This document shows positions 1 through 64,000 of a DNA stretch of 64,000 nucleotides, one piece after another. The notes beneath the pieces are model-generated. The model was not told the DNA's origin. It saw only the letters and a program-made list of their open reading frames with translations, and did no database searches. The translations under genes and the position numbers were made by a program. The DNA is from Anoxynatronum buryatiense (GTDB lineage: Bacteria; Bacillota; Clostridia; Peptostreptococcales; Tindalliaceae), in the NCBI RefSeq assembly GCF_900182905.1, contig NZ_FXUF01000001.1, positions 310,001 through 374,000 on the forward strand, in the 5' to 3' direction. Positions within the stretch are counted from its first letter, which is position 1; each line of letters begins with the position of its first letter.

Positions 1-1
1 C

Positions 2-355
2 AGCGGCGATGGCCTTATCATTTCCACCTCTGCAGGCAGTACTGCATATAGCTATTCCACCGGCGGAAGCATTGTCGACCCCAGGTTGGACGTATTGCAG
101 CTGACCCCTCTCGCTCCCATAAACACCAATTCATACCGCTGTTTTACCTCCAGTGTTATTTTCCCTCCCGATGCCTGTATTCAGATCACTCCTGAACGGG
201 ATCCCGAAGGGTATGTACTGGTTTCAGCAGATGGAATCGACTTTCCCCAAGAATACTTTAATACCATTGATGTTTCTCTTGATGAAAAGCGTATTAAAAT
301 GCTTCGACTGAAGCGCCATGACTTCTGGAACAAAGTCGTCAAGAAATTCCTGTAG
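2..355 (+). CDS. nadK: NAD kinase, C-terminal part (start outside window)
   Basis: This is the last 117 or so residues of an NAD kinase, which phosphorylates NAD to NADP in the cytosol. The reading frame is open from the window edge, so the gene begins upstream. The first residues carry the family signature [16 protein letters not shown], followed by the GGSIVDP and [10 protein letters not shown] segments typical of the C-terminal beta-sandwich domain. An internal TTG at base 86 could be mistaken for a start, but the conserved motif lies upstream of it. The stop is 33 bases before the start of the sensory hydrogenase gene, on the same strand, so the two may be cotranscribed. Confidence 0.9.
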
Positions 356-388
356 TGATTTTCACTTAATATTAAAGGAGTGATCCCG

Positions 389-1633
389 ATGGCCTCCAGA
401 TACCACCCCATTTCCCTTCATCTTGACAAATGCATCGGATGTACCAACTGTATTAAACGTTGCCCCACTCAGGCTATTCGTGTTAAAAATGAAAAAGCCA
501 AAATCATCAAAGATAAATGTATTGAATGCGGCATGTGTATTACCGTCTGCCCTTACTACGCTTTTCAGGGAGTGGTGCGGGGTTTTAAGGGCGTTTCCAG
601 TTTCCCCTACAAAATCGGGCTTGTTGATCCCATTATATTCAGCCAGTTCAACACCGATATCATGCCTGAGCAAATTCTTGGAGCCATCCGCGCATGCGGT
701 TGCGATGATCTGTACGAAGTTTCCAGGGGATCTGATCTCATCACGGCGTTCACCCGCAAGTACTTGACACTCCAAAAAAAGCAACCGATTATTTCCTCTT
801 CCTGCCCGGCGATTATCCGATTAATTCAATTGCGATTCCCCGAGTTGATTCACCATATACTGCCCATTGACTCTCCCGTTGAAGTCAGCGCCTATCTGGC
901 TCGCCAGGAAGCGATGGAAAAGCATCATCTAAAGGCGCATGAAATTGGTGTTTTTTATTTCACTCCCTGCCCTGCACGAATTGCCAGTTTTATTGACCCT
1001 GTTGGCACCAAACAATCCCACGTGGATATGGCCGTGCCAATCAAGAGCCTTTATATTCTCATTAACCAGCACTTGAAAAGTGCATCAGGGAAATCATCCA
1101 CTCACTTTTATCCTTCCGGCAAAGGGATTGAGTGGGCTCGGGTAGGCGGTCAGTGCAAAGCACTGGAGATCGATGAGTATCTGGCTGTTGACGGTATTGA
1201 GAATGTCATTGAACTGTTGGAGGAAATGGAGTACGGAAAAATTCGCAACGTCAAATTTCTTGAATGCCAAGCTTGCACAAACGGATGTATCGGCGGGAGC
1301 CTGAATGTGGAAAACTCCTATATTGCCAAGAACCGGATTCGTATTCTGGGCAGTCGGTATGCAGCCTTTGAACCGGGTGCCTTCCCTGTCCCGGCAGAAA
1401 AGTTCATATTTACCGAACCGATCCATCCTCTTCACGCAACCAAACTGGACAAAGACCTTTCAAAAGCAATTGACAAGCTGGAAATGGTTGAGGATACTTT
1501 GGAAGGCTTGCCAGGTATTGACTGCGGAGCCTGTGGAGCCCCCTCATGCCGGGCATTCGCGGAAGATATTGTTCAGGGATATGCAGAGCGGGAAGAGTGT
1601 GTTGTTCTTCTGAAACAACGTTGTGGACGCTGA
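389..1633 (+). CDS. Sensory-type [FeFe] hydrogenase-like protein with C-terminal Fe-S domain
   Basis: A 414-residue protein with two N-terminal [4Fe-4S] ferredoxin motifs (about residues 15-57), a hydrogenase large-subunit H-cluster domain, and a C-terminal Fe-S domain (C379, C382, C387, C404) of the kind seen in RnfB. The three H-cluster loops are recognisable but altered: SSSCPA near 136, TPCPAR near 192, and ECQACTNGCIGG near 292, where catalytic enzymes have TSCCP, MPCxxKxxE and GGGQP. Such changes are known from the putative sensory groups of [FeFe] hydrogenases, so a redox or H2 sensing role is more likely than turnover. Start chosen at ATG behind AAAGGAG (8 nt spacing); a GTG nine bases upstream lies inside that site. 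A convergent PAS histidine kinase follows. Confidence 0.8.
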   Translation: MASRYHPISLHLDKCIGCTNCIKRCPTQAIRVKNEKAKIIKDKCIECGMCITVCPYYAFQGVVRGFKGVSSFPYKIGLVDPIIFSQFNTDIMPEQILGAIRACGCDDLYEVSRGSDLITAFTRKYLTLQKKQPIISSSCPAIIRLIQLRFPELIHHILPIDSPVEVSAYLARQEAMEKHHLKAHEIGVFYFTPCPARIASFIDPVGTKQSHVDMAVPIKSLYILINQHLKSASGKSSTHFYPSGKGIEWARVGGQCKALEIDEYLAVDGIENVIELLEEMEYGKIRNVKFLECQACTNGCIGGSLNVENSYIAKNRIRILGSRYAAFEPGAFPVPAEKFIFTEPIHPLHATKLDKDLSKAIDKLEMVEDTLEGLPGIDCGACGAPSCRAFAEDIVQGYAEREECVVLLKQRCGR

Positions 1634-1649
1634 CTAAAAAACGATTGCT

Positions 1650-3539
1650 TTATCCGGCATTCAGGTCATCCTGCTGCCGGTTTTTTGATTGGCCTGGAAA
1701 ACGTGACGTCTGAAAATCCACTTGGAAGTATACTTTAGTACCTATATCTTCCCGGCTGTCAATGAGCAGGTCTCCACCCATCATTTCAACAAATTTCTTT
1801 GAAATGGCAAGGCCCAGACCTGTTCCGCTGTAACGCTTTCTTGATGATGAATCACCTTGAACAAATGGTTGTGCAATGATTTTCAACATTGATCCCTGCA
1901 TCCCGATCCCAGTGTCTATCACCTCGAACAGAACCGTGTACTGGATATCATTCTTTCTAACTGCTGTTACGTTTACCGTCACAGTACCTTCATTGGTGAA
2001 TTTTATGGCATTACTCACCAGATTTGTGATAACTTGCCTGAGTCGCATTGCATCTCCCATGACACTCTCTTTGGGCAACTCCTGCATATTCAACACCAGG
2101 TGCAGTTCTTTGCTTTGTGCATAGGCGTTGAAGGGCAGTACTGCAGCCTCAATCGCCGCCGGCAAAAAGAAAGCCGCATTGACCAGTTCCATATGGCCCG
2201 CTTCAATTTTGGAGATATCCAGTATGTCATTGATGACATTCAGCAGGGTTTCTGAAGCTGTGTTCATGAAGCGAAGGTATTCTCTTTGCTCTTCATCCAT
2301 CCGGGTCATTTCAAGCAACTGTAAAAATCCGATCAATCCATTCATCGGTGTGCGTATTTCATGACTCATGTTGGCCAAAAATTGTGTTTTGGCCACATTG
2401 GCTGTTTCAGCCTGTTCTTTTGCTTCCACCAGTTCCTGCATCATGCGAACCCGCTCAGTGATCTCCCGCACCATGGAGACTGCCTCATGCTCGTTGTATG
2501 CTTTCAACCGGGCTTCAAACTGTCTTTTGCCCACCAATGCCTCCAACTCATATTCCAAAAGTTGCATTTCCCCTGTTGAAAAGGCTTTTTCCAGAGCTCT
2601 TCTACTTTTATGGGCAATCTCGACAGGCAGCACCTCTTCCATCTTTTTACCTATGAGCTCTTCTTCTTTGAGTAATAAGTTTTCCTCATTACCTCCCATG
2701 ATTTCCAGATATGTGCCATCTTTATCAAACCGCAGCAACAAATCTGGCAATGATTCAATGATGGAGCGTTTCACCTGCTCGCTCTCTGCCAGTTGTTGCT
2801 CGGTTCGTTTCCGGTTGCCGATATCGTAATAGGTGGCATAGCCTCCCACAATACCTGCTTCCGTGACAATGGGCACTCCCCGGGTCAATACTTCCACCCG
2901 GCTGCCGTCTTTGTGCATCCGATAGGTTTCCACCACATTTTCTTTTCCATTGAGAAAATCATTATAAAACCCCCGGGATTCAGGCAACTTTGATTGATCA
3001 ACCAGCACATCATTAATATCTTTTCCCAGTACTTCTCTCAGCGAATAGCCAAAAAGGCGGGTAAAACCCTCATTGGCTTCTACAATTCGATGACGGTTGT
3101 CAAAGAGAATGATGGCATCAGAAGAGTTTTTGAAAAGTGCTTCAAGATAATGTTTCTGCTGTCGCAACTCTTCTTCCACCTCTAAACGATGGGAAAGCGA
3201 CTCTTCAAGCTTCCGGTTTGCCTCCACGAGAGCCTCCCTGTCATGGCTGGCATCCTCTATCGCAAATGTCGTTTCACGGAGTTCTCCATTTAACAGTTGG
3301 TTATTCCAGTTAAAAAAATCATACTTAATACCCAAAAACAGTACGGCCATTACCAATAAGGTTGCCACGGCATCAATTAAATGTAATCGCCCTATTAACT
3401 GCCGACCACTTTCAAGACTCAGCATTCCATGTGCATCAAAAACATTAGTGAGCATCCAGTTTTTAAACAACCATGACACCAAAATGACCAGGCCCATGAT
3501 CAACAATGGCAGATGGTAGCGCTGTCGGTAACGATGCAT
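1650..3539 (-). CDS. PAS-domain sensor histidine kinase
   Basis: A 629-residue membrane-bound histidine kinase. Two transmembrane segments lie at about residues 10-30 and 50-72, then a short coiled coil, two PAS domains (about 125-245 and 260-370), the dimerisation domain with phospho-acceptor His393 in the [10 protein letters not shown] box, and an ATPase domain with N box (VSNAIKF), DTGIGM and GTGLGL motifs. No receiver domain is attached, so it needs a separate partner; the stand-alone receiver at 61050-61535 is one candidate in this window, without direct evidence. Start moved to the ATG behind AAAAGGGG. It converges on the sensory hydrogenase gene, with 16 bases between the stops. Confidence 0.9.
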
Positions 3540-3670
3540 ATCCGCAAACCCCTTTTCTGACATTTCTTAAGTGGTGTTGCTCTTCATCAATCTATCAATC
3601 ATTATGGGTACTCATACCCAACGGCCAACGCCTCACATCAGTTAATCTGAAAGAGACTCGTATCCACAGC

Positions 3671-3723
3671 AAAAAACACTTTTGGATCAGCTGTAACTCC
3701 TCGCTGTCCAAAAGTGTTCTTTA
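3671..3723 (-). terminator. Intrinsic terminator of the uronate operon
   Basis: On the minus strand an inverted repeat with arms AACACTTTTGGA and TCCAAAAGTGTT encloses a loop of about 24 bases and is followed by a run of T. It lies 24 bases behind the kduD-like stop codon, which fits the end of the minus-strand catabolic operon. Confidence 0.8.
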
Positions 3724-3746
3724 CTGCATTTTAAAGAAAGTCCCTT

Positions 3747-4502
3747 TTAGCGTCCCATCCAACCACCATCTACTGCGATGGTATATCCATGGATGTAATT
3801 TGAGGCCTCGCTGGCCAGAAAGACCACCGTTCCCATCATATCTTCAGCCTGACCCCAACGGCCTGCTGGAATACGCTGTAAAATTTGCTTGTTTCGTTCT
3901 TCATCTGCCACCAACGCCATATTCATATCAGTGTCCATATATCCCGGTGCGATACAATTAACATTAACTCCTTTTGAAGCCCATTCGTTAGCCAGTGATT
4001 TTGTTAACTGCATTACCGCACCTTTGCTTGCTGCATATGCTGGAACGGTTAGCCCCCCCTGAAAAGACAGCAGAGATGCCAAATTGATAATTTTTCCCCT
4101 ACCTCTCTCCACCATCAGCTTCCCGAATCTCTGACACATAAAGAATACGGCACTGGAGTTTATTTCCATAACAAAATCCCAATCTTCTTTGGGAAATTCT
4201 GTAGAGGGATGACGCCGTTGAACACCCGCATTATTTACAAGTATATCCACTTGACCAAAATCTTCCACTATTTGATTCACCAACTCGTCATATTTATCAA
4301 ACTCTCCCAGATTAAATGAATAACCTTTAATCTTTGTTCCCACAAGAGCCATTTCATCCATCAATTCATCAGGTATTTTTGTTGCAATGATGGCCACATT
4401 AGCGCCGGCTCCGGCTAAAGCTTTCACCATCGCTTTTCCCAGTCCACGGCTTCCACCGGTAACAACTGCTGTTTTACCAGTTAAATCAAACATTTTTTGC
4501 AT
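3747..4502 (-). CDS. kduD: Short-chain dehydrogenase, KduD-like (2-dehydro-3-deoxy-D-gluconate 5-dehydrogenase)
   Basis: A 251-residue classical SDR: nucleotide-binding TGGSRGLG near the N terminus, NNAG, the catalytic Ser and YxxxK (YAASKGA), and a C-terminal VDGGW. Overall resemblance and the KduI gene in the same operon point to KduD, which reduces 2,5-diketo-3-deoxygluconate to 2-keto-3-deoxygluconate with NADH. It is the last gene of the operon, ahead of a terminator. The start is the ATG behind GGGAGGTG; a TTG one codon upstream was rejected. A gluconate 5-dehydrogenase role cannot be excluded from sequence. Confidence 0.8.
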   Translation of the reverse strand: MQKMFDLTGKTAVVTGGSRGLGKAMVKALAGAGANVAIIATKIPDELMDEMALVGTKIKGYSFNLGEFDKYDELVNQIVEDFGQVDILVNNAGVQRRHPSTEFPKEDWDFVMEINSSAVFFMCQRFGKLMVERGRGKIINLASLLSFQGGLTVPAYAASKGAVMQLTKSLANEWASKGVNVNCIAPGYMDTDMNMALVADEERNKQILQRIPAGRWGQAEDMMGTVVFLASEASNYIHGYTIAVDGGWMGR

Positions 4503-4560
4503 CAAGACACCTCCCGTTTTGATAATCTAACTGCTCCTGTTCATCATTAGTGACTCATCA

Positions 4561-5565
4561 TTAAAACGTGAACATCACTTTAACGGCATTCTTTTGCCCA
4601 ACTAAAAGATCGAACCCTTGCTGTGCTTCTGCTGCTGGCAGTTCATGAGTGATGATTCTTTCAAACTCTGGCACATTCATTATCATTTCTGCTGCTATTT
4701 CAAAGTCTTTTTTTGTATAGACACGCACAAATTGCATGCTTATTTCCTTAAACATTCCCTGGATCAGGTCAAGAGGCGCTGGTTTTTTATAGGCTGCCAC
4801 CATAACAATATGACCACAGCTTTTAACCACACGGGTTAACTTCTCAGAAACACTGGGGTGACCTGCACAGTCAAAAACAAGATCGAATCCGGAACCTTCG
4901 CTTTTTTCAAGAAGCACCTCTTCTTCATTTTCCTCCATGGGGTTAATGGTTTCAAAACCCATATCGGCTGCCATTTTTAATCTAAAAGAATTCGTTTCAA
5001 CCACCACCACCCGTGAAGCTCCGTAATGTCGAAGCGTTAAAGCGACACATAGACCAATGGTTCCTGCACCAAAAACAACACTCCGATCACCCAGTTGATA
5101 GTTGCCTTTTCGCAGGGCATGTACTGCCACAGCAACCGGTTCAATAAAGGCTCCCAGTTTTAGAGACACTTTCTCTTTCAACGGAATTATCAAGTCTTCC
5201 GATACCACAGCATATGTAGCCATACCGCCATCAAAGTCAATTCCCAGCAACTTTAAAGTGGTGCATACATGACTTTGGCCTGTCTGGCATGGCTCGCACT
5301 GGCCACAAGATACCAAAGGATAAACGGTAACGGGAGTTCCCGCCTTGTATTGTGTACCATCTTCAACCACTACCCCTGAAAACTCATGTCCCATAATCAG
5401 AGGAGCCTTTGCCCGTGGGTGTGCTCCTGCGTATATGTTCAAATCTGTTCCGCATATGCCCGAATGAGATATTTTGAGTAATACAGCCCCCTTCGGTACA
5501 GCAGGCTTTGACTGTTCAATTACTTCCAGCTTTTCGGGACCTCTATAAGTAATGGCTTGCATCAT
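4561..5565 (-). CDS. Zinc-dependent medium-chain alcohol/polyol dehydrogenase
   Basis: A 334-residue MDR-family dehydrogenase. The catalytic zinc region (SGICGTDL, GHEFSG), the four-cysteine structural zinc lobe (CGQCEPCQTGQSHVC) and the Rossmann GAGTIG motif are all present. Relatives oxidise sorbitol, threonine, galactitol or uronate-derived alcohols; the exact substrate cannot be read here. It lies between the TRAP permease and the KduD-like gene in the uronate operon, so a hexuronate or aldonate intermediate is the likely substrate. AGGAGG stands 7 bases before the ATG. Confidence 0.8.
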   Translation of the reverse strand: MMQAITYRGPEKLEVIEQSKPAVPKGAVLLKISHSGICGTDLNIYAGAHPRAKAPLIMGHEFSGVVVEDGTQYKAGTPVTVYPLVSCGQCEPCQTGQSHVCTTLKLLGIDFDGGMATYAVVSEDLIIPLKEKVSLKLGAFIEPVAVAVHALRKGNYQLGDRSVVFGAGTIGLCVALTLRHYGASRVVVVETNSFRLKMAADMGFETINPMEENEEEVLLEKSEGSGFDLVFDCAGHPSVSEKLTRVVKSCGHIVMVAAYKKPAPLDLIQGMFKEISMQFVRVYTKKDFEIAAEMIMNVPEFERIITHELPAAEAQQGFDLLVGQKNAVKVMFTF

Positions 5566-5658
5566 TGCTACGCCTCCTTTTATCTTCCTCTAATTTGAAT
5601 CTACACTGCTTCAGATTTCATAGTAAAAAAGTTCGCTCCTTAACACTCTTTATCCGGT

Positions 5659-6966
5659 TTATCGCACCAACTGCATTAACCTCGGCAATGTCATGGATAG
5701 TGCTGGAATAAAAGTTACCAGCATTAGTACTACAACAGTTGAGAGGAAAAATGGCATCAGCTGTCTCACCACATTTTCAATTTTTAGGTCAGCTACTTTG
5801 CAGCCAATGAAAAGAACCGGCCCAACGGGTGGTGTAATGGTGCCAATGCATAAATTGAAGACCATAATAATCCCAAAATGAACCGGATGAATTCCGAAAT
5901 TCATAGCTATCGGAAGAAAGATCGGTGTGAAAATCAGCACTGCCGGTGTCGGATCCATAAACGTACCCACCACGAGAAGTACAAAGTTCATAATTAGCAG
6001 AATGATGATGGTATTATCGGTTAAGCTCAAGAATAATTGTGCAATAATACCTGGAATGTTTGTAAATGCCATCACCCATGACATTATTGATGAAACGCCA
6101 ATCATAAAAATAACGATAGCCGTGGTTCTGGAAGCATCCAGCAAAATACGAGGCAAGTCTTTGATGGAAATGGCACGGTAAAAAAAGGCCAGCAAGAGAG
6201 AGTAGACCACCGCGATGGCTGATCCTTCAGTGGCTGTGAACACGCCGCCAATAATGCCTCCGACTACAATGACAATCAGCAAAAGGCTTGGAATAGCATC
6301 AATAAACACCGCTAATCCGCGTTTGAAACCAATGCGCTCTTCGCTTCGATACCCTTCTTTTTTGGCAATGAAATAAGCAATCACCATGCATCCCAGCCCC
6401 CACAGAATTCCCGGGAGATAACCAGCCATAAAGAGCGCCGCGACCGATGTTCCTCCACTTACCAGAGAGTAAACAATCAGTGTATTACTGGGAGGAATCA
6501 ACATCCCTGATGGCGCTGATGCAATATTCACTGCTGCGCTGAACTCCTTGCTATAATTTTCTTTTTCTTGTAACGGCCCCATAGTGCCACCCACAGCAGC
6601 TGCAGCCGCAACAGCCGAACCACTAATGGCTCCAAACAACATGTTTGCCACGATATTTGACTGGGCTAAAGACCCTGGCAAACGGCCACTGATGACTTTT
6701 GCACAATTTACCAGTCTTATCGCTATTCCTCCATTATTCATAATAATTCCCGCAAGTATAAAAAACGGAATAGCCAATAGTGAAAATGAGTTTATTCCTG
6801 TGAAAATTCTTTGAGCTGATGTTGTCATTGCTCGATCGAATCCAAGAATATAAATGGCTGAAATGGCTGAAGCCGCACCGATTCCAATGCTGATGGGCGT
6901 GCCAATCACAAGCAGAAAAGCAACTGCAACGAACAGGATAAGTCCAGTCTGTATTGCCAGTTCCAT
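5659..6966 (-). CDS. dctM: TRAP transporter large permease subunit
   Basis: A 435-residue polytopic membrane protein of the DctM family, with the usual twelve or so hydrophobic segments and conserved family motifs such as GAISGSAVA and the PPSNT loop. With the small subunit and the binding protein just upstream it forms an ion-gradient-driven importer, here presumably for uronates or unsaturated oligouronates. A 209-base gap holding a strong hairpin separates it from dctQ, unlike the tight spacing between dctP and dctQ. Confidence 0.92.
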   Translation of the reverse strand: MELAIQTGLILFVAVAFLLVIGTPISIGIGAASAISAIYILGFDRAMTTSAQRIFTGINSFSLLAIPFFILAGIIMNNGGIAIRLVNCAKVISGRLPGSLAQSNIVANMLFGAISGSAVAAAAAVGGTMGPLQEKENYSKEFSAAVNIASAPSGMLIPPSNTLIVYSLVSGGTSVAALFMAGYLPGILWGLGCMVIAYFIAKKEGYRSEERIGFKRGLAVFIDAIPSLLLIVIVVGGIIGGVFTATEGSAIAVVYSLLLAFFYRAISIKDLPRILLDASRTTAIVIFMIGVSSIMSWVMAFTNIPGIIAQLFLSLTDNTIIILLIMNFVLLVVGTFMDPTPAVLIFTPIFLPIAMNFGIHPVHFGIIMVFNLCIGTITPPVGPVLFIGCKVADLKIENVVRQLMPFFLSTVVVLMLVTFIPALSMTLPRLMQLVR

Positions 6967-7095
6967 TCAATCAACTCCCTTGCTCCGATGAATCGGATTC
7001 TCACAATATATCACTTTATATTTCAGTTGATTTATGTCAAATCCCACGCAGAATCCCCGCAAGTTTTTTTCATATCCATCATTTCCAGCTGACAA

Positions 7096-7138
7096 GGTGT
7101 TTCCGGGCCATCATCTTTTGTTCATAGCCCGGAACACC
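7096..7138 (-). other. Intercistronic hairpin between dctQ and dctM
   Basis: An inverted repeat of about 11-12 base pairs (arms GTGTTCCGGGC and GCCCGGAAACAC) lies in the 209-base gap. No T-run follows on the minus strand, so it looks like an mRNA-stabilising or processing element rather than a terminator. Confidence 0.5.
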
Positions 7139-7175
7139 GCTGTCATACATTTCTAAGGGAGAATCATACTATTCG

Positions 7176-7655
7176 TTATTCAATAGCGACTCTCTTTTGA
7201 AACAGTTTCACGATATTGTTAAGTGTGTAAAATACAATTAGACTTCCACTCAAAGGCAACGCTGCATATATGTAGCCTACAGGTACTCGAAGGGCTGCAG
7301 ATGACTGTCCCATCGTCATCATGGTAACTTTATAGCCTCCAATTACCAGAATTGCCATGGAGAAGCTAAAAATCACCAGTTCTATGAAAATACTGAGTGA
7401 CAGCTTCAGCTTAACTGGGAATTTGTTGCGGATGAACTCGATGGCCATATGTCCTCTTTCGCCAAAAACATATGCCGCACCAAACAGCACCAACCACACA
7501 AAGCATACTTTTGCCAGTTCTTCCGAAACAACACTGGGATCATTTAACACAAAGCGGGTGAATACTTGCCATGTGACTAAAGCCACCAATCCCGAATAAA
7601 GGAAGATGCAAAATTTTTCAACCACGCTGTCAACTATTCTTTTCAAGGCATGCAT
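7176..7655 (-). CDS. dctQ: TRAP transporter small permease subunit
   Basis: A 159-residue four-helix membrane protein of the DctQ family. It pairs with DctM and the DctP-type binding protein encoded on both sides. The start is the ATG behind GGAG with 8 nt spacing; a GTG three codons upstream overlaps that site. The gene follows dctP by 15 bases. Confidence 0.88.
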   Translation of the reverse strand: MHALKRIVDSVVEKFCIFLYSGLVALVTWQVFTRFVLNDPSVVSEELAKVCFVWLVLFGAAYVFGERGHMAIEFIRNKFPVKLKLSLSIFIELVIFSFSMAILVIGGYKVTMMTMGQSSAALRVPVGYIYAALPLSGSLIVFYTLNNIVKLFQKRVAIE

Positions 7656-7670
7656 GATAACCACTCCGAT

Positions 7671-8732
7671 TTAGCGTGCAGCTGCCTGCACTTTTTCATA
7701 TATTTCTCTCGCTGTCTCAGTGGTGATTTTTTCTTCTACCAAAGGCTTCACATTTTCCTGAAAAACACTAATGTCAACATCATTAAAACTTGCGCCCGCT
7801 TCGATGGCTTCTTCCATTGCTACAGCCACATCTTCATCCCACAATCGAACTTGGAGATCAACTGCTTTTCTCAGTTCTTCCATGAAAGTATCCTGATGTT
7901 CCTGAGGCATGCCATCAAAAAGATCTGTGTTGATAATCAGCATGTCAGGCATCATTAAATGCTGCGTGTAAGAGTAATAAGGTGCAATTTCTGCATGTTT
8001 TAAGCCGGCAAAGATGAGCTCATTGTTCTCGCCACCATCCAGAACACCTGATTGAATAGCCGTGTATACTTCCCCCTGACCCATTGGTGTGCCTGTACCA
8101 CCCATCATTTGCATCATGCGAATATTCGTATCACTTTCCATCACGCGAATCTTCTGACCTGCCAGGTCGGCTGGTGTATGAATAGGATGACTTCTGGTGT
8201 AGACATTTCGAACGCCCCCATGGAAAGCTCCCACAGCAATCATTCCCTGATTGGCCGTTGAACGATAGAGGTCCCCCACGATATCCAGATCATTCACAAC
8301 GGCCATTTGATGATCGCGGCTGCTGAACATGTATGGCAGGTTAAATACCACATAATCGGGATTAAAGTTTTCCAGAAGACTTCCAGCAACAATGGCCATT
8401 TCAATTGTGCCTGTTTGAACTAATTCAATGGTTTCACGCTGTGGCCCAAGCAACTCATTAGGAGAAACCTCCACCTGATAAGCACCACCAGTTCTTTCGG
8501 CCAGTTTTTCACCGAAAGAAACCATCGCTTTAAACTGGGGATGTGATTCTGGCTGATTAAAGGCCACTCGAAGTGTTTTCACCTGCACAGGCGCATCTCC
8601 CGCAGACGCAGCCGGTGCATCTCCTGCCGGCTGTGCATCGGGTGCCGCAGCACCTCCACCGCACCCACTCAAAAGCCCAGCTACCAACAACCCAACCATT
8701 AACACTACCAGCCATCTTTTCTTTTGATTCAT
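7671..8732 (-). CDS. dctP: TRAP transporter substrate-binding lipoprotein
   Basis: A 353-residue extracytoplasmic solute-binding protein. It begins with a hydrophobic signal and a lipobox (LLSGC), then a Gly/Ala/Pro-rich linker, then a DctP fold starting at about residue 50. The family feeds C4-dicarboxylates, sialic acid or sugar acids to DctQM. The surrounding KduI/KduD genes favour a sugar acid. It is preceded by GGAGGAAGAAGG and lies 23 bases behind the hydroxyacid dehydrogenase gene. Confidence 0.92.
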   Translation of the reverse strand: MNQKKRWLVVLMVGLLVAGLLSGCGGGAAAPDAQPAGDAPAASAGDAPVQVKTLRVAFNQPESHPQFKAMVSFGEKLAERTGGAYQVEVSPNELLGPQRETIELVQTGTIEMAIVAGSLLENFNPDYVVFNLPYMFSSRDHQMAVVNDLDIVGDLYRSTANQGMIAVGAFHGGVRNVYTRSHPIHTPADLAGQKIRVMESDTNIRMMQMMGGTGTPMGQGEVYTAIQSGVLDGGENNELIFAGLKHAEIAPYYSYTQHLMMPDMLIINTDLFDGMPQEHQDTFMEELRKAVDLQVRLWDEDVAVAMEEAIEAGASFNDVDISVFQENVKPLVEEKITTETAREIYEKVQAAAR

Positions 8733-8755
8733 CCTTCTTCCTCCTTTGTTTGATG

Positions 8756-9730
8756 TTATTTTTTTAATGAATTCACAGGATAATGCACCGCTTCACCTTT
8801 GATAAAACGAACAACTTCTTCTGCCACCTTCTGCTTCAGTTCCTTCGCTGCTTGCTCCGAATACCACGCCATGTGAGGTGTGCAGAGAAACATATCGTGT
8901 TGAAACAGGGGAGACTCCGTGTTGACAGGTTCATCTTGAGTAACATCCAACGCGGCTCCTGCAATCCATTTGTTCGTAAGGGCCATGTTTAGGGCTTCTT
9001 CATCAATGATGCCACCCCGCGAAACATTAATAATGAATGCACTTTCTTTCATCTTTTTCAGTTCTGTTTCACCAATTAAATGATAGGCATTATCAAGGGG
9101 ACAATGAATGGAGACAACATCAGATTGCTCCAAAAGCGTCTCCAATTCCACGAGTTCGACGTAATCGGGGATTCTTGCAGGTCGCTTTGCCTGGCTGGGA
9201 TACTTGGTATCATATGCAAGAATTCGGCAACCCAAAGCATGAACCCGCTGCGCAAAGACACTGCCAATCCTTCCAAAGCCAATAATTCCTACAGTCTGGT
9301 GGCTATGCCGAAATATGGGAATGCTTTTCTGATAGTCCCATTCTTTACGATGGACTGAATCATTCATTTTGACAATTCTTCGAGTCATAGCCAACATAAA
9401 CGCTAATGCATGATCTGCCACTTCGTACATACCGTAATCCGGTACATTACACACTTGAACATGATGATCTGTTGCAGCATCAAGATCCACGTTGTTTACT
9501 CCAACACCGTAACGAACCACTAACTCCAGCTCTGGTAAAGATTCAAATACTTTTCTGGTGTAGGGAGCGTACTGATTAATGGCCGCCCGTGCTCCCTTGC
9601 AATGGCTGGTCAGATCTTCCTCTGTTTTGCACTGGTGAAAATCAAAATCCAAAGAAGCCTGATTCAATACCTGCGTTTCAATATCAATACTGCCATGGTC
9701 ACAGTCTGTGATGACAATCTGTTTCTTCAC
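8756..9730 (-). CDS. D-2-hydroxyacid dehydrogenase family protein
   Basis: A 324-residue NAD-dependent dehydrogenase of the phosphoglycerate dehydrogenase / C-terminal binding protein type. The cofactor motif GFGRIG stands at about 150, the catalytic Arg in VSRGGIID, the Glu of the DEPVN segment, and a C-terminal His region (TPHMAWYS). It begins with GTG behind GGGAG. The genes around it suggest a 2-keto or 2-hydroxy sugar acid as substrate, but glyoxylate/hydroxypyruvate reductase activity is equally compatible. Confidence 0.82.
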   Translation of the reverse strand: MKKQIVITDCDHGSIDIETQVLNQASLDFDFHQCKTEEDLTSHCKGARAAINQYAPYTRKVFESLPELELVVRYGVGVNNVDLDAATDHHVQVCNVPDYGMYEVADHALAFMLAMTRRIVKMNDSVHRKEWDYQKSIPIFRHSHQTVGIIGFGRIGSVFAQRVHALGCRILAYDTKYPSQAKRPARIPDYVELVELETLLEQSDVVSIHCPLDNAYHLIGETELKKMKESAFIINVSRGGIIDEEALNMALTNKWIAGAALDVTQDEPVNTESPLFQHDMFLCTPHMAWYSEQAAKELKQKVAEEVVRFIKGEAVHYPVNSLKK

Positions 9731-9825
9731 ATGCTCAACTCCCTACTGAATTCTTTTTATGCCTTTCTCATTCGTCCCGACCTTCTTTGACCAACGTGCT
9801 CACATTAATTCATCAGAAGTATCCT

Positions 9826-10662
9826 TCACTTCATTTTTTCCATTTCAATGAAATCCATGTCATCAAACTCCTGGTTTTCGCCGCACATACCCCATATAAA
9901 GGTATAATGACGAGTACCAACGCCTGAGTGAATGGACCAGCTGGGCGAAACCACCGCCTGCTCATTTTTAATAATAATGTGCCGCGTTTCATGAGGCTGT
10001 CCCATCAAATGAAACACACGGGTTTCTTCGTCCATATCGAAGTAAAAGTATACTTCCATGCGTCGTTCATGTGTATGTGCAGGCATCGTGTTCCATGAAT
10101 TTCCTGGCTCAAGGAGAGTCATTCCCATGCTCAATTGACATGATGGACATACTGCCGGATGAATATATTGATAAATCGTTCGCTTATTCATTGTTAGCGG
10201 ATCTCCAAGATTCACTTGATTGGCGTCTTTCTGTCCAATTTTTTGTATAGGATATGCATGATGGGCCGGACATGAGTTCAAATAAAATTTGGCTGGCTGG
10301 CTTGCCCTTTGTGAGCTGAACTTTATCTCTTTAACACCCATTCCCACATATAGGCCGTCTCGTCCATCAAGCTGATATTCAGTTCCATCAAGTGTCACCG
10401 TTCCTGGTCCGCCTATATTGATTATTCCCAGCTCTCTGCGTGCAAGAAAATAGCTGACACCCAGTTCTTTTCCAGCTTCAAGCACCACCGTTTCTTCGAC
10501 GGGCATGGCACCTCCAAAAATAATGCGATCAACATGACTGTAGATCAATTGAATGTCGTCTGGCAAAAAAACGTTTTCCATTAAGAAATGATTGCGCAAC
10601 TCTTCAGTCGTATAATGCTTTGCATCTTCAGGGTGATGTGAATAGCGTACTTTCAGGTTCAT
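9826..10662 (-). CDS. kduI: 5-dehydro-4-deoxy-D-glucuronate isomerase
   Basis: A 278-residue cupin-fold enzyme that isomerises 5-keto-4-deoxyuronate (from pectin or similar polyuronide lyases) to 2,5-diketo-3-deoxygluconate. The zinc-binding set is visible: two His and a Glu in [15 protein letters not shown] (about 195-210) and a later His in [10 protein letters not shown] (about 247). The length is the usual one for KduI. This gene is the best marker of what the operon degrades. A strong GGAGGAGG-type site precedes the ATG. Confidence 0.93.
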
Positions 10663-10718
10663 TGGTCTACCTCCTCCATTTCATATGCTTCAATCATTAT
10701 TTAATTACTCATTCTTTT

Positions 10719-11480
10719 TCACTGACTTTCGATCATTGCTTCATTAATCAACTGGTAAGCATGTTCAATGCAATCGAAAGGTTCCATCCCACAGGGATAC
10801 TCCAAAATGAAATTTTTTCCATTGAAAAATTTCAAGAAATACTTCCAGTCGACAATCCCACCGTCTAACTGTGTAGATGAAAAACAACCATCTTTGATCA
10901 TCACATCTTTCACATGGATATTCGAAACATAGGGCTTCAGCTTCAGTGCATTTTTTTCTGCATCTTCTCCTGTCCATATCCAGTTGCCAATGTCAAATGT
11001 CATTTGCAGCTTAATATTATTCTCATGGCAAATCATTAACAGTTCTTCAATCTTGTCAGCTTTTCCACCTGACAGCGATTGGTCATTTTCGATTAAAACA
11101 GCTAATGATCCGTTGCATAACCCTTGAAGAAAAACTTTGTCTTTGACCGACAGCGCCCGGTAATCGCCTAAATAAAAAGTGATACTTTTGGCATTTAACA
11201 TCTTTGCTTCAGCCATGTAGTCCTGAATAAGTGACTGGTCAATGTAAGTATCCTGAAAAAGCTTGTCAGCTACTGAATAATGCAACTCCAGTTGAGCTTT
11301 CTGGTTACTTTCTGCTATTAAGGCGATCTCCTGCGATGGATTTCTCATATACTCACGTCTAATCTCCAGACGTCTGTATCCTTTGGATAAAATCCAATCA
11401 AGCAGTCGATGCTGCTCGACGATTCCAGAGTTAGCATCCTTAAAAGCCAGTGCATTAAGAATCAGCTTCTCTTTCAGCAA
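10719..11480 (-). CDS. Sugar phosphate isomerase/epimerase (xylose-isomerase-like TIM barrel)
   Basis: A TIM-barrel protein of about 253 residues with the AP-endonuclease-2-like metal-binding pattern (a Glu in VLIENDQS, the His/Asp region in FDIGNW, a His in NIHVKD). Members interconvert keto sugars or act on inositol-type compounds; the substrate is not known. It is the first structural gene behind lacI, with an operator-like site upstream. The start is uncertain: TTG at 11480 has AGAGGAG at 8 nt, while an ATG at 11507 lacks a good site. Confidence 0.7.
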   Translation of the reverse strand: MLKEKLILNALAFKDANSGIVEQHRLLDWILSKGYRRLEIRREYMRNPSQEIALIAESNQKAQLELHYSVADKLFQDTYIDQSLIQDYMAEAKMLNAKSITFYLGDYRALSVKDKVFLQGLCNGSLAVLIENDQSLSGGKADKIEELLMICHENNIKLQMTFDIGNWIWTGEDAEKNALKLKPYVSNIHVKDVMIKDGCFSSTQLDGGIVDWKYFLKFFNGKNFILEYPCGMEPFDCIEHAYQLINEAMIESQ

Positions 11481-11556
11481 ATTCGCCACTCCTCTCACTA
11501 TCGCCATCCTTTTTCATATTCGAATGGTATTCACGCAACTTTTATGTATCAGTTTC

Positions 11557-11584
11557 GTTTACCGGTTCACTAAACAAACGTCAA
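11557..11584 (-). promoter_or_regulatory. Promoter and LacI-type operator of the uronate operon
   Basis: On the minus strand a TTGACG -35 box (11579-11584) is followed by a partly palindromic GTGAACCGGTAAAC. The same ACCGGT core occurs at the lacI promoter. The -10 box is not clear (TAAACG at 17 nt is poor), so the operator call is firmer than the promoter call. Confidence 0.5.
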
Positions 11585-11610
11585 GGCATTTTTTCGAAAT
11601 GCCCCTATCG

Positions 11611-12645
11611 TCACTTAAGAATGATCTGCGTCGAACCCCTTTCAACAAACTGAGCTTTCAGTTCGATCTCAATGGGATCCTTATAATCAATGCCTGAATG
11701 AATACGTCCAATAAGTATTTCCGCAGCTCTGGCACCAATTTCGTAAGTAGGCTGTGCAATCGCCGAAATACCGGCACCAACTAACTCTGTCCATCCCCAG
11801 TCGTCAAAACCACACAAACCAACCTGGTCAGGTATTTCAATATTTTGACGTCGGCAAGCCCTTAAAAAATCAAGCATAGCAACGCCATTACCTGTTATCA
11901 CTGCTTTTGACCGTTGGGGATTCTCTTGGAGATAACCCATAATCGCTTTGTCATAAGAAAATGCTTCCTGGTCTATCTGAAAGAAAAGAGCCTCAGCATC
12001 ACCGCCACGTTCACAGGTCATTCGTTGAAAAATCTCTTTACGAATCTGACGGGTGGCATTCTTATTGATAGTCTGGCTGAAAAATGCAACTTCTTCAAAT
12101 CCAGAGCCATAGAGTTTATCAAGTACATATTTGATAATATGCTCGTTATCGATGGTGACTGTGTCTATCTGACCATTTAAAGGTCTTCTTTCTGCATAAG
12201 TGACAAAAATGCCTTCATTTCGAAGCTGTTGAATCAAATCATCATTGTAGCCAGTTGAATTAATCACCAGCCCTTCGATTTGCCTGGTGAGCATCGACCT
12301 AATATATTCCTCTTCTTTTCTGGGATCTTCGTCGCTGTTGGCAATCATTAGTTGGTACCCTTCACCAAGGCAAATATCATTGACACCTTTGACCAGAATT
12401 GATGAAAATGGTGTTGTGATATCAGCAACGATCATTCCAATGGTACCACTCTTTTTTGACTTTAATCCTCTGGCTATTTGATTGGGGTGGTAGTTTAATG
12501 CTTCGATAGCTTTCTCAATCCGCTCCCGGGTTTCCTCCGACATGAACTCATACTTTCCGTTAAGATAGCGGGAGATGGTTGTTTTTGAGACGTTCGCCTG
12601 GTCTGCAACCATTTTGATGGTCACTTTTTTCTTCGCCCATGACAT
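11611..12645 (-). CDS. LacI-family transcriptional regulator of the uronate operon
   Basis: A 344-residue LacI/GalR regulator. The N-terminal helix-turn-helix (VTIKMVADQANVSKTTISRYLN) and hinge (NQIARGLKSKKSG) are intact, followed by a full periplasmic-binding-like sensor domain. It is transcribed in the same direction as the kdu/TRAP genes, directly upstream of them. Similar ACCGGT palindromes lie at its own promoter and ahead of the next gene, so autoregulation and control of the operon are likely. The inducer is presumably a uronate intermediate such as KDG. Confidence 0.9.
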   Translation of the reverse strand: MSWAKKKVTIKMVADQANVSKTTISRYLNGKYEFMSEETRERIEKAIEALNYHPNQIARGLKSKKSGTIGMIVADITTPFSSILVKGVNDICLGEGYQLMIANSDEDPRKEEEYIRSMLTRQIEGLVINSTGYNDDLIQQLRNEGIFVTYAERRPLNGQIDTVTIDNEHIIKYVLDKLYGSGFEEVAFFSQTINKNATRQIRKEIFQRMTCERGGDAEALFFQIDQEAFSYDKAIMGYLQENPQRSKAVITGNGVAMLDFLRACRRQNIEIPDQVGLCGFDDWGWTELVGAGISAIAQPTYEIGARAAEILIGRIHSGIDYKDPIEIELKAQFVERGSTQIILK

Positions 12646-12665
12646 ACATTTTCCTGCTTTCCATC

Positions 12666-12725
12666 TGTGTACCGGGTTTGTGTACCGGTTAACAACATTT
12701 TAACGCACTATCTTCATTTCGTCAA
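12666..12725 (-). promoter_or_regulatory. lacI promoter with operator repeats
   Basis: Minus strand: TTGACG at 12720-12725, TAAAAT at 12697-12702, spacer 17. Downstream of the -10 box lie GTTAACCGGTACAC (12681-12694) and a second half site CCCGGTACACA (12666-12676). A repressor bound here would block initiation or escape. Confidence 0.65.
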
Positions 12726-12767
12726 CACTCTTTGAATCAGCCTTTTAAACTTCCGATTGTCATGCAG

Positions 12768-13151
12768 TTACACCAAGCTCTTCGGACGTTGAATGAAATG
12801 AATAATGTTTCCTTCCAGGTCTCTGAAGAAGACGGTTTTAACGCCTTTATCATTTGCTTTCAGCGGCTCAATGATTTCAACCTGGTGATCCAGTAGTTTT
12901 TGATACGCTTCTTCAATCTGATCTGTACCAAAAGCCAGATGTCGAATCCCTCGATACTTGTTGTCGGTAGTTTTGGCATCAGTTTCAGCAGGATAAATTT
13001 CTAGCATGCTGTTGTCTTCCATTGCCAAAAAGTAGGTGGGCATCTCCTTTTGATTATCGTAAACAATCCGGAAAGAGAAAAGATTGACGTACCAGTCTTT
13101 CAGTTTTCGTGTATCCAGACTGCAGATGCCTACGTGCTCCAAAGTCACCAT
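12768..13151 (-). CDS. VOC-family (glyoxalase/dioxygenase-like) protein
   Basis: A 127-residue vicinal-oxygen-chelate protein with paired beta-alpha-beta-beta-beta modules. Potential metal ligands are His6 (LEHVG), Glu residues near the middle (MLEIYP), a His (IRHLAFG) and a Glu near the C terminus (DLEGNIIHF). The pattern resembles methylmalonyl-CoA epimerase or glyoxalase I relatives, but the substrate cannot be assigned. The start is an internal ATG behind GGGGAG; the upstream in-frame ATG has no ribosome site. Confidence 0.7.
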   Translation of the reverse strand: MVTLEHVGICSLDTRKLKDWYVNLFSFRIVYDNQKEMPTYFLAMEDNSMLEIYPAETDAKTTDNKYRGIRHLAFGTDQIEEAYQKLLDHQVEIIEPLKANDKGVKTVFFRDLEGNIIHFIQRPKSLV

Positions 13152-13387
13152 ATTTAATCCACTCCCCAGTTTCGTATTGTGAACCATCGTTTCGTTTTAT
13201 AGACTAATCATAGCGATGTTTTTCCAGAATTTCAAGTGCTTCATTGACGGTTACAGATTATTAGGTACATTATTCTTTTGATTTCTCCATATTTCTTCAT
13301 TATAGTCATCATTTCAAAATATGGCACTTTTCTGATAGTGGATCAACGTTTTCCCGTTATTTAGATGCTTTACAGGTTTCAGGCATG

Positions 13388-13413
13388 AAAAAACTGCACT
13401 GAAAGTGCAGTTG
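13388..13413 (-). terminator. Terminator behind the IclR gene
   Basis: Minus strand: stem ACTGCACTTTCAGTGCAGT followed by six T. It lies about 70 bases behind the IclR stop and is the only clear element in the 330-base gap up to the VOC gene. Confidence 0.8.
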
Positions 13414-13482
13414 AGTTCATCTATCACAAATTTTCTAAAGCTTTCATCTCATTTGGTCATACCCTTTTATGGGTAACATTGA

Positions 13483-14268
13483 CTATTTAACACGGTGCCC
13501 TATCTTTTGGGAGATCAAGCGGCCTGTTGCCATTACTGCTTCACCAAAAGCAGCTACTCTTTCAGGCGTTACCCGAAGGGTTGGCCCCGAAATACTGATG
13601 GCCCCGATCACTTCGTCACGATAATTAAAGATGGGTGCCCCCACACAGCGAATTCCCAGCTCATTTTCTTCGTTATCAATGGCATAACCCCGATTTTTGA
13701 CTTGATTCAATTCTTCTCTCATTTTTTCCAAGTCGGTGATGGTATATATGGTGAGTTTTTGGATATGGCTACGTTCCCAAATGGAGACAATCTCCTGTTC
13801 CGGCAAAAAGGCCATCATGGCTTTTCCCGCAGAAGTACAGTATAGGGGAGAACGCGCCCCAATGCGGGAGTGCATACGGATCTTATTGTCAGCTTCCACC
13901 TTGTCAATATACATAATTTCAATGTCATCGCGAATCACCAGATGCACCACTTCATTCACAGATTCCTTCAGGGCAGATAATAGTGGTCTGGCAACCTCGT
14001 TCAAAGCGAGATCATCAATGATTTTGCTGCCTATCTCATACATTTTGAGAGACAACCGGTAAACAGAAGAGCCGGAATCCTGCTCCACATATCCATGGTG
14101 GATCAGCGCCAATAACAGTCGATGCACGGTGCTTTTATGAAGCCCCACCCGTTTACCCAGTTCCGTCAATCCCAGTCCATCCGGCTTCTCTGCAAGCACT
14201 TCTATAATATGAAAGGTCCGGTCAATGGACTGCACCGCTGATCCGCCTGCTGTTTCTGTCGTTTTCAT
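13483..14268 (-). CDS. IclR-family transcriptional regulator
   Basis: A 261-residue regulator with an N-terminal winged helix-turn-helix (LTELGKRVGLHKSTVHRLL at about 35-55) and a C-terminal effector domain with the family signature near GIRCVGAPIFN. The IclR member KdgR controls pectin breakdown in enterobacteria, and this gene lies 4 kb from the KduI/KduD operon, but no site links them here. Start at ATG behind AAAGGAG; an upstream TTG is too close to that site. Confidence 0.88.
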   Translation of the reverse strand: MKTTETAGGSAVQSIDRTFHIIEVLAEKPDGLGLTELGKRVGLHKSTVHRLLLALIHHGYVEQDSGSSVYRLSLKMYEIGSKIIDDLALNEVARPLLSALKESVNEVVHLVIRDDIEIMYIDKVEADNKIRMHSRIGARSPLYCTSAGKAMMAFLPEQEIVSIWERSHIQKLTIYTITDLEKMREELNQVKNRGYAIDNEENELGIRCVGAPIFNYRDEVIGAISISGPTLRVTPERVAAFGEAVMATGRLISQKIGHRVK

Positions 14269-14330
14269 TGCTTCCAAACTCCTTTAACATCATCTCAAAA
14301 TGTCATACATAATGATCTTTCTGCTTGTTC

Positions 14331-14376
14331 GAAAAACAACCCGCCTTAGTGCGCATTTCAGGGCGCGGCGGGTGTT
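14331..14376 (-). terminator. GC-rich hairpin with T-run in the iclR leader
   Basis: Minus strand: CCCGCC and GGCGGG arms with a second GCGC pairing inside, then TTGTTTTT. It lies 60-110 bases upstream of the IclR start and points towards it, so it could attenuate iclR. Nothing else explains it in the gap between iclR and the divergent transporter gene. Confidence 0.5.
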
Positions 14377-14592
14377 ATCCCAAATGTACACTTCTTAAGA
14401 AATAATGTCAACGAACAGGCATTAGATTTCAACAGCCTTTCAAACTACCTGTTTTCACAAAAGAAAAATCATCAACTATTTTTCAATTGAAATAATCACT
14501 TCAAACGGTTGTCATCTCCAGGGCTTTGATTTATGCTGTTAAAAGGATTATCGTGTATTGATGGTCAAAGGAGATTAGCAAGGGGTGCTGAT

Positions 14593-15441
14593 ATGACAAA
14601 TGATACAAAAGCACGTTACCAAATGATGGCTGCCGCTTTTCTGTGGAGCCTGGGAGGGGTTTTGATCAAACTGGTGGACTGGAACCCTCTGGCCATTGCC
14701 GGCATGCGCAGCTTCATAGCAGCTGTGGTTATTTTCTTTTTCTTGAAAAAGCCTGTCTTTACCTGGTCAAAAGTTCAGGTAGGTGCTGCCGTTGCCTATG
14801 CCTGCGTCATGATCTTCTTTGTCACCTCTACACGTCTCACAACAGCAGCGAATGCTGCCCTGCTTCAATTTACTTCACCCATTTATATCGGCCTTTTCAG
14901 TTATTTTGTTCTTAAGGAAAAAGTAACCCGCATTGATTGGGCTGCCATTTTACTGGTTATGGTGGGCATGGTGCTCTTTTTCCTGGATGATGTAAGCTTT
15001 ACCAGTTTCTGGGGTAATCTTTTAGGTATGTTCACCGGCATCAGTTTTGCAGTTATGGTGCTTCTGCTGAGAAAGCAAAAAAATGCCCGCCCCATGGAGT
15101 CTGTTCTGCTGGGTAATCTTCTGGCGGGTATTGTGACGCTACCTTTTATGTTTCAATCAATGCCCTCCGCCATGAGTTGGCTGGGTCTGCTGCTGTTGGG
15201 CACGCTGCAGCTGGGGCTGGCTTACGTGTTCTACGCAACTGCAGTGAAGCATATCAGTGCCATGGAGAGTGCCTTAATCCCAGTCATCGAACCATTATTC
15301 AATCCCCTTTGGGTTCTGCTCATTGTGGGCGAGGCCCCAGGCATGTGGACCATTTTCGGTGGACTGCTTGTGGTAGGCGGAGTTACCGGACGTTATCTGT
15401 TTCATGCCAGCATGCAGCGCACGCGCCAAAGCATTTCCTGA
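14593..15441 (+). CDS. DMT-superfamily transporter (EamA-type)
   Basis: A 282-residue membrane protein with two EamA repeats and about ten hydrophobic helices. It starts at the ATG behind AAGGGGTG; the longer in-frame extension has no good site. The family exports or imports metabolites such as amino acids or nucleotides; the substrate is unknown. It is divergent from iclR and ends at a shared terminator opposite tupA. Confidence 0.82.
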   Translation: MTNDTKARYQMMAAAFLWSLGGVLIKLVDWNPLAIAGMRSFIAAVVIFFFLKKPVFTWSKVQVGAAVAYACVMIFFVTSTRLTTAANAALLQFTSPIYIGLFSYFVLKEKVTRIDWAAILLVMVGMVLFFLDDVSFTSFWGNLLGMFTGISFAVMVLLLRKQKNARPMESVLLGNLLAGIVTLPFMFQSMPSAMSWLGLLLLGTLQLGLAYVFYATAVKHISAMESALIPVIEPLFNPLWVLLIVGEAPGMWTIFGGLLVVGGVTGRYLFHASMQRTRQSIS

Positions 15442-15469
15442 CTGATTCACGATTGTTTTTTAGATGATT

Positions 15470-15511
15470 AACACCCGATCCAGCTGTCGAGGCCGGAATC
15501 GGGTGTTTTAA
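15470..15511. terminator. Bidirectional terminator between the transporter gene and tupA
   Basis: Ten-base arms AACACCCGAT and ATCGGGTGTT, with A- and T-rich flanks on both sides. It serves the plus-strand DMT gene and the minus-strand tupA. Confidence 0.8.
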
Positions 15512-15535
15512 AATCGGTTAAGCGCTGTTCCTCAC

Positions 15536-16471
15536 TTATTGGGCATTGGGAAAAAAGAGAGGCGCTCCGAACTCTTCCACACCAAACTGGGAGATGAGTT
15601 CCTGTGTCTCAGAAGACAAAATCCAATCGACAAATCGGGCTGCAGCGGCATAGTTAATATGATCTCCCTTGTCAGGATTCACTGCAATAACGCCATATTG
15701 ATTGAATAGTTTTGGGTCACCTTCCACAGCTATCACCAGATCGATACTTCCCAGCATGGAGAGATAGGTGGCTCTGTCAGTCAGCGTGTAGCCTTCCAGC
15801 TCATTGGCCATTTGGATCACGTCTCCCATGCCCTGACCGGCAGAAATATACCAACTGGCATCAGGCTCCTCTAAACCAATTTCCTTCCATAAATTCACTT
15901 CCATGATATGTGTGCCAGAATCGTCACCTCTGGAAACAAAGGTACCTTCCTTCTCACTGATCAGTGTTAAGCCAGCCAGCACATCACCAGCGGCTGCATC
16001 CATTAAACCAGCGGGGTCGTCAGGAGGGCCGACAATGATAAAATCATTATACATCACATCAAATCGCTCCAGGCCATGGCCATCTGCCACCAGCTCTTCT
16101 TCCCGGGCCTTGGCATGAGCCAGCAGTACATCAGCCTCACCATCAGCTCCCATCTGTAGTGCTGCACCTGAACCAACAGCTACCACTTTCACATCAATTT
16201 CATAGGTTGATTCAAAATCCGGCAGAATAAAATCCAGCAAACCGCTGTTTTCAGTACTGGTGGTGGTGGATAAAATCATCTCTGTGTTCGTTAGTTCAGG
16301 ATAATCACCATCCGTTTCAGAAGTCTCTGTCGCTTCTTCAGCGGATGGCTGCGTTTCAGCTGGTGCCGGTTCTTCCGGTGGAGCTGGTTCCTGAGTTCCT
16401 CCACAGGCTGTTGTTAAAGCAACCATCAAAATGAGCAACATGATGAACAAGCTGCGTCTCGTCAATGTCAT
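15536..16471 (-). CDS. tupA: Tungstate-binding lipoprotein TupA-like
   Basis: A 311-residue extracytoplasmic binding protein. A lipobox (LTTACGG) is followed by a Glu/Pro-rich linker to about residue 60 and then the TupA-type fold with the oxyanion-site segment STTTSTENSGLLD, GSGAALQMG, and the SRGDDSGTH segment. TupA proteins bind tungstate with very high selectivity. No TupB permease or TupC ATPase gene follows; the next minus-strand gene is iclR, so this is an orphan. The gene lies behind a Moco/Tuco riboswitch and terminator, as expected for W/Mo supply. Confidence 0.88.
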   Translation of the reverse strand: MTLTRRSLFIMLLILMVALTTACGGTQEPAPPEEPAPAETQPSAEEATETSETDGDYPELTNTEMILSTTTSTENSGLLDFILPDFESTYEIDVKVVAVGSGAALQMGADGEADVLLAHAKAREEELVADGHGLERFDVMYNDFIIVGPPDDPAGLMDAAAGDVLAGLTLISEKEGTFVSRGDDSGTHIMEVNLWKEIGLEEPDASWYISAGQGMGDVIQMANELEGYTLTDRATYLSMLGSIDLVIAVEGDPKLFNQYGVIAVNPDKGDHINYAAAARFVDWILSSETQELISQFGVEEFGAPLFFPNAQ

Positions 16472-16621
16472 TTTCTCATCTCCTTTTGTAGGCGAATCAT
16501 TTCTGGCCTGTATTCACTTTTTAAGTGATCATTAACTGAAAATCAAGTTCCTTGGTTTAATCGTTGGGAGATCACACCCTTTCTGGTTAAGTCCGTTACT
16601 GCAGCTGAAGAACATCGAAAT

Positions 16622-16646
16622 AAAAAACACCCAAAGGGGTGCCTGG
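16622..16646 (-). terminator. Riboswitch terminator ahead of tupA
   Basis: Minus strand: CACCC-CTTT-GGGTG stem followed by six T, between the Moco aptamer and the tupA start. It is the likely expression platform. Confidence 0.8.
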
Positions 16647-16667
16647 TGATTGCACTTCAGCCACACA

Positions 16668-16764
16668 TCTCCTTTCCACTGGGAGGCAACGCCGTTTCCA
16701 ACATTACCCTATCGGCTTGATCCCATAGGCAACTGCCATTAGGGACTTAAGCTCGGAGGCGATT
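16668..16764 (-). ncRNA. Moco/Tuco riboswitch 1 (tupA leader)
   Basis: On the minus strand the conserved order CTCCGAG ... GGGTA ... GGAAAC ... GCCTCCCA ... GGAAAGGAG is present. The stem-loop between CTCCGAG and GGGTA (arms around GTCCC/GGGAT) is well developed. The family senses molybdenum or tungsten cofactor. Mo- versus W-cofactor preference cannot be decided by eye. Confidence 0.88.
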
Positions 16765-16840
16765 CCATTGTTTGCTGATGTTACAACATCTTCGTTATGT
16801 TTATCTTTGCATTTTGAGGAAAACGATTCCCTGAGGTTAA

Positions 16841-16869
16841 GTATAGAGTATGCCCTATGTTCTGTCAAG
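16841..16869 (-). promoter_or_regulatory. Promoter of the tupA riboswitch transcript
   Basis: Minus strand TTGACA (16864-16869), 17-nt spacer, TATACT (16841-16846). It puts the transcription start about 70 bases before the aptamer. The rest of the 330 bases up to the MOT1-like gene shows only AT-rich sequence. Confidence 0.8.
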
Positions 16870-17199
16870 AATGTGGTTTAAACAAGCTTCATGGTGAAGG
16901 CTTGAACCTTTTGCAAATGTGCCGTGCTTTCTCATTTAATCTAGTCGTTATTTTTTTTATGCATTTTGATCTTAAAATTAATACCCTCAATTTATTCTAA
17001 TCGCATCGTTTCTCTTTGAATCAACGGTGGTTCACCAGGAAATTAATGATTAAGAGCCTCTTTGTTTGGATATTTACAGGAATATCATTTGCTTCAAAGA
17101 TCAATCCTAAAACGTCGTCTTTGGTAATCAACCTCAACGGCAAGACTACCACCCGTTTAATCGAACTACCATCTTTATGCATCGAAGGTGATAACGCTT

Positions 17200-18285
17200 A
17201 TGGAAAAAGATTTTCGTTTCAATATGGAAGAAGCTGCAGGCGCACTGGGAGATTTTGGAACACTACTCCCCATTGTTATTGGCGTTTCCGTTGCAACTGA
17301 TATGAATTTGGCTGTCATGTTGCTGTTCTTCGGTATTGCTTATCTCTTCACCGGAATCCATTACAAATTACCAATGCCTGTTGAACCTATGAAAGCCATT
17401 GGTGTGATTGCCCTTACAGAAAGATTGTCCGCTGCCGAAATTGCAGGTGCAGGAATCGGTATGGGACTGGTGCTGCTGCTCATCGCTCTCACCGGCGCCA
17501 TGGACTTCATCAAAAGAAGTATTCCCATCGCTTTAATCCGCGGTATTCAACTGGCGCTCGCTCTGACCCTGATGAGGCAGGCCATGGTGATGATGAGGTA
17601 TGATTTCATTCTCGGTGCCTTGGCAATGGGCATCATTTTCTACTATCGATTTTCAAGGCATCTGGATGTTTCAGCTCTGATGGTTTTTCTACTGGGAATT
17701 ATTGTCGGCCTTTTTCGTTTTGGACCACCTCCGGTTACACTCATGCGCCTCCCAGCTTTAACATTGCCTGACTTTCCTTCTTTTATCAGCGGGTTCACGA
17801 AAGCGTCTTTGCCGCAGATTCCTCTCACTCTTGGAAATGCCGTTTTAGCCACTTCATTACTCATCAGCGATTTATTGGACCGCCAAGTTCAGGAAAAGCA
17901 GCTTCTTTATAGTATGAGTGCCATGTGTTTGTTTTCAGTCCCTTTTGGAGGCTTCCCCATGTGTCATGGGGCAGGCGGTTTAGCGGCTCAGTACAGATTT
18001 GGTGCCCGTACAGGTGGATCCAATATCATATCAGGATTTGTTTTGATAGTGATTGCACTGTTGTTTGCATCACCCCATCTGGAGATGGTGATCCCCTTTG
18101 GAGCCTTAGGAGCACTGCTTTTTTACTCAGGTTTGGCGCTTTTTCAAACCGCCCGAAAAACACCTGATCTGGCAGCAACTCTTTTGACGGGTATCTTGTC
18201 GCTGTTCCTGGGTATTACCTGGTCACTGTTTATTGTCTGGGTTTGGATCATCGTTAGAAAAAAATGGAACGCTGAAAGGGGGTGA
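17200..18285 (+). CDS. MOT1-type molybdate/sulfate transporter
   Basis: A 361-residue membrane protein of the MOT1 branch of the SulP-like superfamily. The two diagnostic motifs are visible: PMPVEPMKA (about residue 62) and the second half signature around MCHGAGGLAAQYRFGARTGG (about 262). Plant and bacterial MOT1 proteins move molybdate. The gene is followed 6 bases later by a Mop-domain molybdate-binding protein, which supports molybdate as cargo. Start at ATG behind GAAGGTG; the GTG inside that site was rejected. Confidence 0.85.
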   Translation: MEKDFRFNMEEAAGALGDFGTLLPIVIGVSVATDMNLAVMLLFFGIAYLFTGIHYKLPMPVEPMKAIGVIALTERLSAAEIAGAGIGMGLVLLLIALTGAMDFIKRSIPIALIRGIQLALALTLMRQAMVMMRYDFILGALAMGIIFYYRFSRHLDVSALMVFLLGIIVGLFRFGPPPVTLMRLPALTLPDFPSFISGFTKASLPQIPLTLGNAVLATSLLISDLLDRQVQEKQLLYSMSAMCLFSVPFGGFPMCHGAGGLAAQYRFGARTGGSNIISGFVLIVIALLFASPHLEMVIPFGALGALLFYSGLALFQTARKTPDLAATLLTGILSLFLGITWSLFIVWVWIIVRKKWNAERG

Positions 18286-18291
18286 GTAAAA

Positions 18292-18501
18292 ATGCAAATA
18301 ACCGGAAGAAATCAGCTTAAAGGAAAAGTGGTCAAAGTGGTGCATGGCGTCACCAGTTCCGAAGTGCAACTTGAAATTGCTGAAGGCATGATCGTCACCG
18401 GACTAATCACCAAAGGGTCAGCGGAATCAATGAACATTCAGGTGGGCGATGAGTTGGTAGCCATTATCAAAGCCACTTCGGTCATGTTTGGGAAAGAGTA
18501 A
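18292..18501 (+). CDS. mop: Molbindin (Mop/TOBE single-domain protein)
   Basis: A 69-residue protein consisting of one Mop domain (NQLKGKVVKVVHG ... VTGLITKGSAESMNIQVGDELVAIIKATSVM). Such proteins form oligomers that bind and store molybdate or tungstate in the cytoplasm. The gene is 6 bases behind the MOT1-like gene with an AAAGGGGGTG site, so the two form an operon for uptake and buffering. Confidence 0.92.
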   Translation: MQITGRNQLKGKVVKVVHGVTSSEVQLEIAEGMIVTGLITKGSAESMNIQVGDELVAIIKATSVMFGKE

Positions 18502-18557
18502 TGCGATAAAACGAAACCCTAGCTGTTCTTCAGCCAGGGTTTCGTTTTATCGCATTA
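18499..18557. terminator. Long perfect inverted repeat, bidirectional terminator
   Basis: Two 22-base arms (18499-18520 and 18536-18557) match perfectly around a 15-base loop. The flanks give A/T runs on both strands. It separates the plus-strand mop gene from the minus-strand kinase-like gene and could end both transcripts. The arms include the mop stop codon. Confidence 0.8.
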
Positions 18558-18589
18558 CCAGCATAAAAACACTCTCAAGAAGAGCTGTT

Positions 18590-19300
18590 TTATTTGAAAT
18601 GGGGAATAGCCATTTTTCTTCTTCTTTCCATCATCTTCAGTTCCCGATCCATGTAGTGGTAGATCAAACTTCCTTCAAGAAGCAGCTCCTTCACAAATGT
18701 ATCCGCAAATGCATTTACCAGCTGCTTTTTAAAAGGAGTCGCCATTGGGCTATAGGTGTAGACATAAGCGCATATTTTTCCTGCATCTTCTTCATATCTA
18801 CCTTCTCTGCAATCTTCAAAATCAACCCCGAAAACGGTGTCAGTCCATAAAAAATTTCGCAGATTGACATCAGCCATGATCATTCTCTTACCCTCAAGCT
18901 CCTTCGTTATCTGATAGAACCTTTCCAGCCAGCCAGTCAACAATCCTATTATTTCCATTGTAGACTCTGGCAGATGATCACCCTCTGTCCATTTGCATTC
19001 CTGTTTTTCAAATGCCTCACAGAGAGTAATTCCGTCGATGTATTCCATCAGCAAATAGCTGCCTTGCTGCTCATAAACAGCAGGCACTTCAAGTCCCTGC
19101 CGATGCAGTGCCGTTATCATTTCCATTTCCTTCACAAGGCGTTTATGATCTTGATAGGCCTTCAAGACATATTGTTGAGGCGTCCCATCACTTTTCCTGG
19201 CCTTTATCAGCCACACCTCATTTTTTTTGCTTTTAAATGTTTTGATTCTCTCAAAAACCGCCTCATCATGTTTTTGCCAGAAATGATTGCTCAGTATCAA
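18590..19300 (-). CDS. Kinase-like protein 1 (RIO/WaaP-like fold) under a Moco riboswitch
   Basis: A 236-residue cytosolic protein with a minimal protein-kinase-like fold: Lys47 in VLKAY, acidic residues near 58-60 for the alpha-C contact, hinge region LLMEYIDG (about 83-90), catalytic loop MADVNLRNF (Asp144, Asn149) and the metal site GVDFE (Asp160). The HRD His and the DFG Gly are replaced, as in RIO, APH and LPS-kinase-like families. The substrate is unknown. A paralogue lies at 52954-53742 with the same GVDF block and downstream YxxNP/YSP region. TTG start behind AAGGAG. It is preceded by a Moco riboswitch and a second leader RNA, so a role in Mo/W cofactor metabolism is inferred. Confidence 0.7.
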   Translation of the reverse strand: MILSNHFWQKHDEAVFERIKTFKSKKNEVWLIKARKSDGTPQQYVLKAYQDHKRLVKEMEMITALHRQGLEVPAVYEQQGSYLLMEYIDGITLCEAFEKQECKWTEGDHLPESTMEIIGLLTGWLERFYQITKELEGKRMIMADVNLRNFLWTDTVFGVDFEDCREGRYEEDAGKICAYVYTYSPMATPFKKQLVNAFADTFVKELLLEGSLIYHYMDRELKMMERRRKMAIPHFK

Positions 19301-19327
19301 GTCAACACCACTCCTTCAAAACCTAAC

Positions 19328-19482
19328 TAAAAAAAGCCGATCCTGCTTGACAATTCAAGAAATGATCTTGGGGAGACATTCTTTGCGTTGTTGCAGGACC
19401 GGCAAGGAACCTGAGCCGAAGAAGTGTGTGCGACTCCACGGCTAAGGAAGGTCACTGGGTCCAGTTCCGAGTTTTCGCCGGC
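19328..19482 (-). ncRNA. Unassigned structured leader RNA with terminator (candidate riboswitch)
   Basis: Minus strand, between Moco riboswitch 2 and kinase-like gene 1. Mutually compatible helices: P1 GCCGGC (19482-19477) with GCCGGT (19403-19398), P2 GGAAC (19468-19464) with GTTCC (19410-19406), P3 AGCCG (19443-19439) with CGGCT (19418-19414). The 3' arm of P1 is also the 5' arm of a terminator: GCCGGTCCTGC pairs with GCAGGATCGGC (19346-19336) followed by seven T. P1 and terminator exclude each other, as in a transcriptional ON switch. I could not match it to Moco, cobalamin, THF, FMN, M-box, SAM or T-box consensus. Confidence 0.6.
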
Positions 19483-19488
19483 AGAAAG

Positions 19489-19517
19489 AAAAAAAGGTGC
19501 CTAAGAGAAGGCACCTT
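19489..19517 (-). terminator. Terminator of Moco riboswitch 2
   Basis: Minus strand: AAGGTGCC-TTCTCTTA-GGCACCTT stem followed by a T-run, immediately after the Moco aptamer and before the second leader RNA. Confidence 0.88.
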
Positions 19518-19551
19518 GAACACGACAAGAAAATCATCCTGACGTTCGGTT

Positions 19552-19658
19552 CATCTCCTTTCCACAATGGGAGGTGCCAGCGTTTCCACTAATACCCTAC
19601 AGGCCAGTTTCTCATGGGTACGAGATGAGCGTACCGGTAGAGAAAAAGACTCGGAGTT
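19552..19658 (-). ncRNA. Moco/Tuco riboswitch 2 (kinase-like gene 1 leader)
   Basis: Minus strand CTCCGAG (19656-19650), GGGTA, GGAAAC, a slightly changed ACCTCCCA, and GTGGAAAGGAG near the 3' end. The hairpin region between CTCCGAG and GGGTA is present. It is followed by its own terminator and then by another structured RNA. Confidence 0.87.
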
Positions 19659-19675
19659 ATTAAGTTGTCTTAATC

Positions 19676-19704
19676 ATTATAATCTGTTGTGATATTATTG
19701 TCAA
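19676..19704 (-). promoter_or_regulatory. Promoter of Moco riboswitch 2
   Basis: Minus strand TTGACA (19699-19704), 17-nt spacer, TATAAT (19676-19681): a consensus housekeeping promoter ending about 18 bases before the aptamer. Confidence 0.88.
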
Positions 19705-19799
19705 GGTATTTGTTTTCTAATCCAACTGATTAAAATGGATTGTTGTTAATGAAAGTCAAACCATCTATGATATATCCCATAAGCATCACAGCCCTTTAA

Positions 19800-21551
19800 T
19801 TAAATTTTTTCTCTGGCAATATAGTGGGTGTGCAGCAAGTCATGTGCTTTTTCGCCATAAGGTTTCCCTAAATACTCCTCATAAAGTCGAAGCACTTCTT
19901 CATTCTCATGGGATTTTCGCTTTGCCTTTCCCTGATCCTCCCGATAAATTGCCTCCTGGCGTTTTTTAATAATTTCCATGTTACCATGGTGATATGGCTG
20001 GCCTCCTCCGCCAATGCACCCTCCTGGACATGCCATGATCTCAATGGCATGAAAACTGGACTTGCCATCCCTGATATCTTCCAACAACTTTCGAGCATTT
20101 CCCAACTCATGAGCAATTCCAATCCTTAGATCCATGTCACCAATGGTAATCGTTGCCTCCCGAATTCCTTCAAGCCCTCTCAATGCTTTGAATTCAACAT
20201 TTTCAAGTGTATCACCTGTGATCCATTCATAAGCCGTTCTGGCTGCTGCCTCGATGACTCCGCCTGTTGTTCCAAAAATAACTGAAGCACCTGTGCTTTC
20301 ACCCATCATCGAATCAAAAGGTTGATCCTCAAGATTGGCAAAATCTATTCCCGCTTCTTTCATCATTTGGGCAAATTCTCTTGTCGTAATGACGATATCC
20401 ACATTGGAATCTTCCTCTTTTGTAAACTCAGGCCTTTTTGCCTCCGCTTTTTTTGCCAAGCAGGGCATAATGGAAACAACCGTGATGTCGTGAGGATTAA
20501 TTTGTTTTTTCTCTGCATAGTAAGTTTTGGCGATGGCTCCAAACATTACCTGAGGAGATTTACAGGTCGATGGAATATCCAGCATGTCTGGAAACTGATG
20601 TTCAAAAAACTTGACCCAGGCCGGACAACAGCTGGTAAGCATTGGCAGCGTACCCTGATGCTGAATGCGATGAACCAGTTCAGATGCTTCTTCCATGATC
20701 GTTAAATCTGCCGCAAAGTCGGTATCAAAAACCCCATCAAATCCTAGTCTCCTTAGTGCTGCTGCAATTTTTCCCGTCGTTATTTCTCCCGGCGCCATAT
20801 GAAACATTTCACCAATTGCGACGCGAATGGCCGGTGCCACCTGAACTACAACATGGCGATTTTTGTTGTTAAGCTCTCTCCATACTAAATGGGTGTTGTT
20901 CACTTCTGTTAGGGCTGCAGTTGGGCAAACGGCAACGCATTGACCACAAAATGTGCAGGATGTGTCAGCCATGTCCATGTTGAAAGCAGGCCCCACAAAA
21001 GCTCCAAAACCCCGATTTACCGCTGATAAGATGCCACAGGTTTGCACATCGTTGCACATGGTTTCACAACGACGACACATCACACATTTGTTGGGATCTT
21101 TTACCAGCGAGTAGCTGGACTGATCTTTCGGGTAGTCCAATCGTTCACCTTCCCATTTTATTTCTCTTATCCCCAACTCCTGGGCCAGACTCTGCAGTTC
21201 GCACTCCAGATTTTTGGCACAGGTTAGACATTCCTTGGGGTGATTCGATAAAAGCAACTCCACCGACATGCGACGCGCCGTGATAGATCTCAGAGAATCT
21301 GTCGTGATGACCATTCCTTCTGTCACCTTTTCTGAACAGGAAGGTACCAGCGCCGGGCGTCCTGCCACTTCAACCATGCACACCCGACAGGATGAAGACT
21401 GGTTGACAATACCCAACTCACCAAGGTTCATGTGACATAGTGTCGGAATGTGTGCGCCACACTTCTCAGCAGCTTCCAATATCGTCGTTTCTTTCGGCAC
21501 TTGAATGTGACAGCCGTTGATGGTTACATTAATCATATCCACTTGATCCAC
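19800..21551 (-). CDS. hndD: NAD(P)-linked [FeFe] hydrogenase catalytic subunit
   Basis: A 583-residue catalytic subunit that interconverts H2 with protons and electrons. Domain order: plant-type [2Fe-2S] (C39, C55, C58, C72), His/Cys [4Fe-4S] (about 104-117), two [4Fe-4S] ferredoxin clusters (156-209), H-cluster domain with TSCCPAW (306-312), MPCLAKKAE (362-370) and EIMACPGGCIGGGGQP (504-519), then the small C-terminal domain. All canonical catalytic motifs are intact. It closes a four-gene hydrogenase operon of the HndABCD/HydABC type, which may bifurcate between ferredoxin and NAD(P). The exact start (21551, 21542 or 21536) is uncertain. Confidence 0.93.
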   Translation of the reverse strand: MDQVDMINVTINGCHIQVPKETTILEAAEKCGAHIPTLCHMNLGELGIVNQSSSCRVCMVEVAGRPALVPSCSEKVTEGMVITTDSLRSITARRMSVELLLSNHPKECLTCAKNLECELQSLAQELGIREIKWEGERLDYPKDQSSYSLVKDPNKCVMCRRCETMCNDVQTCGILSAVNRGFGAFVGPAFNMDMADTSCTFCGQCVAVCPTAALTEVNNTHLVWRELNNKNRHVVVQVAPAIRVAIGEMFHMAPGEITTGKIAAALRRLGFDGVFDTDFAADLTIMEEASELVHRIQHQGTLPMLTSCCPAWVKFFEHQFPDMLDIPSTCKSPQVMFGAIAKTYYAEKKQINPHDITVVSIMPCLAKKAEAKRPEFTKEEDSNVDIVITTREFAQMMKEAGIDFANLEDQPFDSMMGESTGASVIFGTTGGVIEAAARTAYEWITGDTLENVEFKALRGLEGIREATITIGDMDLRIGIAHELGNARKLLEDIRDGKSSFHAIEIMACPGGCIGGGGQPYHHGNMEIIKKRQEAIYREDQGKAKRKSHENEEVLRLYEEYLGKPYGEKAHDLLHTHYIAREKI

Positions 21552-21557
21552 CTCTTC

Positions 21558-23351
21558 CTAAGGTTTAATAACTGCATCAAATTTACATGCGCGCAAGCAA
21601 GCACCACACGAAATGCAATCTGCCGATCTGATCACGTGCACCTTTTTAACAGCACCTTCGATGCAATTGACTGGACAGGCTCTTACACAAGCTGTGCAGC
21701 CGATGCACTTTTCAGGGTCGATGCTATATTTGACCAAAGCCTTGCACTCACCCGCAGTGCAATGTTTATGCAGTACATGATCTTCATACTCATTTCTGAA
21801 GTAATGAAGCGTGGAGAGCACTGGATTAGGGGCTGTCTGACCCAGCCCACAAAGCGCTGCATCTTTAATCATGGCAGCCAACTCTTCCAGATGAATCAAA
21901 TCATCTTCCGTTCCTTTTCCCTTGGTGATTTTTTCAAGGATTTCAAACATCCTTTTTGTTCCCACGCGACAGGGGGTACATTTTCCACACGATTCATCCT
22001 GTGTGAACTCAAGGTAGAATTTGGCAATATTGACCATACAGGTGGCATCATCCATGACAATCATTCCTCCGGATCCCATCATGGAACCAATGCCTTTTAA
22101 TGACTCGTAATCAATGGGCGTATCCAGATCTGCTTGAGTGATCACACCTCCGGAAGGTCCACCAGTTTGTACCGCTTTAAACCCTTTATTATCAACAATT
22201 CCGCCACCGATATCAAAGATGATTTCTCGCAGGGTTGTTCCCATGGGTACTTCTACCAGCCCCACATTGTTGACGTTACCGGCGAGAGCAAAAACTTTTG
22301 TTCCTTTGGATGTTTCTGTTCCAATACCTTTGAACCACTCCGCTCCATTAAGGATAATGGAAGGGACGTTAGCAAAAGTTTCCACATTATTCACAGTGGT
22401 GGGTTTTCCCAGGTAGCCAGATTCTGATGGGAACGGTGGTTTTTTTGTAGGTTCTCCCCTGGCACCTTCCACAGAATGAATAAGGGCCGTTTCTTCACCA
22501 CAAACAAAGGCGCCGGCTCCCAGCTTGACTTGGATATCAAAATCAAATCCTGAGCTGAAGATGTCTTTTCCAAGGAATCCCATTTCTCTCGCCTGCTCTA
22601 TGGCACTTTGCAGCCGTTTAATGGCAAGGGGGTACTCTGCTCGAATATACACAATGCCCGTGTTCGCACCAGTGGCATACCCTCCGATGGTCATGGCTTC
22701 AATAACCGAGTGAGGATCACCCTCTAAAATGGATCGATCCATAAAGGCCCCCGGGTCACCTTCGTCGGCGTTGCAAATCATATACTTTTCATCACCGGGC
22801 GACTTCAGTGTCAACTCCCATTTAAGTCCAGTTGGAAAGCCACCACCGCCGCGTCCCCGGAGCCCTGCTTCCTTGATGATCCCTGCCACCTCAAGAGGCG
22901 ACAAGTCCATGAGCACTCTTGCCAATGCTTCGTAGCCTCTGAAGGCAATATATTCATTGATATCGTCCGGATTAATCAAGCCACAGTTTCTCAACGCAAT
23001 ACGGTACTGCTTCTTATAGAAGGCCATCTGATCATGTTTGTCCAGTTTTTGATGATCTTCAGGGTCTACGAACAGCAATCGGGAGACCACACGCCCCTTG
23101 ACGATGTGTTCCTGAACAATTTCAGAAGCGTCCTCCTTGCTGACTTTTACATAAAACACATTATCTGGATGTATTTTAACAATAGGACCCTGACCACAAA
23201 ACCCAAAGCAACCTGTTCTGACAACACTAATTTCCTGATCATAATGCGCTTTTTGCAGCTCAATGTTCAACGCTTCGATGATTTCTTCAGATCCGCAAGA
23301 AACGCATCCCGTTCCTCCACAGACCATGACGTGACTTCTTACCCGCTCCAT
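21558..23351 (-). CDS. hndC: Hydrogenase NuoF-like flavoprotein subunit
   Basis: A 597-residue NuoF-type subunit that binds FMN and NAD(P)H. It has an N-terminal thioredoxin-like [2Fe-2S] domain, the FMN loop GLRGRGGGGFPTG, the nucleotide segment GAGAFVCGEETALI, an SLBB domain, the [4Fe-4S] motif ESCGKCTPCR and two C-terminal ferredoxin clusters (CIGCTACVRACP, CISCGACLRAC). It passes electrons between NAD(P) and the catalytic subunit. Start set at the ATG behind GAGGAGGG; the upstream ATG overlaps the ribosome site. Six bases separate it from the catalytic subunit gene. Confidence 0.93.
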   Translation of the reverse strand: MERVRSHVMVCGGTGCVSCGSEEIIEALNIELQKAHYDQEISVVRTGCFGFCGQGPIVKIHPDNVFYVKVSKEDASEIVQEHIVKGRVVSRLLFVDPEDHQKLDKHDQMAFYKKQYRIALRNCGLINPDDINEYIAFRGYEALARVLMDLSPLEVAGIIKEAGLRGRGGGGFPTGLKWELTLKSPGDEKYMICNADEGDPGAFMDRSILEGDPHSVIEAMTIGGYATGANTGIVYIRAEYPLAIKRLQSAIEQAREMGFLGKDIFSSGFDFDIQVKLGAGAFVCGEETALIHSVEGARGEPTKKPPFPSESGYLGKPTTVNNVETFANVPSIILNGAEWFKGIGTETSKGTKVFALAGNVNNVGLVEVPMGTTLREIIFDIGGGIVDNKGFKAVQTGGPSGGVITQADLDTPIDYESLKGIGSMMGSGGMIVMDDATCMVNIAKFYLEFTQDESCGKCTPCRVGTKRMFEILEKITKGKGTEDDLIHLEELAAMIKDAALCGLGQTAPNPVLSTLHYFRNEYEDHVLHKHCTAGECKALVKYSIDPEKCIGCTACVRACPVNCIEGAVKKVHVIRSADCISCGACLRACKFDAVIKP

Positions 23352-23373
23352 CTTAACCCTCCTCATCGACTAA

Positions 23374-23772
23374 TTATGCTTTGTTGAATGTGTTCATCAA
23401 AATTGCATTATCTATAAATTCATTTTTCATAATATGCTTCTGAATAATTTCCTTTGCCCGTTCAGCATCCACCTTGCCATATAGGATGGGCTCTTCACCT
23501 GGTCTGTTAACCTGAACAATTGGTTCAGAGTGACAGTAGCCCAGACACCCCACCTGCACCACCCTGATGTTTTCCAGAGACTGTGCTTCAATTTCGTCCA
23601 ACAATGCCCGCAACGTTTCACGGGCACCAGCAGCAATGCCACAAGTTGCCATACCCACCATCAGCTCAGTGATTGCCTCTGTATGATCAGTGCCTTCCCG
23701 CAAATTCACTTTTTTTTGTGCATTTTCTCTGATCTTGATCAGTTCTTCCAATGATTTAATAGGCATTTTCAT
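23374..23772 (-). CDS. hndB: [2Fe-2S] ferredoxin-like hydrogenase subunit (HndB type)
   Basis: A 132-residue thioredoxin-like [2Fe-2S] protein with Cys ligands in MATCGIAAGA and VGCLGYCHSEP. It corresponds to the small HndB subunit of NADP-reducing hydrogenases. Its start overlaps the end of the NuoE-like gene by 17 bases, which points to translational coupling. Confidence 0.88.
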   Translation of the reverse strand: MKMPIKSLEELIKIRENAQKKVNLREGTDHTEAITELMVGMATCGIAAGARETLRALLDEIEAQSLENIRVVQVGCLGYCHSEPIVQVNRPGEEPILYGKVDAERAKEIIQKHIMKNEFIDNAILMNTFNKA

Positions 23773-24289
23773 TCCCCTTTCTGTATTTTTTTAGTATTTC
23801 TTTAACACCATCCACCGTTACATGCCCAAACACCTGATCATCAAGAAATACGACTGGTGCCAACCCACATGCACCAATGCATCGAACGTCTTTAAGAGTG
23901 AATAGGCCATCTGGTGTTGTTTCACCATTTTGAACACCCAGTTCATTTTTAAATGCGTCGACTATTTTTTCTGCTCCCCTCACGAAACAGGCCGTTCCCA
24001 TGCATACGCTGATTTTATGTTTTCCAACTGGCTTTGTTGTGAAATAGGAATAGAAGCTCACCACTCCAAACACTTTAGCTCCTGGAATATCAAGCTTTCT
24101 GGCTATGAAGAGCTGTACTTCCGGTGGCAGGTAGCCGAACAGTTCCTGTGCTTTGTGCAGCACATGAATCAAAGAACCTTTTTTGTCTTTCAGACTATTG
24201 ATATATGTTTCCAACGTTTCATAATGCTCCTGTGGCAAACTGGCGACCTCCGCTTGATTTTTTGATGTCTGTAAAACTGGCTGTGACAT
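23756..24289 (-). CDS. hndA: Hydrogenase NuoE-like [2Fe-2S] subunit
   Basis: A 177-residue NuoE-type subunit with an N-terminal helical region and a thioredoxin-like domain carrying the [2Fe-2S] ligands in CMGTACFVRG and CIGACGLAPVV. It is the first gene of the hydrogenase operon, preceded by GAAAGGAAGG and by a Moco riboswitch with terminator in the gap to xdhC. A hydrogenase contains no Mo or W, so this control is unusual. Confidence 0.92.
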   Translation of the reverse strand: MSQPVLQTSKNQAEVASLPQEHYETLETYINSLKDKKGSLIHVLHKAQELFGYLPPEVQLFIARKLDIPGAKVFGVVSFYSYFTTKPVGKHKISVCMGTACFVRGAEKIVDAFKNELGVQNGETTPDGLFTLKDVRCIGACGLAPVVFLDDQVFGHVTVDGVKEILKKYRKGNENAY

Positions 24290-24341
24290 TGATACACCTT
24301 CCTTTCAGATTATGCTCTCCAACTATCACTCCTGAATCAAT

Positions 24342-24371
24342 AAAAAAAACTCCCCAATCATCCGAGGAGTC
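24342..24371 (-). terminator. Riboswitch terminator ahead of the hydrogenase operon
   Basis: Minus strand: ACTCCTC and GGGGAGT arms around an eight-base loop, followed by eight T. Between aptamer and terminator (24372-24442) lie further pairings, including AGCAAGGCTTTTTT and CCAGAT/ATCTGG, which may form the alternative structure. Confidence 0.85.
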
Positions 24372-24442
24372 TTCGTTTCCAGATCTGCTATCTGGATACC
24401 TAAAGCCAGGCTGTTTCCATTACAAAAAAGCCTTGCTCTCTA

Positions 24443-24537
24443 CCCCTCCTTTCCACACTGGGAGGCATCGCTGTTTCCGGCGATACCCATCGCCTTTTAA
24501 ACCACTCTTTAAAGGAAGGTTTAAAAGATCGGAGTTG
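24443..24537 (-). ncRNA. Moco/Tuco riboswitch 3 (between xdhC and the hydrogenase genes)
   Basis: Minus strand: CTCCGAT (24534-24528), a long hairpin with TTTTAAACC/GGTTTAAAA arms, GGGTATCGCCGGAAAC, GCCTCCCA and GTGGAAAGGAGG. The 5' end lies only about 9 bases behind the xdhC stop codon, and I see no promoter in the last bases of xdhC. It therefore appears to be an intra-operon switch. Confidence 0.9.
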
Positions 24538-24545
24538 TTATTCAT

Positions 24546-25619
24546 TTAGTTTCTTGATGACTCTGTGACGAACGGTTCAATGAGAACACTCATAATGCCT
24601 CCACAAACCATTCCCATGTCTTCAGCCATTTCTCCGGTTAAATCCAACGTTCTTATGGTCACTTGATGGCTGTCCATGCTGTCTATTGCCCATTGAATCA
24701 CTTGACTCTCACTACAGCCACCGCCAATGCTGCCAGCAATGCTGCCGTCAGGAAATACAATCATTTTTGCGCCAGCCTTTCTTGGGACAGATCCCTTTGT
24801 AGCGATCACCGTCACCACCGCTTTTTTCTCCCCCTGATTCAGTGAGAGTGTTTTAACCACCTGGGGATCATACTCTGTCTGATTGCGGGCAATGGCCTTC
24901 TTTTCCCTCCCTTCCACGATTAACCTGCGGCAGCTCACCAGTTCAGCCGCAATGGATAGTGCAATTTCTTCCGGTGTTACGGCTCCAATATCCAAACCAA
25001 TGGGGGTATGCACCTTCTCAAGCAATTCTTTGGAGTAACCTTCTCTTTCCAGTTCCTCCAGTATTCCCTTTACGCGGCGCTTTGATCCGATCATGCCCAC
25101 ATAGGCTTGTCCTTTGTCAATGACTGCCCGAAGGCATTCCAGGTCATGGCGGTGCCCTCTGGTGACAATGACCACGTAAGTGACTGAAGTTATATCCAGC
25201 CGCTGAAAGCAGGTGGAAAAGCTTTCGCAGATTACCTGCTGCGCCTCAGGGAATCTCTTTTGATTGGCAAAAGAAAGACGATCATCCACCACCGTGACTT
25301 GAAAGCCTGCTTGTGCAGCCATTGTGGTCAATGGTTTTGCAATATGTCCACCACCAAGAATCACCAGTTGAGGTACGGGGAAATACGGTTCAATGATGAT
25401 CGTCTGATGGACCTGATCAACGACTTCCACCATTCTCTGTTCATACGCCCGCTGAATCAATGCATTAAAAGGATCCTCGTCCTTGTCATGCTCTTTGTTC
25501 ACATAACATTTTTTTGTCACCTTCGATGCCTGTTGATCAAGGTTGTTCACCACTGTCAGCATTGCAGCTTCACTGCCTTCATTAAGCGCTTGAAACAGTT
25601 TTTCATAAGCTTCTCTCAA
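24546..25619 (-). CDS. XdhC/CoxI-family molybdoenzyme maturation factor with rearranged domains
   Basis: A protein of about 357 residues. XdhC proteins bind Moco and help insert the sulfurated cofactor into xanthine dehydrogenase-type enzymes. Here the Rossmann domain (LVILGGGHIAKPL, VVDDR, VTRGHRHD, GMIGSKRR, PIGLDIGA) comes first, at about 85-220. The CoxI-type domain (TKGSVPRKAGAKM, SIGGGCSE, GMVCGG) follows at about 265-350, whereas the usual order is the reverse. The N-terminal 80 residues look like a worn first copy (AAMLTVV). Start at TTG behind AAGGAGG, overlapping the phosphatase gene. Confidence 0.82.
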   Translation of the reverse strand: MREAYEKLFQALNEGSEAAMLTVVNNLDQQASKVTKKCYVNKEHDKDEDPFNALIQRAYEQRMVEVVDQVHQTIIIEPYFPVPQLVILGGGHIAKPLTTMAAQAGFQVTVVDDRLSFANQKRFPEAQQVICESFSTCFQRLDITSVTYVVIVTRGHRHDLECLRAVIDKGQAYVGMIGSKRRVKGILEELEREGYSKELLEKVHTPIGLDIGAVTPEEIALSIAAELVSCRRLIVEGREKKAIARNQTEYDPQVVKTLSLNQGEKKAVVTVIATKGSVPRKAGAKMIVFPDGSIAGSIGGGCSESQVIQWAIDSMDSHQVTIRTLDLTGEMAEDMGMVCGGIMSVLIEPFVTESSRN

Positions 25620-26250
25620 GTTGACATCCCTCCTTTCCAGCTTCATTTGCCGGCAGTAGGTTCAGAGCTTCCACCTGCATGACAGCCCCCAATTGCTTGA
25701 TCAGACTGATCTGAGTGTAGCACTGTTGAATCTCAAACAATGACTTCAGTTCCATTCCCAGCAAATGGCTCAGAATTACTCGATTAACGCCGGCATGGGC
25801 AACAATGGCTATGTTTTCACATGTATCTTCCAATATACCATAGAAGGCGGGCAGTACCCGTTTGGCTAAATCAGCAAAGCTCTCACCCTTTGGTGGCCTA
25901 AAAGTATCTATTTCTCGTCCCCGGCGTGTATATGCTTCAGGATCCGTTTTTTTGATCTCTGATAACCTTTTGCCACCCCAGTTTCCCAGATTGATCTCCC
26001 GAAGACTGGCCATCTGAACAACCGGTTTATGGTGGAAACTGGCAATAACAGCTGCTGTTTCAACAGCTCTTATGAGGTCACTGGCATAAATCGCCTGCAG
26101 GGACCGATATTTTAGTGCCAGGGCAGCGGCTTTCGCTTGTTGTTCGCCCTGACTGCTTAGAGATGGATTCTCCCATCCCAGATAAGTGCTTTCCTGATGG
26201 TCAGTTGCAGGTTCAGCATGTCTGATTAAAAACACCATTCGCTCTTTCAT
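25603..26250 (-). CDS. Histidine phosphatase family protein
   Basis: A 215-residue branch-1 histidine phosphatase: phospho-acceptor in LIRHAEP near the N terminus, second catalytic region REINLGNWGG, and the distal His in VAHAGVNR. The family covers phosphoglycerate mutases and small-molecule phosphatases such as alpha-ribazole phosphatase. Its start overlaps the stop of the NTP-transferase gene (ATGA), so the two are translationally coupled within the molybdoenzyme maturation cluster. A cofactor-related phosphate ester is a plausible substrate. Confidence 0.85.
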   Translation of the reverse strand: MKERMVFLIRHAEPATDHQESTYLGWENPSLSSQGEQQAKAAALALKYRSLQAIYASDLIRAVETAAVIASFHHKPVVQMASLREINLGNWGGKRLSEIKKTDPEAYTRRGREIDTFRPPKGESFADLAKRVLPAFYGILEDTCENIAIVAHAGVNRVILSHLLGMELKSLFEIQQCYTQISLIKQLGAVMQVEALNLLPANEAGKEGCQLERSL

Positions 26251-27389
26251 GGTTGAACACCCTGCACCAGCTCGGAATGCAGGAATGGCATCAAAGGGCA
26301 TTTCAAGGCAGCTTCCACCATCTTTTGCAGGTCCATTGCGTCGGTCAAACGCTTTTCTGCTGATTTCTGTGCCTGATCATTGCCTTGGAACTGCACCAGA
26401 ATCTTCTCCATCCGATTGCTCAGATCTGTTAGCTGTGCATCTGCCACCAGTTTGTCTGCCAGATAAACCAGGGTCGTTTCACTGATTTGATTTTTGAATT
26501 CAATCGGCAAATCCATGTGGACGGCGACAATATGAGCTACTTCAGGATACCCTTTATCTGCAATCAATGAGGCTCCCTTAACAGCGTGATTCTTGTTGCC
26601 CCGGACAAGATCGTGCAATAAGCAGGCAGCACTGATCAAGCCCAGATGCAAATGATAACCCTGGCTGTTCAAATGTTCTCCCAAGGCTCTGGCCACCCGT
26701 TCCACCTGCTGCATGTGGGAAACAATGTGAGCCTCTGTTCCATGCTCCAGCCACATTCCATGGCATTCAACCGCTGTTGGAAAGTCAGCCAGATTGTTTC
26801 TGACAGCACTTCGATAGGCTGCCTCAGTGTCTATATCCATTAAAACCCCTTTATCATGTACAGCAACAACCTGCTCTGTTCTTGCATGTGCTCTCAACAG
26901 AGCCTGCAACCCCCCAGCCGCTTCTCTTTTCAGAATTAATGGCTGCAATGCTGTGGATATTAGGGGTGGATGCCCTTTTTGATCCTTGTAAACCGGATAA
27001 ACCACATCACATGATTTTGTTTCAAAGGTGTTTAGTATTTCTGTGATCACTTCACTTGAAACAAAAGGCATGTCAGCAGGCAGAAAGAAAAAGGCGTCAA
27101 TTTCAGTCTTCAATGTGTCGACGCCAACCTGAACAGAAGTGTACATTCCCCGAGAGTATACCTCATTGACCACTGCCATTGCTTCCATTTTTTCCACCAG
27201 TGGCTTTAATAAGTGTGCCTGATGGCCCAATATCACTCGAATGTCGTGGATCCCTGCCCGCTGAAAAACCCGGATGACTCTTTCAATCACCAGTTCATTT
27301 GGAGACACCGGCAACAGGGGTTTTAAGAAACCCATCCGTGAAGCGTACCCTGCAGCAGCAATAATGGCAGCATATTTACCCAAATCCAT
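26247..27389 (-). CDS. MobA-like NTP transferase fused to an HD domain
   Basis: A 380-residue two-domain protein. The N-terminal nucleotidyltransferase (AAGYASRMGFLKPLLPV; metal-site PADMPF) belongs to the molybdenum cofactor cytidylyltransferase group, which makes MCD for xanthine-dehydrogenase-type enzymes. The C-terminal half (about 210-330) is an HD phosphohydrolase-like domain with the HD pair in LLHDLVRG. The same fusion occurs in aldehyde oxidoreductase clusters of sulfate reducers (DVU_1551 type, as I recall). It fits the Mop-type enzyme encoded upstream. Confidence 0.83.
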   Translation of the reverse strand: MDLGKYAAIIAAAGYASRMGFLKPLLPVSPNELVIERVIRVFQRAGIHDIRVILGHQAHLLKPLVEKMEAMAVVNEVYSRGMYTSVQVGVDTLKTEIDAFFFLPADMPFVSSEVITEILNTFETKSCDVVYPVYKDQKGHPPLISTALQPLILKREAAGGLQALLRAHARTEQVVAVHDKGVLMDIDTEAAYRSAVRNNLADFPTAVECHGMWLEHGTEAHIVSHMQQVERVARALGEHLNSQGYHLHLGLISAACLLHDLVRGNKNHAVKGASLIADKGYPEVAHIVAVHMDLPIEFKNQISETTLVYLADKLVADAQLTDLSNRMEKILVQFQGNDQAQKSAEKRLTDAMDLQKMVEAALKCPLMPFLHSELVQGVQP

Positions 27390-27449
27390 CACCTCGTCGC
27401 CTTCATTTCCATCAATTCTGGCAGCCTGGTTGAATTTCCAGACCCATGA

Positions 27450-28469
27450 TCATTTTCCAAAAGAGCAATTTGGCCACCGGCAGGTCTCGCAACCCAGGCA
27501 AAAACCACCATGGGCCCAGCGAATAATATCTTTTCTTCCCAGTATTTCTCCTGCCTGAATCCTGGGATACACCAGATCAAAGACGCTGGTTCTGTTGTAC
27601 ATGACGCATCCGGGCAAGCCCAACACAGGTATCTGATTCAGATAAGCCAGTAAAAACATGGCACCCGGCAGAACTGGCGCTCCATAAGTGACGATGTGGG
27701 CACCTGCTTGTCGGATCCCTTCCGGGGTCACGTCATCAGGATCCACCGACATTCCCCCCGTGACCAGTATCAAATCTGCTCCTTGATCCCGAAACCGGTG
27801 AATTGCCTCAACAATCATTTGGATTGAGTCAGACACAAATACCTGATCCAGCACGCAGCTTCCCGAAGCACTGATTTTCTGGCGTAGAACAGGTCCAAAA
27901 CCATCTTTAATGCGTCCTTCAAAAACTTCACTTCCCGTTGTCACAATGCCGATGTTTAATTTTCTGAAGGGTTTTACTTCGAAAATGGGCCTGTAAGATT
28001 CACATACTTTTTCAAGCATAGCCAACTCTCGTTCTTTGATCACCAGCGGAATGATTCTTGTGCCAGCAAGGGGATCGCCTTCTTTCACCGACTGATTTTC
28101 ATGAATGCTGGCAACCATGACATCCTCAATACAGTTAATGGCTTCAAGTCCCTGAAGATTGATTTTTATCAAACCGTCTGTTGATGCCATCATCTGTACC
28201 TTTCCTTCACTGGGGGTGGTCAAGGTAATTCCCTGACCAGCCATTGCCTTTGCCATTCGCTGCGCCGCTTCATCTTCATGAACAAATCCGGCATTCAAGT
28301 CCCACACATAAAGATGCTTTTTACCAAGATCCAGTAATTGGGAAATATCTTCCTGAGCAACCACATGCCCCCGCTTAAACAATGGACCCTTTTTTTGTCC
28401 CGGGAGAATTTGTGTCATATCATGGCACATGACCATTCCAACCGCTTCTTGGACCGGTATTCGCTTCAT
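27450..28469 (-). CDS. Molybdopterin-binding MoeA-like protein with C-terminal cysteine tail
   Basis: A 339-residue protein related to the MoCF-binding part of MoeA/MogA (TTGSEVFEG, LVTGGMSVDPDDVTPEG). It lacks the full MoeA domain set and ends in a Cys-rich tail, CLGCETCRWPNC. It probably handles molybdopterin during assembly of the hydroxylase. The ATG follows AAAGGTGG. The cysteine tail may bind a metal or Fe-S cluster; this is not established. Confidence 0.8.
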   Translation of the reverse strand: MKRIPVQEAVGMVMCHDMTQILPGQKKGPLFKRGHVVAQEDISQLLDLGKKHLYVWDLNAGFVHEDEAAQRMAKAMAGQGITLTTPSEGKVQMMASTDGLIKINLQGLEAINCIEDVMVASIHENQSVKEGDPLAGTRIIPLVIKERELAMLEKVCESYRPIFEVKPFRKLNIGIVTTGSEVFEGRIKDGFGPVLRQKISASGSCVLDQVFVSDSIQMIVEAIHRFRDQGADLILVTGGMSVDPDDVTPEGIRQAGAHIVTYGAPVLPGAMFLLAYLNQIPVLGLPGCVMYNRTSVFDLVYPRIQAGEILGRKDIIRWAHGGFCLGCETCRWPNCSFGK

Positions 28470-28534
28470 ATGCATCCACCTTTACACATTTTATCGATAC
28501 TGCTCCACAGCATTCATTTACCTGAGTCTTTAAT

Positions 28535-29881
28535 CTAAAAGCCGGACCTCATGGGCTGCCTCCGCAGATCAATGATGCGTCTTTTATAAATCGCTTTTCC
28601 ATCCAACTCTGCTGGCTTTTGTCTTTCAAAGCTGATGGCAAGATTTGCTGACTCCAAGGAAGGTGCCAGATGCGACTCGTCAAATGCCCGATATAACTGT
28701 TGATACATGTCCGCTCCTGCTGTCTTGCCTCCCACCCCAATGACCAGTCTTTCGCCTTCATCGGTGGTGTGGATGCGAGCATCAAAATCGGTGACGTGAT
28801 CAATTCCAAAAATGACTTCTTCCAAATCTGACATGGTCAGCTTACTTCCATTTGAAAGTTTAACGGAAGATCTCAAACGGCATTGAATTTTATCCAATGT
28901 TTTCAATATTGTTCCACATGTGCAGGGTGTGGTTAGAAGACGACTCAGATCACCTGTTCGATAACGAATCAAAGGCATTCCCCGGCGTGTCAGTGTGGTG
29001 AAGACCACTTCGCCCCATTCACCATCTCCAAGAGAAACCCCTGTAAGGGGGTCCATGATCTCGACAAATAGATCCGCTTCCCTTAAATGGTATCCCTGAA
29101 AACCGTGGCATTCCACGCCACCGCCAAGCCCCATTTCTGTCATCCCATAATGTTGAAAAACCCGGCAGCCCCAGTTTTCTTCAATGGTTCGCTTGACGCC
29201 ACTGGAAACATAGTCCGTACTCAGTAGCGCACTATGCAAAGTGCCCTTTTGTCGTATGAAAGCTGCATGTTCTCCTTTTGCAAGCGCCAAGAGTTGTTGT
29301 GGTATTCCCACAATGACATTAATGCGCCTGTTAACCAACAGGTTTTCCACCTGAGCTGTATCATCCACTACACCATACACCAATGTCTCCGCGTTCATGC
29401 GGCTCAGGGCTTTTTTTAACAGGTCACCAATGCTTCCAGGGCTGGCACCAGGCAGCAATACCAGCACCTGATCCCCTGGATTGGTAAAGGTGGACATCCC
29501 TATGTGAAAAAAATCAGTGGTCAGTTCCTGGTCATCCTGAGTAAAACAAATCCTTTTGGGCTGGCCTGTGGTTCCTGAAGTCTGGAGGGTCACTATACGG
29601 CTGATGTCATCTTGCGTGACGCAAATCATCCGGTGCCCTTCAGACCTCAGGTCTTCTTCTGTTGTCCATGGCATAAGCCTGATGTCATCCAGCGTTTTTA
29701 TATCTTCTGGCTCTATGTGACTCAGCTTCTGCTGATAATAACGGCTATTTCTTTTGGCATATGCCACCGTGTACCTGATTCGATTCAGTTGGTACCTCTC
29801 AAGGATTTGTCGATTGAAGACTGTCGGCTCGCCGGTTATTTTTTCCCTGATCCAGTTCTCCAGCGGTGTTTTTTCAATCAA
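28535..29881 (-). CDS. AMP-dependent CoA ligase-like protein (PaaK-related) of a molybdoenzyme cluster
   Basis: A 448-residue adenylate-forming enzyme. It has the P-loop-like LQTSGTTGQPKR (about 100), YGMTEMGLGG, and YRTGDLSRL motifs. Phenylacetate-CoA ligases are the nearest known type. Homologues recur in Mop-type aldehyde oxidoreductase clusters (DVU_1553 type, from memory), so it may activate the carboxylate substrate or product of that enzyme. TTG start behind GGAGGT, overlapping the radical SAM gene. Confidence 0.82.
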   Translation of the reverse strand: MIEKTPLENWIREKITGEPTVFNRQILERYQLNRIRYTVAYAKRNSRYYQQKLSHIEPEDIKTLDDIRLMPWTTEEDLRSEGHRMICVTQDDISRIVTLQTSGTTGQPKRICFTQDDQELTTDFFHIGMSTFTNPGDQVLVLLPGASPGSIGDLLKKALSRMNAETLVYGVVDDTAQVENLLVNRRINVIVGIPQQLLALAKGEHAAFIRQKGTLHSALLSTDYVSSGVKRTIEENWGCRVFQHYGMTEMGLGGGVECHGFQGYHLREADLFVEIMDPLTGVSLGDGEWGEVVFTTLTRRGMPLIRYRTGDLSRLLTTPCTCGTILKTLDKIQCRLRSSVKLSNGSKLTMSDLEEVIFGIDHVTDFDARIHTTDEGERLVIGVGGKTAGADMYQQLYRAFDESHLAPSLESANLAISFERQKPAELDGKAIYKRRIIDLRRQPMRSGF

Positions 29882-31263
29882 TGAGATGACCTCCTATGAA
29901 GCGCATTCCCTGAAGAGCTGGTGATATTATAGGCGCAGAATGGAATCAGTTCGTTACTGTCGGCATCAAAAATAGCCACACTGCATTTTTTGAGCCGGCT
30001 CAGATCAAGGTTCCACACATCTTGAAAAGCCATGCAGGTAATACTGAAGCCTGCATTTCGAATGCGATTCAGATAAGCATCCCACTCGGTGAAATCATAA
30101 AGATCAGACTTAGGGTTCTGTCCCTCTTTTTCCATGTGACTGGAAGCCATTTCCCACTTTTTCTTCACAAAGTCTCTTGCATTGACAATCTCTGATGTTT
30201 GCTTTTCCTGTTGACAACCACATCCGCCCTGTGATGACAGGGAACGAACGGCACCTCCCTCATCCACCACGAAGCTTCCTTTGAAGGAGCAGAGGGAACA
30301 TCCTGTTTTAAGAGGTTTCAGATCTTTCATCTGAATTTTTCCGTCAGTTTGAATCTCAATTTGCCGGATTACTTCCGGTAATGTGATGCGTTGCGTATCT
30401 GAAGGCATATGGGGATACTTTCCAAAGTAGCTGACAGGCTGAAAATGGACTCCCCGAACAGTTGGCAGGTACTGAAGAGCAAACTCAATGATTTCACCTA
30501 TCTGGTGAGTATTTATTCCAGGTACAAGGGTGGGCACCAGTACCGTTCCCAGTTCGTACTTTCGGCAGTTTTCAATGGCTTTCTTCTTCATATCCAGTCG
30601 CATATGGCCCCGCAGATTTTCATACACATCATCACTCACACCGTCAAACTGTAAAAAAACTGCTGAAAGACCCGCTTCCTTCAATGCTTCCACATAGGCT
30701 TCATCTTCTGCCAGCCGCTGGCCATTGGTATTGAGCTGAATGTAGGGCAGCCCTTCCTGCTTGCCGCTTTTAACAATTTGGGGAAGGTCATCCCGAAGGG
30801 TGGGTTCACCACCAGAAAGCTGTATGTTAAAGGGCCGGTCTTCACTGATGTGAACCAAATGACGAAAGATGGCTCCAATTCGTTCAATGGAAGGGTCTGT
30901 TGATTGTGCTTTGGCAACGTCTGCGTAACAGACGGTGCATTGCTGATCACACCGGGAAGTCACTTCCACCAGTACACAGCAAGCCTGCTGTTGATGCTTC
31001 CCGCAAATACCGCAATCGTAAGGGCACCCTTTGCCATGAACTTTAGGAGCATACAGCGGCGGATCATTCACCGTTTCCTGCTGCCACTGCTCATAATCCG
31101 GTTTTCCTCGCCACAATATGGTTCGGAAATCGCCATGCTCTGTACAAGTCTTGACCATGCTCACCAGATGATCATTGCGAACAATATGCGCCTCCAACTT
31201 TCTCAGACATACCGGGCATAAGCTTTCAGTCATCGATACCTGGTGCTCTTCAATGAACTTCAT
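29878..31263 (-). CDS. Radical SAM protein of the aldehyde oxidoreductase cluster (TrsS-like)
   Basis: A 461-residue radical SAM protein. The cluster motif CDQQCTVC (Cys105, 109, 112) follows a Cys-rich N terminus (CPVCLRKL, CPYDCGICG). Further Cys-rich motifs lie in the middle (CSLCSF, GGCGCQQ). It resembles the TrsS group, some members of which are selenoproteins; I see no in-frame UGA here. The substrate is unknown. Start at the ATG behind GGAAGGCG, not at the upstream GTG. Confidence 0.82.
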   Translation of the reverse strand: MKFIEEHQVSMTESLCPVCLRKLEAHIVRNDHLVSMVKTCTEHGDFRTILWRGKPDYEQWQQETVNDPPLYAPKVHGKGCPYDCGICGKHQQQACCVLVEVTSRCDQQCTVCYADVAKAQSTDPSIERIGAIFRHLVHISEDRPFNIQLSGGEPTLRDDLPQIVKSGKQEGLPYIQLNTNGQRLAEDEAYVEALKEAGLSAVFLQFDGVSDDVYENLRGHMRLDMKKKAIENCRKYELGTVLVPTLVPGINTHQIGEIIEFALQYLPTVRGVHFQPVSYFGKYPHMPSDTQRITLPEVIRQIEIQTDGKIQMKDLKPLKTGCSLCSFKGSFVVDEGGAVRSLSSQGGCGCQQEKQTSEIVNARDFVKKKWEMASSHMEKEGQNPKSDLYDFTEWDAYLNRIRNAGFSITCMAFQDVWNLDLSRLKKCSVAIFDADSNELIPFCAYNITSSSGNALHRRSSH

Positions 31264-31280
31264 GGTCACCGCCTTCCTCT

Positions 31281-31664
31281 CTATGCGTTTTCCTCCAGTA
31301 ATGCCCTGACTTTTTCATAGGTCATCACCACCAGATTCTCACACACTTCTCCCTGTCTCCCTTCGTTTCCTTTCAGCAAAGTGGCACAATCGCAACTTTC
31401 AAAAGTTTCCTCAAACCAGCCTACCAGCTGAGGCACCAGTTCCAGCGCTCCTTTTTCCGGGTCATAATAAGAAAGCAGACAGGCGCCGCCGCTTAGTGCG
31501 CCACACAGTTTGCCTGAACATAACCCGCCACAGAGTCCTTTCATTGCATTGATAAGGTCCTTGTTCTCTTTTTTCTGATCGTCCAAACCCAGTTGCAGCA
31601 GCATTTGTGAACAGCAGTAACCCTTTAGTCGATAATCCATTAGCTTTTCCAGGTAATCCATCAT
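31281..31664 (-). CDS. C_GCAxxG_C_C-family redox protein
   Basis: A 127-residue cytosolic protein with the spaced cysteines of the C_GCAxxG_C_C family (GYCCSQ, GLCGGLCSGKLCGALSGGAC, ESCDCATLL, CENLV). The family is thought to bind a metal centre or act in redox chemistry. It sits in the aldehyde oxidoreductase cluster between the radical SAM and methyltransferase genes, as in related clusters. Confidence 0.8.
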   Translation of the reverse strand: MMDYLEKLMDYRLKGYCCSQMLLQLGLDDQKKENKDLINAMKGLCGGLCSGKLCGALSGGACLLSYYDPEKGALELVPQLVGWFEETFESCDCATLLKGNEGRQGEVCENLVVMTYEKVRALLEENA

Positions 31665-31685
31665 CAGAATTCCCCCTGTGAATCC

Positions 31686-32423
31686 TCAGTTCCTTTTACG
31701 GGCAACACACAGAAAATAACCCATTTTCACCTTGCTGTTGCATGGCGTCCACCTATCATCCACTGGCTGATGAGTGATCATCTTCCAAAAATCAGCGGCT
31801 GATCCAAAATTCATGATCATTGAGGCCACCATTGAATGAAGGTGGTGGGTCTCATCTTCCATAAGTTCCACATTAAAACCATTATTTTGCAACATGTGAT
31901 CAAGGTCCTTCAGCCTCATCGGACTCATTAAGCAGCTTTCGATGCCGGCATTGCCGTCAACAGCCATTAACTCCTGTTGTCGCTGGTACATGTCTGTTAA
32001 CATCAAACAGCCTTGTGGCTTCAACGTGCGATGAACTTCCTGCAAAACTTTTTCTTTTGATTCCATGAGAGAAAAGCTGCACTCCATGAGAACGCCATCA
32101 AATGAAGCCGTGGGAAATGGAAGCGCTTCAGCCTTTCCTTCTATCAGGTTTAATGACCCGTACTTTTTTTTCCCCTTTTCAACAAGAAGCGGAGAAGCAT
32201 CTAACCCGGCACAAGTATAATCATAGTGTTGCTGGATGAAATCAACGGTGGCTCCCATACCGCAACCCAAGTCCAACAGCTTGCTTTTAGAATAGAAATC
32301 GCCATACTCCAATGCTTTCATTGTCAGCTGAAACCCACCGGGTCTGATGGAGCCGTCAGTGAGCTCCTCAAAAAGTGGGTTTTCATACAGTTTAATCTTT
32401 TCTTCTCTGCCCATGATCTCCAT
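31686..32423 (-). CDS. Class I SAM-dependent methyltransferase (TrsM-like)
   Basis: A 245-residue methyltransferase with the SAM motif LLDLGCGMGATVDF (about 49-62), the acidic end of strand beta 2 (AGLDASP) and motif IV region DGVLMECSFSL. The acceptor is unknown. It recurs next to the radical SAM protein in molybdenum hydroxylase clusters, so a joint modification is likely. Confidence 0.83.
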   Translation of the reverse strand: MEIMGREEKIKLYENPLFEELTDGSIRPGGFQLTMKALEYGDFYSKSKLLDLGCGMGATVDFIQQHYDYTCAGLDASPLLVEKGKKKYGSLNLIEGKAEALPFPTASFDGVLMECSFSLMESKEKVLQEVHRTLKPQGCLMLTDMYQRQQELMAVDGNAGIESCLMSPMRLKDLDHMLQNNGFNVELMEDETHHLHSMVASMIMNFGSAADFWKMITHQPVDDRWTPCNSKVKMGYFLCVARKRN

Positions 32424-32438
32424 CTTCCTTGCCTCTCC

Positions 32439-32645
32439 TTACTTGTCTTCCAGGGTTTTTTCCACTTCCAGCATCTTCCCCATGGCAAGATCCTCCGGGA
32501 CATAGACTTCCTGGCATCTGGGACACGCCAGTAATACCGCCGGGAAAGTGCTTTTCATATAAGTAATGTGCACCTTACGGGGCTCCAACAACACATGACA
32601 TTTGACACAGGTGAGACCATCTTCGTTTTTCAGTTCTTCTTTCAT
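32439..32645 (-). CDS. Small two-CxxC redox/zinc-ribbon protein (DVU_1557-like)
   Basis: A 68-residue protein with CVKCH and CPRC pairs about 30 residues apart, which suggests a zinc ribbon or rubredoxin-like site. The ATG follows CAGGAGG; a longer reading from 32666 would lack a ribosome site. It is a conserved small member of the aldehyde oxidoreductase cluster; its role is unknown. Confidence 0.75.
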   Translation of the reverse strand: MKEELKNEDGLTCVKCHVLLEPRKVHITYMKSTFPAVLLACPRCQEVYVPEDLAMGKMLEVEKTLEDK

Positions 32646-32693
32646 GGTAACCTCCTGTCCGTCCACACGAGAAACCAGGGAAAATAGAAGTTG

Positions 32694-35054
32694 TTACAGG
32701 CTGTATTTCCGATGTTCATTCTCTTTCACCTGCCGGTTGATTTCAAGCCTGTGACTATAGGCTTTATGAACCAGGAAGCTGGTTTCTTCAATGCTGTATT
32801 CCACCCAATAGGTAATGATTCCGGGCCTGAGCTTCGCAGTATAATGATTGTTATTGGGATGATAGATTTTATTGTTAGTGGTCTCTGCGTGATAAATCAC
32901 CTGCTGAATATCTGAAAGCAGGATCAGGCGATCATTCATGACTTGTTCCATCTTCGGGGAGAAACGTACTACAATGCTTTCATGGTCCTCTGGCTGACGA
33001 TCCATATCATCCCTCCAAACTTCTTTCAGCAGTCGCTGCTTCAGTTTAATCCGATTTTCATGACGCTGACTGAAGGTGAGCTGATTACTTTCACCACGCC
33101 AATCCTCCTGAGAAAGATCCCGGTGGATCAGGTCAAAAATGTGCCAACAGGTTTTGCCCTGTTTCGAAAAATAATCATGGCACATTTGACAGTAAACAAT
33201 GTAATCTTGCTGACTTTCTCCAATCCGGTCAGCTACCATTTCCTGTGCCAGCTGTCTGTTGGCGAAGGAAACCAGTCCTCCATAGCCGCAGCATTTGGAC
33301 TTTTCTCCACTGAATGGAAGCTCTTGAATCTCAAACCCTTTGGAAATAAGGATGTGACGCACTGCCTGATGAACCCGTGGTTCGTTTTTTGCAGTACAGG
33401 CGTCATGGATTGAGATTTTACGATGATGTCCGGCAGGCGTCCCTTGAAAAGGAAGTCCCCTCTGGCAGTAAATCTCCCAAATGGATTGCACCACATGATC
33501 TGACAGTGCTTCTTTAAAGATTTTATGACAGGTGGAGCAAGCTGTTATGATGAGAGGTTTTCCAGCTTCTTCCCAGGTTTTTGTGAAAATTTCAAGTGTA
33601 TTTTTGAATAATGGGTCTCTTCCTGCCCATGCGGCCGGCGCACCACAGCAGCCTAAATACAAACCCACACCTCCTGCCAGATGAGTTGTCAGGTACTCAT
33701 AGGCCTTCATCACGTGCTCAGGCGCAAGCGCTGCTATTTGACATCCCGGATAAAACATATACTGACTGCTCTTCATTCCCGGCTGATGTCTGAAAAGCTG
33801 GAAATAGTCACTGTTGCTGAACTGCATGTCACGAATGGGGAAATCATGAATGGCTTCTGGCATGGCATTTTTCGCAACAAGTTCCTCTTTAGCAGTGGCA
33901 CATACCTCTCCCATATTCAATGCGTTGGGGCATCGTTCTTCACAAAGCCCACAATACGTGCAGGAGTTCACCATATGTTTTGTCTGTCGAATACCCATCA
34001 TGATATTCACGTTGTTGGCAATTTCACGCACGTATTTTTTGGGGTAACTCCCGTAGGATTGCAGAAATTTGCAGCTTTTCACGCATTCCATGCATTCACA
34101 TTGAATACAGCGCGCCGCTTCTGCTGCTGCCTCATCTGCTGAATATCCCCCGCCCTCATCGACAGGAGGCACTGGTGCCCAATGTTCAACAGACTGGATA
34201 TTTGTATATAAGCGGGTTTTGTAGGCTCCCTCATGATGGCGGCCCTCTGTCAGTGAAACTTTCTTCACAAATCGATCAATGGATATCGCCGCACTTCGAC
34301 CTTCCGCAATGGATGTAATGGGTGAGTAATCAGCCTGGTTCCGGGTCATGCTTCCTCCCGCAAAAACACCGCTGACTTCTGTGGACAAAGTCTGCAGATC
34401 AATTTCCAAAGACTGAGTCTTCCCTGTAGCAACCATCCCCGCTTGCATTGTTCCCATTCCAAGAAAGACAGCATCATATGCATCAATGATTGTGTCAAAC
34501 GGCTTGTCGCGTCCTATTTCACAGCCCATAAAAAACTGGATTCCAGTACTTTTTAAAAAGTCAAAGTCTTCATCAATCAGTTGTTTGGGTAACCTTTCAG
34601 AAGAAAAACCCCTGATTTGCCCCCCTATTTCAGCCTTTTTTTCATATACGTGCACCACATGCCCTTTTTCATACAGAAGCAAGGCTGCTGTTAATCCGCT
34701 GAGTCCTGCGCCAATCACCGCCACTCGATGATCGGTTTTTTTGAAAATCCTGATTTTTTTGGTTGCGATGATTCCCAACGTCGTACAGGTTTTTTCGATT
34801 TCTCTGATCTGCAGGGAACCTCCCATTTCTTTTCTCATGCAGACATCCTGACATGGCTGATCACACACGCTGCTGATGATGCGTGGAAAGGGGATCTTCT
34901 TCTGATAAACCCGCAGTGCTTCTTCCAGCTCGCCTTTTTGCATATGTAACATCATCTGTTTTACATCCACGTGAACAGGACAACGGGACTCACAGGCAGG
35001 TGGATCACTCTGGGTACATCGATCTTCATAAGCCCTGATTTCCGTGCGCTTCAT
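32694..35054 (-). CDS. Large Fe-S flavoprotein: pyridine nucleotide-disulfide oxidoreductase with dicluster and CCG domains
   Basis: A 786-residue soluble electron-transfer protein. Order: GltD-like Fe-S region (CESRCPVHVD, CDQPCQDVC), FAD-binding domain (IGAGLSGLTAALLL) shorter than in normal oxidoreductases, a dicluster ferredoxin part (CIQCECMECVKSC, CTYCGLCEERCP), and two CCG domains as in heterodisulfide reductase HdrB (CCGAPAAWAG, CCGYGG). It likely takes electrons from the Mop-type enzyme encoded upstream. The last 100 residues are unassigned. ATG follows AAGGAGTG. Confidence 0.83.
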   Translation of the reverse strand: MKRTEIRAYEDRCTQSDPPACESRCPVHVDVKQMMLHMQKGELEEALRVYQKKIPFPRIISSVCDQPCQDVCMRKEMGGSLQIREIEKTCTTLGIIATKKIRIFKKTDHRVAVIGAGLSGLTAALLLYEKGHVVHVYEKKAEIGGQIRGFSSERLPKQLIDEDFDFLKSTGIQFFMGCEIGRDKPFDTIIDAYDAVFLGMGTMQAGMVATGKTQSLEIDLQTLSTEVSGVFAGGSMTRNQADYSPITSIAEGRSAAISIDRFVKKVSLTEGRHHEGAYKTRLYTNIQSVEHWAPVPPVDEGGGYSADEAAAEAARCIQCECMECVKSCKFLQSYGSYPKKYVREIANNVNIMMGIRQTKHMVNSCTYCGLCEERCPNALNMGEVCATAKEELVAKNAMPEAIHDFPIRDMQFSNSDYFQLFRHQPGMKSSQYMFYPGCQIAALAPEHVMKAYEYLTTHLAGGVGLYLGCCGAPAAWAGRDPLFKNTLEIFTKTWEEAGKPLIITACSTCHKIFKEALSDHVVQSIWEIYCQRGLPFQGTPAGHHRKISIHDACTAKNEPRVHQAVRHILISKGFEIQELPFSGEKSKCCGYGGLVSFANRQLAQEMVADRIGESQQDYIVYCQMCHDYFSKQGKTCWHIFDLIHRDLSQEDWRGESNQLTFSQRHENRIKLKQRLLKEVWRDDMDRQPEDHESIVVRFSPKMEQVMNDRLILLSDIQQVIYHAETTNNKIYHPNNNHYTAKLRPGIITYWVEYSIEETSFLVHKAYSHRLEINRQVKENEHRKYSL

Positions 35055-35208
35055 GCAACGTCACTCCTTAAAAGCTGAAAGGCAGTTCACACAGCCCTTT
35101 CATTTCACTATCCGCCATGATGTAAAGGCAGGGGAATCATACGCTGACATTTCCCCTGCTCGTTTCCTCCCATCAGGTCTTCAGCAATACCAGGAACATC
35201 TGAGATGA

Positions 35209-37962
35209 TTATTCAATTTCCTGAAGGGCAGCCAATACTTTTTCCGGCAACGCTGGAAGTTCCCGAATACGGGCCCCGCATGCCTGATAAATGGCATTGA
35301 TAATGGAGGCATGGGGAGAACTCAATGGCAGCTCACCAACACCGGATGCTCCAAAGGGGCCATGCTCTCTGGGTGTTTCAAAATACACCACTTCCATTTC
35401 ATCCGGCGCATCCATGATGGTGGGTATGCCGCAGCGGGCCAGATTCGTGTGCCGGGACAAGTCCTCAAAATCTTCTGAGAGCGCCAGCCCAATGCCTTGA
35501 ACCAAACCGCCATACATCTGTCCATCCACCACCGTCTTATTGATGATCGTCCCACAGTCAGTCACCAATGTCATTTTGTTCACGGTTGTTTTACCTGTGG
35601 TCACATCCACTTCAACCTCTGACATGACAATGCCATACATGTACTGCATCATTGGTGTTCCCTGGCCCGTATCCTTGTCAATCATCGCACAGTATGCACC
35701 TGAAGCAAAGTTGCCCACATACCTCAGATCAAGCCCTTCGTTGGCCATTTCTTCATAAGATCGGAAAGTGCCATCTTCTTTTTTCATCGCTTCAATCAAC
35801 TTTTCACAGGCGTGTTTGATGGCATTTCCGAAGAATACCTGTCCACGACTGCCTGCAGAAACACCACCGTCAGGGCAAATGGCTGTATCATTCATCACCA
35901 GCTGTATTTTTTCCAGCGGAATCCCCAAAGGTCTTAATGATTCATGAGCAATCGCCAATGTACCCATGTCTGATCCCTGTCCATGGTCTTGCCAGCAATT
36001 GTAAATGGCTACCCCTCCGGCTGGCAAAAGCTCGGCCCAGGCTTCTGAAAAGTCTGCAAAGTCACCGCCTACACAATAGTTTGCCAGTGATAATCCCACA
36101 CCATATTTTTTCGTTTCTGCTGACTTGGCTTTCGCCTCTTTAACTGCTTTCTCATAATGCGGTCTCAGATAATCAAACATCTCCGGCCAGGTGAACACCT
36201 CTGGCGTGGCACCCACCGGTGTGGTGGCCCCTGGTCGATAAACGTTCTTATAGCGCATTTCAAAAGGATCCATTCCCATCTTCGCTGCCAACTCATCCAC
36301 CAGACATTCACTGGCAAAAAGGGCCTGTGGCGATCCGTATGATCTGAATGCTGTTCCATAGGCATGATTGGTGCACACAGCCGATGATTTGCCCCGAATA
36401 TTTTTGATATCATAACCGGCACCCACAAACATATTGCCTTTGAATGCCAGGCAGTCGCCCCATTCAGAGTAGGCTCCGTGATCAAAAATGATATCGTATT
36501 CCATTCCTGTCAGCATGCCTTCTTCATCAGCTGCCATACGAATATCTGTATAAGATGAAGAACGTTTGCCCGTATAGGTAATGGTCTGGAACATATCAAA
36601 TTCAAGATAGCACGGTTTTCCCGTTGCCATGACGGCAACACCCAACAATGCTTCATTGGTTGGACTCAGCTTATAACCAAAGGTGGCTCCCATATTGTTT
36701 TGAATCAGTCTGATATTTTCTGCTTCGATTCCCAATGCTTCCCGAATCATTTCAATGTGTACATACAGGCAAATGCTTTTGGAATGGATGGTCAGTCTGC
36801 CCTCTTCATCATAATAACCAAATCCCACATCGGGTTCTAAAATCAGGTGAGGCTGCCTGGTGGTATAATAGCTGGCTTCGGCAACATGTGCTGCTTTTTC
36901 AAAGATTGGCTTCGTCTCTTCACCCTTGATGGTTGGCTGTTCGAAATACACATTGGGTGTACCGGGGTGAATTTCAATGGCATCATCTGCCATTGCCTCA
37001 GGCGCATTCATATAGGCTGGTAACTCTTCCAGCTCCACCACGACTTTTTCCGCAGCCGCTTTTGCATGTTCAGGTGTGTCGGCACAGACAATGGCCAGTG
37101 CATCTCCAAACTGGAACACTTTTTCGTCACACAGAATTGGTCTGTCAAAGCCATCGCCTTTGTTCCATGGGAACAGCGCCATGCCATTGATTCGATTGGT
37201 CCCTTGAACATCCTTATGTGTTAAAACAGCTTCCACCCCTGGCATTTTCTCAGCTTCGCTGGTATCAATGCTCTTGATAAGGGCGTGTGACACTTTTGCC
37301 TGTACCAGTTCAAGATGCAGTGTCTCTGGGGGCATTTTAAGTCCCAGATCTGCACCATAATCGTACGTTCCGCTGACTTTTGCCAGTGCTGAAGGCCGGG
37401 GGATCCATGAGCCTAAAATCGAGTCGCCTGCTTTGTGTTGGTAAAGCAGGGCTTCCACATCCATTTCACCACGGATCACTTTGGCTGCATCCATGACTGC
37501 ATCAACAATGGGCTTATAGCCTGTGCACCGACACACATTTCTGTGCTTCTGGAACCATTCTCTTACTTCCTGCCTTGTTGGTGACTGGTTCTCTTCCAGC
37601 AGCCCTTTGGCCGAAACAATAAATCCAGGAGTACAGAAACCGCATTGAGCAGAACCATGTTTGGCAAAGGCCACCTGCAATGGATGCATGTGATCTTTGT
37701 TTCCAACGCCTTCGATGGTGGTAATGATGGAACCGTTTTCCACTTTTTTCATTTTAACAACACAGGATCGCACCACTTTACCGTTAAGAATCACTGAACA
37801 AATACCGCACTGTCCGGCTTTACATCCTACTTTTGTACCCGTTAGTCCAAGCTGCTTTCGGATGACATTGGAGAGAAGATCTTCAGAATCAACGACTAAA
37901 CTGATTTCATTCCCATTGACATGAAGCACTTTTCGACACATTTTTTTCATTTCTTCTGCCAT
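35209..37962 (-). CDS. mop-type AOR: Molybdopterin-dependent aldehyde oxidoreductase (Mop type)
   Basis: A 917-residue xanthine-oxidase-family enzyme that oxidises aldehydes to acids with Moco in the MCD form. It has a plant-type [2Fe-2S] domain (GCKAGQCGIC), a second helical [2Fe-2S] domain (CGFCTPGF, CRCTGY), then the large catalytic part, ending in the active-site Glu877 in GVGE. As in Desulfovibrio Mop, no FAD domain is present. AAAGGAGG precedes the chosen ATG; the ORF could extend 29 codons upstream without a ribosome site. It heads the maturation genes downstream. Confidence 0.9.
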   Translation of the reverse strand: MAEEMKKMCRKVLHVNGNEISLVVDSEDLLSNVIRKQLGLTGTKVGCKAGQCGICSVILNGKVVRSCVVKMKKVENGSIITTIEGVGNKDHMHPLQVAFAKHGSAQCGFCTPGFIVSAKGLLEENQSPTRQEVREWFQKHRNVCRCTGYKPIVDAVMDAAKVIRGEMDVEALLYQHKAGDSILGSWIPRPSALAKVSGTYDYGADLGLKMPPETLHLELVQAKVSHALIKSIDTSEAEKMPGVEAVLTHKDVQGTNRINGMALFPWNKGDGFDRPILCDEKVFQFGDALAIVCADTPEHAKAAAEKVVVELEELPAYMNAPEAMADDAIEIHPGTPNVYFEQPTIKGEETKPIFEKAAHVAEASYYTTRQPHLILEPDVGFGYYDEEGRLTIHSKSICLYVHIEMIREALGIEAENIRLIQNNMGATFGYKLSPTNEALLGVAVMATGKPCYLEFDMFQTITYTGKRSSSYTDIRMAADEEGMLTGMEYDIIFDHGAYSEWGDCLAFKGNMFVGAGYDIKNIRGKSSAVCTNHAYGTAFRSYGSPQALFASECLVDELAAKMGMDPFEMRYKNVYRPGATTPVGATPEVFTWPEMFDYLRPHYEKAVKEAKAKSAETKKYGVGLSLANYCVGGDFADFSEAWAELLPAGGVAIYNCWQDHGQGSDMGTLAIAHESLRPLGIPLEKIQLVMNDTAICPDGGVSAGSRGQVFFGNAIKHACEKLIEAMKKEDGTFRSYEEMANEGLDLRYVGNFASGAYCAMIDKDTGQGTPMMQYMYGIVMSEVEVDVTTGKTTVNKMTLVTDCGTIINKTVVDGQMYGGLVQGIGLALSEDFEDLSRHTNLARCGIPTIMDAPDEMEVVYFETPREHGPFGASGVGELPLSSPHASIINAIYQACGARIRELPALPEKVLAALQEIE

Positions 37963-38055
37963 TTTGCACCAGCCTCCTTTTTGTGTGGAACATATGACCT
38001 TCCATCTTATCTGTGTCTTGTATCGACCCCTTTCAGAGTATCCATTCAATCGCTG

Positions 38056-38475
38056 TCAACCCTCTTCTCTCTTACCTTTGCTGTTTCTTATTTCACTTTG
38101 ACCATAGAGAGCTCCATGTTCATGGCTGTGAGATTCACCCTCTGCATGGGTGAAGAGTTCCAGCTGCCGGCCAGCCATTTTTTCAACTGCCTCCAAAACA
38201 GTCAGACCTGTCCCTTTATAACGGGTAACCTGCTCTTTTGCCAGAATATCAAATCCTTCTTTTTCAATGATTCCAGAGATCACAGCTTCACAGTCATTTT
38301 CAACAATCAGCAATGCCAGTTCCAGTATAGATGCTGTTTTCGGCATCGGATCAGCTGTCATCAACTCACCGGTATCGTCATCCAGTTCAAGAATAAAAAG
38401 TGTATCCTCGGTCTGCAGACGCTTTCCGATGACAGCCTTTGTGTCGCAACCATGTGCTGCGGCAGCAATTTTCAT
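38056..38475 (-). CDS. NifX/NafY-like dinitrogenase cofactor-type protein
   Basis: A 139-residue protein of the Fe-Mo cofactor-binding family (NifX/NifB C-terminal domain): KIAAAAHGCD at the N terminus, VENDCEAVISG, GFDILAKEQVTRYKGTG, and a His-rich tail (HSHEHG) suited to metal binding. No nitrogenase genes are nearby, so it probably binds a Mo or W species for the aldehyde oxidoreductase encoded next. Confidence 0.8.
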   Translation of the reverse strand: MKIAAAAHGCDTKAVIGKRLQTEDTLFILELDDDTGELMTADPMPKTASILELALLIVENDCEAVISGIIEKEGFDILAKEQVTRYKGTGLTVLEAVEKMAGRQLELFTHAEGESHSHEHGALYGQSEIRNSKGKREEG

Positions 38476-38589
38476 GATTATGCCTCCCCATCCCAGGCAG
38501 AAATAGTTAATTAATTAACAATTTAATTTAAAACCACTCTCTTTTTTCCACATTTATTCATCTCATTATTGATACCAATTGTTCTTCTA

Positions 38590-39126
38590 TCAATCAGCAG
38601 AAGTGTACTCCTTCGGCAAATATCGACCTATCAAAAGTGCCAGCATTCCTCCCAGCATTGCAGTATAAAACTGAGGCAGAGAAAAAGCATGAATCAGCCT
38701 GTCCGGCATTCCAGGCATAAACTGAGCAGCAATCAAACGAATAGAAGACGCCATGATGGCGTATTTAAACAACGCTGCTGCCACCAGCGCCATCATTTGA
38801 TTGATTCGTTTCATCTTGATTGCAGCCCCATAAAAAACAGTGATAAACGCCGCATTCCCCAGCACCACAACAGGTACCAGCAAAGGCATTGGCATAATGC
38901 CAAGCATAAATGCCATTACCGGGGTTATACAGCCGATCATTACCGCGTGGAAAGGACCCACAGTCAACACGGCCAACAGCAAGGTCATATTGACTAAAGG
39001 CCCTACAACTGGTTGGGCAAATGGCATGAACCCAATTTGAAAAATAAGTGCCAAGGCCAATAATACTGCTGATTTCGTTAATTGGTGATGAAGTATGCCG
39101 GCATTTTTTTGTACAGGTTCTGTCAT
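38590..39126 (-). CDS. ECF transporter S-component-like membrane protein under a Moco riboswitch
   Basis: A 178-residue integral membrane protein with about five or six hydrophobic helices (AVLLALALIFQ, PLVNMTLLLAVL, VMIGCITPVMAFMLG, LLVPVVVLGNAAFI). It resembles S components of ECF vitamin transporters. No EcfA or EcfT gene is in its own unit, so it probably shares the module at 41121-43516. Riboswitch 4 and its terminator stand directly before it, which suggests a Moco-related or Mo/W-related cargo. The neighbouring aldehyde oxidoreductase genes follow in the same direction without a clear terminator. Confidence 0.7.
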   Translation of the reverse strand: MTEPVQKNAGILHHQLTKSAVLLALALIFQIGFMPFAQPVVGPLVNMTLLLAVLTVGPFHAVMIGCITPVMAFMLGIMPMPLLVPVVVLGNAAFITVFYGAAIKMKRINQMMALVAAALFKYAIMASSIRLIAAQFMPGMPDRLIHAFSLPQFYTAMLGGMLALLIGRYLPKEYTSAD

Positions 39127-39174
39127 TGGAAATCACCATCCTTTTCATATTAGAGAACATCTGTTAAAGCACAC

Positions 39175-39205
39175 AAAAAACTCCCTTGTTGTGCAAAGGA
39201 GTTTT
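39175..39205 (-). terminator. Terminator of Moco riboswitch 4
   Basis: Minus strand: AAAACTCCTTTG-CACAA-CAAGGGAGTTTTTT, an intrinsic terminator between aptamer and the S-component start. Confidence 0.87.
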
Positions 39206-39269
39206 GAACCGTTCCATTAAACGGCACCGCAACCAAAGACGTGAAATCCTGCCTACGCCTCAGCCATTT

Positions 39270-39363
39270 CCTCCTTTCCACACTGGGAGGCACTGCCGTT
39301 TCCAGCAATACCCTACAGGCTAGAAAACCATGACTTGTGTTGTAGGTTTTCTAGCTCGGAGTC
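39270..39363 (-). ncRNA. Moco/Tuco riboswitch 4 (ECF S-component leader)
   Basis: Minus strand: CTCCGAG, a hairpin with perfect GCTAGAAAACC/GGTTTTCTAGC arms, GGGTA, GCTGGAAACGGC, GCCTCCCA and GTGGAAAGGAGG. All conserved blocks are present. The strong extra stem argues for the Moco rather than the shortened Tuco form, if that rule holds. Confidence 0.92.
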
Positions 39364-39383
39364 ATTCTATGAAGATTGATTAA

Positions 39384-39412
39384 ATGATAGCAAAGAACGA
39401 TCAGATTGTCAA
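39384..39412 (-). promoter_or_regulatory. Promoter of Moco riboswitch 4
   Basis: Minus strand TTGACA (39407-39412), 17-nt spacer, TATCAT (39384-39389), with the aptamer beginning about 20 bases downstream. Confidence 0.86.
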
Positions 39413-39573
39413 TCTATTATCATTTTTCCCTCAATTATAACATTTGCGTCATTTTTTTAGTAGTTTTTTTCAGCATTCGTGAAAATGCTATTCGTTGGCT
39501 CTTTTTCTCCTGCCAAAGCACACATGATACTTATGATGGTTCGATTTTTCCAACGTTAAATGTGACAAGCCCC

Positions 39574-40128
39574 TTATTCTTGACAATTCACTTCGATTTC
39601 GACAAGATTGCCCAGAAACCAGGGTTGATTATCATCACTGGGGTCACCCTTCCGTTGTCCCATGAACAGTCTTGGACGCTGTCGGTCATAATCGTCTTCC
39701 GTCAGTGGGCGCGGTGTCCACTGGACTGGCCCTTGCGGTACCTGATCATCAAACATTGCAGCTGCATAAAGAGCAATCACAGGGTCAACCCTGGTTTCGT
39801 TGGCGAGGGTGAGGCCGGGGTAATAATAACGGTTGGTCAGTGCTCCCAGCGATGATTGATAAGTGAGCCCGTCGCTGGCGAAGAAGGTTATGGCAAGTTG
39901 AGGATTGACCGTCACATCACCTGTCTGAAGCAACCCCAGAAGAGAATACCCTTTCACTCGCCAGATTTTGTGAAATCCCAAATGATTGTTGGATGAGAAA
40001 AAAACTTCCTGAAAGTGTTGATTTGCCAGTGTCCACTGAGATGGGTTCAGCACCACTGGTCGCTTTAAGGCCGTTCCAGAAACCACGACACTTCCCGGTT
40101 CATGGGCCGGATCATAATAATCCTTCAA
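39574..40128 (-). CDS. SUOX-like domain protein without signal peptide
   Basis: About 184 residues forming one molybdopterin-oxidoreductase-like (sulfite oxidase fold) domain. It shares SSNN(H)LGFHKIWRVKG and RLFMGQxxxDPSDxNQP with the lipoprotein encoded upstream and with the first domain of the 1504-residue protein. No signal peptide or lipobox is visible. The TTG start has AAAGGAG at 8 nt, which lies across the stop of the preceding gene. It could be cytosolic or a part split from the preceding lipoprotein. Last gene of the surface/ECF operon; no terminator is evident. Confidence 0.65.
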   Translation of the reverse strand: MKDYYDPAHEPGSVVVSGTALKRPVVLNPSQWTLANQHFQEVFFSSNNHLGFHKIWRVKGYSLLGLLQTGDVTVNPQLAITFFASDGLTYQSSLGALTNRYYYPGLTLANETRVDPVIALYAAAMFDDQVPQGPVQWTPRPLTEDDYDRQRPRLFMGQRKGDPSDDNQPWFLGNLVEIEVNCQE

Positions 40129-40133
40129 TGATT

Positions 40134-41114
40134 TCACTCCTTTCGTTCCTGTCCCACCACAATACGCACCAGCTCCCTGAGAAACATTGGCTGATTAATA
40201 TCACTGGGATGATCCTGTTGCTGCCCCATGTATAGCCTGGGCCACTGAGGGTCACGATCTGAAGCTGTCAGCTCTTGGGTCTGCCAGTGCACTGGCGGTT
40301 GTGGTTCAATGGCATCGAAGACTTCTTTTCGATAGAAGCCGATGAGCGGTCCAATGAGCTGGCCTGTATCTGTCGTTAAGTCTGAGAAGTAGTAGCGATT
40401 CTGAAGAGAGCTCCACTTCTCGCTGTAAATCACCCCATCAGCAGATTCAAAGGTGATCAAGTAATCCTCATCAGTTTTTAATCCAGCTTCTTTCAAAAGG
40501 GATCCCAGGTCATACCCTTTCACCAACCATATTTTATGGAATCCCAAATTATTATTGGAAGAATAATAGCGTTCTGTCCACCAGGGGTGATTCAACTGCC
40601 ATTCAGAAGGATTCAGCACCAGCTCATTTTCCAATCCGTCTCCAGTAATGATAAGTGCCCCCGGTTCAGCTTGAACCCGAGGTGTCATCTCCCGAAACTC
40701 TTTTTCAGAAGCTTCCACTGGTTCATAATCTTCGGAAGAAACTATGATTTTAGACCCTTCTGATTCGTTATCATCAGAGTGGCTGTTAGTGGCTTCAATT
40801 TTGTCAGTTTCGTCAACTGCTTTTCCAGCCTCATGAAAATCCTTGGGATCACTGGATTCAACTGCTTCGTCAGGTGCCTCCAACTCGTCAGGCACATGGA
40901 TTTCTTCCACCGCTTCAGAAACTTGCTGTTCAGCAGCAGTCTCCCGCGTTACTTCTTCTGCCGGTTCCACCTCTTTTTCTATTCCGCAGCCGGTCATGCA
41001 GCTCATCATCAGCAACAGTAACAGCAACACGCCTGCCATAAAAATGGTCTTGCCCGCCAAACAGCCACATCTGCGCCAATGAGTCATCCTCACGCCATCA
41101 ACCCCTTCCATCAT
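40134..41114 (-). CDS. Lipoprotein with SUOX-like domain
   Basis: A lipoprotein of up to 326 residues: a positively charged N terminus, hydrophobic stretch with lipobox MTGC, an acidic Glu/Asp/Ser-rich linker (about 55-145), then one SUOX-like domain with SSNNNLGFHKIWLVKG and RLYMGQxxxHPSDINQP. The Mo-ligating Cys of sulfite oxidases is missing. It is presumably anchored on the outer face of the membrane, close to the ECF transporter encoded upstream. The start is uncertain; GTG or ATG codons up to 27 bases downstream are alternatives. Confidence 0.72.
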   Translation of the reverse strand: MMEGVDGVRMTHWRRCGCLAGKTIFMAGVLLLLLLMMSCMTGCGIEKEVEPAEEVTRETAAEQQVSEAVEEIHVPDELEAPDEAVESSDPKDFHEAGKAVDETDKIEATNSHSDDNESEGSKIIVSSEDYEPVEASEKEFREMTPRVQAEPGALIITGDGLENELVLNPSEWQLNHPWWTERYYSSNNNLGFHKIWLVKGYDLGSLLKEAGLKTDEDYLITFESADGVIYSEKWSSLQNRYYFSDLTTDTGQLIGPLIGFYRKEVFDAIEPQPPVHWQTQELTASDRDPQWPRLYMGQQQDHPSDINQPMFLRELVRIVVGQERKE

Positions 41115-41120
41115 ACCATC

Positions 41121-41951
41121 TTATCTCAAAGCCGCCCAGATGATTCCAAAAACCAGGGGAATCACAGCCATCCCCCTTTTCTCTGCTTTTGACATTAACA
41201 GCGTTTCCCGATACTCTCTGTGATCCGTCAAACCAAAAGCTCTTATTTCCATGGATACCGTCAGTGTATCCACTCTTCCCAGTACCGAGATCACCAATGG
41301 TACTAACAAGTATCGAATACTGCGCACCAGTTTGGCAGGCGATAACCCCTCAAGATCGATTCCTTTGGCCATCTGAGCGTTTTTGATTTGATTTAGTTCC
41401 AGATGAAACAGCGGGATGAATCTCAGTGCTGTGATCAGCATGAAGCCTGCCCGATAAGGAAGACCAGCCTGCATCAGTGTGTACGCCAGTTGATTGGGAT
41501 TCGTGATGGCAACAAACAAATAGCTTGATCCGATGACATTGATAAAGCGAAATACCATTGCCAGCCCTCCCAGAAGCCCTTCCGACCAAACTTCAAATGA
41601 AAAAAAACTCCCCTGGAAATGCCAGAGAAGCACTCCCGTTCTAACCCATAATACCTGGGCCAGCAACATCATTAACCCAAACAGCAGGATCCACCGCAAT
41701 TTGCGAATAAAGAAATCCCATCCCAATCCTGCTGCTCCATAAGCACTGATGAGAATGACCAATAACAACATTCCTCCAGCCACAGAGGTCACCAGCATGG
41801 CACAGATGCTAAAGCTAATCAGCAGCATCAATTTGACACCTGGATGAACTCGATGCAGCGATGAAGTTCCTTCCACATAACTCAGTCCCGGAAAAAACCC
41901 CTTCGATATCGGCGAACTCGTTTTACTTTTTGGTGAACAGGCTGCCTTCAT
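41121..41951 (-). CDS. ecfT: ECF transporter transmembrane subunit
   Basis: A 276-residue membrane protein with about six helices. The cytosolic coupling helices carry the EcfT motifs: one in QMAKGIDLEG, one in SMEIRAFG. It joins the ATPases to the S component. Its start codon overlaps the stop of the ATPase gene (TGATG). Confidence 0.88.
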   Translation of the reverse strand: MKAACSPKSKTSSPISKGFFPGLSYVEGTSSLHRVHPGVKLMLLISFSICAMLVTSVAGGMLLLVILISAYGAAGLGWDFFIRKLRWILLFGLMMLLAQVLWVRTGVLLWHFQGSFFSFEVWSEGLLGGLAMVFRFINVIGSSYLFVAITNPNQLAYTLMQAGLPYRAGFMLITALRFIPLFHLELNQIKNAQMAKGIDLEGLSPAKLVRSIRYLLVPLVISVLGRVDTLTVSMEIRAFGLTDHREYRETLLMSKAEKRGMAVIPLVFGIIWAALR

Positions 41952-43516
41952 CAGTCTCCCCCTTCTTCACCGATCTGCACATGTCCACAGGCTGGCAGGT
42001 ATTCATGGTGTCCTTGGGCTTTCAACATTTGAAAGGCCTCTGCCGTAGGTGCATCAATAGCGATGCTTCCATCCTTCACAAACAGGATCCGTTGGCAGAA
42101 AGTTTCCACCACTGCCGGTTCGTGACATACCATCAGTACTGATCCACCCTGCCTTCGATGATACTGAAGCACATTCATCAAAGTCAGCATCCGTTCTCGG
42201 TCCTGGCCCACCAATGGTTCATCAAGAATAAGGAGAGATGGACCATAGGCCAGCACCGACACCAATGCCAATCTCTTTTTTTCTCCCAGACTGAGGGTAA
42301 AGGGATTCTTCTCCCGATATTGGATCAGATGGAAATCCTCCAATAGATTTCCGGTTATCTCCTCAACAGCGTCAGAAGAAGTCTCGCTGAGAAAGGAGGC
42401 CGGCAGCAGCGCTTCACGCCATACACTGTTTTCAAATAACTGGTGATGGGGATTTTGAAAAACCAGTCCCATATGCCGGGCACGATAAGCTACTTTTTTC
42501 CCAGTCATCTCTTCCTGCTGAAACCAGATTTTTCCTCCAGAAGGTTTGATGATTCCAAGTAAAGAAAGGATCAACGTGGTTTTGCCACTCCCATTGTCAC
42601 CCATAAGGGCAACGGTTTCACCTGGCGAAAGTTGAAAGCTCACATCTGACAAAACCACTCGGTCTTCATACCCTGCCTGAAGATGTTCCACACTGAGCAA
42701 GGCTTGCTCAGCCACAGATACTTCTTCGTCACTTGCCTTACTGTGCCTGCTTTGATCGCATGATTCGAAGGCCTCAGGTACATAGCTGGTTTGAGATGCC
42801 GCCTCCAACCCTCCCTGGAGCATTACAGCCCTGTCAATGCTACTTGCAATCCTTCCTTGATCCATCCGGATCAATCGGTCCGTCCATGGCAGCACCTGTT
42901 CCAGTCGGTGTTCAATAATCACCAGAGAAACGGCCTGTTCCCGCTGCAGTTTCGCCAGCACTTGCAGCACTTCCCTGGTGCAACGGGGGTCCAGATTGGC
43001 GGTGGGTTCATCCAAAATCAGGAGAGCAGGTTTCATGGCCAGTACCGAAGCAATGGCGACACGTTGTTTTTCTCCTCCTGATAAGGTGTGCACCTGACGA
43101 TGAAACAAATGCATACCATCCACTGCCTCGAGAGATGTGATGACTCGGCTTCGAATCTCTTCCGGCGGTACACACAGATTTTCGGGACCAAAGGCCACCT
43201 CATCAGCGACGGTGAGGGTGCAGAGCTGCCCCTCGGGATCTTGCTGAACAAGTCCCACAATTCCCGAAAGCCCTCCCTCAGGGTACTTACGGGTATCGTG
43301 TCCCTGAATCAGTACTTCCCCCATCATTTCTCCCGGAAAAGCAGTGGGGATAAAACCGGCGAGGCACATGGCCAGCGTGGACTTGCCACACCCACTGGGT
43401 CCCGTAATGGTGATAAACTCCCCAGGGTAAAGACGTAGATCCACCTGTGATAATGCAGCATTCTGTTCCCCTTGATACGTAAACGTAAGTTGATTGATTT
43501 CAATCACAGGTGTCAT
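41951..43516 (-). CDS. ecfA: ECF transporter ATPase, two ABC domains in one chain
   Basis: A 521-residue fusion of two ABC ATPases. First domain: GPSGCGKSTL, LSGGEKQR, LLILDEPTANLD. Second: GDNGSGKTTL, LSLGEKKR, LLILDEPLVGQD. Both nucleotide sites look intact. Fused EcfA pairs are known with the YkoE-type importers, which matches the S component upstream. Start set to the ATG nine bases behind AGAGGG. Confidence 0.9.
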   Translation of the reverse strand: MTPVIEINQLTFTYQGEQNAALSQVDLRLYPGEFITITGPSGCGKSTLAMCLAGFIPTAFPGEMMGEVLIQGHDTRKYPEGGLSGIVGLVQQDPEGQLCTLTVADEVAFGPENLCVPPEEIRSRVITSLEAVDGMHLFHRQVHTLSGGEKQRVAIASVLAMKPALLILDEPTANLDPRCTREVLQVLAKLQREQAVSLVIIEHRLEQVLPWTDRLIRMDQGRIASSIDRAVMLQGGLEAASQTSYVPEAFESCDQSRHSKASDEEVSVAEQALLSVEHLQAGYEDRVVLSDVSFQLSPGETVALMGDNGSGKTTLILSLLGIIKPSGGKIWFQQEEMTGKKVAYRARHMGLVFQNPHHQLFENSVWREALLPASFLSETSSDAVEEITGNLLEDFHLIQYREKNPFTLSLGEKKRLALVSVLAYGPSLLILDEPLVGQDRERMLTLMNVLQYHRRQGGSVLMVCHEPAVVETFCQRILFVKDGSIAIDAPTAEAFQMLKAQGHHEYLPACGHVQIGEEGGD

Positions 43517-43567
43517 CTCTTTTTTCCCTCTCTGCATTTGGCCTTACTATTGACGTTCTCCAACCGA

Positions 43568-44650
43568 TTATCGGACCACAAGACGATTCACCATTTTAAC
43601 CCAATGGCCGCCAGGGTAAGCGCCGGCTATCAGTCTTAGTGTGTCTGATTCTTCAATCAAAACCATTTCATGGTCATCCATCACGTCCTGCAAATTGAAA
43701 GTCACTGTATAGCCGTCTGAAGCAATCACTTCCAAAGTAACAGCATCAGGCAATGGTTCCACCTGTTTCAGGATTACCCATATGGGGATGCCTGTGTATT
43801 CCTGAGGTGGCACATGGGTGATCTCACCAATCAGCTCTGCTGTAATGGTGGTGGTTGCATCGGACATTTGTGACAGGTTCAGGGTCGCCGGATTCTCCAC
43901 AGCCCCTTCCACCCGCAGAGCTGGCCCTCTGCCCGGCAGTTCGAACACGAAGGTAAAGTAGTAGAGTGCTCCTGCAGATAAGGCAAGGGTCAGCCCCAGA
44001 GTGATCCAGTGCCTTCCTTTCAACCGCTGACGTTTGTGATCAGCCTGAAAATCATGGCTGGCAGCACCACTCATACGAATGGGACGTGCCTGAAAAACCA
44101 TTTCCATAACACTCATGGCAAAGCTTCCTCCCAACAATGCGCCAGAAAAAAAAGCCAGAGTGCTGATGAAAAAGAGATAGGTGATGGGCGCTCCCGAAAA
44201 GTAGAGGAGCTGAAACATCACCACATTGGAAGCAGCAGCCAGTCCACCGGCGAGCATATAAGCCGGCAGTGAATGACGCCGCCACAGCAGCAGGACCACT
44301 TCCACCAGAAATCCCTGTACCAACGAGATCATGACGATTACTACGCCATGAGTACTCCCTGTGAGAAGTTCAATGACTCCTTTCAATAATCCGGCCATCG
44401 TGGCAGCCCCTGGTTTACGCACCAATCCTGCCGCCAGCACAATCCAAAATACATGCAACCCGGCAACAAATTGACCTGCACCAAAGGGAACCCCCAGCAT
44501 CCGATTTAGCAAATTTCCCAGGTAGCCCACATAGGTGCTCATCACACCTCCCAATCCGCTGAGGATGGCAATGATCAGCAAGTCACGGTTGTGCCAGTAG
44601 CGCGCTTTTCCTGAGTCAGTCTTTAAGGTGTTGTTTCTTGTTGATTCCAT
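43568..44650 (-). CDS. YkoE-like ECF S component fused to a SUOX-like extracellular domain
   Basis: A 360-residue fusion. The first 180 or so residues form a YkoE-type S component with five or six helices (GLGGVMSTYVGYLGNLLN, GAGQFVAGLHVFWIVLAAG, RKPGAATMAGLLKGVIELL). After another helix (about 210-230) comes a single SUOX-like domain (LRVEGAVENPATLNLSQM, YTGIPIWVILKQV, VIASDGYTVTF) predicted outside. YkoE relatives import thiamine or its precursor; here the fused domain and Moco riboswitch suggest another ligand. Start at the ATG behind GGAGGTG, overlapping the phosphoesterase gene by 28 bases. Confidence 0.8.
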   Translation of the reverse strand: MESTRNNTLKTDSGKARYWHNRDLLIIAILSGLGGVMSTYVGYLGNLLNRMLGVPFGAGQFVAGLHVFWIVLAAGLVRKPGAATMAGLLKGVIELLTGSTHGVVIVMISLVQGFLVEVVLLLWRRHSLPAYMLAGGLAAASNVVMFQLLYFSGAPITYLFFISTLAFFSGALLGGSFAMSVMEMVFQARPIRMSGAASHDFQADHKRQRLKGRHWITLGLTLALSAGALYYFTFVFELPGRGPALRVEGAVENPATLNLSQMSDATTTITAELIGEITHVPPQEYTGIPIWVILKQVEPLPDAVTLEVIASDGYTVTFNLQDVMDDHEMVLIEESDTLRLIAGAYPGGHWVKMVNRLVVR

Positions 44651-46254
44651 GGAATCACCTCCAGGCGGTTGACCATTCGAACCCATACACTGCCTGCTGA
44701 TAAATAATCATGCCCTCCCAAACCTGGCAATGAAGTCTTCAGCAGATTCTCGTTATCAAACACACCATCATCCGGTAAAAAAGCTATTCGGTAGCCATCT
44801 TCCCATTCGGGTAAAGTTGATTGATTATAGGCGATAGCCAACACCATATCTCCCTGTTCATCGTACCATCCCGATGACTCAGGATACACATTTTCATAGG
44901 CAAAATCCTGTCGATAGCCATCCCAGGAATGAACCCGCAGGAAATCATCAAGTGTCATACCCCCCACCAAGTCAACCAGGTCTTTCACTGGAACACCACG
45001 GTAAGTTCCTTCTCCCCGAAAATTGCCATGAAAATTCTGAAAGCTTCCCTTTCGTGATAAAACAGCCATTTCATCCAGGGTATCCGCTGGCAGAATGAGA
45101 TCACCTTTGCTGCCAGTGATCACCACATCAGTGCTGCGCGGAGGCGCTTCCACTGGAATCGGTGTCACCAGCAAAGGTTTTGCCAGAGTGACCAACGTAT
45201 AGTGATAAAAACCACCTTCATCTTCTGATGCATAGAGCCGGGCACCAGCACCACCACTGATCACATGGTCGACTCCTGCTTCATTGCGATGATGGAACAA
45301 ATGCACATGACCGGCAAAAACTCCCTGAACCTTCAGTTCAGGCTCAGCTATCAGTTCATAGAAGGCCTCTGCTCCACCGATATCAAGAAAGCCATGGCTG
45401 CGACCCCGGGGATCCGCTGGCGGACAGTGCATGAACAAGAGTTGCTGGGTGTCTTTCACGTGGTTTAACTGTGCTTCCAGTCGACTGAGTTGCTCCCCTG
45501 TCATGTTCAGGGAAGAAGTATCCAACAGAAGAAACTTGAAATCTCCCAATTGAAAGCCGGTTTCCCGGGGACCTATCAATGATTCAAAGTATGCCATTCC
45601 ATCTCCTCTGACATCGTGATTGCCAGGCACCGCATACCAGGGAATGGTCAGGGCTTCCATGGTCTCCAGAAAGGCACTGTATTCTTCCGGTTGTCCTGAT
45701 GGCACCAGATCGCCCAGATGGATAAGAAGGCTTGCTTCGGTTTCATTGATTTCTTCAATGATCCGAGCCAGCACATCATCGTTTCCCTGATTGTCGCCCA
45801 CAACCGCCATGATCAGGGGTTTCTGTGGCAGGTTCCGGCTCCAGTCTGCATAAATGCTCTGAGGTTCAGATGTCAACGGCACCTGCATCATAACAGAAGT
45901 AGGTGTGAGGGTTTCAAAGGCGACAGGCGTCATCCTTGTTGTCTCTCCTGTTTGTTCATGGATCACCTGAAGATGAGCTGCCCATACATTTTTCAGATTT
46001 ATTCTCATCATTTGTCCATCTTTTTCAGCTTCCGGTAAGTGGATGATGGTTTCAGGCGCTGTTGCGCGAACCTGAAGCTTATCTTTCTCATGAGCAGTCA
46101 CCACTCCTCCGATGACACCTACTTCAACGTTTTTTTCAGCCAGTGGAACACAGGCGCAGCAGGCAAACAGGATCACCAGTAAACCAGTCAGTACCCAATG
46201 ATAGGGAGTTGTCAGCCGTTCATTATGGCTATTAGCACTTTGCAGGTCTCTCAT
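44623..46254 (-). CDS. Secreted metallophosphoesterase with C-terminal SUOX-like domain
   Basis: A 543-residue exported protein. A signal or anchor helix lies near residues 20-40 with a Cys-rich CCAC. A calcineurin-like phosphoesterase domain (about 145-370) has VVGDNQGN, HLGDLVPSG, GNHD, MHCPP and GHVH; the first motif has GDNQ instead of DxH. The C-terminal 160 residues form a SUOX-like domain (STDVVITGSKG, YRGVPVKDLVDL, GYRIAFLPDDG). The combination suggests removal of phosphate from a bound ligand at the surface; the substrate is unknown. Confidence 0.8.
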   Translation of the reverse strand: MRDLQSANSHNERLTTPYHWVLTGLLVILFACCACVPLAEKNVEVGVIGGVVTAHEKDKLQVRATAPETIIHLPEAEKDGQMMRINLKNVWAAHLQVIHEQTGETTRMTPVAFETLTPTSVMMQVPLTSEPQSIYADWSRNLPQKPLIMAVVGDNQGNDDVLARIIEEINETEASLLIHLGDLVPSGQPEEYSAFLETMEALTIPWYAVPGNHDVRGDGMAYFESLIGPRETGFQLGDFKFLLLDTSSLNMTGEQLSRLEAQLNHVKDTQQLLFMHCPPADPRGRSHGFLDIGGAEAFYELIAEPELKVQGVFAGHVHLFHHRNEAGVDHVISGGAGARLYASEDEGGFYHYTLVTLAKPLLVTPIPVEAPPRSTDVVITGSKGDLILPADTLDEMAVLSRKGSFQNFHGNFRGEGTYRGVPVKDLVDLVGGMTLDDFLRVHSWDGYRQDFAYENVYPESSGWYDEQGDMVLAIAYNQSTLPEWEDGYRIAFLPDDGVFDNENLLKTSLPGLGGHDYLSAGSVWVRMVNRLEVIPWNQQETTP

Positions 46255-46270
46255 TTCAAAATCCTCTCCA

Positions 46271-46837
46271 TCACTTAACTTCCAATGTGATGATATGTCT
46301 CACCCAATAAGGTTTGTTCACATCACCTGGCTCCCGTTGACCAATCACCAGCTGGAATGGATTTCCTTGATCCGGGTCAAAGGCCTGACCCGCCTGTTCC
46401 CAGGCAATGATCATGGGATAGGTGCTATCAGGATTTTGCTCGTCCAGATAGTCTTTCCGTTGAACCTCTTCCAATGTGTACGTCACCTGATAGCCATCTT
46501 CAGCTACAATGGTCACCTGGGTGGCATCAGTCTTCAGTTGAACGGTTTCCTGCAGCAAATGCCACAGCCAGACGCCTTTGAAAGCAGTGTATTCCCTTGT
46601 TCCGTAAGAGTTTAGGGAAAAGAAGTCGGCTTCCACCAATCCGGCCTCCATTCCTTTCATTTGTTCCAGGCTTACCTTTGCAGGAGCCAGAATGCCTTCC
46701 CCATTGATTTCGATTACAGCCTTGTCGTCCCCGGTTTTTTCACTGCGACAACCATTTGTAAATAAAACAGTCAGCAGCAGTATACCCAGTAATAATCGAA
46801 GCCATTTCTTATGAGCAGAGGTGTATCCTATGGTCAT
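46271..46837 (-). CDS. Small lipoprotein consisting of one SUOX-like domain
   Basis: A 188-residue lipoprotein: hydrophobic signal, lipobox FTNGC near residue 28, then one SUOX-like domain (VIEINGEGI, YTAFKGVWLWHLL, TIVAEDGYQVTYTLEEV, LVIGQREPGDVNKP). No cysteine follows the lipobox, so the Mo-ligating residue of true sulfite oxidases is absent. It is one of six genes in this operon with the same domain. The 209-base gap to the next upstream gene shows no clear element. Confidence 0.77.
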   Translation of the reverse strand: MTIGYTSAHKKWLRLLLGILLLTVLFTNGCRSEKTGDDKAVIEINGEGILAPAKVSLEQMKGMEAGLVEADFFSLNSYGTREYTAFKGVWLWHLLQETVQLKTDATQVTIVAEDGYQVTYTLEEVQRKDYLDEQNPDSTYPMIIAWEQAGQAFDPDQGNPFQLVIGQREPGDVNKPYWVRHIITLEVK

Positions 46838-47046
46838 TCCGTATTCGCCGCCTTCCTGTTACCTTTGGTTCCTCTTTCTCATCTGCCTTCAGGATTCAGC
46901 TTCAGGCAAATTTCAGTCCATCCACGCCAAACAGGAAGGAAGCAGCGAATCGCGCCACCTCCTTCAACTGTCATGGTCCATCAACTCAGCACCTATCGTT
47001 TACGGCGCATCCTTCACCATCATTCTCATTGATTCCTGATGCCGTT

Positions 47047-50000
47047 TCACTTGGAAAATCCGAACACGCCTTTAACAATCCCTCCGTTGGTGCCGACCCA
47101 CAAATGGCCATCAGGTGATTCTGTCACCGTCCAAATACTGTCAAAAGAAGCCAAAGGAAGGATGTTTTCAGAATGATTCACCGTGATGGTGCCATTGAGA
47201 CTTCGATGATACAAACCACTTTGAGTGGTTCCGATCCAAATTCCATTTCCACTTTTGTCAGGATATATGAGCCGTATGCTGTCTTCATCAGTCAGATGTG
47301 GCAGCAGTTCCCGGTCGCTGTGATAGATGGTTCGATTCCCTCGCGGGTCTATATAGTCGTTTTTTCCGAACCGGGAAATCCAAACGCCACCCTGAAGGTC
47401 AGGTGCAATTTCTCGAATCCAGCTGCCTGAGAACTCGCCCGAATCATTAGAGTACACTGTTATTTCACCGCTTCGATTTCTGTAAGCATAGCCACCCTGA
47501 TACCCCGCTTCAGTCTCTTTTGGGTAGAAACCCATCCACAATCCGCCCTGATCATCAGGGGTCAGTACCGTCACTGAGCTGGCTGGCAATGATTCATCTG
47601 TCATCAGCTGCCAATCACCGCCTGCCGAACGATATAATGGTCCTGCTGCCGTTCCAAACCACATGCCGCCCCGGGAATCCTGTGCAATGGCCTGGGCAAA
47701 GTCAGTTCCTGTGGGTAAGGCATCGGCACTGGTGTATACCTGCCATTCTTCCCCTTTTTTCTCCACAATTCCCATTCCAGACTCAGGACTTCCACCAACA
47801 AACCATACACCGCCGCTGGCATCAACGGCAATATCATAGACAGTATCGTGGGGCAATGGGCTGTTCTGCTGATTGAAAAGGGTCCAGCCCCCAGCGGCAT
47901 GACGGTAAGCTGCTCCACCGCCATTGGTTCCCACCCAGAGACCTCCCTGCTGATCAGTGGAGATGACCCTCACGCTGGCCCAGGGGAGCCCCTCTCCGGT
48001 ATCATTTCGATGGCTTTCCCAAGTGTACCCTGGGGTACGTTCCATGGAAGGTAATCCCGCGGAAGCATTGCTCGTTGCCATGGGCAGCTCATCCGCCTGC
48101 AAATCTTTTTCCAACGGCTCTTCATACTCACCTGTGCCCACCACGATGCAGTCAACCCACTTGGTCCACATGGACTCATTTTCTTCCACATACAACCGCA
48201 GCGGTCCATATTCATTATTGTGCACATACCCTTCACTGTGAGCATGCGGTACCAGCGGGTATCCGTTAAGTGCGTATCCAAGAAGTACTTCTTTCCTTTC
48301 TCCCCGGCTGTTCACCATGCCATTCATCACATCATTGGTCACCTGCAGCTGATTGTAGCCAGGCCCTGCGTACACTCGAATCCCACTGGGAACGCTGACA
48401 CCGTCAGTCAGTTCCACCACTTCTTTGATCAGATTCCAGAGCACCAGTCCTTCCACTTCAGCAGTGCCGGAAATCACATCACGTATGATATGCTCATCCA
48501 GAGCCTGAAGCTGTCTCAAACTAAAAGTGCGGGGTTCTTTCACCTGTGAACCGGTGATCCGAAGAACAGGAATGTCCAGATACTGTGTGTACATGCCCAC
48601 GTTGTGTTTCCAGCTGTCACCCGCTGCTGCAGTCACTTTGATCTCAGTCACATTGCGGACCATTTTGCCACTGTTCTGGTCACCTTTTTCTGTCTGGCCG
48701 ATCACCAGGCGCAATGGACCGCCACTATTATCAACTGTCGACACATAGCCTTCTGAAGTGTCATCCGGCACCAAAGGCGTTTCATTTTTGCCATAGGCCA
48801 AAAGAACCAACAGGTCATTGGCACCACTGGCTTCATTGATGTAGTCTCTTTTACCAATCTCTTCCAGCAAGAAAGTGCGGCTATAACCGTCGGCAGCCAC
48901 CACTGTCACCTCATTGGCTCCCGCCGTCAAGCCCACTTCCTGTCGAAGATATTCGTAGAGATCAATTCCCCGATATGTTTCTCTGGTTTGATGATTGTTT
49001 CTGTCAACTATAGCGTAGTCTGCCATGGTGATATATTGCTGCATCAGCTCCAGTTCAGCCAGTGTGATGACAGTTGCCTGCCTGACACCAGTCCCGGTGA
49101 AAGAAATGGTTTCATCTGCATACTGGTCATATGGCATGGATAGATGCGCCCAGTGATCTTTCTCCACCTGCACCCTGATACTGATAATCTGGTCAAGATG
49201 ATGCCCGGGTCTCCCTTGTTGCGATTGACCAAAAATCACCTTCAGTGGACCGCCTTGATTATGAATGGAGCCACCTTGATAACCATCACTTTCAGCGGTT
49301 TCAACCAGTGGATATCCATTTTTCCCAAAAGCAAGCAGCGGATGGAGGTTGTTGGAACCATTGACTTCATTAAAGTAGTCTTTTTTTAATATGTCTGCCA
49401 GCGTCACCGTCAGCGTTTCGCCGACCACATTCTCGAAGGTGACCGTCCCCATGGTTCCTGGCAGTCCGATTTTTTCGAACAACAGCTGACCAAGCCCAAT
49501 CCCTTCATAAAGATCAGAAACCAGATCCTTCTGATCATCATCTTGAGTGACGTAATAAGCTTTCACCCGTGAAGCATCCCTTTCTCTGGGAGTGCCACCA
49601 TATACCAACTCTTCTACTTTGGACAGATTCATTTTTTCTGATGATACCTTCACACCTTCCTCATCAACCACTTCCAGACTCAACGACCACTCATTCAGCT
49701 GTGTGTATGGAGCTGTCTGGTGGGTGGTATGATCCGCAGGATCCCCGATTATCACTCTTTTGGCAAGCTTCACCTGATGAGATCCATTGGTGTGGTCATA
49801 GCTTCGCTTGCCAAAAATAATGCGTAACGGTCCGTCAGCATTCCGAAGGCCTGAGTTGTGCCCTTCATCTGATGGATGCAGTACATAGGGGTATCCATCG
49901 AATCCATACGCCACCATGACTGGGTATCCACTCTTTAACGCCGGCACATTGCTTCCGTCGAACTCACCATCGCCCTGATCCAGGGCATCCTTTTCATAGT

Positions 50001-51561
50001 ACCCCCATCGGTCATGGTGCTTCAAGTCACCCACAGTCACCGGCGGAATCTGGTAATAATCCGCCGCAATAAAGGTGACCGGTGTGGCTTCATCAATGTT
50101 TTCATCCATTCCGGAAGCCAGCAACAGGTCCCAAAGGGGTATTCCTTTATACGTATTGTAATACCAATAGTGTTCACTATTGGACAAACTGTATTCCTTT
50201 TCAAGGTGCAGGGCCGCCATTGATTCCAGCTCTGCCACTGTGTAGTTCACTTCTTTTCCAAGCCCACTGCCCGACAGGGCAAATATATTATTTGTCAGCT
50301 TTGGATCATTGTAAGGAGGCACTGCATGCTCAAAGCCTGGTCGGGTATTCTCCTCCACATAAAGATACGCCACATTGGTGAAAGCCACCGGCTTTTCTCC
50401 AGGCGCCGGATGATAAACAAGTTTAAAACATCCATTATCATTGGCTGCGACGGCCTGGTAACCGGCATCTGTCCGCTCATAAACCAGTGGTACTTCGTTA
50501 ATGCCATAAGCCACCATCATTCCCCGCTGTTGGTCTCTAATTTCATCAAGGGTGAAAGAAGCAATGATTCTCCGGTTCACATCCCTAAAAACCACTTTAC
50601 CAAGATTCTCTCGCAACGTTACAAAATGATCCAACAGATGCGCCACCCGAACGCCTTCATATTGATTAGAACGAAGAACACCATTCATCATTTCCTGATA
50701 TGTATCCCGATGGATGCCGGCGATTTCTTCTTCAATTTGTCGCAGAGACAAAGCCCGGTAAGACTCCACTCCTGGGCCTTCAATGGTCATGGTGGCTCCT
50801 GTAATTGAATCAATATGATAAGGAGCACCTTCATAGGAAGTGTGCCGGTAAGGACTGTTTCCAAATGCGTCTGCCGATGCAGCCGGCATCGAACCTGTTG
50901 AGGCAGCCGACCGTTCCTCACCCACAACAATGCGCCTCAGGTCGCGGATGAAATTCATCTGATTAATGTCACTGACTTTTCCGGATTCCTGACCCAGATA
51001 CAAACGCGGCCCTTCAGGGTCAAGGTCTGCTATTGACAATTTCATTTCAGACCAGGCCACAGGTGCTTTCAGTTCATTCCCCGGAACATCCAACAGTTCT
51101 GTTCGAAAACTGCCAATCACGGGGGCCACTTTCACTGCATTACCTGGCATCATGTCTGGATGAGTCGACAATGCCATTAACTCATCAACCGTCCAGGTCC
51201 GCTTAAATCCATCAGCAGCAATGAACGTAATCTTTTGTGCCCCACCACCTTTTAACCCAGCTTCCTCCAGCAGTGAAAACAAGTCAAACCCTTTGACCTG
51301 CCAAATTTTATGGAAATTGAAATTGTTGTTGGAAGAAAAAATGCGTTCCACCATCTGAGGATGATTGACGTTTTGCCAGTCAGACTGGGTTAGCGTCACC
51401 TCACGCTCCACCCCTGTTCCGGTGATGACAAGAGATCCAGACGCTGCGTTGGCTCGAAGAACTTCCACAGGAAAACCCGTCAACAGCGAGGTCAGGACCA
51501 GTGCCATGGTCAAGATCAAGGCAATAAGTTGTTTGGAAAGATTTCTTTTCATGGAATTCAT
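47047..51561 (-). CDS. Giant surface protein: about six SUOX-like domains plus a two-component-regulator-type propeller
   Basis: A 1504-residue exported protein. Signal peptide to about residue 40. SUOX-like domains at roughly 42-217, 260-420, 430-610, 620-820, 825-995 and 1000-1140, recognised by repeated FIAADG/VVAADGYSRTF, YGKNGYPLV and GGPLRLVIGQ patterns. From about 1170 to the end come repeated GGLWVGTNGG, GGVWF, GGMWFGT, GGLWMG, GGVWIS, NGIWIGT and GHLWVGT blades of a Reg_prop-type beta-propeller. D251-SITGAT matches the ApbE flavinylation consensus. No SLH domain or lipobox; the SLH protein encoded upstream may hold it. Function unknown; ligand capture is inferred. Confidence 0.78.
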   Translation of the reverse strand: MNSMKRNLSKQLIALILTMALVLTSLLTGFPVEVLRANAASGSLVITGTGVEREVTLTQSDWQNVNHPQMVERIFSSNNNFNFHKIWQVKGFDLFSLLEEAGLKGGGAQKITFIAADGFKRTWTVDELMALSTHPDMMPGNAVKVAPVIGSFRTELLDVPGNELKAPVAWSEMKLSIADLDPEGPRLYLGQESGKVSDINQMNFIRDLRRIVVGEERSAASTGSMPAASADAFGNSPYRHTSYEGAPYHIDSITGATMTIEGPGVESYRALSLRQIEEEIAGIHRDTYQEMMNGVLRSNQYEGVRVAHLLDHFVTLRENLGKVVFRDVNRRIIASFTLDEIRDQQRGMMVAYGINEVPLVYERTDAGYQAVAANDNGCFKLVYHPAPGEKPVAFTNVAYLYVEENTRPGFEHAVPPYNDPKLTNNIFALSGSGLGKEVNYTVAELESMAALHLEKEYSLSNSEHYWYYNTYKGIPLWDLLLASGMDENIDEATPVTFIAADYYQIPPVTVGDLKHHDRWGYYEKDALDQGDGEFDGSNVPALKSGYPVMVAYGFDGYPYVLHPSDEGHNSGLRNADGPLRIIFGKRSYDHTNGSHQVKLAKRVIIGDPADHTTHQTAPYTQLNEWSLSLEVVDEEGVKVSSEKMNLSKVEELVYGGTPRERDASRVKAYYVTQDDDQKDLVSDLYEGIGLGQLLFEKIGLPGTMGTVTFENVVGETLTVTLADILKKDYFNEVNGSNNLHPLLAFGKNGYPLVETAESDGYQGGSIHNQGGPLKVIFGQSQQGRPGHHLDQIISIRVQVEKDHWAHLSMPYDQYADETISFTGTGVRQATVITLAELELMQQYITMADYAIVDRNNHQTRETYRGIDLYEYLRQEVGLTAGANEVTVVAADGYSRTFLLEEIGKRDYINEASGANDLLVLLAYGKNETPLVPDDTSEGYVSTVDNSGGPLRLVIGQTEKGDQNSGKMVRNVTEIKVTAAAGDSWKHNVGMYTQYLDIPVLRITGSQVKEPRTFSLRQLQALDEHIIRDVISGTAEVEGLVLWNLIKEVVELTDGVSVPSGIRVYAGPGYNQLQVTNDVMNGMVNSRGERKEVLLGYALNGYPLVPHAHSEGYVHNNEYGPLRLYVEENESMWTKWVDCIVVGTGEYEEPLEKDLQADELPMATSNASAGLPSMERTPGYTWESHRNDTGEGLPWASVRVISTDQQGGLWVGTNGGGAAYRHAAGGWTLFNQQNSPLPHDTVYDIAVDASGGVWFVGGSPESGMGIVEKKGEEWQVYTSADALPTGTDFAQAIAQDSRGGMWFGTAAGPLYRSAGGDWQLMTDESLPASSVTVLTPDDQGGLWMGFYPKETEAGYQGGYAYRNRSGEITVYSNDSGEFSGSWIREIAPDLQGGVWISRFGKNDYIDPRGNRTIYHSDRELLPHLTDEDSIRLIYPDKSGNGIWIGTTQSGLYHRSLNGTITVNHSENILPLASFDSIWTVTESPDGHLWVGTNGGIVKGVFGFSK

Positions 51562-51586
51562 GATGGCACCTCACTTTTATTGTCTA

Positions 51587-51618
51587 ACACCCGGCAATCT
51601 TATAGGATCGCCGGGTGT
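51587..51618 (-). other. Intercistronic hairpin between the SLH gene and the giant gene
   Basis: Minus strand: ACACCCGGC and GCCGGGTGT arms around about 14 bases. No T-run follows, so processing or partial termination is more likely than full termination. Confidence 0.5.
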
Positions 51619-51644
51619 AGTTTCGAATAACTCGCAATGGTTGA

Positions 51645-52841
51645 TTAATAGAGGGTTTTAAAAATCACTGTAGCTGCTTCTGCCCTATTGACTGTTCTGG
51701 CAGGCTCAAAATCCTCTCCAATAAAATCCTGAAAAACTCCCTGAGCTTCCAACCAGGCCACTTGATGAGCTGCCCAGGCTGGCACCGCCTCTTTATCCGC
51801 GTAATCAGATTTTTCCATGACAAATTTAGCCATACGCTGCTGTTCCACCACACCGTTTTCAACTGCTGCTTTACCGGTAACAACGGCCAGCTCCTGGCGG
51901 CTGATCACCTGGTCTGGTTTGAAGGTGCCATCTGGATACCCGCTGAAAATCCCCGCATCGACAGCTGCCTGTACATGGGAAGCAAACCAGTCACTTTCTT
52001 TCACATCTGAAAAGCCGCCCCGGTAGGTTGTGGGTTCATGCCCCAGCGCTTTCACCATGATAGTGGCAATTTGTGCCCGTGTCAGGCTTTCGGCAGGTGC
52101 AAAGCGTCCATCTCCCATACCTGAGATAACTCCCTGGTTCACCAGTCCTTCAATGGCCGTTGTGGCATAGGCAAATGTTGGGGTAATGTCTGTGAAACTG
52201 ATGGCAGGACTCTCATCGCCGCTCTCTTCAAGTTCCATTTCAGGCGTTTCATCTTCTGTCTCTTCTGCAGCCTCAGTTTCTGCAGCTTCTTCATTCTCTG
52301 AAACAGCCAACGCACCGTCAACTTCAATTCGCTCAATCATCTTGAAAACTGTTCCAAATTCCCCTGTTTCTTTTACTTTACGATAAACAATGATTTCTTG
52401 AGTTTCTGGATTGTCATCTTCATCAATCATTACACCATCCACCTCATAGGCCAGCACATACTGAAGTGCTGCATCTAATACATCTTCAAGGGGCTGTGGC
52501 TCAATGGGATATCCGTCTGAAGCTGTGAAAGAGACCGTTCCCGTCACAGCAGTCACACCAGCGGCCTCGGTGAGTACGTATGCCAGGCTGACACCTTTCA
52601 CCGCAGCTGTTTTTTCACCGGCCCGGCTGTTATACACATAGGCTTCGTTAATCTGGGCTTCAGCAGGCATGGCTTTTAAATCATCAATGGAAAGCTGAAG
52701 CACCTCTGCTACTCCTGAACCGCTGATTTCAACCGCATAATCCTGTTTGTCCAGCGCAAATGTTGTTAAGGGTGAAAAAAGCAGCAACAATACCAGTAAC
52801 CATGTCATCCATCTGCATTTACCATTCATCATATCCGTCAT
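51645..52841 (-). CDS. SLH-anchored surface protein with SUOX-like domain
   Basis: A 398-residue exported protein. Signal peptide to about residue 30, one SUOX-like domain (YAVEISGSGVAEVLQLSI, VSFTASDGYPI), an acidic Glu-rich linker (about 170-205), and three S-layer homology domains that bind secondary cell-wall polymer. It would fix the SUOX-like domain to the wall. The start is the ATG 8 bases behind AAAGGAG, shortening the longest reading by ten residues. Confidence 0.85.
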   Translation of the reverse strand: MTDMMNGKCRWMTWLLVLLLLFSPLTTFALDKQDYAVEISGSGVAEVLQLSIDDLKAMPAEAQINEAYVYNSRAGEKTAAVKGVSLAYVLTEAAGVTAVTGTVSFTASDGYPIEPQPLEDVLDAALQYVLAYEVDGVMIDEDDNPETQEIIVYRKVKETGEFGTVFKMIERIEVDGALAVSENEEAAETEAAEETEDETPEMELEESGDESPAISFTDITPTFAYATTAIEGLVNQGVISGMGDGRFAPAESLTRAQIATIMVKALGHEPTTYRGGFSDVKESDWFASHVQAAVDAGIFSGYPDGTFKPDQVISRQELAVVTGKAAVENGVVEQQRMAKFVMEKSDYADKEAVPAWAAHQVAWLEAQGVFQDFIGEDFEPARTVNRAEAATVIFKTLY

Positions 52842-52953
52842 CACAATTGCTCCTTTCAAATGGCTGCCCACGGCAGTTAAGTCTATTTTTATTAATATTC
52901 AAACTATTTGTAGGATATTTTTTACTCTGAGATTTCGAATACACATTCACCTG

Positions 52954-53742
52954 TTATCCAAGAAAAAGTTGTTCCTGCTGGTGATGCCTCCGGTGAATTA
53001 ATTTGCTGATTTTTTCTTCAAGGTATTGACCGAGTATGCGTTCATCCAGCCTCAGCAACTGGATAGCTGCTTCTCTTAGCTCTTGGGTCAACTGACGTTT
53101 CCAGAGACTCCAGGCTGGATTATAGTGGAGGATATACGCCATTAAAGTAGCCAGATCAGCTTCTTTTCGACCTGCTGTGCAGCTCTTAAAATCCACCCCC
53201 GTCAATCGTTTTCCTGCAATAAAATGACGCAAATGCACTTCCCCTAAAATAACAGGCTCCCCATATACCGCGTCCAGTGCCGCATACGCTTTCTCCATCC
53301 ATGGAAGCAGTTCAAAAATCAGTTGCTTTCTCACCTGATATCGATTGAATTGTTGGTGTTTGGAATCATGCTCAGCCGTCTCAATAAGCTCCAGCAACGT
53401 GGGGCCGATGATATGTTCCATCACCAGCAAGTTACTTCCTGCGCGATATAGATTGGGGACGGAAACACCTTGCCAATATAGGAACTCCAAAGTTTTTACT
53501 TCCTGAGGAAGAAGATGTAATGTCGACAGGGAATAGTATTTCACGACAATATGCTTCTTTTCCTGATTATGGTTCTCTTCACACGCCAAGCGATAAACAT
53601 CATTTCTTTTGCTCAGATACTTTTCCACCACCCGATATTGAGTAATTCCAGTCACTGCAACAAACTCCTCATGCGGAAAACTTCGTTCGCCCATGGCACA
53701 CCTCACAATCAACATCATCGCAAACTTCACTTGATTGATCAT
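52954..53742 (-). CDS. Kinase-like protein 2, catalytic residues changed, under a Moco riboswitch
   Basis: About 262 residues from the chosen start (the frame is open to 53805). It is a paralogue of the protein at 18590-19300: VVKYY holds the lysine, LLVMEHIIG the hinge, and GVDFKSC the metal-binding Asp. In the catalytic loop GEVHLRHF, Glu and His stand where protein 1 has Asp144 and Asn149, so it may be a pseudokinase or use other chemistry. The 3' parts (AYILHYNPAWSLWKRQL) also align. It is the first gene of the riboswitch-controlled surface/ECF operon. The start is uncertain; 53742 follows an out-of-frame mini-ORF. Confidence 0.65.
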   Translation of the reverse strand: MINQVKFAMMLIVRCAMGERSFPHEEFVAVTGITQYRVVEKYLSKRNDVYRLACEENHNQEKKHIVVKYYSLSTLHLLPQEVKTLEFLYWQGVSVPNLYRAGSNLLVMEHIIGPTLLELIETAEHDSKHQQFNRYQVRKQLIFELLPWMEKAYAALDAVYGEPVILGEVHLRHFIAGKRLTGVDFKSCTAGRKEADLATLMAYILHYNPAWSLWKRQLTQELREAAIQLLRLDERILGQYLEEKISKLIHRRHHQQEQLFLG

Positions 53743-53750
53743 GGTATCTC

Positions 53751-53780
53751 TCAGTGCTTCCAGAATCTGCCTGTGATCAT
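53751..53780 (-). CDS. Possible nine-codon leader ORF before kinase-like gene 2
   Basis: Minus strand: AGAAGGAAG stands 6 bases before an ATG that encodes MITGRFWKH and a stop. The stop is 8 bases from the likely start of kinase-like gene 2, which itself has only a weak site (GAGAG). Translational coupling is possible, but chance cannot be excluded. Confidence 0.3.
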   Translation of the reverse strand: MITGRFWKH

Positions 53781-53891
53781 TTTTCAACTTCCTTCTATGA
53801 AACATTCTTTATAAAGCATCAGCGTTTAGATTTCTCTAGTAGATACCTCCTTCCGATGGATCCACACTTGACATATCTTAACCTGAGCAAT

Positions 53892-53917
53892 AAAAAAGCA
53901 CCCAAAGGAAGGCGCCT
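53892..53917 (-). terminator. Terminator of Moco riboswitch 5
   Basis: Minus strand: GGCGCCT-TCCTT-TGGGTGCT stem with G-T pairs followed by six T, between the aptamer and kinase-like gene 2. Confidence 0.8.
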
Positions 53918-53940
53918 ATATCCATTGCATTTGCAACAGC

Positions 53941-54035
53941 TCTCCTTTTCTGAAGGGGAGGCAACACCGTTTCCGGTGGTACCCAGTGGTCTGATCTCAT
54001 CGGCAACGCCCTTAGAAATTCAGACTCGGAGGCAA
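53941..54035 (-). ncRNA. Moco/Tuco riboswitch 5 (surface/ECF operon leader)
   Basis: Minus strand: CTCCGAG, hairpin GTCTGA ... TCAGAC, GGGTACCACCGGAAACGGTG, GCCTCCCC and AAAAGGAGA. The conserved order is intact; the segment before GGAG reads CAGAAAA instead of GTGGAAA. It heads kinase-like gene 2 and the operon behind it. Confidence 0.88.
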
Positions 54036-54106
54036 ACGATGACTATCATCGTTTCATCTATATGTATTTAAATGCATATCGAAATTTGAAAAAACCCTGC
54101 AGCCTC

Positions 54107-54135
54107 AGTATAGTTCACTGTGAAACGACTGTCAA
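54107..54135 (-). promoter_or_regulatory. Promoter of Moco riboswitch 5 with internal palindrome
   Basis: Minus strand TTGACA (54130-54135), 17-nt spacer, TATACT (54107-54112). The spacer contains GTTTCACAGTGAAC, an imperfect palindrome with TTCAC/GTGAA arms that could be an operator. The ModE-TupA fusion regulator is encoded just upstream. Confidence 0.85.
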
Positions 54136-54158
54136 CCCAATCTATATCCATCTATCAA

Positions 54159-54197
54159 ATTGCCTCGCATCCATCTTTTGGATGAATGCGAGGCAAT
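54159..54197 (-). terminator. Hairpin behind the ModE-TupA gene
   Basis: Twelve-base arms ATTGCCTCGCAT and ATGCGAGGCAAT around a short loop that itself pairs. On the minus strand TTTGATAG follows, a weak T-run. It probably ends the regulator transcript before promoter 5. Confidence 0.65.
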
Positions 54198-54315
54198 CAG
54201 AATGAGAAATTGACGATTCCTTGTTTCAGTAAACAAATGATTTCGATATGCATTCAATAATATATCCGCCTCGATCCATTATGTCTGGCAATGAAACCCA
54301 AGTTTTAATCAGGTA

Positions 54316-55452
54316 TTAAAAAAATGATTTTGGGCTATTATCATTTCCAAATCCCGCAATAAGCGCCCGTCCAGCACCTTTGGTTAACCATTCGGCAAAG
54401 CGGCGGGCATCCTGCACATTCACATGGGCAAATCGTTCAGGATTGACGATAATCAGAAAATAATGATTCATCAACAGAACGTCATCTGATGTTTCGCCCG
54501 AAAATACCGTCATAGAGTCCTGACATGGCATCTGCCAGTAGGTGGCAGCGTCAGTGAGGGTATACGCTTCTTTTTCCACGGCCAGCTGCAATGCCCCCAC
54601 ATTTCCCATCACTGTCGGAGTCTTCATGTGCCAGGGTTCCGCTGGCTGAATACCTGCCAACTTCCAGACTTTCATTTCACGAAGGTGCGTTCCTGATCGG
54701 TCTCCCCTGCTCACAAAAGGCTTTTGAGTCAGTGCGATTTGCTGGAAAAGGCCTGTGACACCTGCTTCACTTCGGATGTTACACAACCTGGCAGGATCTG
54801 ACTTCGGTCCTACCAAAAGAAATGAATTGCTCATGAGATAATGACGCTCAATTCCCCATCCTTCTTCCATGAACAGTTGCTCTTGCTCCGGTGCATGTAC
54901 CAACACCAGATCCACACGCCCCTGCCGGGCAATGTCAAGGGCCCTGCCGCTGCCGGCTGCAATATGACGCACCAGCGTGCCAGTCTCCCGATAATATGCT
55001 TGTTCCAACGCGTCCACCAGACCTGCTTCAACAGGACCGATGGTAGAGGCCATCAGCAGTATATGATCACCAATTCTTAGTGGCCGTTCATCATGAGAAT
55101 CAACATACTTGTCTTCGATAGAAGTCAACAATCCATTTAGCTGGTCATCAATTTCCTGCTTCAAGTGATCATATTGATAAAGCAGACGCTTTCCTTTTTC
55201 TGTAATGGTGGTACCGCCTCCCTCTGCACCTCCCACCTGTTTGATCACCAGTTCTGCTCCCAGTGCTTTTTCAGCATCCTGAATAAGCCCCCAGGCATAC
55301 CGGTAGGAGACTGATAAATTGGCTGCTGCGCCACTGATGGAGCCCGTCACCTGAATCTGGTTCATCAGGGCAAACAACTTGTCAACGGAAAAACTGCGCT
55401 TACCGTCAATGGCTCTTAATATCTGGAAAGCTTCTGGCCGATGATCTTTCAT
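54316..55452 (-). CDS. ModE-type DNA-binding domain fused to a TupA-like tungstate/molybdate sensor
   Basis: A 378-residue cytosolic regulator. The N-terminal 110 residues are a ModE/LysR-like winged helix (TGSISGAAANLSVSYRYAWGLIQ; GGGTTITEKGKRLL). From about 120 on it has a periplasmic-binding fold related to TupA (STIGPVEAGLVDAL, AAGSGRALDI, SRGDRSGTH, YTLTDAATYW) with no signal peptide. Such fusions are expected to sense oxyanions directly and control Mo/W genes. It lies beside the promoter of riboswitch 5. ATG start 10 bases behind AAAAGGAG. Confidence 0.85.
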   Translation of the reverse strand: MKDHRPEAFQILRAIDGKRSFSVDKLFALMNQIQVTGSISGAAANLSVSYRYAWGLIQDAEKALGAELVIKQVGGAEGGGTTITEKGKRLLYQYDHLKQEIDDQLNGLLTSIEDKYVDSHDERPLRIGDHILLMASTIGPVEAGLVDALEQAYYRETGTLVRHIAAGSGRALDIARQGRVDLVLVHAPEQEQLFMEEGWGIERHYLMSNSFLLVGPKSDPARLCNIRSEAGVTGLFQQIALTQKPFVSRGDRSGTHLREMKVWKLAGIQPAEPWHMKTPTVMGNVGALQLAVEKEAYTLTDAATYWQMPCQDSMTVFSGETSDDVLLMNHYFLIIVNPERFAHVNVQDARRFAEWLTKGAGRALIAGFGNDNSPKSFF

Positions 55453-55683
55453 GATAATAGACTCCTTTTGGCGAGAGTGTAACTCTAATAATACGTGCAG
55501 GGTCATCCATGACTATTTTTAAGGGTTTCTGCTATATGAAATTATAACATATGAGTACCAGGAAGATGTCTCTGATTTCATCGCACGCTCCCATGCAATC
55601 CATTCAATGCAAGACCGTCCCCGATATGCTTGTTTTTTAGGGCGCTAAATAACTGATGGAGAAGCTGATGGACAAAAACGCAC

Positions 55684-55722
55684 AAAAGCCCACTTCTCAG
55701 CATCCCAAGAAGTGGGCTTTTG
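55684..55722 (-). terminator. Terminator behind tRNA-Val
   Basis: Minus strand: AAAAGCCCACTTCT and AGAAGTGGGCTTTT arms, four bases behind the tRNA 3' end. Confidence 0.85.
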
Positions 55723-55725
55723 CAG

Positions 55726-55801
55726 TGGTGGGGAATAAGGGACTCGAACCCATGGCTTCCTCCACGTCAAGGAGATACTCTACCAGCTGAGTTAATTCCC
55801 C
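55726..55801 (-). tRNA. tRNA-Val (anticodon GAC)
   Basis: A 76-base cloverleaf on the minus strand: acceptor GGGGAAT/ATTCCCC, D arm with AGCTGGTA, anticodon stem TCTCC/GGAGG with loop TTGACGT (anticodon GAC), T loop TTCGAGT, and an encoded CCA. One T-stem pair is a U-U mismatch. No integrase or repeated attachment sequence is seen beside it. The remaining gap up to the chemoreceptor gene shows no other element I can support. Confidence 0.93.
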
Positions 55802-56215
55802 ACGGCCTATGTTATTGTAACATATGAAGAAGATGGTGTAAAGACTCTTCAGCCAAATATGTGCTGACTCGCCAGACTGCTTCTGCTTGCTTTGTTTTTT
55901 GAAATTATTCCACTGCAAAATCATGATCTTTCCAAGGTTGGACAATTTGCACAAAGTATGGCGTTGAAACCAGATCATTTCCGGCACATGTTCATGAATA
56001 TTCGACAAAAGATAGAATTGCGTCTTGCATTTCTTGCTTTACCCTGCAAAAGGACATATAATGACATGTATAACAGTCATCATTTGGCACGCTGTTTGGT
56101 TACCGCACTTTTTTTATTTTCCTGCACAGATTAACGGAGAATCGTGCTGTTTCATGTTAGATATTTAACAATTTATGGAAAGCGCATCATAACAAAATGT
56201 ATAGGGGGAGTAACT

Positions 56216-58213
56216 ATGAGTTTGGCAAGAAAAATTGCACTAATTGTTGGATGTTTGATTTTAGCTTTTGTTTTATGTTTGGGAATGGTTTCACTCTATC
56301 TGAGCACCAACACCGTTATGGAACAGTTTGAACAGGCACTTCTGTCAGAAGTCACTTCAGAATCGCAGGTGATCGCATCTGAATTACGCAGTGACTTGGC
56401 AGTCTTGCAGGAAATTGCCAACCGGGCCAGGACCCGCACCATGAACTGGGAAGAACAACAGTCTTCCTTACGACCCGATGTGGAACGTCTGGGATTTTTG
56501 GATATGGCTGTAGTCACCCCAAATGGTGTTGCTTCGTATGTGCTGGGAGATAACACTGCTGAACTGGGTGATCGAACATATGTGAAGCGCGCTTTTGAAG
56601 GCGAACAGAATATTTCTGATGTTATCATCAGTCGAGTAACTGATTCGGCCGTGCTCATGTTGGCCGTCCCCATTGAAGTCAATGGTCGGGTAGCTGGCGT
56701 GCTGATTGGAAGAAAGGACGGGAATGCTCTCAGCGAGCTGACAAATCAGATGGGTTACGGAAATGAAGGATATGCCTACGTGGTCAATCGACAGGGTGTT
56801 GTCATGTCCCATCCCAACCGTGATTTTGTGATGGATCAGTTTTCGCCCAACGAGGCTGTCAAAGAGAATCCCATTTATCAGCCATTGGCTGATTTCAGTG
56901 ATTTCATACTTGCAGAAGAATCCGGCATTGGAAGTTATCGCTTTAATCAGGTGGACTCTTCGGCTGCTTTCACACCCATTCCCGGCACCGACTGGATTCT
57001 TGTCAATACCGCCAATCAGTTAGAGGCACTTGCCGGCCTCAATGCGCTGCGGTATACCATTTTTATTGCCACACTTCTATTTGCATTCATCGGCTTTGTA
57101 ATCGCTTTTATTACAGGTCGGTCTATTGCCCAACCGGTGATTCGACTTGCTGCGGTGCTGGATCGGTTTGCCGGCTATGATTTAAGCATTCATACTGATG
57201 ATAACCTGGAAAAATATGCCAAACGAAAAGATGAAATCGGAACCATTTCACGCTCATTGGAAGCCATGCAGCAAAACTTGCTGTCGCTGATAAAAAGCAT
57301 TACAGAAAGTGCCCAGAGTGTCGCCGCTTCTTCAGAAGAACTGACCGCCACCAGCCAGCAGACCACAACTGCTTCTCACGAGGTCGCACGCACCATCGAA
57401 GAAATTGCCAATGGAGCAGCTGAGCAGGCCAGCGATACCGAAAAAGGCGCAGTACGCGTCAATGAACTGGCAATTATTATTGAAGAAGATCTAAAGCACA
57501 TTGCCTCCCTCAATCAATCTGCTGGTACCATGCAGCAATTGAAGAACGAGGGGATGCAGGCACTTAAAGAAGTGGTCAGCCAAACCGACGAAACCAGTCG
57601 CTCCGCCGATAACGTGAGCCAGGTCATCCAACGCACTCACGAGCAGGCCAATCAAATACAGTCAGCCAGTTCCATGATTAAAAGTATCGCTGAGCAAACG
57701 AATTTATTGGCTCTAAATGCAGCCATTGAATCTGCCAGGGCCGGCGAAGCCGGAAGAGGTTTCGCGGTTGTGGCAGATGAAATTCGCAAACTGGCAGAAC
57801 AGTCAAATCAGTTTGCCGGCGAAATTGACACAGTGATTAGTGAACTCACCGGTCAGACAGAACATGCCGTCACCACCATGAAACGCGTTGGGGAAATCAT
57901 CGAAAAACAAGCTCTCCGCATGAACGATACCAATGACCGTTTTGATGGTATTGATCAGTCCATTCAGGAAGTACAAACGGCCATAGCCGATTTAAACCGT
58001 TCAGGAGAACAGATGGCTCGAAAAAAAGATGAAATTATAGGTGTGATTGAAAATCTCTCGGCAATCGCTGAAGAAAACGCTGCAGGCACCGAGGAAGCTT
58101 CTGCCTCTGTGGAGGAACAAACAGCCGCCATGGCTGAGATTGCAGAATCAAGTGACACCCTTTCACAGTTGGCTGAAGAAATGCAGGAACAAATCGCTCG
58201 CTTTAAGTTTTAA
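56216..58213 (+). CDS. Methyl-accepting chemotaxis protein with double-Cache sensor
   Basis: A 665-residue transmembrane chemoreceptor: helix near residue 8-30, an extracellular dCache-type ligand domain (about 35-270) with [18 protein letters not shown], a second helix (about 285-305), HAMP, and a long cytoplasmic signalling coiled coil with the hairpin tip [25 protein letters not shown]. Start at ATG behind GGGGGAG. The ligand is unknown. It has the same sensor type as the EAL protein encoded on the opposite strand. Confidence 0.93.
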
Positions 58214-58218
58214 CAGTT

Positions 58219-58257
58219 GAAAAGTCACCGGGGTGTTGCCTCCAGGTGACTTTTTTT
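58219..58257 (+). terminator. Terminator behind the chemoreceptor gene
   Basis: AAAAGTCACC and GGTGACTTTTTTT arms with a short loop, six bases behind the stop codon. Confidence 0.87.
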
Positions 58258-58269
58258 ATACCGCTTGAA

Positions 58270-60669
58270 TCATAATTTGTTTGTTCTTTTTAGCTGGCCA
58301 TGCCTTCCGACGAGCTGTATGAACTTATCTGCGGTCATCGCCGAATTAAAGTAAAAGCCTTGCCCCAGCTGACAATTTTCCTGACGCAACATTGCCAGCT
58401 GTTCTTCTGTTTCAATTCCCTCTGCCACAAGCTCAAGATGCAGCGATCTTCCCATGGCAATGATGGAAGATACAACTGAACGCGCCTGAGAGCTGTCCTC
58501 CATGTTCATGATAAAGGAGCGATCGATCTTCAGCGTGTCCACTGGTAATCGCACCAGATAACTGAGTGATGAATAACCTGTGCCAAAATCATCAATGGCT
58601 ATTTGAAAGCCCATATGGCGCAGCTCTTTTAGTTTTTCAACACTTTCTTCCACCTGATGAATCACTGTGCTTTCTGTTAACTCAAGCTCAATTTTAGAAG
58701 GCATTTCATGATTCTCTTCTGCCAATTGGCGGACCATGCCGATAAATTTCGGGGATTCAAACTGACGCGCCGAAAGGTTGACCGATATCTTCATTTTCTC
58801 CAAACCTTTTGACTTCCATTCAGTTGTTTGGCGAAAAGCTTCTGTCAACACCCAGTGGCCAATGGTATCAATGAGCCCCGTTCGTTCAGCGACAGGAATA
58901 AATATCTCAGGTGATATGTAGCCTTGCTGAGGATGGTGCCAGCGCAGCAAAGCTTCTGCACCACGAATTTTTCCGGTTTCGAGATGATAAATGGGCTGGT
59001 ATACCAATTGCAGTTGATTTTGCTCCAACGCAAGGGCCAAATCCTCTTCCATTCTCCGAATGACCAGTTCGCGGTGACGAATATCTTCATCAAAGAAAAT
59101 GACTTGCTTCAATGGCTGTTGCCGCACTAAGTTCTTGGCAAAGCCAGCGTTCTTCAGCAGCTCTTCAAGGTTTTTTCCATGTTCAGGATAAAGGGCCACA
59201 CCAGCCCGAAATACCAGGGTGATCCGTTCTTCCCCAGCCATGTATGGTTCATCCAGCTGCAGAATCGTCTCGGCGAGCTTTTTCGACATTTCCTGCTCCG
59301 ATTCATAATCAGAACACAGTACCAGCAAATCATTACTGGCCCCCCGGTACACCGTCATCTGTTCTGTCAAAAGATTTTTTAGTCGCTGCGCCGCGGCCTT
59401 AAATACCTGGTTTCCCTGCTGATATCCAAACTGCTCATTCACCCGATGAAGATTCCCTGCTTCTATCACCCAAAGTGCTGCTTTTGAAGAGTGCCGATCT
59501 AGCGTGTCATTCATTGCAAGTTGATCAGCATCAGGCATCTTTAGAAGTTCTTCAAAGACATCTTCCATGACCCGACTGTTGGGCAGCCCCGTGACCGAGT
59601 CATAATATGTCAGCTGGTTGATGCGTTTCATCATATGGTTGAAACTGTTGCCGGCACGACTGATTTCATCTTTTCCTAAAGGTTGCGCCCTCACCGTCAG
59701 ATCGCCGGATGCTGCGCGCGTGAACAGACTCTCAAGCTGAATCACTGGCTCTGTGAAACGTTCAGCCAACCACAAAGTTCCCAGAAAACTGATGAGAAGA
59801 ATCGCAATCAACGGTGGATAGAGCCGATTTCGATACACTTTCAGTATGGAAAAAACGGCGTCATCTGCCAGTCCGCTGAAGAGTACCCAGTCAGTCCCGG
59901 GAATGGCACTGTACCCCATGTATACCTCTGAGTGCGAAGCTTTGTAAGTTCCGACTCCACTGCCATTTTCCAGTGCATCTTCTGCAAATGCCACAAAAGA
60001 GGTAAGGGATGGAAAATCAGTTGCAATTTGCTGCAAATTTATTTTTTTAAACGCCACTTGGGGATCGTAAGGGTATGCCTGAAACACGCTCTTTCGATTG
60101 ATGATATAGGCGACGCCCCTGTCACCATAAATAATTGCCTGGGTCATATCATTCAGGAGTTGACCATCCAGTTGTCCCATCAGGGCAGCCGGGGATCCAT
60201 CAGCAGAATCAATGGGAACCGCTATGAGCAGTACCGGCTGACCTGTACTGGGGCTATAAGTTAAATCAGATAAGGATGGTTCTCCCGCCAGTGCCCGTTG
60301 AACATAAGGCCGATGAGCAGCCGAAAGTCTTGTGCCGTCAGTATAGTGAGCCAGTCCATCTGCCTCCACCACTGCCAGTGACTGAAACTGAGTCGCTGCC
60401 AACTTGGGTGCCAGCACAGCCATTTGTCGCTCCAGCTTCATGCTTTGAACCTCTTCGAGACTTGCCAGCAGTGTCAGGGTGTGAAAGTAGTGTGTCATCT
60501 CTAAAGAGATTCTTTCAGCTCCCTCTTCCGCTAAATGTTGAACCACTGCCTTGGATTCCCTGATCACCGTATCATTGCCCACTCTTCCCAATACCAGCAC
60601 AGCTGTTGCAGATATGAGGATCAACAAACACAACATCAGCAGCAGCATTTTAAACTTAATGCTATGCAT
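58270..60669 (-). CDS. dCache-HAMP-GGDEF-EAL protein, probable c-di-GMP phosphodiesterase
   Basis: A 799-residue membrane protein: N-terminal helix, dCache sensor (about 40-280), second helix, HAMP (about 310-360), a GGDEF domain whose signature reads GASND instead of GGDEF, and a full EAL domain (GAEALLRWHHP, ELTEST, IDDFGTGYSSL, KIDRSFI). The first catalytic domain is therefore probably inactive, and c-di-GMP hydrolysis is the likely output. It may affect motility together with the chemoreceptor. Confidence 0.9.
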   Translation of the reverse strand: MHSIKFKMLLLMLCLLILISATAVLVLGRVGNDTVIRESKAVVQHLAEEGAERISLEMTHYFHTLTLLASLEEVQSMKLERQMAVLAPKLAATQFQSLAVVEADGLAHYTDGTRLSAAHRPYVQRALAGEPSLSDLTYSPSTGQPVLLIAVPIDSADGSPAALMGQLDGQLLNDMTQAIIYGDRGVAYIINRKSVFQAYPYDPQVAFKKINLQQIATDFPSLTSFVAFAEDALENGSGVGTYKASHSEVYMGYSAIPGTDWVLFSGLADDAVFSILKVYRNRLYPPLIAILLISFLGTLWLAERFTEPVIQLESLFTRAASGDLTVRAQPLGKDEISRAGNSFNHMMKRINQLTYYDSVTGLPNSRVMEDVFEELLKMPDADQLAMNDTLDRHSSKAALWVIEAGNLHRVNEQFGYQQGNQVFKAAAQRLKNLLTEQMTVYRGASNDLLVLCSDYESEQEMSKKLAETILQLDEPYMAGEERITLVFRAGVALYPEHGKNLEELLKNAGFAKNLVRQQPLKQVIFFDEDIRHRELVIRRMEEDLALALEQNQLQLVYQPIYHLETGKIRGAEALLRWHHPQQGYISPEIFIPVAERTGLIDTIGHWVLTEAFRQTTEWKSKGLEKMKISVNLSARQFESPKFIGMVRQLAEENHEMPSKIELELTESTVIHQVEESVEKLKELRHMGFQIAIDDFGTGYSSLSYLVRLPVDTLKIDRSFIMNMEDSSQARSVVSSIIAMGRSLHLELVAEGIETEEQLAMLRQENCQLGQGFYFNSAMTADKFIQLVGRHGQLKRTNKL

Positions 60670-60895
60670 CCATGCACTTCCTTGTTTTTCAATTTAGTCT
60701 TTCAAATATCATCTCGGTGTTATTATTCAAATCCCGGCCAGTGATGAATGTCATCAACCGTTTTAATCAATCACTTATCGCGACTTTTGTTTTCAATTAA
60801 ACATCAGAACTATATTGTATCGAATGATGGCGGTTATGGCAATTGTTTTCGACACTTCAGAGAATCTTGTTAATCGCGAATCATGTGAAATCAAC

Positions 60896-60957
60896 AAAAA
60901 GCAGATGAACTTCGAACCCTGGTAATTATCAGGACAGCTCGATTTCCATCTGCTTTT
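60896..60957 (-). terminator. Terminator-like hairpin behind the receiver gene
   Basis: Arms AAAAGCAGATG and CATCTGCTTTT about 40 bases apart, with an inner CCTGATAATTACCAGG hairpin; a T-run follows on the minus strand. The rest of the 380-base gap to the EAL gene shows nothing I can support. Confidence 0.6.
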
Positions 60958-61049
60958 ATCTTGTCGCTCATTTCAATCTGATTAATGCAGCATTGAAACA
61001 AGTCCACACATTTGTCATTCTTGCTCTTTGTGACGCTGAGCATCATCTT

Positions 61050-61535
61050 TCAATCGCCAGACATCTTGTCCATTGTTATTTTTGCCATTTTTTCCATTAT
61101 CAGATTTATTCTTTCAAGTGAAATGGGTTTAGGCATAAACTCATTCATGCCTGCTTCAAAACACTTCTGTTTGTCATCATTGGTTGCATTGGCCGTCAAT
61201 GCGACAATATAAGGCTGTCGCTCAGAGTTAATACCACGTATCATCTTTGTCGCTTCATAACCATCCCGTAATGGCATGGTGATATCCATAAATATAAGAT
61301 CATATCTGTTTCTATGGCAAGCTTCAACGGCTTCCTGTCCATCATTGGCAAAGTCACAATCAATATGCATTTTTTCAAAAATCCGTTTCATTAACATCTG
61401 GTTCAGAAGATGATCTTCTGCCACCAGGATTCGAACTTCTTGGCCATCACCTAAAGGTATATGCAATGTGTTTTCAACCAGTTCATTAGGTCTTGTAAGA
61501 CTCTGTGTTTGCTGTAGTTGGTGGCAGATGACCAT
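61050..61535 (-). CDS. Stand-alone response-regulator receiver protein
   Basis: A 161-residue protein with one receiver domain (about 33-150): acidic pair in LVAEDHLLNQ, phospho-acceptor Asp in FMDITMP, Thr in LTANA, Lys in MPKPI. The sequence style is that of receivers in hybrid kinases. No output domain follows. GGAGTG stands 9 bases before the ATG. It could serve the histidine kinase at 1650-3539, without proof. Confidence 0.85.
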   Translation of the reverse strand: MVICHQLQQTQSLTRPNELVENTLHIPLGDGQEVRILVAEDHLLNQMLMKRIFEKMHIDCDFANDGQEAVEACHRNRYDLIFMDITMPLRDGYEATKMIRGINSERQPYIVALTANATNDDKQKCFEAGMNEFMPKPISLERINLIMEKMAKITMDKMSGD

Positions 61536-61724
61536 TTGTCGTCACTCCAATTCACGTCGTATTCAAAACTGACAGGCAACTACCCCGCTGAGCTGAAGGC
61601 AGTTGCTTCTTTAGCACACATTACGTATGCCATCCAGTTTTTCGGTACCTATTTCCCATCGTGAAGTAGAAGTTTTTCCGCCGCCTTATAAAGATACTCA
61701 TCCTGATATGCAACAAAACTCCTG

Positions 61725-62720
61725 TTACTGCATTTGTAACATCCGCTGCATCAGTAGTGACATCGTCGTCACAGCCCCCCAGCAAAAAAGACCCAGCATT
61801 AATGGTTTTTTGCCACTACGGTATATCTCGGTGACATTTATACCCAGTCCGATGGCCGCCATCGCCATGATAATCAAAAACTTCCCCAGATTGATCAGTT
61901 GAACCTGCAGAAGAGATGGCACTATTCCAACAGTCACCATGAGAGCTGCTGTCAAAAACCCCATGATGAACCAGGGAAATATCTTACTGAACTTCGCCCG
62001 ATCACCAGCTTCTTTCTGTTTCGATTGTCGAATTCCAAGCACCAGCGTCACTGGCAAAATAGCCAGTGTGCGCACCAGTTTAACCACCGTGGCAGATTTG
62101 AGTGCATTTTCGCTCCAAATCTGCCCTGCCGCTACAACAGAAGAAGTATCATTGATGGCTGTTCCCGCCCACAACCCAAAAGATGCATCTGTCATCTGCA
62201 TTAACCTTCCCAAAGGGGGAAAGATCAGAACAGCTGCAATATTGTAAAGAAAGATAGTGGATACAGCCGATGCCATTTCTTCATCACTTGCTCCAATGAC
62301 AGGAGCCGTGGCTGCAATGGCTGATCCACCACAAATGGCGGTGCCAACGCCAATGAGCACGCTTTCATTTGAACCGGTATGAAATAGATGATACCCTATA
62401 AAGGCTGTGATCAACGCTGTGCAGATGGTGGTGAAAATGAGTAAAATGGAAGCCTGCCCCACCTGGAAAATACTCGTCAGATTAAGCTGAAATCCCAGTA
62501 AAATGACCGCGCTCTGCAATATTCGTTTTGAGACAAAGGAAAATCCCGGAGCGTAATGTTGCTTATTGGTCACTACAATCGACATCAACACCCCGCCTAA
62601 AATCGCAAAAACAGGCCCTCCGACGAGACTAAACTGTTTCCCCAAAATCCACGCAGGGAATGCCACTGCCAAAGAAAGCCATATGCCCGGATAATATCTG
62701 CGTCCATTAGTCATAACCAA
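61725..62720 (-). CDS. YeiH-family (UPF0324) membrane transporter, putative sulfate exporter
   Basis: A 331-residue protein with about ten hydrophobic helices and family motifs GGVLMSIV, GVGTAICGGSAIAA and GTAINDTSSVVAAG. Family members are annotated as putative sulfate exporters; the cargo is not settled. Its position near oxyanion (molybdate/tungstate) genes is suggestive only. The gap of about 270 bases upstream holds divergent promoters of no clear match. Confidence 0.85.
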   Translation of the reverse strand: MVMTNGRRYYPGIWLSLAVAFPAWILGKQFSLVGGPVFAILGGVLMSIVVTNKQHYAPGFSFVSKRILQSAVILLGFQLNLTSIFQVGQASILLIFTTICTALITAFIGYHLFHTGSNESVLIGVGTAICGGSAIAATAPVIGASDEEMASAVSTIFLYNIAAVLIFPPLGRLMQMTDASFGLWAGTAINDTSSVVAAGQIWSENALKSATVVKLVRTLAILPVTLVLGIRQSKQKEAGDRAKFSKIFPWFIMGFLTAALMVTVGIVPSLLQVQLINLGKFLIIMAMAAIGLGINVTEIYRSGKKPLMLGLFCWGAVTTMSLLMQRMLQMQ

Positions 62721-62990
62721 TTCACATTCCTTTGCTTTTGCTTGCTATTTCTATCTAATGCCCATATATTTTACAACCATCCTAACAAGAAGTCAATTCT
62801 ATGACATTTTGAAAATAATCTCTTTGGAATGGTTCTTCTGGAATTCTAATTCAAATTTCATATTCAGATTTTCTAATCTTTGTTTGCTGACTCGGCTTCC
62901 GGGTAATTATTGAAAAGGTTTGCCAATTGAAACTGTTTTCAGTTTCGCGGAAGAACTATTTCTCATTTACATTCATTGGAGGTCATGCAT

Positions 62991-63953
62991 ATGGTTGTAC
63001 AAAACAAGTCATCCGGTTTTTTTCAACGCCAGCCGATTATGCGGAAAGTACTCATTAGTCTGATTCCAGTGGGATTGGGGGCTGTTTATCTTTTTGGCTT
63101 GCGCCTGCTGGCACTATTGGCAGTGGTCACCGCAGCAGGAATCGCTACTGAGTACATATTTGCCAAAAAAAGAAATGCAAAGGTAACAGAGGCAGTATTA
63201 GTGACTTCTGTTCTCTTCACACTTTCGTTGCCGGTGGCGACTCCCTTTTGGGTAGCCGTTGTGGGCATTGTTTTTGGTGTTCTTTTTGCAAAGGAAGTTT
63301 TCGGCGGTTTTGGCAGAAACGTGTTTAATCCTGCCATTGTCGGCCGAACTTTCATCTTCATTTCTTTCCCCGAGTTTCTGACTGCCTCATGGAGCCAGGT
63401 GTTCACGGGTTTTCCCGGAGGCTTTGTGCGGTATATGGCATCTCCGCTGGATACCCTGACTCAAGCCACACCGCTGGCCTTGGCCCGTGCCGGTGAAACA
63501 CTTCCCTTCTCTCAAGTGATTTGGGGATACACCTCTGGATCGATGGGTGAAACCAGCGTCGTGCTTCTATTGCTGGGAGGCACTTTTTTAGTATTGAAGA
63601 AAGCCGCTGACTGGAAACTGATGGCAGCTCCCATGATTGGCTTTATGGGTTTTACCTCTATCTTAAAACTGGCAGGCGTTGCCGGCATCCCTCATCCATT
63701 ATATGGCATGTTCACAGGCGCTTTCTTTTTTCTGTGCATCTACTTCGTCACCGAACCCACCACCGCTCCCAAAACAGTTCCCGCTAAGTGGGTTTATGGC
63801 ATTCTTATCGGTATGATCACCGTCCTGATTCGTTATTTTGGTATTTTCGTCGAAGGTGCTTCCTTTGCCATCCTTATTATGAACACCTTTGTTCCTATTA
63901 TGGATGAAGGGGTTAAATACCTGAAAAAACAAAGAAAGCAGGTGACCTCATGA
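62991..63953 (+). CDS. rnfD: Rnf/Nqr electron-transport complex subunit D (RnfD/NqrB family)
   Basis: A 320-residue membrane protein of the RnfD/NqrB family with about ten helices and the FGGFGRNVFNPAIVGR signature. A Thr in DTLTQATPLA (Thr160) is the expected site of covalent FMN. No RnfC or NqrA gene precedes it, so the operon either begins with this subunit or has an unusual order. Start at the ATG seven bases behind GGAGGT. The next gene overlaps by ATGA. Confidence 0.88.
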   Translation: MVVQNKSSGFFQRQPIMRKVLISLIPVGLGAVYLFGLRLLALLAVVTAAGIATEYIFAKKRNAKVTEAVLVTSVLFTLSLPVATPFWVAVVGIVFGVLFAKEVFGGFGRNVFNPAIVGRTFIFISFPEFLTASWSQVFTGFPGGFVRYMASPLDTLTQATPLALARAGETLPFSQVIWGYTSGSMGETSVVLLLLGGTFLVLKKAADWKLMAAPMIGFMGFTSILKLAGVAGIPHPLYGMFTGAFFFLCIYFVTEPTTAPKTVPAKWVYGILIGMITVLIRYFGIFVEGASFAILIMNTFVPIMDEGVKYLKKQRKQVTS

Positions 63954-64000
63954 AGAAGTTTACGGTAAAACCGATTCTATTCATGGTAGTGCTCACCCTG
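63950..64000 (+). CDS. Start of an RnfG/NqrC-like subunit (cut by window end)
   Basis: Seventeen codons (MKKFTVKPILFMVVLTL) with a hydrophobic stretch, starting in ATGA overlap with the RnfD-like gene. Position and N-terminal anchor fit RnfG/NqrC, the covalently flavinylated subunit; too short for a firm call. Confidence 0.5.
   Translation, partial: MKKFTVKPILFMVVLTL

Follow-up and report, generated by a model that had tools for sequence, protein, structure and literature searches.

In the 64,000-nt stretch of DNA analysed here (the window), a riboswitch of the Moco/Tuco class, riboswitch 3, lies between xdhC, the end of an aldehyde oxidoreductase (AOR) cluster, and the hndABCD genes of an iron-only hydrogenase. 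On the basis of folding models and conserved sequence, riboswitch 3 is rather likely to be a working member of the Moco/Tuco family, of the P3-less, Tuco type, and to act as an internal attenuator in one long operon. A broader reading is put forward tentatively: a riboswitch for the tungsten cofactor, located inside the operon, would control a W- and Mo-free hydrogenase as a cofactor-independent electron outlet, one molecule would balance formate against H2, and this wiring would have arisen from an AOR cassette landing between the S-component gene and hndA. The parts of the locus, in the direction of transcription, are as follows:

39384–39412, minus strand: promoter of riboswitch 4, TTGACA-17-TATCAT with an extended −10 (11/12), the start of the gene chain
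39255–39373, minus strand: riboswitch 4 aptamer, heading the AOR operon (RF01055, 78.7 bits)
39177–39205, minus strand: riboswitch 4 terminator, with an ACUCC...GGGAGU design resembling that of riboswitch 3
38590–39126, minus strand: ECF transporter S component, the first gene after riboswitch 4 (PF12822)
35209–38049, minus strand: molybdopterin-dependent AOR, xanthine-oxidase type (NF045668, 1540.7 bits; cut-off 1100)
25603–35054, minus strand: remaining AOR cassette (phosphatase, NTP transferase, MoeA-like, AMP-CoA ligase, TrsS, C-GCAxxG-C-C, methyltransferase, short ORF, dicluster protein)
24546–25646, minus strand: xdhC, AOR maturation factor (NF045664, 317.6 bits, under the cut-off of 350)
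24430–24546, minus strand: riboswitch 3, P3-less Moco/Tuco aptamer (RF01055, cmscan)
24442–24448, minus strand: GAGGGGU, predicted 5′ strand of the antiterminator, sharing 3 nt with the P1 3′ strand (growing-transcript folding)
24364–24370, minus strand: predicted antiterminator 3′ strand ACUCCUC, which is also the terminator 5′ arm (folding model)
24341–24374, minus strand: intrinsic terminator made up of a hairpin and a U tract, some 55 nt ahead of hndA
23756–24289, minus strand: hndA, NuoE-like subunit (HoxE/NuoE-type matches)
23374–23772, minus strand: hndB, 2Fe-2S thioredoxin-like protein
21558–23366, minus strand: hndC, NuoF-like subunit
19800–21551, minus strand: hndD, [FeFe] hydrogenase catalytic subunit, group A6 model (NF040763, 888.9 bits; cut-off 765)
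19539–19668, minus strand: riboswitch 2, close behind hndD; it has its own 12/12 promoter at 19704–19676

The score of HndD, above the NF040763 cut-off, places it among the trimeric NADH-dependent [FeFe] hydrogenases of group A6. HndD is the sole strong full-length [FeFe] hydrogenase of the genome; two further PF02906 matches are far weaker.

Riboswitch 3 passes the RF01055 family threshold in cmscan (55.8 bits with a gathering score of 36, E 1.1e-10) and reaches 87.2 bits with our own model R1, the source alignment of which contains riboswitch 3. The window has five RF01055 aptamers, each on the minus strand, and the whole 4.16-Mb genome eight, among which riboswitch 3 ranks seventh by score. 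The P3 stem is absent, appearing as a gap, in all five window aptamers, riboswitch 3 among them. Riboswitch 3 retains every column that is invariant across an alignment of 26 aptamers, itself included. Its P1 strand CUCC starts 11 nt past the xdhC stop codon (TAA, 24548–24546), close to the nine or so bases given in an earlier, sequence-only reading; the strong terminator that the same reading placed ahead of hndA is found as a hairpin at 24374–24345 (about −13 kcal/mol) with a U run behind it. A 41-codon ORF (window 24420–24545) abuts the xdhC stop and spans the entire aptamer; coupled translation of it, if any, could disturb folding, and its length is not unusual by chance. Riboswitch 3 is about as similar to the riboswitch 4 leader (80) as to those of AOR-2 and tupBC (77 each), which does not single it out as a fresh duplicate of riboswitch 4.

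The riboswitch 5 operon (window 39574–53805) combines ECF A, T and S genes with genes for proteins that match PF00174 (molybdopterin-binding oxidoreductase) weakly, one of them SLH-anchored, and is a candidate surface uptake system for cofactor or pterin. Riboswitches 2 and 5 are each followed first by a gene for a small APH/RIO-like kinase (window 18590–19300 and 52954–53805; 26% identical); a relative (35%) accompanies ECF genes behind another aptamer in a different family (L299, 962–1588). The segment 54316–55506 of the window encodes a fusion of a ModE-type DNA-binding domain with a TupA-like tungstate-binding domain. Elsewhere in the order, two genomes (G047 and G030) have 10 or 11 Moco/Tuco aptamers among the matches listed, which equals the richest cases of PMC2408646 except Syntrophomonas wolfei.

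The switching model for riboswitch 3 was obtained by equilibrium folding of growing transcripts. P1 forms first (about 0.95); once ACUCCUC has been transcribed, GAGGGGU:ACUCCUC forms and P1 opens, the antiterminator reaching 0.87–0.98 at 188–200 nt. With the appearance of the second terminator arm, P1 and the terminator are restored in the model. The full-length states are near-equal in energy (terminated −75.3 vs −74.8 kcal/mol), so that a ligand holding P1 is expected to cause termination; the slight preference for termination even in the ligand-free state counts against the model. In a shuffled-arm test, a shuffled terminator 5′ arm did no worse than the real one in pairing with the 3′ region of the aptamer in 5/200 trials for riboswitch 3 and 7/200 for riboswitch 4. 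By the folding model and this test, the expression platform of riboswitch 3 is mutually exclusive with P1; riboswitch 3 is predicted to be a ligand-OFF switch in which the antiterminator GAGGGGU:ACUCCUC competes with P1; ligand binding and the direction of regulation are inferred. This predicted logic agrees with the earlier suggestion that the cofactor level sets the passage of polymerase into the hydrogenase genes. The free-state fold of riboswitch 4 breaks its own terminator (−79.5 vs −74.2 kcal/mol with P1 enforced), and its platform is predicted to be of the OFF type too. Riboswitches 1 and 5 and the four leaders of family f33 described below were indistinguishable from chance in the shuffled-arm test, so their OFF polarity is assigned by analogy only.

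According to the proposed mechanism, one long operon would run from the promoter through riboswitch 4, the S component, the AOR cassette, xdhC and riboswitch 3 into hndABCD. When cofactor is bound to riboswitch 3, P1 would keep its 3′ strand, leaving the terminator 5′ arm free, and polymerase would halt before hndA; when cofactor is scarce, GAGGGGU would pair with ACUCCUC, the terminator would be delayed and polymerase would continue into hndABCD. Riboswitches 4 and 3 would form two serial gates on the hydrogenase, and since the hnd transcript would pass two gates of the same polarity, the response of the hydrogenase should be steeper than that of the AOR genes.

The sequence-only reading had proposed that a shortage of Moco/Tuco switches electron disposal from Mo/W enzymes to H2. 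The predicted OFF logic upholds one half of this, more hydrogenase at low cofactor, but not a trade-off with the AOR of the same operon: as riboswitch 4 is also predicted to be of the OFF type, a shortage of cofactor should raise AOR and hydrogenase alike, and a contrast between them is unlikely. This AOR scores above the NF045668 cut-off for the xanthine-oxidase type and lacks PF02730, so it does not qualify as a tungsten AFOR/WOR. More plausibly, the W enzymes replaced are the nine AFOR-type (PF02730) proteins of the genome, all encoded outside the window, and its formate dehydrogenase; the latter is NADH-linked, adjoins FdhD and another aptamer, and has an in-frame TGA that is probably a selenocysteine codon. 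It is a reasonable possibility, held with some doubt, that W shortage disables the W-dependent formate dehydrogenase and W-aldehyde oxidoreductases and that the cell raises the Mo-type AOR and the iron-only hydrogenase. In Pelobacter carbinolicus, cells short of W likewise substitute a Mo-dependent aldehyde dehydrogenase for their W-dependent enzymes (PMC4275255). OFF control of a Mo-type AOR operon is consistent with this W/Mo exchange, and the hydrogenase extension would be the new element. Unlike in the present proposal, however, hydrogenase activity in P. carbinolicus is unchanged by W supply (PMC4275255), which counts against regulation of the hydrogenase by W.

Alternatively, AOR and hydrogenase might constitute one pathway (aldehyde oxidation, reduced carriers, H2), both being raised by serial OFF switches as cofactor falls, with riboswitch 3 setting their ratio. 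The equal predicted polarity of riboswitches 3 and 4 and the adjacency of an AOR cluster to hnd in two unrelated lineages speak for such co-induction, but it is rather unlikely, given that the same-genus genomes carry hnd without the AOR cassette and that 0/80 named AOR-cluster loci have a trimeric hydrogenase (hnd) operon in the flanks examined. These 80 loci contain eight aptamers, none of them at a locus with an hnd operon.

The second lineage is family f33 of the same class, in which four of six genomes have an aptamer 160–255 nt upstream of hndA, each followed, as in the window, by a terminator. The upstream neighbours in G251 and G304 include an AOR cluster that ends in xdhC and is led by another aptamer; in G251, an NTPase/methyltransferase gene separates xdhC from the aptamer before hndA. 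The f33 leaders differ from riboswitch 3 in mostly having their own promoters (three at 10/12 and one at 8/12), and the HndD proteins are about 50% identical. The hnd operon of G326 also runs on into hndA′B′C′ and formate dehydrogenase, so the latter may be the target there. With a promoter of their own in most cases and formate dehydrogenase in at least one, the f33 operons are not pure hydrogenase switches. Order-wide, a comparison by eye of aptamer and HndD positions among the matches listed gave no further case of an aptamer directly ahead of a hydrogenase operon. Other XdhC loci of the order were considered as instances of the same junction and rejected (no hnd within 1.5 kb; no Moco aptamer in 20 loci scanned). 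On these genome comparisons, the link of riboswitch and hydrogenase is rare, not unique.

The P3-less form of riboswitch 3 points to Tuco as the ligand, as P3-less aptamers have been reported in organisms with tungsten-cofactor genes (PMC2408646). It is doubtful that the ligand is instead Moco and that Mo rather than W supply is sensed. The AOR, being of the xanthine-oxidase type, is an expected Mo user, and the specificity of P3-less forms comes without biochemical demonstration in PMC2408646; against Moco stand the lack of P3, the TupA and TupB-like genes of the regulon and the nine AFOR proteins of the genome.

The assignment of riboswitch 3 to a shared operon is based on a promoter scan and the spacing of the upstream genes. 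Within 110 nt upstream, the highest sigma-70-like score is 11/12, 12/12, 7/12, 11/12 and 11/12 for riboswitches 1 to 5, respectively, and 11/12, 12/12 and 10/12 for the second AOR, tupBC-like and moaA-like aptamers elsewhere in the genome; in 360 coding windows of equal length, the best scores peak at 7–8. Since the seven other aptamers score 10–12/12 and coding windows mostly 7 or 8, the absence of a promoter, already remarked on in the sequence-only reading, is specific to riboswitch 3. A sigma-54 promoter for riboswitch 3 was also sought, with no convincing match. The gaps between the upstream genes range from −55 to 154 nt, apart from one of 270 nt that contains a short ORF; with no promoter of its own and so tight a gene chain ahead of it, the aptamer does look intra-operonic, as that reading had it. 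Between the terminator of riboswitch 4 and xdhC, terminator candidates are weak and inside coding sequence, in line with the earlier statement that no clear terminator intervenes, with the qualification of one hairpin in the AOR–dicluster gap. This hairpin (about 35159–35128) has 9 GC-rich base pairs and a tail of UUU only; it might cause partial termination or influence mRNA stability. The end of the S-component gene holds a 10/12 promoter-like site (38593–38565), which makes an internal start for part of the operon possible. As riboswitch 3 is uniquely promoterless among the eight aptamers, it is likely to be transcribed by readthrough from the AOR operon that riboswitch 4 heads, and we infer co-transcription of that operon through riboswitch 3 into hndABCD. 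Further downstream, there is no terminator-like site between hndD and riboswitch 2 (window 19517–19800), so hnd transcripts may enter yet another attenuator.

An unrecognised promoter of hndABCD within xdhC, which would make riboswitch 3 an ordinary leader riboswitch and the operon unshared, is improbable. The highest-scoring sigma-70-like site in a scan of all of xdhC (9/12) lies some 775 nt upstream; a promoter read by another sigma factor would escape the scan, and the f33 leaders mostly have promoters of their own. Nevertheless, the start of P1 just past the xdhC stop and the contrast with the seven other aptamers, all well-scoring within 110 nt, favour the shared operon. Very improbable is a decayed, unresponsive riboswitch 3 acting as a constitutive partial terminator that lowers hydrogenase relative to AOR: its low rank by score, the ORF across the aptamer and the presence of a decayed aptamer in the genus would suit it, but the invariant columns are intact, and the competing pairings are balanced and passed the shuffle test.

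The origin of the arrangement is suggested by two genomes of the same genus (L154 and L155), which have the order S component, hndA, hndB, hndC, hndD, with the S component directly before hndA and HndD 83–85% identical to that of the window. The window differs in that the AOR cassette and riboswitch 3 lie between the S component and hndA. In G001 (L154, 5070–5189), a decayed-looking Moco-type aptamer precedes the S gene and hndABCD; R1 detects it with 28.3 bits (E 8.5e-5), Rfam gives no report of it at E up to 1, and its alignment with riboswitch 4 scores 72, with a maximum of 39 for shuffles. G002 was also checked for traces of riboswitch 3 in the interval from the S gene to hndA; nothing but the hndA ribosome-binding region and start aligned, and the idea of a remnant was rejected. 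As judged from three genomes, the simplest history would be an older riboswitch–S component–hnd operon with later insertion of the AOR cassette, a derived rewiring.

The riboswitch class, the P3-less subtype, terminator platforms and tandem copies per operon are already known (PMC2408646). Riboswitch 3 resembles the Moco RNA motif RF01055 (Regulski 2008, PMC2408646) in aptamer sequence and structure, P3-less subtype, terminator platform and occurrence in several copies per genome, and tandem Moco/Tuco aptamers in one operon are known from S. wolfei (PMC2408646). Unlike the systems of PMC2408646, the main text of which makes no mention of hydrogenase, riboswitch 3 lies mid-operon, is promoterless and has iron-only hydrogenase genes directly behind it. 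A literature search of open-licence papers found none linking a Moco/Tuco riboswitch to hydrogenase control. The proposed logic, repression by a cofactor of an enzyme able to replace cofactor-dependent ones, has a parallel outside this class. B12 riboswitches of the metE type control B12-independent isoenzymes. The hydrogenase, in contrast, is no isoenzyme of formate dehydrogenase or AOR, but a proposed alternative electron outlet.

The Moco/Tuco riboswitch has been described as a regulator of genes for cofactor synthesis, import or use. The serial intra-operon layout, together with the same-genus comparison, offers a before-and-after case of operon rewiring. If the proposal is true, an electron-disposal enzyme would join the Moco/Tuco regulon, and trace W would be tied directly, at the genetic level, to the H2 output of anaerobes.

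Follow-up and report, generated by a model that had tools for sequence, protein, structure and literature searches.

A Moco riboswitch operon with SUOX-like domains and an ECF importer

A minus-strand operon of Anoxynatronum buryatiense probably encodes a system that captures Moco, Tuco or a close molybdopterin derivative and imports it through an ECF transporter, a reading for which there are no binding or transport data. Our computational analysis shows a Moco riboswitch with a terminator, an ECF importer, Cys-less domains of the SUOX/PruR fold, a module conserved in other bacteria, and genomes that carry this module without Moco synthesis. In the absence of biochemistry, the identity of the ligand (Moco, Tuco, MPT or a dephospho form) remains unproven.

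The operon occupies positions 39574-54135 of the window, i.e. the whole stretch of DNA analysed, which comprises 64,000 nt of the A. buryatiense genome (GCF_900182905.1 NZ_FXUF01000001.1:310001-374000) and in which all operon coordinates are counted. It runs from a promoter through a Moco riboswitch and an intrinsic terminator into genes for a kinase homologue, an SLH protein, a 1504-aa protein, a lipoprotein, a metallophosphoesterase, a YkoE-type S component, EcfA-EcfA, EcfT, a second lipoprotein and a small protein. The features of the operon and of two further loci in the window are:

54107..54135, minus strand: sigma-70-type promoter TTGACA-17-TATACT (11/12 consensus bases)
53925..54043, minus strand: Moco/Tuco riboswitch aptamer of the P3-lacking type (RF01055, 53.5 bits, E 5.5e-10; P3 missing from the alignment)
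53896..53917, minus strand: intrinsic terminator (terminator-like hairpin), putative OFF-switch expression platform, 8 nt past the aptamer
52954..53805, minus strand: RIO/Bud32/APH-like kinase homologue with degenerate catalytic residues (D->E, N->H; weak RIO1 match in Pfam, fold from the paralogue)
51645..52871, minus strand: secreted SUOX-like domain with three SLH repeats, cell-wall anchored (SLH E 9e-32, PF00174 E 2e-5)
47047..51561, minus strand: 1504-aa secreted protein with six Cys-less SUOX-like domains and a C-terminal propeller (PF00174 E 1e-13, Reg_prop E 5e-20)
46271..46837, minus strand: lipoprotein with one Cys-less SUOX-like domain (model pLDDT 86.9; PruR Z 14.9, SoxC Z 15.1)
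44623..46254, minus strand: exported calcineurin-type metallophosphoesterase with a C-terminal SUOX-like domain (Metallophos E 2e-16; iterated HMM)
43568..44686, minus strand: YkoE-type ECF S component fused to an extracytoplasmic SUOX-like domain (PF09819 E 2e-23; PDB 5EDL E 4e-15); probable start at 44650
41951..43537, minus strand: EcfA-EcfA fused ATPases (two ABC_tran domains in a single 528-aa protein, Pfam)
41121..41951, minus strand: EcfT transmembrane component (CbiQ/EcfT PF02361 E 3e-26)
40134..41114, minus strand: lipoprotein with a Cys-less SUOX-like domain (iterated HMM)
39574..40137, minus strand: Cys-less SUOX-like domain protein without a signal peptide (iterated HMM)
38590..39126, minus strand: second ECF S component (PF12822) behind a Moco riboswitch at 39373-39255 (Pfam, Rfam)
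18590..19300, minus strand: intact paralogous kinase behind its own Moco riboswitch at 19668-19539 (catalytic residues kept; fold search)

This run and gene order had been proposed in an initial annotation made from the sequence alone, and both held in gene calls and in Pfam and Rfam searches. The kinase-like gene named there held with a correction, as the operon copy is degenerate and the paralogue at 18590-19300 is the intact one. The last gene product (187 aa) is possibly cytoplasmic because it lacks a signal peptide. The second S component stands upstream of a Mop-type Mo hydroxylase.

The operon leader carries a Moco riboswitch without a P3 stem

The aptamer match at 54043-53925 (minus strand) exceeds the RF01055 gathering score of 36. 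The window holds five of the eight Moco riboswitches found in the whole genome, the other three standing ahead of moaA, tungstate-type transport genes and a Mo hydroxylase; no TPP riboswitch was found within the window by Rfam scan. Alignment showed that the window's aptamers lack the P3 stem. P3-lacking Moco RNAs were tied to the tungsten cofactor by Regulski et al. 2008 (PMC2408646), and we infer that the window riboswitches are probably of this tungsten-sensing type.

An aptamer followed by a terminator is how an OFF switch is laid out, and such control would by analogy suit an uptake function. Among 53 module riboswitches, 35 have a terminator within 110 nt past the aptamer, compared with 0.3 expected. 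When the window leader was folded with ViennaRNA, no riboswitch switching emerged, the terminator probability being near 1 in every state tried; the inferred OFF-switch assignment of this leader rests on its layout and on the 2008 paper, not on folding.

Cys-less surface domains are predicted to share the SUOX/PruR fold

Seven genes of the operon carry SUOX-like domains, as first annotated. Pfam PF00174 alone matches four of the seven, three of them above cutoff; iterating an HMM on the domains of the window extends this to all seven, with 12 domains in total. The claimed absence of the Mo-ligating Cys also held: the aligned Mo-ligand strand is free of Cys in every window domain, and among 478 distinct domains from all fetched loci Cys reaches at most about 1% in any column of this strand. 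A D-G-[Y/F] motif, kept at 80-89% per position in the same 478 domains, aligns with the pterin-binding Asn/Asp102-Gly-Tyr104 of PruR, whose pterin contacts are Tyr104 of this motif and Trp160 (PMC13259868). PruR itself has no Cys and binds metal-free pterins (PMC13259868).

The lipoprotein domain at 46274-46750 was modelled with a confident fold (pLDDT 86.9, pTM 0.82). Its top Foldseek match is PruR (7kom, E 2e-7), and VIA-align gave a Z of 14.9 against PruR over 127 residues (2.7 A), 14.8 against the PruR-neopterin complex, 15.1 against SoxC and 8.7-15.1 against many SUOX entries. By sequence, the family profile matched sulfite dehydrogenase (E 5e-9) and PruR (E 2e-7). The domain is therefore predicted to adopt the SUOX/PruR fold, which favours pterin binding; Moco as that pterin is not shown, and binding data are lacking. 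The leader peptides, inspected by eye, are of Sec or lipoprotein signal type without a Tat motif. Export of already Moco-loaded domains is therefore hardly possible, and we infer that the SUOX-like domains are unlikely to leave the cell pre-loaded.

The S component has lost most thiamin-site residues

The S component matches the YkoE family (Pfam ABC_cobalt) and the solved YkoEDC structure, as listed above, and is an outlier, with a best identity of 30% to module S components. A midpoint-rooted tree with very long branches cannot settle whether the protein belongs with thiamin YkoE or with module YkoE. In YkoE, thiamin is coordinated by Tyr46, Trp49, Glu77, Gln95 and Asp131, of which Glu77 and Gln95 hold the pyrimidine ring (PMC5037267). 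The window protein keeps only Glu77 and Gln95, without Tyr46, Trp49 or Asp131; the module S components keep 0/5 of these residues and have a Tyr at the Trp49 position. Because a pterin, too, has an aminopyrimidine ring, retention of Glu77 and Gln95 fits either thiamin or a pterin.

The module recurs in other genomes

An S-component search of the order gave matches in 22/198 genomes, the window's genome counted in, from which 20 neighbourhoods were fetched; SUOX-like domains lie near the YkoE gene in 18/20. Two loci, L069 and L075, have YkoE with neither SUOX domains nor a Moco riboswitch. Starting from the riboswitch, the 95 Moco riboswitches of 245 class genomes independently pointed to this module in more than 12 genomes. 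Each of the 17 genomes carrying the SUOX-type module has a Moco riboswitch, compared with 18/228 others (hypergeometric p 7e-17; 245 class genomes). One genome, G226, was left out of the module count on inspection, having a YkoE profile match and no SUOX domains.

Scanning a genome collection with a module S-component profile yielded 233 YkoE-type relatives, the best 80 of which were used for module gene counts. SUOX-like domains are present in 77/80, EcfA in 74/80, EcfT in 71/80, MobB in 59/80, an NPP-type ectophosphodiesterase in 53/80, the kinase in 47/80, an FMN-binding protein in 39/80 and ApbE in 7/80, and 57/80 loci have a Moco riboswitch. Among the named carriers are members of Maledivibacter (M. 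halophilus being locus L158), Alkaliphilus, Anaerovirgula, Sedimentibacter, Pelotomaculum, Sporotomaculum and Dehalococcoidia. Where at least 7.5 kb of upstream DNA was available, the Moco riboswitch stands upstream on the same strand in 35/45 loci. An all-Rfam scan of 45 loci found no TPP riboswitch, and FMN, SAM and c-di-AMP riboswitches once or twice and never at the module head; the single FMN riboswitch (L063) does not head the module.

In relatives, MobB (PF03205, E 4e-18 to 1e-23; MobB/FeS fusion model, E 9e-44) lies between EcfT and the kinase. The window operon differs from most relatives in having no MobB by Pfam, a calcineurin-type instead of an NPP (nucleotide-pyrophosphatase) type phosphoesterase, and an outlier S component. 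We consider it a divergent member of this widespread module because of its riboswitch, the SUOX-like domain fused to its S component and its twelve capture domains. Depending on the locus, the place of the ectophosphoesterase is filled by two unrelated enzyme folds.

Given its degenerate catalytic site, the operon's own kinase copy (52954..53805) is inferred to be inactive. The kinase family and the paralogue at 18590-19300 keep Lys47, Glu58, Asp144, Asn149 and Asp160 (paralogue numbering), and orthologues of this paralogue sit at the module's end in other genomes. A fold search with the paralogue returned RIO, PRPK/Bud32, choline kinase and APH, which do not fix its substrate.

Some module genomes lack Moco synthesis genes

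Six module genomes jointly lack moaA, moaC and moeA, their completeness being 100% (G306), 98% (G251), 95% (G180), 92% (G365), 88% (G425) and 86% (G148). In G306, with no match to moaA, moaC, moaE or moeA, the module has shrunk to a riboswitch, YkoE, a SUOX domain and a gene which we take to be MobA, named from its sequence, arranged divergently from a formate dehydrogenase operon. G251 has one PF01568 Mo/W enzyme besides three of XDH type, with one XDH-type gene behind a Moco riboswitch; G180 has two Mop-type hydroxylases in the absence of moeA, and G148 has a formate-dehydrogenase-like gene with an in-frame TGA. In G425 and G365 the module is present, and a search that did not include AOR-type PF01314 found no moaA, moaC, moeA, XDH-type or PF00384 enzyme. 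Draft genomes may hide genes; here all six genomes lack the same three, and two of the six reach a completeness of at least 98%.

In the class sample of 245, the module is present in 5/5 moaA-negative riboswitch genomes versus 12/30 moaA-positive ones (p 0.019). PF01568 enzymes occur in 30/245 genomes; moaA is missing in two of these, both module carriers, which is weak evidence alone (p 0.10). MoaE (PF02391) was uninformative, most moaA-positive genomes also having no match. From these gene contents we infer that some module bacteria depend on import, i.e. are apparent cofactor auxotrophs. As moeA is missing too, the imported compound should already carry its metal, barring an unknown insertase. 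The window organism retains moaA, moaC and moeA, so import here would be salvage.

Discussion

Surface pterin capture coupled to ECF import, as put forward in the initial annotation, is supported by these results, with the ligand unproven. That annotation had named an unrelated fold, or orthologous operons under thiamine or other riboswitches, as refutations; the modelled lipoprotein domain is of the SUOX/PruR fold, and in the 45 loci covered by the Rfam scan no orthologous module has such a riboswitch at its head. The survey for missing moa genes that it suggested was positive, some of the genomes concerned keeping Mo/W enzymes, and MobB in orthologous modules and MobA in G306 are support beyond what it had foreseen. 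Its statement that no Moco importer of this kind has been described held for the literature searched, which excludes bioRxiv and most subscription journals. The parts are of known kinds; their combination and the proposed substrate are new.

In the system we propose, the operon would be switched on at low cytoplasmic cofactor. Wall- and lipid-anchored Cys-less domains would reversibly bind extracellular Moco or molybdopterin, the ectophosphoesterase would trim the dinucleotide or phosphate, and the S component would hand the ligand through EcfAAT. The kinase would then re-add phosphate and MobB/MobA remake the dinucleotide; co-occurrence is the sole basis for inferring both the trimming and the re-phosphorylation. 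An RnfG-like FMN-binding protein of relatives may serve to hold the pterin dithiolene, which is prone to oxidation, in its reduced state; this role is a guess.

Several observations speak against import. Most module genomes, the window's included, still make Moco; the PruR pocket is reportedly not large enough for Moco (PMC13259868); the window's S component, an outlier, keeps Glu77 and Gln95; G425 and G365 have the module without XDH-type or PF00384 enzymes; and the window operon has a seemingly inactive kinase and no MobB. A bolder reading, in which the module is a dedicated importer of intact, metal-charged Moco/Tuco and essential where moaA, moaC and moeA are lost but Mo/W enzymes kept, seems to us as apt to be wrong as right.

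The closest competitor of the proposed system holds that only metal-free or dephosphorylated molybdopterin, or breakdown pterins, are imported and that the cell re-phosphorylates them and inserts the metal. The ectophosphoesterase and kinase of many modules, the binding of metal-free pterins by PruR and the presence of MoeA in the window genome favour this view, whereas G306, G251 and G180 keep Mo/W enzymes without moeA, and free MPT is very oxidation-sensitive; on balance we lean slightly against it. Alternatively, the SUOX-like proteins could be flavin-linked surface redox or electron-transfer proteins, with the ECF transporter importing flavin or another vitamin. The FMN_bind and ApbE genes of some loci agree with this, but the domains have no Mo-ligating Cys, their Sec/lipoprotein-type signals without a Tat motif make cytoplasmic Moco loading unexpected, the only FMN riboswitch is not at a module head, and MobB, the kinase and the pattern of moaA loss would be left unexplained. 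We regard this alternative as improbable.

A thiamin/HMP importer of the YkoEDC type brought under Moco control would account for the 5EDL match and for the retained Glu77 and Gln95. Against it stand the lack of TPP riboswitches in the 45 loci scanned, the thiamin-site residues lost in the window protein and throughout the module, the MobB/MobA genes of relatives, and the absence of Moco riboswitches from the SUOX-free YkoE loci (L069, L075), which together make it highly implausible. Extracellular pterin sensing in the manner of PruR, the closest solved fold, instead of uptake is extremely unlikely, as the operon contains a full ECF importer and no DcpA-type receptor was found in it.

The proposed import system has known counterparts for its parts. 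YkoEDC of Bacillus subtilis (group I ECF, PDB 5EDL) shares the S-component family, EcfA/EcfA/EcfT in one operon and cofactor-type import; here, by contrast, a Moco/Tuco riboswitch takes the place of any TPP riboswitch, the thiamin-binding residues are largely lost, and surface capture domains, a phosphoesterase and a kinase are added, with MobB in relatives. The periplasmic PruR of Agrobacterium, Vibrio and Klebsiella is likewise a secreted Cys-less SUOX fold with a DGY-type pterin motif, but works with DcpA/DTB regulators in signalling, a partner not found in the window operon, whose domains have multiplied, are anchored to the wall or to lipid, and are linked with an importer. SUOX molybdoenzymes share the fold but not the Mo-ligating Cys. 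An exception noted in Regulski et al. 2008 (PMC2408646) concerns two P3-lacking RNAs of Syntrophomonas wolfei ahead of 'putative Moco-utilizing sulphite oxidase' genes; the riboswitch class is the same, whereas genes taken there as Moco enzymes would here belong to a Cys-less import module, of which we infer the S. wolfei genes to be members. MCP and MoBP of algae and plants (PMC9571131) also bind Moco non-enzymatically, but are intracellular, described as a separate family and without an importer. Caenorhabditis elegans takes up exogenous dietary Moco by an unknown mechanism, something that had been seen in no other organism (PMC9793310, 2022).

The prevailing view is that each cell needing Moco makes it itself. 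If our reading is correct, Moco/Tuco would join the vitamins exchanged between microbes, with a riboswitch-controlled importer in hundreds of anaerobes, and on the bolder reading Moco would be an exchanged vitamin of anaerobic communities. It would account for the sulfite-oxidase exceptions of 2008 to the Moco riboswitch rule and assign a role to a large set of surface proteins that at present match molybdopterin oxidoreductases; the binding proteins and transporter could be useful to Moco-deficiency research. It would also explain how Mo/W enzymes persist in genomes without Moco synthesis.

Genes bordering and ending the operon

Four features of the window lie around or at the end of the Moco-riboswitch-headed operon.

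24546-38475, minus strand: gene cluster flanked by Moco riboswitches
38590-39126, minus strand: ECF S component (PF12822), directly behind its own Moco riboswitch (39373-39255)
39574-40137, minus strand: last gene of the operon, a Cys-less SUOX-like domain protein without signal peptide
54316-55506, minus strand: gene immediately upstream of the operon, whose product joins a LysR/ModE-type HTH to a TupA-like PBP domain

The HTH-PBP fusion is likely a regulator that senses tungstate or molybdate, and genes resembling it also lie close to the modules at two loci of relatives (L178 and L222). At the other end of the operon, the SUOX-like domain of the terminal protein closely resembles that of the lipoprotein encoded just before it. 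As this protein lacks a signal peptide, it may act as a cytoplasmic acceptor or carrier.

The PF12822 S component is the second in the window and is unrelated to the YkoE-type one of the operon. Downstream of it lie the genes for a FeMo-Co-binding-like protein and for a Mop-type Mo hydroxylase, and similar S components occur in Moco-riboswitch operons of two genomes (G251, locus L103; G348, locus L110). It may represent a further uptake route, related to the cofactor or to tungstate. The riboswitch-flanked cluster encodes XdhC-like, MobA/MocA-like, MoCF-domain (MoeA-like), AMP-ligase, radical SAM, C_GCAxxG_C_C, methyltransferase and Mop-type hydroxylase proteins, and apparently serves Mo hydroxylase maturation.

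Module surroundings in relatives

Tandem Moco riboswitches were found near the module at two loci.

L060 (genome G122), 16489-16763: tandem Moco riboswitches
L230, 6096-6370: tandem Moco riboswitches

Two genomes related to each other, G425 (L143) and G365 (L144), carry the full module with a Moco riboswitch; moaA, moaC, moeA, XDH-type and PF00384 enzymes are all missing from both, in a search that did not include AOR-type tungsten enzymes. At L071 (genome G022), the module runs on into ApbE, NusG_II and Gx-transporter-like genes, beyond which a second Moco riboswitch occurs with moaC-moaA-MOSC and tupA. This layout hints at a redox step linked to flavin.
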